This document shows, piece by piece, positions 1-36,725 of a stretch of 36,725 bases of DNA. The notes beneath the pieces are model-generated. The model ran no database searches. It had not been told where the DNA came from and worked only from the letters and a program-made list of their open reading frames with translations. Position 1 is the stretch's first letter. Every line of letters begins with the position of its first letter. This DNA is from Phycisphaerales bacterium (GTDB lineage: Bacteria; Planctomycetota; Phycisphaerae; Phycisphaerales; SM1A02): contig JABDLI010000126.1 of assembly GCA_013003065.1 (NCBI GenBank), forward strand, positions 1-36,725, written 5' to 3'. The position numbers were made by a program, and so were the translations under genes.

Positions 1-617
1 GCGCCGAACCGCACGGATTCGCACAGACGCAGGAACCCGTCGCGGTGCGTCTCGAGAACCGGCGCGGGCCCGGTCGTCTTGATGAACCACGTCTCCCGTG
101 CGACGGGGAAGATCGCGGCGAACATTCGCATCGCGACCGCCTCCTCATCGGCGGGGTCGGGCCCGACCAGGTCGACGACGAGACCGGTCGCGTGGGGTGT
201 CTCGATCGGGATGGCGGCGTGGGCGATGTCCTCGGTGGACGCGGCCGGAAGGCCGATCTGCCCCCGCCAGCGGTTGACGTTGGCCGGGACACCTCCCGCC
301 GTGCCGCCAAGGCGGGAGATCGCGACCTCGATCGTCTCCGCCGCGGTTCCCGCCTGCAGGGTGGCGAACCGCATGGTGTTCGTGTTCTCGACCGCACGCC
401 ATCCGGCGGGCAGGGACCAGGCCATGTCCCCGGTCGCCCCGACGGGAGCCACGGCCGGCGCCGGCGGTGGCGTCTCCTTGGGCACCGAGTACGAACGCAC
501 CTGCGCGTTCGGGTCATCGCAGCCGCCCACCGCGAGCAACGCGGCCAGCCCCACCCCGAATCTCGCCCCCTTTACCGGGGGAACCGTCCGTTTCGATCTT
601 GCAGCAAGTGTGGTCAC
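1..617 (-). CDS. Putative lipoprotein, 3' end outside window
   Basis: The reading frame is open from a GTG at 617 to the window edge (205 residues seen). AGGAG lies 5-6 nt before the GTG, and an upstream ATG in another frame stops at the GTG, so this start is preferred. The N-terminus is basic, then hydrophobic, ending in a lipobox (AVGGC, Cys33), so the product is probably a lipid-anchored envelope protein. Cys33 is followed by Asp, which in enterics would retain it in the inner membrane. The mature part starts with a Pro/Ala-rich linker and then W-x-L-P-x-G-W, a later NVNRWRGQIGLP motif, and ends near LCESVRFG. I associate this pattern with uncharacterised planctomycete/verrucomicrobial lipoproteins, some beside cytochrome c maturation genes (recollection, not checked). 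It is divergent from the cytochrome gene at 728. Function unknown. Confidence 0.8.
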   Translation of the reverse strand, partial: MTTLAARSKRTVPPVKGARFGVGLAALLAVGGCDDPNAQVRSYSVPKETPPPAPAVAPVGATGDMAWSLPAGWRAVENTNTMRFATLQAGTAAETIEVAISRLGGTAGGVPANVNRWRGQIGLPAASTEDIAHAAIPIETPHATGLVVDLVGPDPADEEAVAMRMFAAIFPVARETWFIKTTGPAPVLETHRDGFLRLCESVRFG

Positions 618-727
618 GGGTATCTCCTGGGATCGGCCGCTACCGTGACACGCCGCATCGCCGGGGCGGGTGCACTCGAGGGCGGGGCGGTACAGTAGAC
701 CGGTCCGGAACGGAAAGGAACACGCGT

Positions 728-2158
728 ATGGCCGTCGGCCGCTGGTTGAAGATGATCTGCGTCGGATCGCTGGCGATCGCGATCAGTCAGGTGCCCGGTC
801 CGCAGACGCCGCCCCCCGGCACGCCGCTCCGCCCGAGCGGACCGCTGCCCGCCGACTCGTGCCGGGTGTGCCACGGCGAATTGGCCGCCCACGACGTGCT
901 GCACGGACCCGTCGGGGTCAACGCCTGCAACGCGTGTCACCGGGAGGAGAGCGTCGAGCAGCACACCTACTCCCTCGCCCGACCCGGCGTCGAGCTGTGC
1001 ACCTTCTGCCACGACATGACGCTGGAGGCCGCCTCGGTGCACGAGCCCCTGATGATGGGCGATTGCACCGGCTGCCATGACCCGCACGGGGGCCGCGACC
1101 GCACGATGCTGAAGGCCGCCTCGGTCGACGAGCTGTGCGCGAGCTGCCACGGCGATGTGCTCGAGGCGGGCGTGCATCGCCACGGGCCGGCGGCAGCGGG
1201 TGCGTGCTCGGTGTGTCACGAGCCGCACGTGTCGATGCACCCCGCGTTGCTGACCGCGCCCCCGCGTGATCTGTGTCTCGAATGCCACGTGGCGACGGGC
1301 ACGCAGCTGGAGACCATGCGGGTCGTGCACGGCCCCGCCATGGTGGATTGCGGCGTGTGTCACGACGCGCACGCCTCCGACCATCCCATGATGCTGCGGG
1401 AGGAGCCCCAGACGCTCTGTCTCGGCTGTCACGAGACCATCCGCCACGCGGTCGAGGAGGCGAACACCCAGCACTCCGCCGTCACCAGCGATCGGCAGTG
1501 CCTCAACTGCCACGACCCCCACGGCAGCGATCATCCCCGGGTTCTCCGCACCGACATGCGGTCGCTGTGCTTCGAGTGCCACGACCGCCCGATCGAGCTG
1601 CCCGACGGCACCACGCTCGGCGACATCAAGACCGTCATCGAGTCGGGCACGAGCCTGCACGGTCCCGTTGCGCAAGACAACTGCGCCGCCTGCCACATGA
1701 TCCACGGCGGCGACAACTTCCGGATGCTGGTGCAGGAGTACCCGCCGGAGTTCTACGCTCCGTTTGCCGAGGAGCAGTACGCCCTCTGTTTCAGCTGTCA
1801 CGACAAGCAGCTCGTCGTGGATGCCCGCACGACGTCGTTGACGGACTTCCGCAACGGCGATCTCAACCTGCACCACCTGCACGTCAATCGCGACAAGAAG
1901 GGCCGGACGTGCCGGGCGTGTCACGAGACGCACGCCAGCCACCGGGACAAGCACATCCGCGACTCCGTGCCGTTCGGCTCCGGCGGCTGGGAGCTGCCGA
2001 TCGGGTACCAGAAGAGCGACACCGGCGGGAGCTGCGCCCCGGGATGCCACCGGCCGTACGACTACGACCGCGTTACGCCGCTCGTGTATCCCGAGAGCGA
2101 TCGCGCTGCGATCTGGCCCAGCGGCACGGACGACGCGACGCCGCCTGATCATGAGTGA
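728..2158 (+). CDS. Periplasmic multihaem cytochrome c, about 15 haem sites
   Basis: A 476-residue secreted protein beginning MAVGRWLK, with a short signal peptide (about residues 1-21). The frame is open further upstream to 467, but that stretch has no signal sequence; AAAGGA lies about 9 nt before the ATG at 728. Fourteen CxxCH sites are spread through the protein and a last one is CAPGCH (CX3CH), giving 15 potential haems in under 480 residues. Sites come in pairs typical of the doubled-CXXCH / cytochrome c3-like families, with repeated H-G-P and C-H-D-x-H motifs supplying likely distal His ligands. The C-terminal third (LHVN, KKGRTCR, VPFG, LPIG, CAPGCH) matches the paralogue at 3147-4631 closely. 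Role: electron wire in the periplasm between the inner-membrane quinol dehydrogenases encoded nearby and a terminal acceptor (inference). Its 3' end overlaps the convergent gene at 2149 by 10 nt. Confidence 0.93.
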   Translation: MAVGRWLKMICVGSLAIAISQVPGPQTPPPGTPLRPSGPLPADSCRVCHGELAAHDVLHGPVGVNACNACHREESVEQHTYSLARPGVELCTFCHDMTLEAASVHEPLMMGDCTGCHDPHGGRDRTMLKAASVDELCASCHGDVLEAGVHRHGPAAAGACSVCHEPHVSMHPALLTAPPRDLCLECHVATGTQLETMRVVHGPAMVDCGVCHDAHASDHPMMLREEPQTLCLGCHETIRHAVEEANTQHSAVTSDRQCLNCHDPHGSDHPRVLRTDMRSLCFECHDRPIELPDGTTLGDIKTVIESGTSLHGPVAQDNCAACHMIHGGDNFRMLVQEYPPEFYAPFAEEQYALCFSCHDKQLVVDARTTSLTDFRNGDLNLHHLHVNRDKKGRTCRACHETHASHRDKHIRDSVPFGSGGWELPIGYQKSDTGGSCAPGCHRPYDYDRVTPLVYPESDRAAIWPSGTDDATPPDHE

Positions 2159-3150
2159 TCCTCCAGCAGTCGCCTGAGCGCTTCCTTGAAGTGGACGACG
2201 GCGGCGGCGGCATCGCCCCGCCGCTCCTTCACGAGCCCCAGGTAGTAGTGCGTCCGGATCGGATCGGGGTTGAGCAGCAGGGCCCGTTCCAGCCGACGCT
2301 CGGCCTCGTCGAGGTCGTCGCGGTGGTAGGCCACCATGCCGGCCACCAGCGTGGCCCGACGGTGACCGGGGTGCGTCGCCTCCACCCGACGCAGTCGCCC
2401 GCTGGCCGCGTCGAGCTTCCCCCGTTCGACGTCGAGGACCGCCAGATCCAGTTCCGTGTCGACGTGGCCCGGATCGATCTCGAGTGCCGCCAGGAGCTCG
2501 CGCTCCGCGTCGTCACGCAGACCGTTGCGTCGCAGCAGCCGGGCCGCGGCCCGGTGGCGGGCGATGCGATCTTCCGGCCGCGAGCGTTCGAACGCCTTCG
2601 TCGCCAGCAGCTCGTCGCGGGCGGCGTCGTCGATCAGACCCAACGCGTGCCGGACGTGCGTCCGCAGCACGTGCTCGTAGTCCGACTTCCGCGACGCCAT
2701 GACGGTTCGCAAACGCCCGTCGCCGTCGATGATGATCGTGGTCGGCAGCACGATCAGCCCCAGGGCGCCGTACGTCGCCCGCTGCAGGTCGAGGGCCAGC
2801 GGATACGCATGCAACCCCAGACGATCGCGTTGCTGGCGGAAGAAGGCGACGCGTGTCACGTCGGCCGTGACGAAGATGACCTGGAGCCGCTCGTCGCGCA
2901 GCTCGCCCGCGACGGCCGCTGCGGACTGCATGACCTTCTCGGAGCTCGTCTGCTCGGCCGCGACGTAGACAAGGACCACGACCCGGCCGCGTCCATCCTC
3001 GCTCCGCAACGTCTCCCCCGCCAACGTCCGCAGGGTGAACGCCGGCACGGTCTCGCCGATCGCCACGTTGCGCAGCTCGTCCGCCGGCACCGGGGTCGCG
3101 ATGGCCAGGCACAGAAGGACGGTGACGAGGAAGGAAGGACCCGGTTTCAT
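2149..3150 (-). CDS. TlpA/redoxin-like domain with C-terminal TPRs, no catalytic cysteines
   Basis: 333 residues. The ATG at 3150 overlaps the upstream stop as ATGA, so it is probably translationally coupled to the cytochrome gene at 3147. Residues 1-23 are a signal peptide; 26-170 are a thioredoxin-fold AhpC/TSA-TlpA-like domain (IGETVPAFTL start, LVYVAAEQ strand-turn, cis-Pro in VLPTTII near residue 136). Residues about 200-333 contain tetratricopeptide repeats (DDAERELLAALEIDPGH, DEAERRLERALLLNPDP). The CxxC expected near residues 65-72 reads AEQTSSEK, and the only cysteine in the whole protein is in the signal peptide, so it cannot be a thiol-disulfide oxidoreductase. It is the last gene of the cytochrome operon, which suggests a chaperone or scaffold role for cytochrome maturation or assembly (inference). 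Confidence 0.88.
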   Translation of the reverse strand: MKPGPSFLVTVLLCLAIATPVPADELRNVAIGETVPAFTLRTLAGETLRSEDGRGRVVVLVYVAAEQTSSEKVMQSAAAVAGELRDERLQVIFVTADVTRVAFFRQQRDRLGLHAYPLALDLQRATYGALGLIVLPTTIIIDGDGRLRTVMASRKSDYEHVLRTHVRHALGLIDDAARDELLATKAFERSRPEDRIARHRAAARLLRRNGLRDDAERELLAALEIDPGHVDTELDLAVLDVERGKLDAASGRLRRVEATHPGHRRATLVAGMVAYHRDDLDEAERRLERALLLNPDPIRTHYYLGLVKERRGDAAAAVVHFKEALRRLLEDHS

Positions 3151-4631
3151 GGCGAGGCTCCGGGGGCGACGACGCCCGGGTTGATCGGCTCGACGCGGTC
3201 GTACTGCATCGGCACGTGGCACCCGGGAGCGCAGCCGCCTCCCGTCGCCGTCGGCTCGAAGCCGATCGGGAGTGCCCACGAAGATCCTTCGAACGGCACC
3301 GATTCGGCGATATGGGACGGGAGATCGCTGCCGTGGATCTCGTGGCACGTGCGACACGTCCGCCCCTTCTTCTCCCGGTTCACGTGCAGGAAGTGCAGGT
3401 TCCGCTCACCGTCGCGGAAGTCGGTCAGGGTCGCCGTCCGCGGCTCCGTCACCAGCGCCGATTCGTGGCACTCGAAGCAGAGTGCGTAGTTGGTGAGATC
3501 GAAGGACGCGTAGAAGGACGGCTCGAACTGCTCCCGGAGGAGACGGGTCTGACGCGCGCCGTGCACGTTGTGACACGCGGTGCACTGACCGGACTCGACG
3601 GGGCCGTGCTTGAAAGCGCGATCCCGAATGCTCGGCGTCATGTCGGGAATCACGCGGCCGTCCCGCGCCGTGACCGGCTGGTCGTGACACTGGAGGCACA
3701 GCACGTCCTGGCGATCCTTCAGCAGCAGGGGGCGGTCCGAGGCGTGGGCGTCGTGGCAGTTCGCACACTGGTCACGCAGCGAGACGGCCCCGTGCGGCGT
3801 CGATGCCCCGGCGACCATGGCCTCGATCTCGGCGTGGCAGGAAAAGCACGTCTGGTCCACGGCGTCCGTCAGACCGTGGGGATGATCCGATCCGTGGGGA
3901 TCATGGCAGCTCTGACACTGTTCGGTGACGGGGGCATGCACGAAACGCGCCGTCGCCATCGCGTCGACCGTCTCTTCGTGACACATGCGGCAGTGACGCG
4001 GTCCCTCGCCGCCACGCAAGAGCCCGGGGAAGTCGGATTCGTGCGGGTCGTGACAGGCCACGCAAGCGCCCGCGGCAAAGGGACCGTGCGGAACCGCCGG
4101 CGTCTCCGGACGGTGGCATCCGGCGCAGATCGTCGCGACGGACGGCGATCGGAGCAGCGACACGTTCTCCGATGCGTGCGCATCGTGACACTCCAGACAC
4201 GCCACGTCGGTCGCGCCGTGCTGATACACGCGGTGCCCGATCGTCTCCTCGTGACAGAACGTGCATCCGGCCGACCCGGGTCGCTTGACCGGAAACACGT
4301 GGTCTCCCTGATCTTCCTGGTGGCAGACCGAGCATGGTTCGGCGGCGTGGAGGACGCCGTGCACGAAGCGCGCCGACCGGAAGTCGGCGTGGCAGCCACC
4401 GCTGCTGCAGCTCGTTCCCGCGGGGAGCGGCCCGTCGGGTCGCGTCGGCAACACGGCGCGAACGGCGGGCGTGACCTGGCGGTCGACCCTGGTCTCCGGG
4501 GGCGGGCCGGCGGGCTCCTCCGAGCAGCCGGCGAGCATCGTCGGGATCAGCAGGAGCGCAGCCACCCCGCGGGACGAACGCCATCGCGTCGCCGTCGTCG
4601 TGTTCCGCGCGGTGGGCAGGCAGTCCGTCAT
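3147..4631 (-). CDS. Lipoprotein multihaem cytochrome c, about 15 haem sites
   Basis: 494 residues; the ATG at 4631 directly follows the TAG of the upstream gene with no gap. A basic N-terminus and hydrophobic segment end in a lipobox (TMLAGC, Cys36) followed by Ser, compatible with outer-membrane sorting by the enteric rule. It has 13 CxxCH motifs, a first site CSSGGCH (CX4CH) and a last site CAPGCH (CX3CH), so 15 potential haems. It is a paralogue of 728-2158, with the same site order and the same C-terminal block. Lipid anchoring distinguishes it from the soluble paralogue: it may pass electrons at the membrane face while the soluble one shuttles. It is the third gene of the minus-strand operon, after the two cytochrome b/c fusion proteins, and its likely partners are their periplasmic haem domains (inference). 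Confidence 0.92.
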   Translation of the reverse strand: MTDCLPTARNTTTATRWRSSRGVAALLLIPTMLAGCSEEPAGPPPETRVDRQVTPAVRAVLPTRPDGPLPAGTSCSSGGCHADFRSARFVHGVLHAAEPCSVCHQEDQGDHVFPVKRPGSAGCTFCHEETIGHRVYQHGATDVACLECHDAHASENVSLLRSPSVATICAGCHRPETPAVPHGPFAAGACVACHDPHESDFPGLLRGGEGPRHCRMCHEETVDAMATARFVHAPVTEQCQSCHDPHGSDHPHGLTDAVDQTCFSCHAEIEAMVAGASTPHGAVSLRDQCANCHDAHASDRPLLLKDRQDVLCLQCHDQPVTARDGRVIPDMTPSIRDRAFKHGPVESGQCTACHNVHGARQTRLLREQFEPSFYASFDLTNYALCFECHESALVTEPRTATLTDFRDGERNLHFLHVNREKKGRTCRTCHEIHGSDLPSHIAESVPFEGSSWALPIGFEPTATGGGCAPGCHVPMQYDRVEPINPGVVAPGASP

Positions 4632-6833
4632 CTACAGGTCGCTCCACAGGACGCCGAGGCCCGCCAGCACGATGAGCACGACGAGGGTGATTCCGATCGC
4701 CATCGCCGCGAACCCGAGCACGACCGCCGCCTTCCGCTGCCAGCGTGGTGGCGGGGGGACCCGCAGTCCGTCGAGCCGACCGGCCGCCACCAGCCGCTCG
4801 TAGTGCTCGGGCCGCTCGTGCTTCAACTCTTCCTCCGAGAGCGATCCCGTGAAGATGACGTCATCCACCGGGAATTTCTCCAGGCGAAGGTGCGCGTTGA
4901 AGAAGTGAATCGTAAAGATGAATCCGAGCGCGAGCAACGCCTCGTACCCGTGGATGACCATAGCCACGTTGAAGATCCAACCCGGGAGGAACGAGGCGAA
5001 GAACTCCGGAAACCACAACAGCAATCCGGAGCCTCCGATGATGAGCGAGCCCCCGATCTCCGCCCAGTAGTCGAATTTCTCCCAGTACGTCCACCGGTCG
5101 AACGCCGGCATGCGGCCCCCCCGCAGGAACCAGCGGAACATGCCGACGCAGTCACGCACGTCCTTGAGCCGCGGCAGCATCGAGTCCGGACCGAGGAGCC
5201 AGGTGCGGTACCACGGTCCCGGGGCCGCGCGGACGGACCGCGCGAGGCCGACGAAATGGATCGCGAAGTTGACCATCAGCAACACCGCGAGGCAGCGATG
5301 CCACACGCCGGCCTGCCCGACGCCTCCCAACGCCGCCGCCAGCGACTTCGCCCAGGGCGCTTCCGAGAACAGGAGCGGAAGACCGGTGAGCACGAGGCCG
5401 AAGAAGGTGAGGATCACCAGGAGGTGGTTGACGCGGTTGAGCAACGTGAAGCGGCGAATCGACCGGGAGCGATCGGGACGGGCGGGTACGCCGTATCGCG
5501 CCCGCTCGATCAGACGCCGGATGAACCACAGCAGCGAGTGCAGGCCGAAGAAGCCGAGGGCCGCGCTGATGACGATTATGAAATACCACCAGACCGCATA
5601 CAGCACCGGATACCGCTCGCCATCGCGGTAGTCGGCGTGCGGGTCGAACAACGCGAAGCTCGCGTTCGCCTTCGGATGACAGGTGCGGCACGTCTGGACG
5701 AGGCCCTCCCCGTGCATGCGGGAGGCGGGATCGCTCCGCGGGAGGATGTCGTGCGCGCCGTGGCAGTCACTGCACCGGGCGGCCCGCGTGCCTCCCAGCT
5801 CGGTCACCTGGCCGTGGTAGCTCGAGCGGTACGTGCGGTAGAAGGACGCGCGGCGATCGCCGCTGAGCTCCGGACGATCGTGACAGTCGCCACACTCCGC
5901 CACGATGTCGAGGTGGTGCTCCGGCGTCGAGGCGTGCGTGATCCGGTGACCGGCGTGACAATCCGTGCAGACGGGGGCGTCTGCGTCACCGGCCTGCAGC
6001 GCCCGGCCGTGCACGCTCTCGGCGTACGCCTCGACGACACCGAGATGGCACGCGCCGCAGGTGCGCGGGATCTCCGTCCGCGCCGTCATCGCCAGCGGAT
6101 CGCCGGCGCGTCGCACCTCGTGGTGCCCGTGGCAATCGGAGCACTTGGCGGCGATGGTCAGGCCGCCGGCCGACACCGCCTGGCCGTGCACGCTGTCCAG
6201 GTACGCGACGACGACGTCCTTCGGATCCGAGCCGTTGGTGGTGGGCAACGCGTGCTGCTGGTGGCAGTCCCCGCAGATCCGCACGACGTTCAGCGGGTGG
6301 ACCGACGAACGGCGGTCATCGGGGGGCAGGATCTCGTGCGGCTGGTGACAGCTCTGGCAACGCGGCGCCTGCGGATCCTCCGCCGCCAGCACCTCGGCGT
6401 GCACGCTGACCGCGAACGCGGCCTGCTCCGCCGCATGGCAGGCCGCCCCACACGAGACGGCCGCGAGCGTCCGGGGGTGCGGCAGGACGACGGCATCCTG
6501 GTGACAATCGACGCACCGCACCTCGGCGTGCGGCCCGCCCGCGAGCGTCCCGCGCGCCACGAAGAGACCTGGTCGCGCGGCGGCCGGATCGGCATCGGCC
6601 GGCGGCTCCCCCGTGACCATCGCGTCGCGATCGAGCCGCGACAGCTCTCCGATGCGGGTCTGCCCGTGACAGTCCAGGCACGCGCGGTTCGCCGCTTCGA
6701 CCTCCGGGGGTACCTGGGCCTCGGCCCGGTCGGTCACGATCGAGACCACCGCGACGAGGACGAAAGCGGTCCACCGCGTCACGCCCGCGGGTCGGCGTGG
6801 TCTCGTGGAGCGAATTGTGCCTTGTCGTTGCAT
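4632..6833 (-). CDS. Multihaem cytochrome c / cytochrome b fusion, inner-membrane quinol dehydrogenase (CbcL-like)
   Basis: 733 residues. The N-terminus is a signal peptide (TRWTAFVLVAVV, cleavage near AEAQ); GTG within it is an alternative start because no strong Shine-Dalgarno precedes the ATG at 6833. Residues about 50-390 hold 11 c-haem sites: ten CxxCH and one CGAACH (CX3CH) at the third site, where the paralogue has a normal CDACH. Residues about 405-660 form a membrane cytochrome b like the FdnI/HydC/thiosulfate-reductase gamma subunits, with helices carrying His in NRVNHLL, VWHRCL, NFAIHFV, VIHGYE and FTIHFFN, candidate b-haem ligands. A last helix (about 705-730) closes the protein. 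The design is that of Geobacter CbcL (c-haem domain plus di-haem b domain), which takes electrons from menaquinol. It is 27 nt downstream of its paralogue and is probably co-transcribed with it. Confidence 0.92.
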   Translation of the reverse strand: MQRQGTIRSTRPRRPAGVTRWTAFVLVAVVSIVTDRAEAQVPPEVEAANRACLDCHGQTRIGELSRLDRDAMVTGEPPADADPAAARPGLFVARGTLAGGPHAEVRCVDCHQDAVVLPHPRTLAAVSCGAACHAAEQAAFAVSVHAEVLAAEDPQAPRCQSCHQPHEILPPDDRRSSVHPLNVVRICGDCHQQHALPTTNGSDPKDVVVAYLDSVHGQAVSAGGLTIAAKCSDCHGHHEVRRAGDPLAMTARTEIPRTCGACHLGVVEAYAESVHGRALQAGDADAPVCTDCHAGHRITHASTPEHHLDIVAECGDCHDRPELSGDRRASFYRTYRSSYHGQVTELGGTRAARCSDCHGAHDILPRSDPASRMHGEGLVQTCRTCHPKANASFALFDPHADYRDGERYPVLYAVWWYFIIVISAALGFFGLHSLLWFIRRLIERARYGVPARPDRSRSIRRFTLLNRVNHLLVILTFFGLVLTGLPLLFSEAPWAKSLAAALGGVGQAGVWHRCLAVLLMVNFAIHFVGLARSVRAAPGPWYRTWLLGPDSMLPRLKDVRDCVGMFRWFLRGGRMPAFDRWTYWEKFDYWAEIGGSLIIGGSGLLLWFPEFFASFLPGWIFNVAMVIHGYEALLALGFIFTIHFFNAHLRLEKFPVDDVIFTGSLSEEELKHERPEHYERLVAAGRLDGLRVPPPPRWQRKAAVVLGFAAMAIGITLVVLIVLAGLGVLWSDL

Positions 6834-6860
6834 CGTGTCGTGTCGTCCGTCAACCGTGGG

Positions 6861-9110
6861 TCAGTGACCGCCGAGCAGCCGCGATCCCATCGCGAAGAAG
6901 ATCAGGAGGAGGAGGAGGGTCCCGATTCCGAAGGCAAAGAACCCCAGCGGATGCAGCACCCGCTTCCAGTGCGGCCACTCGTCACGCACCCGGACCGCAT
7001 CGAGACGCCCCTCGGACTCGAGGCGGTCGAGCCACCGCTTCCGCTCGTGCAGCATCTCCGCCCGCGAGATGCGACCGGAAAAGATCACCGGATCCATGGG
7101 GAATTTCTCCGGACGGAAGTGCACGTTGAAGAAGTGGAAGGTGAAGATGAACCCCGCGGCGAGCAACGCTTCGTCGCTGTGCACGATGACGGCCACGTTG
7201 ATGATCCAACCCGGGAGCACCTTCGTGAACGCCTCGGGGAACCACAGCACCAGGCCGCTGAGGCCGATGATCGCGACCCCCCAGAACACCGCGAAGTAGT
7301 CGAACTTTTCCCAGTATGTCCACTTGTCGAACTGCGGCCGGGGACCGCGTCCGAAGAACCACTTCTGGTGGGCCCACCAGTCCCGCACGTCGGTCAGGGT
7401 CGGTAGCGGCATCTCGGGGCTGAAGGCAACACGCCACGCCTGCCGGAGATCGAATCGCTTCGTCTCCGGGTTCCGGAAGCGGCTCCGGTGCCGCACCGCC
7501 GCGAGGGCGAGGCTCCCGAGGTGCAAAGCGAAGTAGATGAACGTGATGATCGCGCCCGCTCGGTGCAACGCGCCGGCAACCTCGAGACCACCCATGAAGT
7601 CGATCATCACCTGGGCCCATCCGGTGTCGAAGAACTTCAGCGGCATCCCGGTGGCAACGAGCAGCAGGAAGCTCGACACCACCAGGCCGTGCAGGAAACG
7701 CTCGAACGGCCGGAATCGGACGTACTGCTCGTCGTCACGGACGGCCCGCAGTTTCTGGTGCCGGAAGGCCCGTGGGTCGCGCAGATAGAGGGCGGATGAT
7801 CGGGCGAGCCACAAGGCGGTGTGCACGCCGAAGAACGTGAACGTCCCGATGACGAGTGCGGTCATGACCACGAAGGTCCAGTAGAGCGCGGGGTAGTTCT
7901 CGCGATCGGTGTGGTCGGCGTGGGCGATGTACGCGGCGAAGTTCTCGCCCCCGTCGGGGTGACACTGCTGGCACGTCTCCACCCGGCGTTCTCCGACGAG
8001 GCGGCTCGCAGGATCGTCGAGCCCGACGATGTCGTGGTGCCCGTGACAGTCGTAGCACGCGGCGACCGCGGATCGGCCGAGGGCGATGGCTTTTCCGTGG
8101 AACGTCTCGCGGTAGCGGGCCAGCCGATCGGCGTGACACTGGCCACAACGCTCGTCACTGCGCAGCTTGAAGGCCGAGTCGGCGGGGTGGACGATCTCGT
8201 GGGCGCTGTGGCACGTCGCGCAGACGGGGCCCCGCTCGTCGCCGGCGGCCAGGAGCTGTCCGTGGATGCTCTCCTCGTAGATCCGTTCGACGCCGACGTG
8301 GCAGTGCCCGCACGTCGCGGGCACGTTGTCACGGTGAATCGTCGACATGGGATCCTCGGACGGGAGAATGCGGTGCGTGCCGTGGCAATCGTTGCACGAC
8401 GGGGCGACGATGAGCCCCTTCTCGATCAGTCCCCGTCCGTGCATGCTGTCGATGTACTGCTGCGCCGCGAGCGGCTGGTGCACGCCGCCTTCCTCCATCA
8501 TCCGGGGATTCGTGTGGCACTGCGCACACGTGAAGGGAAGCTGGAGCTTGTGCGTCCGCGACTGGACGTTCCGGCTCGAAAGCATGTCGTGAGTGCCGTG
8601 ACAGTCGCTGCAGGTGGCCGCGTTTGCGTCCCCCCGATCCAGGCCGATCGCGTGGACGCTCGACCGATAGTCCCGCCACTCGGTCTCGTGACACGCATCG
8701 CACCGGGCCGGCTCGAGCCGAGCCGGATGGGGCAGCTCACTGCCGTCGAGGTGGCACGACACGCACGTCAGGCCGCCGTGGACGGACGTCCGGTACACGG
8801 CCGCGACATCGAGGTAGAGTCCGGGGCGTGTCGGCGGCCCCTCGTGGGCGACGCCCACCTCGTCGCTGACCATGAGCCGACGATCGGCCGGAGGCAGCGT
8901 GGCGATGTGCGGCTGGCCGTGGCAATCCAGACACGCCTGATTGGCGGCGGCCACCGGCGTCGGCCGGTCGGTTGGAGCAACGTCGATCTGACCCGCTGCC
9001 GGTGAGCCGGCAACGCCGCCAAGCAATGCGGCAGCCAACAGCGATCGAAGTCGCGCGCGTGCTCTCAATCGGGGTGACGTCCGTGGGGCTTCCACCTCAT
9101 GCCGCGTCAC
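6861..9110 (-). CDS. Multihaem cytochrome c / cytochrome b fusion, inner-membrane quinol dehydrogenase (CbcL-like)
   Basis: First gene of the minus-strand cytochrome operon. No ATG precedes the mature domain in frame; the GTG at 9110 gives 749 residues with a basic segment and signal peptide (LRSLLAAALLGGVAG). GTG at 9095 or a later TTG are alternatives and none has a good Shine-Dalgarno, so the start is uncertain. Eleven canonical CxxCH motifs lie between residues about 60 and 384. The membrane part has helices near 408-437, 472-493, 510-540, 605-624, 632-662 and 719-742, with His in RFLHGLV, ALHRAG, FALHLG, VIVHSDE and FTFHFFN as likely b-haem ligands. The paired conserved loops WTYWEKFDY and LPGWI-NVA are shared with the protein at 4632-6833. 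Predicted to oxidise quinol and load periplasmic cytochromes; two versions may work at different potentials (inference). Confidence 0.9.
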   Translation of the reverse strand: MTRHEVEAPRTSPRLRARARLRSLLAAALLGGVAGSPAAGQIDVAPTDRPTPVAAANQACLDCHGQPHIATLPPADRRLMVSDEVGVAHEGPPTRPGLYLDVAAVYRTSVHGGLTCVSCHLDGSELPHPARLEPARCDACHETEWRDYRSSVHAIGLDRGDANAATCSDCHGTHDMLSSRNVQSRTHKLQLPFTCAQCHTNPRMMEEGGVHQPLAAQQYIDSMHGRGLIEKGLIVAPSCNDCHGTHRILPSEDPMSTIHRDNVPATCGHCHVGVERIYEESIHGQLLAAGDERGPVCATCHSAHEIVHPADSAFKLRSDERCGQCHADRLARYRETFHGKAIALGRSAVAACYDCHGHHDIVGLDDPASRLVGERRVETCQQCHPDGGENFAAYIAHADHTDRENYPALYWTFVVMTALVIGTFTFFGVHTALWLARSSALYLRDPRAFRHQKLRAVRDDEQYVRFRPFERFLHGLVVSSFLLLVATGMPLKFFDTGWAQVMIDFMGGLEVAGALHRAGAIITFIYFALHLGSLALAAVRHRSRFRNPETKRFDLRQAWRVAFSPEMPLPTLTDVRDWWAHQKWFFGRGPRPQFDKWTYWEKFDYFAVFWGVAIIGLSGLVLWFPEAFTKVLPGWIINVAVIVHSDEALLAAGFIFTFHFFNVHFRPEKFPMDPVIFSGRISRAEMLHERKRWLDRLESEGRLDAVRVRDEWPHWKRVLHPLGFFAFGIGTLLLLLIFFAMGSRLLGGH

Positions 9111-9344
9111 TGTAGGACCACGCGTACCACGGTGAAGCAGGGAATCCGCCCCCCTTCGCGCTCCGGCGTCGCGCCTCCGCCCACGCCGGCTCCACCCGTT
9201 GGGGAACCGCGACGAGCGCGGACGCTGACCGCCGTCATCGCCATGCCGCGCGCGGTGCTTCCACGCGACATCGGGCGGCACTATGCTGTTTGGTGCACTC
9301 GCGAAGGGCCGCTGGTCGGTGCCGTCGCCCCGCAGGAGCCAACG
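9111..9344. promoter_or_regulatory. Divergent promoter region between two quinol-dehydrogenase genes
   Basis: These 234 nt separate the cytochrome b/c operon (start 9110, minus) from the NapC-type gene (start 9345, plus), so both promoters must lie here or inside the genes. A weak sigma-70-like pair for the plus strand is TTCCAC near 9259 and TATGCT near 9282, with a 17-nt spacer. I looked for GG-N10-GC sigma-54 elements: the only correctly spaced ones, ending near 9137 (minus) and near 9284 (plus), match the surrounding consensus poorly. No convincing operator dyad was found. Confidence 0.35.
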
Positions 9345-10772
9345 ATGAAACGAGCGGCGTCCTTCGTCCGCATGATCGGCGTCAGCAAGCTCGCGCTCCT
9401 CGGCGCCGCCCTGACGACCTCGGGCGTCCTCGCCGAGCTGCTCCTGGTTTTCGGCGAGCTGTTCGTCTTCGAGAGTCACCCCTACATCGGGATCGTGTCG
9501 TACGTCCTGCTGCCCGGGATGATCGTGCTCGGCCTCGTGATGATCCCGATCGGCATGGCCCTCCGGTTGCGGGCCGCCCGCGCCGGCTTCTCGTTTGCTG
9601 CGCTCGATCGGGTCGCCGAGAAACGCGGCGTGCACGTGGGCCACGCCGGCCAGGTGATCCTCACACTCTCGCTCGTCAACCTCGTCATCTTCGGGGTCAT
9701 CGGCTACCGCGGCTTTCACTACACGGAGTCCGTGGAGTTCTGCGGCCAGGTCTGTCACGAGGTGATGCACCCCGAGTACACGGCGTACGCCCGGTCTCCG
9801 CACTCGCAGATCAGCTGTGTCGAGTGTCACATCGGTCCCGGCGCGGGTTGGTTCGTCAAATCGAAGCTCAGCGGCGCGCGGCAGCTCGTCGCGGTCGTGG
9901 CGGACACCTATTCGCGTCCGATCGAGACCCCGGTCCACAACCTCCGCCCGGCGCGGGAGGTGTGCGAGATCTGTCACCGACCGGAGATCTTCCACGGCAA
10001 CCTCATCAAGGTCCTGGAGCAGTACGAGCCCGACGAGGACAACACCCGAACCTACACGGTGCTGAACATGCGTGTCGGCGGCGGGGACGACGCCGACCGC
10101 GTTGCCCACGGCATCCATTGGCACGTCAGCAACGAGCACGAGGTGCGTTACTACGCCACGGATCGCAAGCGCGAGGACATCGTCTGGATCGAGCAGACCT
10201 CGGCCGACGGCACCCGCCGCGTCTGGACCGATCCCGACCGCCCCGTGCCGCCGCCCGATCCCGCCGACCTGCGGGTCATGGACTGCGTGGACTGCCACAA
10301 TCGACCCACGCACGTCTACCTGACCCCCGACGAGGCGCTCGACGCCGCCCTGGCCCACGGGCGGATCGACGCCGACATCCCTTGGATCAGAAAGCTCGCC
10401 TTCGAGCTGCTGACGATCCCCTACGCGTCGGCCGAGTCGGCCGCGGCCGGTCTCGCCGAGCTGCCGGCCGTCTACCGGGAGCGGTACCCCAACCACTGGA
10501 CGACGCACGAGGCGTCCGTTCGGGACGCGGTGCCGCCGTTGCAGGACATCCACCGCAGCAACGTCTTCCCCGCGATGAACGTCCAGTGGAACACCTACAG
10601 CTCGCTCATCGGTCACGCGACCGAGCACACGCGGGCATGCTTCCGCTGCCACGACGGGAGGCTCCGCGACGAGACCGGCGCTCCGATCACGCTCGACTGC
10701 CGAAGCTGCCACTACATCCTCGCGAATCGCGAGGTCGCGCCGACGATCCTCGATCGGCTCGAAACGGACTGA
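9345..10772 (+). CDS. NapC/NirT-family membrane multihaem cytochrome c, quinol dehydrogenase
   Basis: 475 residues; ATG at 9345 with AGGAG 6 nt upstream. The frame stays open to 9099, but that extension is not protein-like. Three hydrophobic helices (about 12-38, 46-74, 101-122) precede the haem part; classic NapC has one. Six c-haem sites follow: CGQVCH (CX3CH, residue 133), CVECH (158), CEICH (207), then CVDCH, CFRCH and CRSCH. The block from the first to the second site, with EVMHPEYTAY, SPHSQISC and WFVKSKLSG, is the NapC/NirT signature for menaquinol oxidation. This family includes Geobacter ImcH, needed for high-potential acceptors (recollection). Divergent from the CbcL-like operon, it would be a third quinol exit in one locus. 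Acceptors are probably the 15-haem cytochromes (inference). Confidence 0.92.
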   Translation: MKRAASFVRMIGVSKLALLGAALTTSGVLAELLLVFGELFVFESHPYIGIVSYVLLPGMIVLGLVMIPIGMALRLRAARAGFSFAALDRVAEKRGVHVGHAGQVILTLSLVNLVIFGVIGYRGFHYTESVEFCGQVCHEVMHPEYTAYARSPHSQISCVECHIGPGAGWFVKSKLSGARQLVAVVADTYSRPIETPVHNLRPAREVCEICHRPEIFHGNLIKVLEQYEPDEDNTRTYTVLNMRVGGGDDADRVAHGIHWHVSNEHEVRYYATDRKREDIVWIEQTSADGTRRVWTDPDRPVPPPDPADLRVMDCVDCHNRPTHVYLTPDEALDAALAHGRIDADIPWIRKLAFELLTIPYASAESAAAGLAELPAVYRERYPNHWTTHEASVRDAVPPLQDIHRSNVFPAMNVQWNTYSSLIGHATEHTRACFRCHDGRLRDETGAPITLDCRSCHYILANREVAPTILDRLETD

Positions 10773-10983
10773 CGGCGCCGCCGGGGCGCGGCGTCGCAGC
10801 CCCCCTCTGAGCGACCAACGAAGACGTGACGACGCAGGCATGGAACATCCTCGGTGCCCCCCCCGGGATGGTGCACGGGGCATGCCAACTCTCGGAAGCG
10901 TCACTGCCGTCTGGGAGCGTGGAATCGCCCGCGCCGCGGGATCCGCCGCCGTGGTTCCCGCCCGCAGGAATCGCTCCGAGCGC
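10773..10983. other. Convergent intergenic region, possible terminators
   Basis: This 211-nt gap lies between the 3' ends of the NapC-type gene (plus) and the histidine kinase (minus). Just after the first stop, around 10771-10795, GACGGCGCCGCC and GCGCGGCGTC can form an imperfect GC hairpin. Near 10855-10887, GTGCCCC and GGGGCAT form a looser dyad. Neither is followed by a T-run, so termination would be Rho-dependent or structure-based. No coding potential was seen. Confidence 0.35.
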
Positions 10984-12648
10984 TCACTCCCGGGGGCGGG
11001 ACGGCTCCGGTGGCTCGACCGGAAGGAACACCGTGAACCGAGCGCCGCCACCGGGCTCGCTGGCGACGTCGATCCGGCCGCCCAGGTGCTCCACGAGGCT
11101 GTAGCTGATCGACAGACCGAGCCCGGTCCCCTCGCCGAGCGGCTTCGTGGTGAAGAACGGCTCGAAGACGCGACGGAGATGTTCGGGGGCGATGCCGGGG
11201 CCGTTGTCCTCGACGTCGATGATCCTCCACCCGTCCGAACGCCGGGTCGAGATCTCGAGCCGGGCGTTGGCGTGCCCCTCGAGCGCGTACGCTGCGTTGG
11301 TAACGAGGTTGACGAGCACCTGCTGCAACGCGTGCGGGCGGATGAGGACCTCCCCCACGTCCGCCGACAACCGCCGGACGACTTCGATGCGTTGGACCCG
11401 CGGATCGAACCGAACGAGGTCGACCGACTGGTCCACGACCTCGTTCAGGTCGACCCGCCGCCGGTCCTCGTCGCCGGGGTGGGCGAACTCGGTCATCTGC
11501 CGCACGATGCCGCTGATGCGGTCCACCTGGGTGCGGAGTTGGGCGAAGGTCTCCGGCGACATGCGTTCGGGCCGCCGTTCCAGGAGCTGGATGACGCTGT
11601 CCATGCTCGCCAGCGGGTTCGCGATCTCGTGGGCCACGCCCGCCGCCATCTGACCGAGCGCGGCCATCTTCTCGTGCTGCGCCAGCGTCTGCCGCTGCCG
11701 CTCGAGCTCCTCGTTCGCCTTGAACAAGGCGTGCTCCGCGCGTTCGCGGACGCTGATGTCGCGAACCAGGCCGGTAAACAGCCGCTCCCCGTCGATCACG
11801 ACCTCGCTCACCGCCAGCTCCAGCGGCACGATGCTCCCGTCGCGTCGCCGACCGTCGACACGACGCCCGATGCCGATGATCCGCGCCTCCCCCGTGCGCA
11901 GGTAGCGATCGAGATACATCCCGTGGTTCGCCCGGTCCGGCTCGTTCATCAGCATCCGGACGTCTTCGCCGATCAGCTCCGGCGGCGAATACCCGAAGAT
12001 GCGCTCGGCCGCGGGATTGACCGAACGCATGACGCCGGCTTCGTCGATCGTGATGATCGCCTCCGCGGCGGTGTCGAGGATCGCGCGGGTGCGTTCGGCC
12101 GCCCCCCGCAAAGCGCGTTCGCGCTGCCGAAGCTGACGCGCGATGCGTCCGGTGAGCAACGCCGTGAGCGTCAGGATCCCAACCCACGCGGCCGCCCGCA
12201 TCCAGTCGTCGCGGTCGACGGGCCACTGGTCCGTGGCGGCCAGGCCGGCCGCCACGAAGGCGACGGCGAGCGTGGTGGTGATGGACACGGCCGGCGCGGC
12301 CAGCAGCCGGCTCGCCACGATGATGTCCAAGACGAAGAGGCCGAGCACCGGGCTGTCGAGGCCACCCTGCCACACGGTGAGCAGGGTCAGCACGCCGAGG
12401 TCGACCACGATCATCATCCACGCCGCGACGCGCACGTCCCGAGCGCCGTCTCTTCGCCACGGGACGAGGTTGGTGAGCAGCACCACGACCCCGAGCGTCG
12501 CCGTCCGCACCCCCAGGTCACCCGCGCCGAAGCCGAGACCCGTCACGCCGGCCCAGAGCAGCAGGATGGCCGCGAATCCCCAGCGCAGACGGATGAACCA
12601 CGCAAGCTCGTCGCGTGACTCGCCCTCCCGCGTCCCGGCCTCCGTCAT
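10984..12648 (-). CDS. Membrane sensor histidine kinase with FixL-like PAS domain
   Basis: 554 residues; the ATG at 12648 overlaps the stop of the upstream HAMP protein gene (ATGA). Several hydrophobic helices cover about residues 17-168. A PAS domain follows (about 183-300) with strong likeness to the FixL haem-PAS: NPAAERIFGY, EPDRANH, YLDRYLRTG, IIGIGR, RRDGS. His242 aligns with the FixL proximal haem His, and Arg248 and Arg262 align with the FixL residues that contact haem and oxygen (alignment by eye). This His is also common in PAS domains that bind no haem. The HisKA H-box has His340 (GVAHEIANPL). The ATPase has N451, DNGPG (481-485), FEPFFTTK and GEGTGLGLS, so the kinase looks complete. 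Its partner is most likely the NtrC-type regulator at 13822-15246. Confidence 0.93.
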   Translation of the reverse strand: MTEAGTREGESRDELAWFIRLRWGFAAILLLWAGVTGLGFGAGDLGVRTATLGVVVLLTNLVPWRRDGARDVRVAAWMMIVVDLGVLTLLTVWQGGLDSPVLGLFVLDIIVASRLLAAPAVSITTTLAVAFVAAGLAATDQWPVDRDDWMRAAAWVGILTLTALLTGRIARQLRQRERALRGAAERTRAILDTAAEAIITIDEAGVMRSVNPAAERIFGYSPPELIGEDVRMLMNEPDRANHGMYLDRYLRTGEARIIGIGRRVDGRRRDGSIVPLELAVSEVVIDGERLFTGLVRDISVRERAEHALFKANEELERQRQTLAQHEKMAALGQMAAGVAHEIANPLASMDSVIQLLERRPERMSPETFAQLRTQVDRISGIVRQMTEFAHPGDEDRRRVDLNEVVDQSVDLVRFDPRVQRIEVVRRLSADVGEVLIRPHALQQVLVNLVTNAAYALEGHANARLEISTRRSDGWRIIDVEDNGPGIAPEHLRRVFEPFFTTKPLGEGTGLGLSISYSLVEHLGGRIDVASEPGGGARFTVFLPVEPPEPSRPRE

Positions 12649-13667
12649 CGTGCGGTCGCTCCCGTCGGTGGCGTGGCGTCTCTCTCCTCGACCGATCGCT
12701 CCAGGTCGAGCATCTTCATGCCGGGGACGTAGTCGGTGAGAACGATCTGCCGCACGCGATTCAACGCGCCGACCGTCTCGCTCATACGCTCGAGGGCGTC
12801 GTGGATGTGCCGCATCCGTTCCGAGCGCGTCGCCTCGTCGCCGGTCTGGCGATCCGCGAGCTCGAGCTGAAGATCGATGATCGAGATCACGTTGTTGAGC
12901 TCGTGGTTGAGAGTCCGGGCGACCTGGTGCATCGTCTCGATCTTCCGCGTTTCGTTTCGCTCGAGCCGGCGGGCGAGGTGATTGTACGCCGAGGCGAGCT
13001 CACCGAACTCGTCGCGACGACGGCTGCGAACGCGATGGTCGAAACGCCCGCGACCAAGCTCGCGACTCGCTTCGACCAGCTCCTCGACCGGCCGGACGAC
13101 CATCGTCGCCGCCCGCAGCAGGACGATGATCGACGTGTTGATCACCAGCAGAAAGGCCAGGCCGAGGCCGAGGATGACCGACCGGAAGCGTCTCGTAAAC
13201 GCTGCTTCGAGCCGGTTGGCCTCGGCCTGCTCGGAGAGGCTCAGCGTCACGAGCGTCTGACGCAGGCGGCGAGCGGCCTCGAAGGCGGCGGCCTCCGCCT
13301 CCTCCGAGGATGATCCGTGCATCCGGTCGATCGCGGTCGCGAGCTGCGTGATCGGCGGCGTCAGGCGGGAGTCCACGCGTGGCTGCACCTCCCGCCATTC
13401 GGCCCCCGCCCGCCGGAGCCGCGCGCCGGCCTCGGCCAGACGCGCCCGATCGGCTGCTTCCCCGCGACGCGTTGCGGTCAACGCGCTCTCGACGGCGGTC
13501 AGGGCGCCGCTGACGTCGACCGCGCGGGTCGCGTTGGCGAGCGTCCCGGCGCTGAGACGGGTCATGTCCCCCAGGAGATCGTTGAGCAGGCTGATGGCCA
13601 CGATCGCGGCGATCAGGAGGAGCCCGACCAGCGAACCGTGCACGAGAAGGAGCTTGCGTCGCAGCAT
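12645..13667 (-). CDS. HAMP-domain signalling protein with phospho-acceptor helix but no ATPase domain
   Basis: 340 residues. Two membrane helices (about 7-28 and 162-185) flank a 130-residue helical periplasmic domain; HAMP is at about 186-238. A HisKA-like helix then carries LNHELNNVISIIDLQLEL with His255 in the phospho-acceptor position. After one more helix the protein ends in a Thr/Pro-rich tail, with no N, G1 or G2 box. It runs into the full kinase at 12648 by a 4-nt overlap, not a frameshift: the downstream kinase has its own membrane region, PAS and HisKA. It could be a receptor subunit phosphorylated in trans, or a phosphatase or decoy partner (inference). Upstream, 154 nt away, is the response regulator. 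Confidence 0.88.
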   Translation of the reverse strand: MLRRKLLLVHGSLVGLLLIAAIVAISLLNDLLGDMTRLSAGTLANATRAVDVSGALTAVESALTATRRGEAADRARLAEAGARLRRAGAEWREVQPRVDSRLTPPITQLATAIDRMHGSSSEEAEAAAFEAARRLRQTLVTLSLSEQAEANRLEAAFTRRFRSVILGLGLAFLLVINTSIIVLLRAATMVVRPVEELVEASRELGRGRFDHRVRSRRRDEFGELASAYNHLARRLERNETRKIETMHQVARTLNHELNNVISIIDLQLELADRQTGDEATRSERMRHIHDALERMSETVGALNRVRQIVLTDYVPGMKMLDLERSVEERDATPPTGATAR

Positions 13668-13769
13668 GCGGCCACTCCGCGGCGAGGCGAGAAGGCCCCG
13701 ACGCCGATGGACTCCAACAAATACCGCGCCACGACCGCAGGACCCGTGCGGACCGGCCGCGTCACTCGT

Positions 13770-13817
13770 CCCCGGCCGATTCGGCCGGGGCTGGGAACGC
13801 GTCTCCCAGGCCTGGGA
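13770..13817 (-). terminator. Strong inverted repeats downstream of the response regulator gene
   Basis: Two perfect dyads lie 4-52 nt after the response-regulator stop (13822, minus strand). One is the palindrome TCCCAGGCCTGGGA at 13804-13817; the other has arms CCCCGGCCG and CGGCCGGGG with a 3-nt loop at 13770-13790. There is no T-run on either side. They may terminate or attenuate transcription between the regulator and the two sensor genes, or stabilise an mRNA end. An operator role for the downstream promoter is also possible. Confidence 0.5.
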
Positions 13818-13821
13818 ATCC

Positions 13822-15246
13822 TCACGCCGGGGGCGTGTCGGGCGGCGGGTCGGGGGGCGGGTCCGCTTCCGCCACCCCCGGGGGCTCTGCTTCCGGCGAC
13901 TCGGCCTTCGGAATCTCCAGCTCTTCCAGCTTGCGGTACAGGCTCGAGATCCCGATGCCGAGATCGCGGGCCGTGGCCGTCTTGTCGAAGCGGTGACGAC
14001 GCAGGCTGTAGATGATGTGCTGCCGCTCGAACTGCCGCAACGCCTCGCGAAGATCCTCGCCGCTGGCGTTGTCGTCCGCGTCTGTCTCGAAGGGGAGGTC
14101 CCCGACGTCGATCGCGCGATCCTCGGCGAAGATCACGGCACGCTCGATCACGTTCTGCAGCTCGCGCACGTTGCCACGCCACTCGTGACCGAGCAGCGCC
14201 CGCATGGCACCGTTCGTGATGCCGGACACGCGTTTGTTCATCTGGGTCGTGAACTTCTGGATGAAGTGCTGCGCGAGCAGCGGGATGTCGCTTCGCCGCT
14301 GCCGGAGCGGCGGCAGGTCGATCCGCACGACGTTCAGCCGGAAGAGCAGATCCTCCCGGAAGACGCCCTTCGTCACGAGCCGATCCAGGTCCTGGTTCGA
14401 CGCGCCGATGACACGCACGTCGATCATCCGCGGGCTCGTGTCGCCTACCGGCACCACGACGCGCTCCTCGAGCACGCGGAGCAGCGACGTCTGGACGCCC
14501 GTCGGCAACGCCGACAGCTCGTCGAGGAAGAGCGTGCCGCCGTGCGCCGCCTCGAAGTAGCCGATCTTGTCGCGGATCGCCCCGGTGAAGGCGCCCTTGC
14601 GGTGACCGAAGAGCTCCGACTCGATGAGCGACTCGGGAATCGCCCCGCAGTTGACGGGCACGAACGCCTTCGAACGGGTGACGCCGCTGTAGTGGATCGC
14701 CCGCGCAAACAGCTCCTTGCCGGTGCCCGACTCGCCGATGATCAGGACGTTGCTCCTGACGGACGAGAGCTTCTCGGCGAGGTCGAAGAGGGAGAGCATG
14801 TTGGGCGATTCGCTGACGATGTCGTGGAAAGCGCTCCCCGCCGCGAGCTGCTCCGACACCACGCGGTGGGTTCGCCGCAGCTCGCCGACCTCGAGCGCCC
14901 GCTTGATCTTCAGCAGGAGGTCATCGAACTGCACCGGCTTCAGCAGGTAGTCCCACGCTCCCGCCCGCATCGCGGTCACCGCAGTGCCCACCGTGCCGAA
15001 CGCCGTGATCATGATGACCGGCGTCTCCGGGATGACCTGCTTCAATCGCTCGAGGAGCTCCAGGCCGTCCATGACCGGCATCCGCACGTCGGACAGCACG
15101 AGATCCACGGGCCGCTCGAGCACGAAGCGGTGGGCCACCTCGCCGTCGGCCGCCTGGTGAACGTCGTAGCCCTCGTCTTCGAGCAGCCCGGCGAGCGACT
15201 CCCGCAGGACCTGCTCGTCTTCCACGATGAGGATGGAGTGACTCAT
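13822..15246 (-). CDS. NtrC-family sigma-54-dependent response regulator
   Basis: 474 residues from the ATG at 15246 (MSHSILIVEDE); in-frame upstream ATGs are possible but add no conserved sequence. The receiver domain (1-120) has the acidic pair ED near residue 10, phospho-acceptor Asp53 (LSDVRMP) and Lys103. The AAA+ domain (about 145-385) has Walker A GESGTGKE (171-178), the sigma-54 contact loop GAFTGA (218-223), Walker B around TLFLDEL (238-244) and the arginine-finger region FREDLLFRL. A Fis-type helix-turn-helix ends near 442 (TARDLGIGISSLYRKLEEL). An unusual 30-residue Pro/Glu/Asp tail follows. It should activate sigma-54 promoters when phosphorylated, probably by the kinase at 10984-12648. 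It lies 55 nt after the malic enzyme gene, which has a sigma-54 promoter. Confidence 0.95.
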   Translation of the reverse strand: MSHSILIVEDEQVLRESLAGLLEDEGYDVHQAADGEVAHRFVLERPVDLVLSDVRMPVMDGLELLERLKQVIPETPVIMITAFGTVGTAVTAMRAGAWDYLLKPVQFDDLLLKIKRALEVGELRRTHRVVSEQLAAGSAFHDIVSESPNMLSLFDLAEKLSSVRSNVLIIGESGTGKELFARAIHYSGVTRSKAFVPVNCGAIPESLIESELFGHRKGAFTGAIRDKIGYFEAAHGGTLFLDELSALPTGVQTSLLRVLEERVVVPVGDTSPRMIDVRVIGASNQDLDRLVTKGVFREDLLFRLNVVRIDLPPLRQRRSDIPLLAQHFIQKFTTQMNKRVSGITNGAMRALLGHEWRGNVRELQNVIERAVIFAEDRAIDVGDLPFETDADDNASGEDLREALRQFERQHIIYSLRRHRFDKTATARDLGIGISSLYRKLEELEIPKAESPEAEPPGVAEADPPPDPPPDTPPA

Positions 15247-15301
15247 GAACGGCGGCCCCCGGTCCGCCATCATACTGAGTCCGCCCCGGACCTCACCGAT
15301 C

Positions 15302-17017
15302 TCACCGACCAGCCGCGACGTAGGGGCGATACTCCGGATACCACATTGCCTCGTCGACGGCGGACTCGATCTCGTCATCGGTGAAGCGGCGGCCGAGCTT
15401 GAGCTGTCGCGCCTCCCGCACCACGGCGACGGCCACCGTGCGCGACACCGCCCGCAGCTCGCGTTGATCGGGGTACAACGCCCCCGTGTCGAACCGCTCG
15501 CGATCGACACACGACGCGAGCGCGTGGGCCGCGGCGAGGAACATCGAGTCGGTCACCTGCCGCGCCTCGGCGACGATCACCCCCAGACCCACGCCCGGGA
15601 AGACGAACACGTTGTTTCCCTGGCCCACCTGGATCGTGCGTCCGTCGTAGGACACCGGATCGAACGGACTTCCCGTGGCGACGAGGGCCCGACCGTCGGT
15701 CCACGCGATCACCTCGGCCGGCGTGCACTCGGTCTTCGAGGTGGGGTTGGAGAAGGGCAGGACGATCGGGTGCTCCACGTGACGTGCCATCGCCCGGATC
15801 ACGTCCTCGGTGAAGGCGCCCGGCGAGGCCGCCGTGCCCACGAGAATCGTCGGCTTCACGGCGTTGATCACGTCCAGCAGACCGAACGGGCCGGTTCCCC
15901 GCAGGCCGTACACGGCCAGGTCCGACGCGGCGAGCGCGAGATCTCGTTTGTATTCCTCACGCATCGCCCGTCCCTCGAAGAGCAGCCCGTTGCTGTCGAG
16001 GTAGATCTGGGCGCGTCGCAGCGTGTCGTCGTCGGCCCCGTCCTGCTCGATCGCCGCCCGGACGAGCCGCCCGATGCCGACCGCGGCCGCGCCCGCGCCG
16101 AGGTAGACGATGCGTTGCTCCCGCATCCGGCCGCCCCGGTGACGCAGCGCGGTGAGCATGCCGGCCAGACCGACCGCCGCCGTCCCCTGGATGTCGTCGT
16201 TGAAGCTGGTCGTTCGCAGCCGGTACTGATCGAGGATGTCGATCGCCGTGTCCTTGTGAAAATCCTCCCACTGGAGCACGGCATGGGGGAAGACCTCCCC
16301 GACCGCTTCGACGAACGCCTCGATGAACGCCTCGTAGGGAGCCCCCCGCATCCGCCGGTGCCGCCAGCCGATGTAATACGGATCGTGACGCAACGCCGCA
16401 TTGTCGGTGCCGACGTCGAGGCTGATCGCCAGTGACTGGGCGGGTCGGATGCCGGCGGCAGCCGTGTACAAGGCGAGCTTGCCCACCGGGATCCCCATTC
16501 CGCCGGCGCCCTGGTCGCCGAGCCCGAGGATCCGCTCGTTGTCGGTCGCGACGATGAGCCGGACGTCTTCCACCGGCGCGTTGCGAAGCACCTCGGGAAT
16601 CCGCTCGACGTCGTCGGGCGTGATCCACACGCCCCGGGGCCGCCGGACGATGTGGCTGTACCGCTGACACGCCAGGCCGACAGTGGGCGTGTACACGATC
16701 GGCATGAGCTCGGGCAGATGCTCCAGCAGCAGCCGGTAGAACAGCGTCTCGTTTCGGTCCTGGAGCGACGCGAGGCCGATGTACTGCTCCAGCGGATCGC
16801 GTTTCGCACGCACCTGCTCGAGCGCCAGCTCGACCTGCTGCTCGATCGTGGCCTGCCGAGGCGGCAGCAGCCCCCGGAGACCGAACCGGGCGCGTTCCTC
16901 CGGGGTGAACGCACCGTCCTTGTTGAGGGCGGAGTCGTGAAGGAGATCAACGCCGTATTCGTCGACCGGCAGCGGGTTCTTCGCACTCCGAGGCATCGAT
17001 GGGCACAACGTGGTCAT
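15302..17017 (-). CDS. maeA: NAD-dependent malic enzyme (oxaloacetate-decarboxylating)
   Basis: 571 residues, the usual size of the large bacterial/eukaryotic-type malic enzymes; ATG at 17017 with GGAGA 5-6 nt upstream. The frame extends far upstream but without homology. Recognisable blocks: [65 protein letters not shown] (metal and substrate site), the Rossmann motif [27 protein letters not shown], and ATGSPFDPV then [11 protein letters not shown]. It converts malate to pyruvate and CO2 with NAD+ as likely cofactor (by similarity to MaeA). Cytoplasmic. A strong sigma-54 promoter lies 50 nt upstream and the sigma-54 activator gene follows 55 nt downstream, so carbon flow at the malate node is probably under that two-component control (inference). 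Confidence 0.95.
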
Positions 17018-17067
17018 GGGAGTCTCCGATCTGGCGGGGCGCGCGGCCACCCCGCAACCGGAATCGC

Positions 17068-17083
17068 AGCACGATTCGTGCCA
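17068..17083 (-). promoter_or_regulatory. Sigma-54 (-24/-12) promoter for the malic enzyme gene
   Basis: Read on the minus strand the sequence is TGGCACG-AATC-GTGCT, against the sigma-54 consensus TGGCACG-N4-TTGC(A/T); only one defined position differs. GG (17082-17081) and GC (17070-17069) are exactly 10 nt apart. The predicted start of transcription is near 17057, giving a leader of about 40 nt before the ATG at 17017. The -24/-12 stretch also forms the near-perfect dyad GCACGA-T-TCGTGC (17069-17081). Confidence 0.7.
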
Positions 17084-17173
17084 AGGCGATGCAATCGGGA
17101 CCTTCCCGGCGGGGCCCCCGACGCGATCGGGTCCGGTTCCCCGCCGTGGTACGCTGAACCGGAGGATCCTGCC

Positions 17174-18643
17174 GTGTCTGCACCCGCTCTGCTCGCGTCG
17201 TTGGTCGCCGCCGCCGGTTCGGCTCCGTACGCCGCCTCCCCCCCAACGCCGGGCCCCAACATCGTGATCATGTTCGTCGACGATCTGGGGTACGGGGACA
17301 TCGGCGTCTACGGCGGCTCGCACCCGACGCCGCACCTCGACCGGATGGCCGCCGACGGCCTGCGGTTCACCGATTTCTACGTCGCGCAGCCGGTGTGCTC
17401 GGCGTCCCGGGCGGCGCTCCTCACCGGGTGCTACCCGAACCGGCTGGGCTTCCACGGCGCGCTGGGTCCGGGGGCAAGGCACGGCCTCGATCCCGGGGAG
17501 ACGACGCTGGCCGAGGTGTGCCGCTCCCGCGGCTACGCGACGGCCGCGTTCGGGAAGTGGCACCTCGGGCACCACCCGCCGTTCCTGCCCGTCCACCACG
17601 GCTTCGACGAGTTCTACGGCATTCCCTATTCCAACGACATGTGGCCGCTGCACCCCGACTCCGTCGATCTCCCGGCCGGGGCGGCGAAGCGGAAGCGCGG
17701 GTATCCCGATCTCACGATGATCGAAGGCGACGCGATCGTCGATCCCGTCGTCACCCCCGACGATCAGAGGCGGTTCACGACCGAGCTGACCGAGCGGGCC
17801 GTCCGCTTCATCGATGCCCACCACGACGAACCGTTCTTCCTGTACGTCGCCCACCCGATGCCGCACGTACCCCTGTTCGTCTCGGATCGCTTCGCGGCGA
17901 CCGCCGCGACCGATCTGTACCGGGCGGTGGTGCGGGAGCTCGACTGGTCGATGGGCGCGGTCCTCGCCGCGCTCGATCGCCACGACCTCGCCGAAGAGAC
18001 GCTCGTCATCTTCACGTCCGACAACGGGCCGTGGCTCAGCTACGGGAACCACGGCGGGGTCACCGGCCCGCTGCGCGAAGGCAAGGGCACGACCTTCGAA
18101 GGCGGGGTTCGGGTGCCGTGTGTGATGCGGTGGACCGGGACGATCGCCCCCGGGCGGGTGTGCCGACTGCCGATGATGACCATCGATATCCTCCCGACCG
18201 TCGCGCGGTTGATCGGCGCGGACCTGCCGGCCCGCCCGATCGACGGGCGGGACGCGTCGGCGTTGCTGCTGGATCGGCCCGGCGCCGCCTCGCCCCAGCC
18301 GGCGTACTTCTTCTACTACCACCGCAACCACCTCGAAGCGATGCGGGCCGGCCGCTGGAAGCTGCACTTCCCGCACGGTTTCCGCTCGATGGAGGGACGC
18401 GCCGCGGGCAGCGGGGGGCGTCCGGGGAAGTACGACTACGACCGCCGCACGGGCTTGGAGCTCTACGACCTGGAGAGCGACGTCGGCGAGTCACGCGACG
18501 TCGCGGCGGAATACCCGGACGTCGTCGCGTTGCTGCTCGAGCTGGCCGAGGTCATGCGGGGCGACCTCGGTGACAGGCTGACCGAGCGGGCCGCGACCGG
18601 CGCGCGTGAGCCCGCGCGGCTCGAAACGGAGGCTGCCCCGTGA
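17174..18643 (+). CDS. Secreted sulfatase (alkaline-phosphatase superfamily, formylglycine type)
   Basis: 489 residues from a GTG at 17174 with GGAGG 8 nt upstream; the longer open frame back to 16652 overlaps the malic enzyme antisense and has no homology. A short signal-like segment ([16 protein letters not shown]) precedes the domain. The metal-binding start is [14 protein letters not shown] (Asp36, Asp37). The maturation motif is CSASR (Cys75), a common variant of CxPSR, followed by AALLTG; Cys75 would become formylglycine. Further conserved parts are [21 protein letters not shown] and EGGVRVP. It hydrolyses sulfate esters, substrate unknown; the overlapping downstream sulfatase-GH16 gene suggests a sulfated polysaccharide or its oligomers. 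It lacks a CAZyme domain of its own. Divergent from the malic enzyme gene. Confidence 0.93.
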
Positions 18644-20889
18644 AGAAGCTCATGCTGACGACCATCGCCGCCCCGCTGCTCACGATGGCGGCCGCGACGC
18701 CCTGCGTTGCGACGGCGCCTGCCGCACGGCCGAACATCATCTTCATCTACGCCGATGACCACGCGACGCAGGCGGTGGGGGCCTACGGCTCGCGGATCAA
18801 CCGGACGCCCAACATCGACCGCCTCGCGCGACAGGGCGTCGTGTTCGACAACTCCCTGGTCACGAACGGCATCTGCGCGCCGTGTCGCGCCGTGGTTCTG
18901 ACTGGCCAGCACAGCCACCGCAACGGCGTCCTCACGAACGCGGAGATCTTCGACGGCGAGCAGATGACGTTCCCGAAGCTCCTCCGGGACGCCGGCTACC
19001 AGACCGCGCTCATCGGCAAATGGCATCTCAAGTCCGACCCGACGGGGTTCGACCACTGGGAGGTCCTGCTCGGTCAGGGCCCGTACTACAACCCGCGGCT
19101 CGACACGCCGGGCGGCCTCGTCAAGCACGAGGGGTACACGACCGAGATCATCACGGACCGCGCCATGGACTGGCTGCGCGAGGGTCGCGACGCCGACCGC
19201 CCGTTCCTCCTCATGATGCAGCACAAGGCGCCGCACCGGAACTGGCAGCCGGGTCCCGATCAGCTCACGCTCTACGACGACGTCGAGATTCCCGAGCCGC
19301 CAACGCTCTTCGACGATTACGCCGGACGCGCCAGCGGCGCCAAGACCCAGGAGATGACGATCGCCGGGCACATGTTCCCGAGCGACCTCAAGCTGGAGAC
19401 GCCGCGGGGTCTGACGGAGACGCAGCTCGCCCGGTGGCGGGCGGCGTACGACCCGAAGAACGCCGCGTACGAGGCCGCCGGCCTGACGGGGCGTGCGCTG
19501 GTCGAGTGGCGATACCAGCGGTACATCAAGGACTACCTGCGGACGATCGCCGCGATCGACGACTCGGTCGGCACCGTCCTCGACTGGCTCGACGCGGCGG
19601 GTCTCGCCGAGGAGACGGTCGTGATCTACTCCTCCGACCAGGGGTTCTACCTGGGCGAGCACGGGTGGTACGACAAACGCTGGATGTACGAAGAGTCGCT
19701 GCGGTCGCCGCTGCTGGTGCGCTGGCCGGCGTCCGTGCCCGCCGGTGTCCGCCGGGCGGAGCTCGTCCAGAACCTCGACTTCGCGCCGACGATGCTCGAC
19801 CTGGCCGGTGTCACGCCGCCGCCGGTCATGCAGGGCCGGAGCCTCGTGCCGCTGCTCACCGGCGCCGGGACACCGCCGGCCCCGTGGCGGGAGTCCGTCT
19901 ACTACCACTACTACGAGTTTCCCGGCGTGCACGCGGTCCCCCGCCACTACGGCGTCCGCACCGATCGCCACAAGCTCATTCACTACTACCAGCTCGGCGA
20001 GTGGGAGCTCTTCGATCTCGTCGCCGATCCGCAGGAGATGCACTCCGTTTACGGCGATCCGGCGTACACCGACGTGCGGGCCCGGCTGGAACGGGAGCTG
20101 ACGCGTCTGCAGGAGCAGTACGGCGACACGCACCCCACCGCCCCCGTCGCGAAGATCCTCGAGCAGACGATGCGTCCGCATCCGGATCTGCCCGGGTACG
20201 AGCTCGTCTGGCACGACGAGTTCAACGGCCGCCGGCTGGATGCGACCAAGTGGAATCACTCACGGCTCGGCCCCCGCCGGAACGCCGTCAACGTGCCCGA
20301 GGCCGTGCGGCTCGACCGCAAGGGGCACCTGGAGATCACGACTTCGCGGCACCAACGCGCCGACGGCACGACCGAGCACCGCACCGCGATGCTCGACACG
20401 CAAGGGTTGTTCGCGACGACGTACGGGTACTTCGAAGCACGCATCCGGCTCCAGACCCAGGTCGGCCACTGGTCCGCGTTCTGGCTCCAGACGCCGACGA
20501 TGGGCGACCCGCTCGGCGATCCCGCCCGCGCCGGAGCCGAGATCGACATCATGGAGTACCTCACGAACGACCACCACCGCGGCCACGTGCAGCACACGCT
20601 GCACTGGGACGGGTACGGGGACGACCACCGCTCCGCCCACTCCCGCGTCCGGGTGCCCGGCATCGAGTCCGGCTTCCACACGTTCGGGTTGGAGTGGACC
20701 GACGACGCGTACGTGTTCTACGTCGACGGCGTCGAGACGTGGCGCACGAGCGAGGCGATCTCCGCCCGCGATCAGTACCTGCTGCTCAGCCTCGAGGTCG
20801 GTCCGTGGGCCGGTGACATCGCGGACGCCACGCTGCCCGACTCGATCCTCGTCGACTACGTCCGGGTCTACCGGAAGTCGTCGCCGTGA
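18640..20889 (+). CDS. Sulfatase-GH16 fusion, predicted secreted sulfated-glycan hydrolase
   Basis: 749 residues; the GTG at 18640 overlaps the previous stop (GTGA) with GGAGG 7 nt upstream. Residues 1-26 are a signal peptide. A sulfatase domain covers about 30-500: [16 protein letters not shown], then the maturation motif CAPCR (Cys79, second Cys82 where Ser is usual), [37 protein letters not shown]16 domain follows at about 517-746: [16 protein letters not shown], a GYFEARI strand, WSAFWLQTP, and the catalytic signature EIDIME with Glu634 as nucleophile and Glu639 as acid/base. GH16 members cut beta-glucans and sulfated galactans such as agar, carrageenan and porphyran. Joining a sulfatase to it suggests one protein that desulfates and cuts the same chain (inference); the exact glycan cannot be read from sequence. 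Confidence 0.93.
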
Positions 20890-22322
20890 GTGGGCGGGGC
20901 CTGATCGCGTCCGTGATCGGCGGCATGATCGCGTTGGCGTCATCGGTCACCGCGGCCCCGCCGTCCATCACGCTCGAGCGCGCCGTCGACCCGGAGACGG
21001 GCACCGAGATTCGTTTCGGGGCCCTTCGCGTCTACGAGAACCGCGACGCGGCCGCGGGGCGAAAGATCGATCTCGCCGTCGTCGTGCTGCCCGCGACGGG
21101 CCCGGACCCCCGACCCGATCCGCTCTTCGTCCTCGCCGGGGGGCCGGGTCTCGGCGCCGCGGCCAACTACCGCGGCCATCTCCAGTCGCCGTTTCGGCGT
21201 GACCGCGACATCGTGCTCGTCAGCCAACGCGGCACTCGCGGCTCGGCGAACCTGGAGTGCGTGGTTCCCGGCGACGACGACGATTTGCAGAGCTACCTGG
21301 ATCCGCTCTTCGATCCTGACGTCTTTCGGGCGTGCCTCGAGACGCTGGAGACGAAGGCGGATCTGCGGATGTACTCGACGCCGATCGCGATGGACGATCT
21401 CGACGACGTGCGGGCGGCGCTCGGCTACGAGCAGATCAACCTCTGGGGCGGGTCGTACGGAACCCGCGCCGCGCTGGTCTACTTGCGTCGTCACGGCGCC
21501 CACGCCCGCACGGCCATCCTCAACGGCGTCGCGCCGATCGCCTTCACCAACCCGCTCTTCCACGCCCGCTCCGCCCAACGCGCGGTCGAGCTGGTCTTCG
21601 AGGAGTGCGCGGCCGACCCCGAGTGCCACGACGTTTTTCCGATGCTGCCGCAGGAGTTCGAGGCGGTGCTCGCGCGACTGGCGGACCGGGACGCGCTCGT
21701 GACGGTGACCCACCCCGCGACCGGCGTCCGTGAGCAGGTCGCGTTGTCCCGGAAGGCCTTCGAGTCGGGACTCCGGTTCATCATGTACCTGAACAGCCGC
21801 GAGGTGCCGCTGCTCATCCACCAGGCGTTTCTCGGCGACCACGCGCCGTTCGCCCAACGCGCGATCGAACGCGCCCGTTCGCTGCGGGGGGCGGTGTCCT
21901 TCGGGATGCTGCTGTGCGTGACGTGCGCCGAGGACGTCGACCGGATCGACCCGGCCGCCATCGCCCGCGCGACGGACGGCACCTACATCGGGCCGGAGCG
22001 GGTGTTGCGGCAGAAGGAGCTCTGCTCGTTCTGGCCGCGTTCGATCCTGCCCGCGAACTACGGCGAACCCGTCCGCTCGACCGTGCCGGTGCTCCTGCTG
22101 TCGGGCACGCTCGACCCCGTCACGCCGCCCCGCTGGGGCGAGGAGGCCGCCCGCCATCTCCCGAACGCCCGCCACCTGGTCGTGCCGGGGGCCCATGGCG
22201 TCGGCGGCCCGTGCCTCACCCGGATCTCCCTGGCCTTCCTTGAGCAGGGATCGGTCGACGATCTGGACACGTCCTGCGTGGAGGACGTGACGCTCGGCCG
22301 CTTCCGGCTGCCACCTCGCTAA
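20886..22322 (+). CDS. Secreted alpha/beta hydrolase, TAP-like/prolyl-aminopeptidase type
   Basis: 478 residues; GTG at 20886 overlaps the stop of the sulfatase-GH16 gene (GTGA). It has a signal peptide ([18 protein letters not shown]), so it is exported. The alpha/beta-hydrolase fold shows the oxyanion-site GGPG (85-88), the VSQRGTRGS segment, the nucleophile elbow GGSYG with Ser190, Asp410 in [10 protein letters not shown] and His437 in [10 protein letters not shown], a full catalytic triad. Several cysteines (125, 150, 241, 247, 344, 347, 380, 443) could form disulfides. The C-terminal part resembles the TAP-like domain of tripeptidyl and proline-iminopeptidase relatives. Activity may be a peptidase or an esterase; coupling to the sulfatase genes is compatible with removal of acyl groups from a glycan, but this is only a possibility. 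Confidence 0.85.
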
Positions 22323-22366
22323 CATCGCCGCACGTTCCCGTCCTCAACCCCGTCGCGAGAGACGAC

Positions 22367-23623
22367 ATGACCATGCTCGCCACCAACACCGCCTTCCGCG
22401 CCCTGCCCTTCATGGGCGTCATCCGCGTCAACGTCGAAGCCATGAAGCACGGCTTCTCGATGGGCCATCCCGACTGGGTCAACCTCGGGCAGGGCCAGCC
22501 GGAGGTCGGGACGCTCGACGGGGCGCCGCCGCGTCTGGACACGCTGACGATCGACCCCGCCGATCACGCCTACGGCGCCGTGGAAGGCGTGCCCGAGCTG
22601 CGGGAGGCGATCGCCGCGCACTACAACCGCCTCTACCGGCAGGGCAAGGCCTCGCAGTACACGGCGGAGAACGTCGCGGTCGCCGCGGGAGGCCGGCTGG
22701 CGCTTTCCCGCTGCGGCGCCGCGCTCGAGACGATTCGCCTCGGGTACTTCACGCCGGACTACACGGCGTACGAGGATCTGCTGACGACCTTTCACCGCAT
22801 CCGCCCGACGTGGATCGAACTGACGCCGGAGCAGGGCTTCCGCATCACGCCCGAGGCGCTCGAGAAGAGGGTGGTGGAGGAGGGGATCGACGCCCTTCTG
22901 ATCTCGAACCCCTGTAACCCCACCGGCGTCGTCATCCAGGGACCGGAGCTCGCCGCGTGGGTCGACCTCGCCCGACGCCGGAGCTGCACGCTGCTGATGG
23001 ACGAGTTCTACTCGCATTACGTCTACAGCAACGACGCGGATGGCCCGGGCGCGCCGGTGAGCGCGGCCGCCTTCGTCGAGGACGTCGAGGCCGACCCCGT
23101 CGTGATCGTCGACGGTCTCACGAAGTGCTACCGCTACCCGGGCTGGCGGATGGGCTGGGTGGTCGCGCCCACCGGCGTCATCCGCTCCCTCACCGCCGCC
23201 GGCAGCTTCCTCGACGGCGGCTCCTGCCGGCCGATGCAGCGGGCCGCGATCGAGGTGCTGGAGCCGGGGCGCTCCGACCAGGAGACCAACGCGGTCCGCG
23301 ACGCGTTCGCGGCCAAGCAGCGAACGACGCTCGAGCGTCTCGGCGGGCTGGGAGTCGAATTCCCCGGGAATCCCCGCGGCACGTTCTACGCGTTCGGCAG
23401 CATCCGGAACCTGCCCGCGCCCTTCAACGACGGCGAGCGGTTCATGAACGAAGCGTTCAAGCACCAGGTGCTGACGGTGCCGGGGGAGTACTTCGACGTC
23501 AACCCCAACCGCAGCCGGACGAGCGCGTCGCCGCTTGCGGGCTTCGTGCGTTTTTCGTTCGGACCGTCGGCGGCGGATCTGGATCGGGGGCTGACGCGGC
23601 TGGAGACGATGCTGGGAGGGTGA
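22367..23623 (+). CDS. PLP-dependent aminotransferase, class I/II (fold type I)
   Basis: 418 residues; ATG at 22367, with a second ATG two codons later as an alternative. Fold-I landmarks: VNLGQGQPEVGT at the start of the fold, YGAVEGVPELREAI, PDYTAYEDLL, NPCNPTGVVI (181-190), MDEFYSHYVY (Asp212 for the PLP nitrogen), and the PLP Lys253 in DGLTKCYRYPGWRMGW with Arg261 for phosphate. The C-terminal FVRFSFG has the carboxylate-binding Arg. No signal peptide, so cytoplasmic. It belongs to the aspartate aminotransferase superfamily; the amino donor cannot be told from sequence. It follows the hydrolase gene by 44 nt and may be the last gene of that operon, though its link with glycan use is not obvious. 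A GGACGC repeat tract starts right after its stop. Confidence 0.9.
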   Translation: MTMLATNTAFRALPFMGVIRVNVEAMKHGFSMGHPDWVNLGQGQPEVGTLDGAPPRLDTLTIDPADHAYGAVEGVPELREAIAAHYNRLYRQGKASQYTAENVAVAAGGRLALSRCGAALETIRLGYFTPDYTAYEDLLTTFHRIRPTWIELTPEQGFRITPEALEKRVVEEGIDALLISNPCNPTGVVIQGPELAAWVDLARRRSCTLLMDEFYSHYVYSNDADGPGAPVSAAAFVEDVEADPVVIVDGLTKCYRYPGWRMGWVVAPTGVIRSLTAAGSFLDGGSCRPMQRAAIEVLEPGRSDQETNAVRDAFAAKQRTTLERLGGLGVEFPGNPRGTFYAFGSIRNLPAPFNDGERFMNEAFKHQVLTVPGEYFDVNPNRSRTSASPLAGFVRFSFGPSAADLDRGLTRLETMLGG

Positions 23624-23705
23624 CGGACGCGGATGCGGACGCGGACATCATGACCACGCCGATCGACGCGCTTTCCCGGAGTCCGCGTCCCGTGTCCGGG
23701 TCCAA
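23624..23705. repeat. Hexanucleotide GGACGC tract and its inverted copy
   Basis: Directly after the aminotransferase stop, 23624-23646 reads as GGACGC units (one GGATGC). At 23683-23705 the complement appears (GTCCGC, a shortened GTCCC, GTGTCC, GGGTCC). GGACGCGGAC and GTCCGCGTCC are perfect 10-nt inverted arms about 40 nt apart and could form a stem in RNA, perhaps ending the transcript. The unit is the same as in the long arrays at 34709 and 36401. Confidence 0.75.
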
Positions 23706-23718
23706 TTCCACTTCGCCT

Positions 23719-23746
23719 TCCATTCACACTCACATTCACATTCCAA
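23719..23746. repeat. AT-richer CATTCA/CACTCA hexamer run
   Basis: A short degenerate run of six-base units (CATTCA, CACTCA, CATTCA, CATTCC) stands out for its low GC in this GC-rich region. It does not look coding. It has the same period as the GGACNC tracts around it but a different unit. Confidence 0.5.
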
Positions 23747-23807
23747 ATCCCATTCTCCACCAACCGCGCAAACACGCCGGTGACCTCCGGACGCCCTGTG
23801 CTTCCAC

Positions 23808-24052
23808 GGGCGGCGTCCTGCCGCCCTCGGCCTCACCAAACCGCACGCTGAACGCTGCGTCGTCCGGCGACGAACCGACCCACGCTCGATCCGCCGCATC
23901 CTGCGGCGAAGCACAAACCGGCCCGCACGCCCAAATACACCGCCCGCATCCTGCGGGCTAGCGTTTGGATGGTTCAGCGTGGGCTCGGACTATTTTTCGC
24001 ACCGCCTCCGGCGGGTGCAGGCTGCCCGGGGACCGGCGGCGTCCATGCCGCC
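23808..24052. repeat. Cluster of short GC hairpins with TCC-containing loops (REP-like)
   Basis: This non-coding stretch between two convergent genes holds six dyads: GGGCGGC/GCCGCCC around GTCCT (23808-23826); CGTCG/CGACG around TCCGG (23858-23872); CGCCGCA/TGCGGCG around TCC (23892-23908); GCCCGCA/TGCGGGC around TCC (23942-23958); GCACCGCC/GGCGGGTGC around TCC with one bulged base (23999-24018); GGCGGC/GCCGCC around GTCCAT (24035-24052). All have TCC in the loop. Arrangement and position are typical of REP-type palindromes, but the units are not identical and no RAYT transposase gene is in the window. Confidence 0.55.
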
Positions 24053-24082
24053 TCGTGCAGGTTGGGTCGGACGTTGTCTTAC

Positions 24083-24100
24083 GTCTCCGTGCCCGTGTCC
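24083..24100 (-). repeat. Short GGACNC-type tract next to the gabD stop
   Basis: Three six-base units (plus strand GTCTCC, GTGCCC, GTGTCC) end 6 nt from the gabD stop codon. In the sense of gabD the transcript would read GGACAC-GGGCAC-GGAGAC just after the stop, like the tract after the aminotransferase and after the symporter gene. Confidence 0.5.
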
Positions 24101-24106
24101 TTGCTC

Positions 24107-25561
24107 TTACCGGAGGCCCCAGGACACGTACTTCACATCGACGTACTCGTGCATCACGTGCTTGCCGCCTTCCCGACCGAAGCCCGACTGCTTCATACCG
24201 CCGAAGGGCGCCTGAGCCGTGGACGGCGCGCCGTCGTTGGCCCCGATGATGCCGTATTCCAACGCCTCCGCCACCCGCATCAACCGACTTGCATCGCGGG
24301 TGTAGAAATATGCCGCGAGACCAAAGGGCGAGTTGTTGGCCCACTCGATGACTTCCGTCTCATCGCGGAACGAACGCACCGGCGCAACCGGACCGAACGT
24401 CTCTTCGCGATTGACCAGCATCTCCGAGGTGAACCCCTCGAGGATCGTCGGCGCGTAGAAACGCGGCGACAGACCGTCGATCGTCACACGGGCGCCACCC
24501 GTGCGAACGGTCGCGCCGCCGGCCCGGGCGTCCTCGACGTGCTGCTCGACCTTCTCGACCGCCGCGTCGTTGATGAGCGGGCCGATGCTGACGGCCTCGT
24601 CCAGGCCATTGCCGACCTGCATCGATGCCACCTCGGCGTCGAGGCGGGCGACGAACTCGTCGTAGACGCCCGCCTGAACGAAGAAGCGATTCGCACAGAT
24701 GCACGTCTGTCCGGCGTTGCGGAACTTGGTCGCGACGGCGCCCGCGACGGCGGCGCTCACATCGGCGTCATCGAAGACGATGAACGGCGCGTGCCCACCC
24801 AGCTCGAGTGACAGACGGGTGACGTTCTCGGCCGCCTTCCGCATGAGGAGCTTCCCGACTCCGGTCGAGCCGGTGAACGACAGCTTGCGGACCGCCGGGT
24901 TGCCGAGCAGCTCGTCCCCGATCGACGGGGGATCACCCGCAAGGATGTTCACCACGCCGTTGGGAATGCCGGCCTCGATCGCCAGCGCGCCCACCGCGAG
25001 CGCCGACAGGGGCGTTTCCTCGGCCGGCTTCACCACCATCGTGCAGCCGGCCGCGAGCGCGGGGCCGAGCTTGCGGGTGATCATCGCGGTCGGAAAGTTC
25101 CACGGCGTGATGGCGGCGGTGACGCCGACCGGCATGCGCAGGACGAGGATGCGTTTGTCCGACGACGACGCCGGAATGATCTCGCCCTCGAGCCGGCGTC
25201 CCTCCTCGGCCGCCCAGTCGAGGAACGACGTGGCGTAGGAGATCTCACCCCGCGCCTCGACCAAGGGCTTGCCCTGCTCGAGCGTCATGAGGCGGGCCAG
25301 TCGCTCCTGATCGCGATTCATCAGTCGGGACAGCTCGTGCAGCAGCCTCGCCCGGTCCCCCGCCGGCGTCGCACGCCACGACGGCAACGCCCCGGCCGCC
25401 GCAGCAACGGCCGCGTTCGCATCGGCCCCACCGGCCTTTGCCACGGAAGCGACGACCTCGTCCGTGGCCGGATTGCGGACGTCGAAGCGGTGTCCGCCGA
25501 TCGCGTCCACCGATGCGCCGCCGATCAGACAACGCGTTTCGATTCGATCCATCGTCTGCAT
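24107..25561 (-). CDS. gabD: Succinate-semialdehyde dehydrogenase (aldehyde dehydrogenase family)
   Basis: 484 residues from the ATG at 25561 (MQTMDRIETR), 5 nt after GGGAG; this matches the family length (about 480), whereas the longer open frame adds an unlikely extension. Landmarks: PWNFPTAM (153-160), KPAEETPLSA (Lys178), FTGSTGVGK (229-237), catalytic Glu253 in LELGGHAPF, catalytic Cys287 in NAGQTCICANRF, and ETFGPVAPV near the C-terminus. The Cys-Ile-Cys pair and the KPAEETP stretch are typical of bacterial GabD. It oxidises succinate semialdehyde to succinate with NAD(P)+, the last step of GABA breakdown; glutarate semialdehyde is an alternative substrate. It fits the GabT-like aminotransferase 1.4 kb away, although it is transcribed separately. 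Cytoplasmic. Confidence 0.92.
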   Translation of the reverse strand: MQTMDRIETRCLIGGASVDAIGGHRFDVRNPATDEVVASVAKAGGADANAAVAAAAGALPSWRATPAGDRARLLHELSRLMNRDQERLARLMTLEQGKPLVEARGEISYATSFLDWAAEEGRRLEGEIIPASSSDKRILVLRMPVGVTAAITPWNFPTAMITRKLGPALAAGCTMVVKPAEETPLSALAVGALAIEAGIPNGVVNILAGDPPSIGDELLGNPAVRKLSFTGSTGVGKLLMRKAAENVTRLSLELGGHAPFIVFDDADVSAAVAGAVATKFRNAGQTCICANRFFVQAGVYDEFVARLDAEVASMQVGNGLDEAVSIGPLINDAAVEKVEQHVEDARAGGATVRTGGARVTIDGLSPRFYAPTILEGFTSEMLVNREETFGPVAPVRSFRDETEVIEWANNSPFGLAAYFYTRDASRLMRVAEALEYGIIGANDGAPSTAQAPFGGMKQSGFGREGGKHVMHEYVDVKYVSWGLR

Positions 25562-25588
25562 CGATGCTCCCAGCGAGAGTTGTTGGCA

Positions 25589-25604
25589 TCCGGCGTCGAC
25601 CGGA
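25589..25604. promoter_or_regulatory. Dyad in the gabD / HD-protein divergent promoter region
   Basis: In the 90-nt gap between the divergent starts at 25561 and 25652, TCCGG and CCGGA flank six bases (CGTCGA), a possible operator. TACTCTAAT near 25619-25627 resembles a -10 element for the plus-strand gene. Both are weak single observations. Confidence 0.3.
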
Positions 25605-25651
25605 CGCACAAATGTCGTACTCTAATCGAGGCTTGTCCGCGGCCGCCGCTC

Positions 25652-26185
25652 ATGCACGATCTCATCGCCTGCCTCATCACGATCCAGCGTCTCAAGCAGA
25701 CCCCACGCCGCGGCTGGGAACGGGCGGGCGTCGTCGGACCGGAGTCGGTCGCCGAGCACAGCTTCGGTGTCGGCGTGATCGCCGCTCTGCTGGCCCGGCA
25801 CGGCGACGAGGACGTTGGTCGTTGCGTGGAGTTGGCGTTGATCCACGACCTGGCCGAGTCGCTCGTCGGTGACATCACGCCGCACGACGGAATCTCCCGC
25901 GACGAGAAGTACGCGGCGGAAGCCGAGGCGATCGCCGAGCTGGCGGCTCGCGCGGGAGATCCTGGCCTTGTCGCGGGTTGGCGCGAGTACACGGACGGGG
26001 TGACCGCCGAGGCGCGGCTGGTGCGAGATGCCAACCAGATCGAGATGGTGCTGCAGGCACTCGTGTACGAGCGGGACGACGCGGCGCCCGCGGACACGCT
26101 CGATGCCTTTTGGCGCTCCGCGACGGAGCGGGTGGAGACGGACATTGGACGCCGGCTGCTGGCGGCGCTGCGAGACGCGCGTTGA
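25652..26185 (+). CDS. HD-domain phosphohydrolase, YfbR/HDDC2-like
   Basis: 177 residues from the ATG at 25652; the open frame runs further up but has no start codon in the last codons before this ATG and no homology. The HD fold has metal ligands His36 (SVAEHSFGV), His65-Asp66 (LALIHDLAESLVGDI) and Asp126 (RDANQIEMVLQAL), the pattern of YfbR-type 5'-deoxynucleotidases and their HDDC2 relatives. Expected activity is removal of phosphate from (deoxy)nucleoside monophosphates, with Co2+/Mn2+ in the family. Cytoplasmic. No clear Shine-Dalgarno is seen. It sits between gabD (divergent) and the XRE-cupin regulator (convergent, 55 nt gap), and I see no metabolic link with them. Confidence 0.87.
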   Translation: MHDLIACLITIQRLKQTPRRGWERAGVVGPESVAEHSFGVGVIAALLARHGDEDVGRCVELALIHDLAESLVGDITPHDGISRDEKYAAEAEAIAELAARAGDPGLVAGWREYTDGVTAEARLVRDANQIEMVLQALVYERDDAAPADTLDAFWRSATERVETDIGRRLLAALRDAR

Positions 26186-26240
26186 GCGTCTTCGATTCGT
26201 CAACCGATTTCTCCCACGCCACGGCGGTCCATCTGCGCTC

Positions 26241-26840
26241 TCAGAACGTCGGCGGCGTGCAGACGCTCACGATTTCGCAGACCTGCGCGGATTGATTGCG
26301 AAATCGGTGGGGCAACCGACTGGGAAAGTAGTACGACTCACCGGGCCCGAGCTTGCGAACCTGCCTTCCGACGGTCACTTCCACCGTTCCGCGGACCACG
26401 ACGCCCGCCTCCTCGCCGTCGTGTGCCAGCATGACCTCGCCGGTGTCCGCGCCGGGTTCATAGCACTCGTGGAGCACCTGGAGCGACCGGCCCTCCAGAC
26501 GCGGACCGACCTGACGGATCAGGATTTCTCCGGCCCGGATCGTCGGCATCTCCTCCCGCGTGTAGAACATCTTGGCCCCGACATCGATGTCGGGGCTGAA
26601 GAAGTCCGGGAGCGAGAGCGGGAAGCCCGCGATGACTTTCTTGATCGAGGCGATGGTCGGGCTCACCCGATTCTGCTCGATCAGCGAAATCGTCCCATTC
26701 GTGACCCCGGCCCGTTTGGCAAGCTCGCGCTGGGACACGCCGTAGAGCTTGCGGAGCGCCCGGAGTCGCCGACCGACGTCGATGGTGCTGGCTTCGCTCG
26801 TGGCGTCGCCGGGGCCAGCGGGCTTGCGAGTCACGGCCAT
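26241..26840 (-). CDS. XRE-cupin transcriptional regulator, PuuR-like
   Basis: 199 residues. An N-terminal HTH_3 domain (about 20-75: VGRRLRALRKLYGVSQRELAKRAGVTNGTISLIEQ is the helix-turn-helix part, given here only to residue 56) is followed by VSPTIASIKKV and a cupin domain (about 115-192; GEEAGVVVRGTVEV, GPGESYYFPSRLPHRF). This two-domain plan is that of E. coli PuuR, the putrescine-responsive repressor of polyamine use, and the order of conserved residues is close to it. It is divergent from the five-gene amine operon at 26980, with 139 nt between the starts, so it most likely represses that operon and itself and is released by a polyamine or related amine (inference). Its transcript may be leaderless. 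Confidence 0.92.
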   Translation of the reverse strand: MAVTRKPAGPGDATSEASTIDVGRRLRALRKLYGVSQRELAKRAGVTNGTISLIEQNRVSPTIASIKKVIAGFPLSLPDFFSPDIDVGAKMFYTREEMPTIRAGEILIRQVGPRLEGRSLQVLHECYEPGADTGEVMLAHDGEEAGVVVRGTVEVTVGRQVRKLGPGESYYFPSRLPHRFRNQSAQVCEIVSVCTPPTF

Positions 26841-26846
26841 GTGTCT

Positions 26847-26858
26847 ATTATATCAAAC
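26847..26858 (-). promoter_or_regulatory. Promoter of the XRE-cupin gene with GTTTGA motif
   Basis: On the minus strand GTTTGA runs straight into TATAAT (26852-26847), followed by only six bases (AGACAC) before the ATG at 26840. Transcription would start at or within a base or two of the ATG, giving a leaderless mRNA. The -35 region is weak (CTTCCG). The A/T-rich TTTGATATAATAGACA resembles the TATAAT-containing PuuR site of E. coli as I recall it. Confidence 0.55.
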
Positions 26859-26914
26859 ATCAGAGGATCGGAAGGCTTCTCATTGGGCCGAAAATGGGGT
26901 TTTTGCCTGATGGC

Positions 26915-26942
26915 TCAAACCTCCGTTGAAGCAATTTATAAT
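26915..26942 (+). promoter_or_regulatory. Promoter of the amine operon with TCAAAC motif
   Basis: A perfect TATAAT at 26937-26942 lies 37 nt before the aminotransferase ATG. The -35 position (about 17 nt upstream) has no good TTGACA; it holds TCAAAC (26915-26920), the same motif that adjoins the divergent promoter at 26853-26858. TCAA and TTGA flank ACCTCCG here (26915-26929). A regulator bound at TCAAAC would cover the -35 region. Confidence 0.5.
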
Positions 26943-26979
26943 CATGGCGGTGCCCAGCGGCACCGGGAGGCGCGGAAAC

Positions 26980-28320
26980 ATGGCCAGCAGCGAATCACTG
27001 CGAACGCGGCGAGCGGCGGTGGTGGCAAAGGCGGTTCCACAGGTCACGACGGCAACCGTCGCCTCTGCCCGCGACGCCATGCTCGTCGATCTCGACGGCC
27101 GCACGGTGATCGACTTTGCCGGCGGCATCGGCGTGATGAACGTCGGTCATGGCAACAAGGCGGTCGTCGCGGCGATCCAGGACCAGGCCGACCGCCTGCT
27201 CCACACATGCATTCACGTCGCGACGTACGAACCCTATGTCGCTCTCTGCGAGAAGCTCGTCGAGCTCTTTCCCCACGGACGAAAGACGAAGGCCCTCTTG
27301 CTCAATTCCGGGGCCGAGGCAGTCGAGAACGCCATCAAGATCGCCCGTCAGGCCACGGCCCGACCAGCGGTGCTGTGCTTCTCGGAGGGCTTCCACGGCC
27401 GCACTCTTCTCTGCGCCTCGCTGACCAGCAAGACGGGCTACAAACGCGGTTGCGGTCCGTTCGCACCGGAGATCTACCGTTTGCCGTTTCCGAGCCACGA
27501 ACGCTTCGGCGACGGGCTGGAGCTGGACGCGTTCGTCCAACGCGAGCTCGACCGGCTGCAGGAGGCATTCACGACAACCGTGTCGGCGCTCGACGTCGCC
27601 GCGATCATCATCGAGGTGATCCAGGGTGAGGGGGGCTTCGTGACTGCCCCGGCGGCGTACCTGCGCGGTCTCCGGAAGATCTGCGACGAGCACGGCATCA
27701 TGCTCATCTTCGACGAAGTGCAGTCGGGATTCTGCCGGACCGGACGTTGGGCCGCGTACCAGCACTTCGATGTTCTCCCCGATCTCTCGACGTGGGCCAA
27801 GTCAATGGGCGGCGGCATGCCGATTTCAGCGGTGCTGGGCCGGGCGGAAGTGGTCGACATGGCGGCGCCCGGCACGCTGGGCGGCACCTTCGGGGGAAAC
27901 CCGGTCTCGTGCGCCGCCGCGCTCGCGACGATCAGCGAGATGGAACGACTGTCGCTCAACGACCGCGCCGAGCATATCGGTCGGCGGATTCGCGAGCGGT
28001 TCGAAGCGTTGCAACGCAAGCTCCCGGCGATCTCCGACGTCCGCGGGCTCGGCGCCATGATGGCGGTTGAGCTGCGGACGCCGAGGGGAGCCCCCGCGAC
28101 GGATCTGGTGCGGGAGGTGGTCAGCGCTTGTGTCGAACGCGGCGTGCTGGTGATCGCGGCCGGACCGTATGCGAACATCCTGCGGATACTCTGTCCCCTC
28201 GTGATCGAAGACGAGCTTCTCGACAAGGGCCTGGACATCGTCGAGGGTGAGCTGGTGCGATGCGCCGCGACAGCTGGCCCGACTCACTCCGCGGCGGCGC
28301 CCACCGGAGCCCGATCATGA
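26980..28320 (+). CDS. gabT: Class III aminotransferase, GABA/putrescine transaminase-like
   Basis: 446 residues from the ATG at 26980, preceded by GGGAGG at 9 nt; this start aligns with that of GabT, and the ATG at 26944 lies within the promoter. Landmarks: DFAGGIGVMNVGH, LLLNSGAEAVENAIKIAR, GFHGRTL (Arg141), IEVIQGEGGF, FDEVQSGFCRTG (Asp245 binds the PLP nitrogen), PLP Lys274 in WAKSMGGGMP, and TFGGNPVSCAAA. It moves the terminal amino group of GABA, 5-aminovalerate or a diamine to 2-oxoglutarate, yielding a semialdehyde; gabD close by would finish the route. GabT, PuuE and putrescine aminotransferase cannot be told apart by eye. First gene of a five-gene operon in which all junctions overlap by 4 nt. 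Confidence 0.92.
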   Translation: MASSESLRTRRAAVVAKAVPQVTTATVASARDAMLVDLDGRTVIDFAGGIGVMNVGHGNKAVVAAIQDQADRLLHTCIHVATYEPYVALCEKLVELFPHGRKTKALLLNSGAEAVENAIKIARQATARPAVLCFSEGFHGRTLLCASLTSKTGYKRGCGPFAPEIYRLPFPSHERFGDGLELDAFVQRELDRLQEAFTTTVSALDVAAIIIEVIQGEGGFVTAPAAYLRGLRKICDEHGIMLIFDEVQSGFCRTGRWAAYQHFDVLPDLSTWAKSMGGGMPISAVLGRAEVVDMAAPGTLGGTFGGNPVSCAAALATISEMERLSLNDRAEHIGRRIRERFEALQRKLPAISDVRGLGAMMAVELRTPRGAPATDLVREVVSACVERGVLVIAAGPYANILRILCPLVIEDELLDKGLDIVEGELVRCAATAGPTHSAAAPTGARS

Positions 28321-29360
28321 TCCCGTTCGCCATCGGCGGTCTTCAGCTCAATCTCTCGGGCCGCCACTCGAATCTCGACCACATATGCGACCGGATCGAG
28401 ATGATGCTGTACCTGTACCCGTGGGTGCAGATGGTGGTCGTGAGTGAGCTCGCGACATTCGGGGGATGGACCGGGCACGCCCAACCGCTGCCCAGTGAAG
28501 CGGAAGAGCGTTACCGCACTCTTGCCCAGCGTCACCAGATCTGGCTGCTGCCGGGCTCGTTCTTCGAGCAGGCGGACGGCAGTGTCTACAACACGGCACC
28601 GGTGATCGATCCCCAGGGGAACGTCATCGCCCGCTACCGCAAGATGTTCCCGTTTCTGCCTTACGAGAGCGGCGTCGAGCCGGGCGCGGAGTTCTGCGTA
28701 TTCGACGTGCCCGGCGTCGGACGCTTTGGCGTGAGCATCTGCTATGACATGTGGTTTCCCGAGACCTCTCGCACACTGGTTTCGATGGGGGCAGAGGTCC
28801 TCCTGCACCCAACGCTCACGGCAAGCATCGACCGCGACGTCGAGTTGGCGATCGCTCGAGCGACCGCCGCCACGAATCAGTGTTTCGTCATCGACATCAA
28901 CGGCGTGGGTGACGGCGGAATCGGGCGGTCGATCATCGTCTCCCCGATGGGCGACGTGCTCTACGAGGCCGGGCACAGCGAAGAGATGCTGCCACTGGAG
29001 ATTGACATCGCCCGCGTTCGCCGGTCGCGTGAGGTCGGCCTCAAGGGACTCGGTCAGCCGCTCAAGAGCTTCCGCGATCGCAAGGTGGAATTCACGGTGT
29101 ACGACCGTACGCCGGAGAGCACCGCCTACCTCGAAACGCTCGGCCCCCTGGCAAAGATGGCGCGAGGCTCCCGCGCGGGCCTGCGCGGACATACGAGCGC
29201 GCCGGGGGCCGATACCCCGGCGCCACCCGGCTCGGGGGACGTGCCCGCGGGCACACCACCGCTCGCGGAAGGAGTGGACACTCCGGACACAAGCGTTGCC
29301 GCCCCGGACACGCCGCCGATGCCACCGCCACCCAACCATCCCAGCGAGGTGCATCCTTGA
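28317..29360 (+). CDS. Carbon-nitrogen hydrolase (nitrilase superfamily amidase)
   Basis: 347 residues; the ATG at 28317 overlaps the gabT-like stop (ATGA) with GGAG 7 nt upstream. The Glu-Lys-Cys triad is complete: Glu44 (VVSELATF), Lys109 (ARYRKMFPF) and Cys142 (VSICYDMWFPE). The family hydrolyses C-N bonds in amides, carbamoyl amines or nitriles; N-carbamoylputrescine amidase and guanidinobutyramidase are relevant members because either would feed putrescine/GABA to the first gene, but the residues seen do not select a substrate. From about residue 285 the protein has a 60-residue Ala/Pro/Thr/Gly tail not found in the family, probably disordered. Cytoplasmic. Confidence 0.9.
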   Translation: MIPFAIGGLQLNLSGRHSNLDHICDRIEMMLYLYPWVQMVVVSELATFGGWTGHAQPLPSEAEERYRTLAQRHQIWLLPGSFFEQADGSVYNTAPVIDPQGNVIARYRKMFPFLPYESGVEPGAEFCVFDVPGVGRFGVSICYDMWFPETSRTLVSMGAEVLLHPTLTASIDRDVELAIARATAATNQCFVIDINGVGDGGIGRSIIVSPMGDVLYEAGHSEEMLPLEIDIARVRRSREVGLKGLGQPLKSFRDRKVEFTVYDRTPESTAYLETLGPLAKMARGSRAGLRGHTSAPGADTPAPPGSGDVPAGTPPLAEGVDTPDTSVAAPDTPPMPPPPNHPSEVHP

Positions 29361-32113
29361 GCCGAAACCCAGGTGATTCGGACACGCGTCAGCATCAACG
29401 CGTCCGGCAGTACAACGCGTCGCAGCTCCGGATGGACACGTGGAACGAGCTGCAGGTCAACTGTTCCTGGCTGAGCGAGACTCATCAGCGCGACCACGAG
29501 GAGCCATGCGCGCTCGTCGCCGAAGGGCTCGAGACGCTGCGGTCGCTCGAGCAGTACTGGGCATTCCCCGGCCGTGAGCAGATGGAGGACATCACGCGGC
29601 TGTTCGAACGCCGCGACTACGATGCGCTGGCTCGCACTGTCCGGGACACGGTCAGGCTGCTCATCGGCGACGCGTACCGGTCGCACGAAGCACGCAAGCG
29701 GGACCGGAGCTCCGAGACGAGACCGGGCCAACGGGCGGATTCCCGAGAGCGACGGGCTTCGGAGCAATCGCGGGTCCAGCGCCCCTACTTCGAGGTGCTC
29801 GTCGTCGACTCGATCGGCCCCGACGAAGAGGCGGAGCTGCGCGAGAGCCTTCAGGACGCGCGACGCGAGGAGGACGAGTTCACCTATGACATCGTGACCG
29901 CCCCCAGCTTTGAAGACGCGATCATCGCCGTCCTCTTCAACCGCACGATCCAGACGTGCGTCCTCCGTTACCAATACGCGTTCCGGACGAAGAACCCGCA
30001 CCCGATCTTCCGACGTTACTTGGACATGATCGACGCGGAGCAACCGGAACAGTGCTACGGCCTCCGGCGAAGCCTGACGCTCGGCCGGATCATCAAGAAG
30101 CTCAGGCCCGAAGTCGATCTCTTCCTCGTGACCGACACGCCGCTCGATGAGGTGGCTGGCAGTCTCGGCCGCTGTTTCCGCCGCGCTTTCTACCGGCTCG
30201 AACAGTACCTGGAGCTGCATCTCAGCATCCTCAAGGGAATTCAGACGCGCTGGGACGCCCCGTTCTTCGACGCCCTGCGTCGATACAGCGCGAAGCCAAC
30301 CGGCGTCTTCCATGCGTTGCCCATCGCCCGGGGCAAATCGATGACGAACTCGCACTGGGCGCGTGATCTGCTCGATTTCTACGGACCCAACATCTTCCTC
30401 GCCGAGACGAGCTCGACCGGCGGTGGTCTCGACTCTTTGCTGCAGCCCCGCGGGCCGATCAAGCGAGCCCAGCAGGCCGCCGCTCGCGCGTTCGGTGCGC
30501 GGCACACGTTTTTCGTGACGAACGGCACGTCAACCGCCAACAAGGTGGTCGTCCAGGCGCTCGTGCAGCCCGGCGACATCGTGCTGGTCGATCGCGACTG
30601 CCACAAGTCTCACCACTATGCGCTGATGCTTGCGGGCGCCTTCCCCGTCTACCTCGACTCGTATCCGCTGACCGAGTATTCGATGTACGGCGCCGTTCCG
30701 CTGGAGGAAATCCTCACGCGTCTCCGCGAGCTCAAGGCCGCCGGGAAACTGGATCGGGTGCGGATGCTCCTCCTCACCAACTGCACGTTCGACGGAGTCA
30801 CGTACGACCCCGAACGGGTAATGCGTGAGGTGCTCGCCATCAAGCCGGACATGATCTTCCTGTGGGACGAGGCGTGGTTTGCCTTTGCGAGCTTCAGCCC
30901 GACGCTCCGGCGGCGGACCGCGATGGCAGCGGCCGCCGAGCTCCGCACCAAGCTGCGGAGCGACGAGTATCGAACGCGGTACGCGGACCGCGGCGAGCAG
31001 TCGATGCCCGACCCGGACCTCACGCGGATCCGTGTGTATGCAACGCACTCCACCCACAAGACGTTGACCGCGCTGAGGCAAGGATCGATGATCCATGTGT
31101 ACGACGAAGACTTCGAGCAGAAAGCGGCGGAGGCCTTCCACGAAGCGTACATGACGCACACCTCGACTTCGCCCAACTACCAGATCATCGCCTCACTCGA
31201 CGTCGGGCGTCGGCAGGTCGAGCTCGAAGGCTACGAGCTTGTCCACCGGAGCATCGGGCTCGCCATGATCCTGCGCGAGCGTATCAACGAGCACCCGTTG
31301 ATTCGAAAGTACTTTTCCGTCCTTCGCCCCGCCGACATGATCCCGCCGAACTTCCGTCCTTCGGGCTTGGAGGCGTACTACGACCCCGACCGCGGCTGGG
31401 AGCGAATGGAGGATGGCTGGCGGACCGACGAATTCACGCTCGACCCCACGCGCGTCACGATCCAGGTCGGAGCGACCGGCATGGACGGCGACACGTTCCG
31501 CAATTTGCTCATCAACGAGTACGACATCCAGATCAACAAGACGTCGCGCAACACCGCGTTGTTCATGACGAACATCGGCACCGCGCGTGGTGACATCGCC
31601 TATCTGGTCGAAGTACTCGCGAAGGTCGCGCAAGAGCTCGACGATCGCCTGTCGATGGAGAGCACCGTCGGCATTGCTCACCACGAAGCACGCGTGGCTT
31701 CGCTCACCGAGAATCAACCCCCGCTGCCCAACTTCAGTGCCTTTCACCCGGCGTTCCGCCCGGATGACGGCACCCCGGAAGGAGATCTGCGGAAAGCATT
31801 CTTCCTCGCCTACGACGACTCCCGCTGCGAGTTCCTTCCCCTCGACGGCTCGGTTTCGGCGGCGCTCGATGCGGGGCGGGAAGTCGTCTCGGCCGCGTTC
31901 GTCACGCCGTATCCGCCCGGGTTCCCCGTCCTGGTGCCGGGGCAGGTGATGAGCCGCGCGATTCTGGACTACTTGCACGCCGTCGATGTCAAGGAGATCC
32001 ACGGGTACGACCCACAGTATGGCCTTCGCATCTTCACCGAAGCGGCGCTGGCCGAGACGCTCGCCGCACCCTCGCTCGCCCTGTCCTACGCCCACGAGGA
32101 GAAGACGCCGTGA
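29357..32113 (+). CDS. Large Orn/Lys/Arg-type PLP decarboxylase
   Basis: 918 residues; start is TTG at 29357 (TTGA overlap with the previous stop) with GAGGT 6 nt upstream. Residues 1-145 are charged and unfamiliar (a low-complexity Arg/Glu/Ser stretch at 108-140). Residues about 145-265 look like the flavodoxin/receiver-like wing domain of inducible decarboxylases. The fold-I PLP domain (about 315-690) has SSTGGGLDSLL, FFVTNGTSTANK, DRDCHKSHH (His416 stacks on PLP), LWDEAW (Asp504) and PLP Lys568 in THSTHKTLTALRQGS. A C-terminal domain follows with PYPPGFPVLVPG, typical of these decarboxylases. AdiA and LdcI have about 715-755 residues, so this one is distinctly longer. The substrate may be arginine, ornithine or lysine, or a modified form. 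Confidence 0.9.
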   Translation: MSRNPGDSDTRQHQRVRQYNASQLRMDTWNELQVNCSWLSETHQRDHEEPCALVAEGLETLRSLEQYWAFPGREQMEDITRLFERRDYDALARTVRDTVRLLIGDAYRSHEARKRDRSSETRPGQRADSRERRASEQSRVQRPYFEVLVVDSIGPDEEAELRESLQDARREEDEFTYDIVTAPSFEDAIIAVLFNRTIQTCVLRYQYAFRTKNPHPIFRRYLDMIDAEQPEQCYGLRRSLTLGRIIKKLRPEVDLFLVTDTPLDEVAGSLGRCFRRAFYRLEQYLELHLSILKGIQTRWDAPFFDALRRYSAKPTGVFHALPIARGKSMTNSHWARDLLDFYGPNIFLAETSSTGGGLDSLLQPRGPIKRAQQAAARAFGARHTFFVTNGTSTANKVVVQALVQPGDIVLVDRDCHKSHHYALMLAGAFPVYLDSYPLTEYSMYGAVPLEEILTRLRELKAAGKLDRVRMLLLTNCTFDGVTYDPERVMREVLAIKPDMIFLWDEAWFAFASFSPTLRRRTAMAAAAELRTKLRSDEYRTRYADRGEQSMPDPDLTRIRVYATHSTHKTLTALRQGSMIHVYDEDFEQKAAEAFHEAYMTHTSTSPNYQIIASLDVGRRQVELEGYELVHRSIGLAMILRERINEHPLIRKYFSVLRPADMIPPNFRPSGLEAYYDPDRGWERMEDGWRTDEFTLDPTRVTIQVGATGMDGDTFRNLLINEYDIQINKTSRNTALFMTNIGTARGDIAYLVEVLAKVAQELDDRLSMESTVGIAHHEARVASLTENQPPLPNFSAFHPAFRPDDGTPEGDLRKAFFLAYDDSRCEFLPLDGSVSAALDAGREVVSAAFVTPYPPGFPVLVPGQVMSRAILDYLHAVDVKEIHGYDPQYGLRIFTEAALAETLAAPSLALSYAHEEKTP

Positions 32114-33669
32114 CCCGAGCCCCATCGAAAGTGATCATGAAGAGCGGACGCAGCATCGCGACGACTGGCGGGGGCCCCGGCCGCCCGCTGGCTTCAGATC
32201 AGGCGACCACGGTCCGCCCGCACGGGCCCCTCCGTGGTCTCTCGGACATCCGCCGATTCTTCTATCGCAACGAAACGCCGATCTACTTCATCAGCGCGAC
32301 GAACTTCAACCTGCTGGGAATGGACGAGTGGATCAGGCACTTCACGTTCATCAATCACATCGACTGCTTCGACGGGCAGCACCCGAACGTGGTGGTTCCC
32401 AAGGAAGCCGCGCACGAGCCCTTCACCTCGATCGAGGACATCAACAACTACCTCCTCTCGCACAAGGAGGTCGTGGACTTCGTGCGGACCCGGGGCCCGG
32501 GCAAGGCGGTGTTCCTGATGTTCGACGCGGAGACGGAGCGGCTGTGCTCGGACATCGGCCTGGAGGTTGCCTTCCCGCCCGCGTCGCTCCGCCAGCAGGT
32601 CGACGACAAGATGGAAACGACCCGCATCGGCAACCGCGCCGGCGTGCCGTCGGTGCCCAATGCCCTGGGTCGAGTGGACAGCTACGACGGCCTTCGACGC
32701 CTCGCCCGTGAGCTTGGCGAGGATCTCGTGGTTCAAACCGCGTTCGGCGACTCGGGACACACCACGTTCTTCATCAGCAACGAAGCCGACTGGAAGAAGT
32801 ACGCGGAGGAGATTACCAACGCGCCCGAGGTGAAGGTCATGAAACGCATCCGCTGCCGGGGATCCGCCCTCGAAGCGTGCGTCACCCGGCACGGGACGAT
32901 CGTCGGCCCGCTCATGACCGAACTGGTCGGCTTCCCCGAGCTCACTCCGTACCGCGGCGGGTGGTGTGGCAACGAGGTCTTCGGCGACACGTTCACCCGC
33001 GAGATCCGCGATTCGGCCCGCCGCTCGGCGTTCGCCTTCGGTGAAGAGCTGAAGAAGATGGGGTACCGCGGCTACTTCGAGCTCGATTTCCTCACCGACC
33101 TCGACAACAACGAGGTCTATCTCGGCGAGTGCAATCCGCGGATCACCGGCGCGAGCTCGATGACGAATCTCGCATCGTTCTGCCATGCGGACGCACCGCT
33201 GTTCCTGTTCCACCTGCTGGAGTGGATGGATGTCGACTTCGACCTCGATGTCGAGGGGCTCAACGCCCGGTGGGCCGACCCGGCGAACATCGACACCTGG
33301 AGTCAGCTCGTCATCAAGCACACCGACGACGCCGTCGACCGGATCGAATCGGCCCCGCCGTCCGGTATCTGGGAGCTGGCCGACGATGGCTCGATCTCCT
33401 ATGTGCGGATGCAGACGCATCGACGCACCGTTCAGTTCGAGAACCGTGCGTTCTATCTGCGGATCGCCGGCAACGGTGACTACCGGTACGAGGGCGCGGA
33501 TCTTGGAATCCTCGTCAGCCCCGGGCGGTTCATGGACGACGACTTCCGACTGGACGACCGCGCGAAGGCCTGGATCGCCGGCATCCGGGGGCAGTACCGA
33601 GGCGCCCCGCCGGTGGGCGCGAGCTCGGCACCGGACCCGGCGGAGGTGGGTGGCTTCAAGCTCCTATGA
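32110..33669 (+). CDS. ATP-grasp carboxylate-amine ligase, specificity unknown
   Basis: 519 residues; GTG at 32110 overlaps the previous stop (GTGA), with GAGGAG 8 nt upstream. An N-terminal domain (about 40-160) is followed by an ATP-grasp fold (about 160-360): Lys167 region (DDKMETTRIGNRAGVPS), VVQTAFGDSGHTTFFI, VMKRIRCRGSALEAC, then metal-binding FELDFLTD (Glu324, Asp326) and YLGECNPRITGASS (Glu340, Asn342, Arg344). Such enzymes activate a carboxylate as acyl phosphate and join it to an amine, or carboxylate a substrate. The Arg-Ile-Thr-Gly motif is like biotin carboxylase/carbamoyl-phosphate synthase relatives, but no biotin protein is encoded here, so amide ligation is more likely (inference). 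The C-terminal 150 residues are not recognised. Confidence 0.88.
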   Translation: MTRAPSKVIMKSGRSIATTGGGPGRPLASDQATTVRPHGPLRGLSDIRRFFYRNETPIYFISATNFNLLGMDEWIRHFTFINHIDCFDGQHPNVVVPKEAAHEPFTSIEDINNYLLSHKEVVDFVRTRGPGKAVFLMFDAETERLCSDIGLEVAFPPASLRQQVDDKMETTRIGNRAGVPSVPNALGRVDSYDGLRRLARELGEDLVVQTAFGDSGHTTFFISNEADWKKYAEEITNAPEVKVMKRIRCRGSALEACVTRHGTIVGPLMTELVGFPELTPYRGGWCGNEVFGDTFTREIRDSARRSAFAFGEELKKMGYRGYFELDFLTDLDNNEVYLGECNPRITGASSMTNLASFCHADAPLFLFHLLEWMDVDFDLDVEGLNARWADPANIDTWSQLVIKHTDDAVDRIESAPPSGIWELADDGSISYVRMQTHRRTVQFENRAFYLRIAGNGDYRYEGADLGILVSPGRFMDDDFRLDDRAKAWIAGIRGQYRGAPPVGASSAPDPAEVGGFKLL

Positions 33670-34667
33670 CCACGCAGGATCTCGCCCTCGACTTCCACGC
33701 TGCGGACGAGCTGGAGCCGGGGCCGACGTGGCAGTCGTGGTTCGACGAGTTCTGGCCCGCCTACCGTCGCTGGTTCGAGCGAGCGACAACGTCGTCGCGT
33801 CCCCGCTACGCCGAGTGTCTGCGCGCCCTTCGCACGCACATGCCGGAGTTCGTGCCCGTCTACGAGCGTCTCACCGAGCTGGCCGGCGGGGGCGACACCG
33901 CGGCGCGATTCCTGAGCCTTTACCGGCCACCACCATTCCTCTCGGGATGCTCGCAGGCGGTGTTCACGGGTGGTCCGACGGCCCTCGTACGGAACTACGA
34001 CTACGCGCCGCGACTGTGCGACGGCATCGTTCTGCGCAGCGCATGGTGCGGCGTGCGCACGATCGCGACGACCGATTGTCTGATCGGCGCCCTCGACGGT
34101 CTCAACGAGCATGGCCTTGCGGTGGCCCTCGCCTTCGGGGGACGCCGTAGCGTTGGCGACGGCTTCGGAATCCCGATCGTTGTGCGGTACGTGCTGGAGA
34201 CGTGTGCCGATGTGCCGTCGGCCGTGGCCGCACTCACACGGATTCCCGTGCACATGGCCTACAACGTGACGCTGGCCGATCGAGACGGACGCCAGGCCAG
34301 CGTGTTCGTGGGACCCGATCGACCCGCCCGCGCGCAGCCGATCGGAATGTGCACGAATCACCAAGAGGACGTCGTGTGGCCGGAGCACGCAGCCCGAACC
34401 CACACGGTCGAGCGGGAGGAATTCTTGCGGTCCTGTCTGGCCGACTCCACGCTGACGCTTCCCGATCTCGTCGACCGTTTCCTGACCCCCCCGCTCTTTC
34501 GACGTGACTACGCACGGGGATCGGGGACCCTCTATACGCTGGTGCTGTATCCGGCCGACGGTGTCGCGGAATACCGCTGGCCGGACCATGGGTGGCGACT
34601 CTCGTTCGAGCGGTTCCCCCAGCGGGGATACGTCGCTCACTATCGGGAGACGAGAGCGCTGCGGTGA
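33666..34667 (+). CDS. C45-type Ntn hydrolase (acyl-CoA:6-APA acyltransferase family)
   Basis: 333 residues; ATG at 33666 overlaps the ATP-grasp stop (ATGA). Residues 1-90 would be the propeptide. The expected self-cleavage site is Gly94-Cys95 in FLSGCSQAVF, leaving Cys95 as N-terminal nucleophile, followed by the family's RNYDY (G-x-N-x-D-like) motif. Later landmarks are ALDGLNEHGLAVALAF (like the GlnNE-GLA block), AYNVTLADRDG and CTNHQ. Members cleave or form amide bonds (isopenicillin acyltransferase and bile-salt-hydrolase-like amidases). As the last gene of the operon after an amide-forming ATP-grasp enzyme, it may release the product from an amide intermediate (inference). No signal peptide, so cytoplasmic. 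Confidence 0.88.
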   Translation: MTTQDLALDFHAADELEPGPTWQSWFDEFWPAYRRWFERATTSSRPRYAECLRALRTHMPEFVPVYERLTELAGGGDTAARFLSLYRPPPFLSGCSQAVFTGGPTALVRNYDYAPRLCDGIVLRSAWCGVRTIATTDCLIGALDGLNEHGLAVALAFGGRRSVGDGFGIPIVVRYVLETCADVPSAVAALTRIPVHMAYNVTLADRDGRQASVFVGPDRPARAQPIGMCTNHQEDVVWPEHAARTHTVEREEFLRSCLADSTLTLPDLVDRFLTPPLFRRDYARGSGTLYTLVLYPADGVAEYRWPDHGWRLSFERFPQRGYVAHYRETRALR

Positions 34668-34708
34668 GACGCACGCACGCGCGCACGCATTCCGTGCCCG
34701 CGTGCATT

Positions 34709-34842
34709 CCCGTGTCCGCGTCCGGGTCCGTGTCCGGGTCCGTGTCCGCGTCCGCGTCCGCGCCCGTGTCCGCGTCCGGGTCCGGGTCCGGGTCCCGGTC
34801 CGCGTCCGGGTCCGTGTCCGCGTCCGGGTCCGGGTCCGCGTT
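34709..34842. repeat. GTCCGN hexanucleotide array, about 22 units
   Basis: Plus-strand units are GTGTCC, GCGTCC and GGGTCC with occasional GCGCCC or CGGTCC. The second base varies among T, C and G, and the frame is unbroken across about 130 nt. It lies between the convergent 3' ends of the C45 gene (stop 34667) and the symporter gene (stop 34848) and ends 5 nt from the latter's stop. Before it, GCACG/CGTGC (34683-34697) is a weak hairpin. Six-frame readings give only Val-Arg or Ser-Val runs, so it is not coding. Confidence 0.9.
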
Positions 34843-34847
34843 CGCCG

Positions 34848-36368
34848 CTACTTCCCCGCCGCCCGCAGCTCTTCCTCAACCCCCGCAAGCCGCACGCGTC
34901 CTCGGCGGTCACCCAAGCTCACGATGATCCCCACGACCCCCGACACCAGGAAAGACGGCGGCAGCTCCTCGAGCGCGTTGAACGCATCGCCGACGACCGG
35001 CAGGTGCGGCGCCGCGAACTTGAAGAGGGGTACGCACGCGAAACCCGTGATCATGGCAGCGAGCGCTCCGCGGGTGGTCATTCCCTTCCAGAACATCGAC
35101 AGAAGCATCGTGGGGCAGAAGGTGGCTGCGATACCCGACCATCCGAAGACCACGAACCAGAAGATCGTCCGGTCGGGCGTCGTGAGAGCCACCGTCATCG
35201 CCACGCCGAGGGCAACGAGCGCCAGCACCGCGGTGGCCACGCGGCTTCGTCCCACGAGCGCGTCGTCCGGCAGCTCCGGATGCCTCACCTTCTGGTAGTA
35301 GTCCCGCACGTACGCGCTGGAGGCCACGACGAGCAGCGAGTCCACGGTGGACATGATCGCCGCCAGCACGACCGCGATCATCACACCCACGAAGACGACC
35401 GGCAGCACCAGGCTCGTGAGCGCCGGCAGCACGTCCTGACCGCTCGCGCCGAGCACCGCCGCGACGTCGTCGCCCGGTCCCATCAGCAGGTGCCGTCCCA
35501 CGAGACCCGTCAGGACCGCACCGGTATCGGCGAGGAGCGTCCAGGTGATGGCGACGGCCGTTCCTCTGGGGATCTCCCGCTCCGAACGCAACGCGAGGAA
35601 GCGAACGAAGATCTGCGGTGACCCCAGGAACCCCAGGCCGATCAATGCCAGGCTGAGGATTGCGAAGACATTGAGCGTCGAGAATCCCTCGGGTCCCCAG
35701 ACCGACAGCAGACCGGGATCCTGCAGCCGCAACCCCTCCGCCACCGGCGTCCACCCGCCCGCCGCGGCGAGACCGATGATCGGCAGCGACACGAGCCCCA
35801 GGAACATCATCGCGCCCTGAAAGATGTCCGACCAGACGACCGCGAGGAAGCCGCCGCCGATGATGTACGCCATCACGACGCCAAACCCGACGAGCGCGCC
35901 GGTGTAGTAGTTCCACCCGAGAAAGCTGGTGAAGGCGGTGCCGGTCGCGTCGATCTGCGCGCTCACGTAGATCGTGACGAACACGAGCAAAGCACCGGCC
36001 GACACCAGCCGCAGCCGGTGGCTGCGGTCGCGAAATCGCGCTTCGAGGTAATCGGGCACGGTGATGGAGTCGTAGCGATCGGTGAGCCGCTTGAACCGCC
36101 GGCTGAGGAGGATCCACGCCACGCCCACGCCGAGCAGCTCGCCCACGACCACCCAGAACGCCTTGACACCGATGGCGGCGCCCATCCCCGTCAGCCCGAG
36201 CAGCAACCACGCCGACTCGCCCGTCGCGCGGGCCGAGAATGCCACGGCGAGGAAGTTCAGACGCTTGCCGGCGGCGTAGTAGTCACGCACGTCTTTCATG
36301 CGACGCGCGGCGACGATGCCGATCGCGACGAGGATGGCGAGATAGACGACGATGCCGGCGAGGATCAT
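34848..36368 (-). CDS. Sodium:solute symporter (SSS/PutP family)
   Basis: 506 residues with about 13 membrane helices, the normal size and topology of the LeuT-fold SSS family. Start is the ATG at 36368; GGAGG lies 11 nt upstream, rather far. Landmarks: MKDVRDYYAAGKRL after helix 1, ARATGESAWLLLGLTGMG (helix 2, Na+ site and substrate region), TDRYDSITVPDYLEARF, YIIGGGFLAVVWSDIFQG, LGFLGSPQIFVRFLA, and AIMSTVDSLLVVASSAYVRDYY with the Ser/Thr Na2-site residues of helix 8. The overall pattern is closest to proline permease PutP, but a related amino acid or amine is equally possible. It could supply substrate to the adjacent amine operon, though it is convergent with it and separately transcribed. 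It has hexamer arrays on both sides, in opposite orientation. Confidence 0.93.
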   Translation of the reverse strand: MILAGIVVYLAILVAIGIVAARRMKDVRDYYAAGKRLNFLAVAFSARATGESAWLLLGLTGMGAAIGVKAFWVVVGELLGVGVAWILLSRRFKRLTDRYDSITVPDYLEARFRDRSHRLRLVSAGALLVFVTIYVSAQIDATGTAFTSFLGWNYYTGALVGFGVVMAYIIGGGFLAVVWSDIFQGAMMFLGLVSLPIIGLAAAGGWTPVAEGLRLQDPGLLSVWGPEGFSTLNVFAILSLALIGLGFLGSPQIFVRFLALRSEREIPRGTAVAITWTLLADTGAVLTGLVGRHLLMGPGDDVAAVLGASGQDVLPALTSLVLPVVFVGVMIAVVLAAIMSTVDSLLVVASSAYVRDYYQKVRHPELPDDALVGRSRVATAVLALVALGVAMTVALTTPDRTIFWFVVFGWSGIAATFCPTMLLSMFWKGMTTRGALAAMITGFACVPLFKFAAPHLPVVGDAFNALEELPPSFLVSGVVGIIVSLGDRRGRVRLAGVEEELRAAGK

Positions 36369-36400
36369 GAGGGGGGCGGCCTCCGCGGGGGCAGAGTGTA

Positions 36401-36725
36401 CACGGACACGGACACGGACACGGACACGGACACGGACACGGACGCGGACACGGACACGGACGCGGACACGGACACGGACACGGACACGGACGCGGACGCG
36501 GACGCGGGCACGGACACGGACGCGGACACGGTCGCGGACGCGGACGCGGACACGGACGCGGACGCGGGCACGGTCGCGGGCACGGACGCGGACGCGGTCG
36601 CGGACGCGGTCGCGGGCACGGACGCGGACGCGGGCACGGACGCGGACACGGACGCGGACGCGGACACGGATACGGACCCGGACCCGGACGCGGACACGGA
36701 CACGGACACGGACGCGGGCACGGAC
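36401..36725. repeat. GGACNC hexanucleotide array, at least 54 units, runs off the window
   Basis: From 36401 to the end every six bases read GGACAC or GGACGC with variants GGGCAC, GGTCGC, GGACCC and GGATAC, without an indel that I can see. It fills the region upstream of the symporter start (36368), leaving only 32 nt between, so its promoter must lie in these 32 nt, in the array or beyond it. The open frame of 118 codons on the minus strand here (Ser-Val/Ser-Ala runs) is a by-product of the repeat and not a gene. No gene is seen in this 357-nt stretch. Confidence 0.92.

Follow-up and report, generated by a model that had tools for sequence, protein, structure and literature searches.

Among the closest described systems is the gamma-glutamyl-putrescine (Puu) pathway of E. 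coli, which comprises PuuA-PuuB-PuuC-PuuD-PuuE and the regulator PuuR. Amide hydrolysis is also familiar from other settings, as DavA, the 5-aminovaleramide amidase of lysine breakdown, belongs to the nitrilase superfamily, and Tan of Drosophila hydrolyses beta-alanyl amides. AzsT, a bacterial C45 enzyme of azaserine biosynthesis, strips an N-succinyl group in vitro (PMC10445470). Structures are available for the decarboxylase Rv2531c of Mycobacterium tuberculosis (PDB 9N0N, 9N0O and 9N0P), the activity of which has not been clarified according to a review (PMC12910592).

The 36,725-nucleotide stretch of Phycisphaerales DNA analysed here (the window) carries an operon for which a logic in common with Puu is proposed, in which an amine is capped at the expense of ATP, its free end is oxidised and GABA is released by hydrolysis. 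The initial annotation had suggested that the operon may do a Puu-like job with non-homologous parts. Its gene order, the alternative gene sets of other genomes and the C45 fold with its precedents all speak for that suggestion, while the amide-making step is one that we infer.

Gene Content and Surroundings of the Operon

Five genes on the same strand, all of them open throughout, make up the operon at positions 26980-34667 (Table 1), and profile matches agree with the first reading on the set and on the family of every member. Each of the four junctions reads as a 4-nt overlap (ATGA, TTGA, GTGA and ATGA), also as first described, with TTG as the start codon of the decarboxylase gene and GTG as that of the ATP-grasp gene. 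The overlap between these two is less certain, since residues 1-37 of the ATP-grasp protein show no conservation and low model confidence and an alternative ATG lies at 32137. Four-base overlaps account for 11/35, 10/34, 18/30 and 12/26 of the measured junctions in related operons; they are thus frequent in this operon elsewhere and unremarkable alone, and it is the conserved gene set and order that deserve attention.

Table 1. Positions and family assignments of the operon genes and their neighbours in the window.
Feature	Position	Strand	Size	Family or profile match
Succinate-semialdehyde dehydrogenase (SSADH), gabD-like	24107..25609	-		TIGR01780, 635 bits (cut-off 646)
HD-domain gene	25565-26185	+		
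PuuR-like regulator, HTH_3 + Cupin_2	26241..26840	-		NF007408 (PuuR), 135 bits (cut-off 211)
Intergenic region, presumed control region	26841..26979	.	139 nt	
Aminotransferase, class III, GABA transaminase type	26980..28320	+	446 aa	PF00202 (Aminotran_3)
Nitrilase-superfamily amidase	28317..29360	+	347 aa	PF00795 (CN_hydrolase)
Orn/Lys/Arg decarboxylase superfamily, Rv2531c-type	29357..32113	+	918 aa	PF01276 (OKR_DC_1)
ATP-grasp protein, annotated 'biotin carboxylase'	32110..33669	+	519 aa	NF005096/PRK06524
C45 Ntn-hydrolase (AAT/C45)	33666..34667	+	333 aa	NF040521
Na+/solute symporter, PutP-like	34848..36368	-		PF00474; TIGR02121, 337 bits (cut-off 516)

The divergent PuuR-like regulator and the nearby gabD of the initial annotation were both located, and an HD-domain gene that it had not listed lies between them. 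PuuR is the regulator's best NCBIfam match, and a homologue of the regulator also adjoins the gene cluster in loci L015, L074 and L100. A search for an operator upstream of the operon yielded neither a shared inverted repeat nor a convincing operator. The SSADH match to TIGR01780 is full-length. Downstream, the symporter gene is convergent with the operon and encodes a possible uptake system.

The aminotransferase matches TIGR00700 over its full length (476 bits, cut-off 507), and the neighbourhood copies in L010 and L015 lie above that cut-off. In the nitrilase, Glu44, Lys109 and Cys142 are invariant in 34/34 sequences. Assignment of this protein as an N-carbamoylputrescine amidase (AguB) was considered and rejected, as its 84.6 bits against an equivalog cut-off of 410 make it a weak relative. 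The decarboxylase aligns over residues 20-906 to Rv2531c (PDB 9N0N/9N0O; E 6e-242), the long N-terminal part included, and its presumed PLP lysine, Lys568, is invariant in 35/35 sequences together with Asp504.

Conservation and Variation of the Gene Order

The first reading had offered a gene order conserved nowhere as grounds for giving up its proposal, and these grounds do not apply. Among 38 loci from Planctomycetota and from genomes of other phyla, the order aldehyde dehydrogenase (ALDH, where present), aminotransferase, nitrilase, decarboxylase, ATP-grasp and C45 recurs in most, and does so in several phyla. The ATP-grasp and C45 genes are adjacent in 35 of these loci, decarboxylase and ATP-grasp in 34, nitrilase and decarboxylase in 30, aminotransferase and nitrilase in 26, and ALDH and aminotransferase in 15. 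Pairwise distances co-vary as well (r 0.91 for nitrilase/decarboxylase, 0.87 for decarboxylase/ATP-grasp and 0.57 for ATP-grasp/C45). The ALDH slot is filled by several different subfamilies depending on the lineage, which matches the expectation for a required aldehyde step; where the ALDH is complete, it belongs to the SSADH group of the window in 14 of 26 loci and mostly adjoins the aminotransferase.

Departures from this order are informative. An adjacent C45 gene is missing from L068 and L072, and the other C45 genes of genomes without one are weak relatives (about 27-35% identity) and not orthologues. Rhizobial loci have no aminotransferase, nitrilase or ALDH nearby. The decarboxylase, with which the first reading opened its route, is not central to the system: L010, L016, L017 and L099 lack it and retain the nitrilase, ATP-grasp and C45 genes, so the diamine is not always produced in the operon, and capping may act on an amino acid or on imported amines. 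C45 copies that stand apart from ATP-grasp genes were also seen, in Sulfitobacter and on Sinorhizobium pSymB, with unrelated neighbours.

The most informative variant is that of Shinella/'Roseateles', in which a racemase-arginase fusion, a D-amino-acid dehydrogenase and a 2-oxo-acid decarboxylase replace the decarboxylase and transaminase. The set in L016/L017 contains a SpeB-like ureohydrolase, a PRK07524 2-oxo-acid decarboxylase, ALDH, ATP-grasp and C45, along with the D-amino-acid dehydrogenase, a fusion of ornithine racemase with an arginase domain, and RidA. The S. meliloti enzyme assigned to the PRK07524 decarboxylase type favours 5-amino-2-oxopentanoate, which is deaminated ornithine (PMC7268258), and Ensifer has a distant nitrilase relative beside PRK07524 and amine ABC genes. 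As both gene-set versions would run from ornithine/arginine through 4-aminobutanal to GABA, the core appears to be nitrilase-ATP-grasp-C45, and its likely context, judged from gene content, is the conversion of ornithine to GABA.

The genome encodes both arginase and agmatinase. Their co-occurrence with the operon was tried as support and dropped; an arginase above cut-off is found in 10/26 genomes with the operon versus 1/27 without it (p 0.002), but the signal vanishes within the window's own order and family (1/9 versus 1/22, p 0.50), lineage being the confounder.

A Proposed Route through a Removable Cap

The gene set, its conservation, the intact catalytic residues, the folds and the alternative gene sets are what was observed, and from these every reaction, each substrate and the order of steps given here were inferred. 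At little short of an even chance, the operon is catabolic and takes ornithine or arginine, possibly lysine, to an amino-aldehyde, then GABA and then succinate by way of a removable amine cap. Arginine would enter after arginase/agmatinase, and the decarboxylase would yield a putrescine-like diamine. At the cost of ATP, the ATP-grasp ligase would attach a small carboxylic acid, which may be an amino acid or a dicarboxylic acid, to one amine, whether of the diamine or, earlier, of the amino acid itself. Conversion of the free end to a carboxylate could then fall to the aminotransferase together with an aldehyde dehydrogenase, with no spontaneous cyclisation to a pyrroline. The C45 hydrolase would next take the cap off and free GABA, perhaps aided by the nitrilase, and aminotransferase and SSADH would complete the route to succinate. 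A broader reading is put forward more tentatively: a hitherto undescribed cross-phylum pathway, a non-homologous counterpart of Puu, in which the ATP-grasp enzyme may cap ornithine or putrescine at the omega-amine and the C45 enzyme may uncap N-acyl-GABA, with interchangeable front ends, either the Rv2531c-type decarboxylase with an aminotransferase or racemase-arginase with a dehydrogenase and a 2-oxo-acid decarboxylase.

Against capping, the nitrilase has no clear step in the scheme, and L016 could process all intermediates uncapped by a full route. The loci without the decarboxylase, the two without an adjacent C45 gene, the reduced rhizobial loci and the non-significant arginase co-occurrence within the closest lineage also weigh against it. 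The amine pathway might accordingly be an ordinary one of decarboxylase, aminotransferase, aldehyde dehydrogenase, GABA and succinate, fed by a neighbouring amide module of ATP-grasp, C45 and nitrilase whose substrates or products would be small amides or dipeptides of ornithine, arginine or lysine. Dipeptide-type ABC transporters adjoin the ATP-grasp-C45 pair on Roseobacter, Rhizobium and Sinorhizobium plasmids and in L099, and the loci L010, L016 and L099, having no decarboxylase, also fit such a module. An ATP-spending ligase beside a hydrolase would, however, be wasteful in a purely degradative amide pathway, and the ATP-grasp-C45 pair keeps adjoining the pathway genes, with the distances of decarboxylase and ATP-grasp co-varying as given above. 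An uncapped route of this sort is unlikely.

The C45 protein scores 174 bits to NF040521 (cut-off 85), and its nucleophile, Cys95, is invariant in 35 sequences, with Gly before it in 27 and Ala in 8. Its fold is that of isopenicillin N acyltransferase (Foldseek 2X1C, TM 0.72), and this fold, with the experimental precedents, fits the predicted removal of an N-acyl cap. That relative is a true acyltransferase, and RiPP genes occur near rhizobial copies; both would suit an operon in which a decarboxylated amino acid is built into an amide, be it a natural product or a storage compound, with the ATP-grasp enzyme coupling and the C45 enzyme acting as an acyltransferase. The GABA transaminase and the SSADH or another ALDH, joined in several loci by the PuuR-like regulator, instead form a degradative signature across phyla, and neither exporters nor additional tailoring genes are widespread in the neighbourhoods of the loci, all of which makes biosynthesis improbable.

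Could the cap be used on lysine and cadaverine, leading to 5-aminovalerate and glutarate in place of ornithine to GABA? The decarboxylase superfamily contains lysine decarboxylases, and L010, itself without a decarboxylase, has a saccharopine-dehydrogenase-like gene, but the racemase-arginase fusion and ureohydrolase of L016/L017 indicate ornithine/arginine, and a lysine route is considered very improbable.

The ATP-Grasp Protein as a Predicted Ligase

The ATP-grasp protein scores 752 bits to NF005096 (PRK06524 'biotin carboxylase', cut-off 684). Its ExNPR ATP/Mg motif is retained, with E340, N342, P343 and R344 invariant in 37 sequences. When aligned to pyruvate carboxylase 2QF7, the bicarbonate motif QVEH, which holds the catalytic Glu, is replaced by (T/C/S)GAS in the 37 sequences, and by TGAS in the protein of the window. 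This loss argues against the function that the name implies, and the enzyme is the predicted capping ligase, though its nearest Foldseek folds, biotin carboxylase (2V58 and others) and PurK, count against that role. A carboxylase, with bicarbonate activated for the N-carboxylation of an amine or guanidine, would suit those folds and the NCBI name, yet it is scarcely probable with the general base Glu replaced across the family and neither a biotin carrier nor a carboxyltransferase domain encoded in the operon. The literature searched contained no characterised member of NF005096/PRK06524 and no description of an ATP-grasp/C45/decarboxylase operon, most subscription journals being outside its coverage.

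Comparison with Known Systems

If the capping scheme is right, it would correct a family that NCBI annotation calls biotin carboxylase and offer a substrate hypothesis for Rv2531c-type decarboxylases. Copies of the system lie on rhizobial plasmids, one of them near a NifH-family gene. Arginine breakdown has been reported as important in legume symbiosis (PMC7268258), and the plasmid copies may connect the system to arginine/polyamine use there.

Rv2531c of M. tuberculosis is described in the review without a pathway, whereas its relative here sits in a defined operon. AguB and DavA share the nitrilase superfamily with the operon amidase and serve arginine or lysine breakdown, but the operon has neither the agmatine deiminase nor the lysine monooxygenase of their settings. 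AzsT, Tan and isopenicillin N acyltransferase have the C45 fold or family in common with the operon hydrolase; they belong to other pathways and have low sequence identity to it.

As first noted, the operon contains no homologues of PuuA, PuuB or PuuD by domain and profile searches. In the genome (assembly 93.7% complete) no PuuA-type enzyme was seen: of its two PF00120 (glutamine-synthetase-family) proteins, one is GlnII-like and the other, of 791 aa, matches no NCBIfam profile. Elsewhere in the genome, one clear PF07722 (Peptidase_C26) protein, at G000:C104, likewise has no NCBIfam match; the operon and flanking proteins tested include no PuuB-type FAD oxidoreductase domain. In the proposed scheme, Puu and the operon would also have in common GABA transaminase and SSADH end steps, both proteins scoring just below the curated cut-offs here, and a PuuR-like regulator lies in the operon neighbourhood. 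PuuA is glutamine-synthetase-like and PuuD is of the class I amidotransferase type, whereas the operon would use an ATP-grasp enzyme and a C45 Ntn-hydrolase, which, if true, would be a second, unrelated solution to the problem of cyclising, reactive amino-aldehydes in amine breakdown.

The operon and its surroundings

The initial annotation described five genes joined by 4-nt overlaps, behind a divergent PuuR-like regulator and close to gabD. All five were found open and in that order, and all four junctions overlap by 4 nt with the starts as written. Start codons are weak at two of the genes (TTG, GTG), and the 5' overlap of the ATP-grasp gene is not certain, since it begins with GTG and residues 1-37 of its product lack conservation and are modelled with low confidence. 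The regulator is an HTH-cupin protein, PuuR-like and divergent from the operon, and gabD is a succinate-semialdehyde dehydrogenase (SSADH) gene 1.4 kb upstream on the opposite strand; an HD-domain gene sits between the two. On the downstream side, a PutP-like symporter gene is convergent with the operon and is flanked by hexanucleotide arrays, which yield spurious VRVRVR and SVSVSA reading frames. Elsewhere in the window are a sulfatase–glycosyl hydrolase frame and a set of multihaem cytochrome c genes, with a PAS-histidine kinase and a sigma-54 activator type response regulator encoded nearby.

Features of the window and of the homologous loci
Feature	Location	Strand	Assignment or detail
Operon	window 26980-34667	+	five genes
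Class III aminotransferase	operon gene 1	+	Pfam Aminotran_3
Nitrilase-type amidase	operon gene 2	+	Pfam CN_hydrolase
Decarboxylase	operon gene 3	+	Pfam OKR_DC_1
ATP-grasp protein	window 32110-33669	+	NCBIfam NF005096/PRK06524, 752 bits, cut-off 684
C45 Ntn-hydrolase	operon gene 5	+	NCBIfam NF040521, 174 bits, cut-off 85
SSADH	window 24107-25609	-	
HD-domain gene	window 25565-26185		YfbR/HD_3-like nucleotidase
Hexanucleotide array	window 34710-34838		about 21 CCGGGT-like units
Hexanucleotide array	window 36400-36725		at least 54 ACACGG-like units, reaching contig end
Sulfatase + glycosyl hydrolase family 16 domain	window 18640-20889		one 749-aa reading frame
Multihaem cytochrome c genes	window 3147-10772	both	CXXCH; cytochrome c7/c3, NapC/NirT-like domains
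Kinase and response regulator	window 10984-15510		PAS-histidine kinase; sigma-54 activator type response regulator
Apparent racemase-arginase fusion	L016 12798-14585		595 residues
Tandem ATP-grasp genes	L097 5331-7983		Rhizobium leguminosarum CB782
Decarboxylase–ATP-grasp–C45 copy beside NifH-family gene	L076 5018-6178, 6697-11981		plasmid NZ_CP071402
Nitrilase relative	L098 6001-6711		Ensifer adhaerens

Conservation of the gene order

Homologous loci were gathered from GTDB genomes and plasmids by searching with the ATP-grasp protein. Of 392 planctomycete genomes in the sample, 19 have a true member (E below 1e-180), a figure that includes the host genome of the window and one genome scoring below the cut-off. 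At E 1e-60 or better, members were found in 5/379, 2/111 and 2/146 genomes from the phyla of G393, G394 and G392, where the anchoring genomes (a proteobacterial MAG, a Trueperaceae MAG and a 'Deltaproteobacteria' MAG) are themselves counted. The gene order recurs across phyla: over 38 loci, the neighbouring pairs were ATP-grasp–C45 (35), decarboxylase–ATP-grasp (34), nitrilase–decarboxylase (30), aminotransferase–nitrilase (26) and aldehyde dehydrogenase (ALDH)–aminotransferase (15). Median pairwise identities are 61% for the ATP-grasp protein, 58% for both nitrilase and aminotransferase, 53% for the decarboxylase and 42% for C45; an order maintained across phyla at such divergence is not due to chance. 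The initial annotation named an order conserved nowhere as grounds for refutation, and the loci show the opposite. Pairwise distances, which include shared species history and are no formal test of co-evolution, correlate at 0.91 (nitrilase/decarboxylase), 0.87 (decarboxylase/ATP-grasp), 0.83 (nitrilase/ATP-grasp) and 0.57 (ATP-grasp/C45).

In Rhizobium leguminosarum CB782, two ATP-grasp genes of this family stand in tandem after the decarboxylase and before C45; the second is more diverged, with 42% identity to its counterpart in the window versus 52% for the first. A decarboxylase–ATP-grasp–C45 copy on the R. leguminosarum plasmid NZ_CP071402 adjoins a NifH-family gene, and a second copy on this plasmid (L019) has a truncated C45 and adjoining transposases. 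On rhizobial plasmids these three genes precede a dipeptide-type ABC transporter, several having an amidase too.

Variant loci and the likely metabolites

The clusters of Shinella zoogloeoides (L016) and 'Roseateles' XES5 (L017) have neither the Rv2531c-type decarboxylase nor the class III aminotransferase. These clusters have instead a SpeB-like ureohydrolase, a 2-oxo-acid decarboxylase of the PRK07524 type (733 bits against a cut-off of 500), an ALDH, ATP-grasp, C45, a D-amino-acid dehydrogenase, RidA and a protein of 595 residues, annotated 'alanine racemase', in which an Arginase domain comes after an ornithine-racemase-like one; the nitrilase homologue lies several kb off on the opposite strand. 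The apparent fusion was also seen in Sinorhizobium sp. RAC02, and a search of plasmids gave three full-length copies. S. meliloti IlvB1, placed in the PRK07524 type by homology, has a sevenfold preference for 5-amino-2-oxopentanoate (PMC7268258). The route in these clusters would run from arginine through ornithine, D-ornithine, 5-amino-2-oxopentanoate and 4-aminobutanal to GABA, and that of the window, by decarboxylase, aminotransferase and ALDH, from ornithine through 4-aminobutanal to GABA. As both versions share the nitrilase, ATP-grasp, C45 and an ALDH, ATP-grasp and C45 would act on metabolites common to both: most simply, ornithine or arginine at the start, or 4-aminobutanal or GABA (or capped forms) at the end.

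Other versions also dispense with the decarboxylase. A deltaproteobacterial MAG (L010) has an ALDH, a saccharopine-dehydrogenase-like protein, a GABA transaminase (over cut-off), nitrilase, ATP-grasp and C45, and Cupriavidus necator pBB1 has nitrilase–ATP-grasp–C45. The ALDH slot differs by lineage (SSADH, betaine/aminobutyraldehyde-type, lactaldehyde/sulfoacetaldehyde-type, PRK09406-type), and this repeated recruitment suggests that aldehyde oxidation is a step of the pathway. In E. adhaerens, a nitrilase relative (38% identity) lies beneath an opposite-strand 'hypothetical protein' annotation, adjoining PRK07524 decarboxylase and amine ABC transporter genes.

The host assembly (4.57 Mb, 385 contigs, 93.7% complete), whose nearest relatives are Phycisphaerales MAGs, encodes both an arginase and an agmatinase-type ureohydrolase, each over cut-off, so that arginine could plausibly supply ornithine or putrescine.

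The enzymes

In fold, the modelled ATP-grasp protein (mean pLDDT 81.6) resembles biotin carboxylase and PurK. Across 37 sequences the ExNPR motif is invariant except at x, and the QVEH position of biotin carboxylases, which in the E. coli enzyme holds bicarbonate and the general base, is (T/C/S)GAS in 37/37. With that motif lost, biotin carboxylase activity is unlikely, and a carboxylate-amine ligase is more likely. The family name 'biotin carboxylase' (NF005096 / PRK06524), used in annotated plasmid records, is contradicted by the sequences of the members examined, in which the bicarbonate-binding motif is absent.

Only one C45 gene was found in the host genome. Its modelled product (pLDDT 89.4) is closest to isopenicillin N acyltransferase (TM 0.72), with N-acylethanolamine acid amidase and bile salt hydrolases next; its nucleophile, Cys95, never varies and has Gly or Ala before it. 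By analogy, the precedents are for cap removal, as in isopenicillin N acyltransferase, which frees an aminoadipyl side chain, Tan, which frees a beta-alanyl group, and AzsT. In vitro the last, a bacterial C45 enzyme, cleaves off an N-succinyl group (PMC10445470). In the nitrilase the Glu-Lys-Cys triad is intact, and none of the known substrate families compared by family search fits it. The decarboxylase is related over its full length to M. tuberculosis Rv2531c, a protein of solved structure; according to a review, what Rv2531c does has not been clarified (PMC12910592).

A possible capping route and its relation to Puu

The favoured reading, at just short of even confidence, is that the operon encodes a cap-and-uncap route. 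The cap would be added by the ATP-grasp protein, to ornithine or to the diamine, and taken off by C45; the nitrilase, which is the weak point, might help to remove the cap by cleaving off part of it, or its substrate might be a side product with a primary amide or carbamoyl group. The enzyme families are already in databases, the ATP-grasp one under its contradicted name, and a search of open-licence literature turned up no published account of the operon; one may exist elsewhere.

Free 4-aminobutanal and 5-amino-2-oxopentanoate cyclise, which gives a rationale for capping. In the E. coli Puu pathway, putrescine is first gamma-glutamylated and gamma-glutamyl-GABA is hydrolysed later (PMC9397018). 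The initial annotation had proposed that the operon may do this job with non-homologous parts, a view that gains from the conserved order and from the search for PuuA and PuuD types, neither of which was found in the operon; its capping reactions stand as predictions. The host assembly likewise showed no PuuA type. On these grounds the operon is not a member of Puu, and if the proposed chemistry is right, the two would share a working logic.
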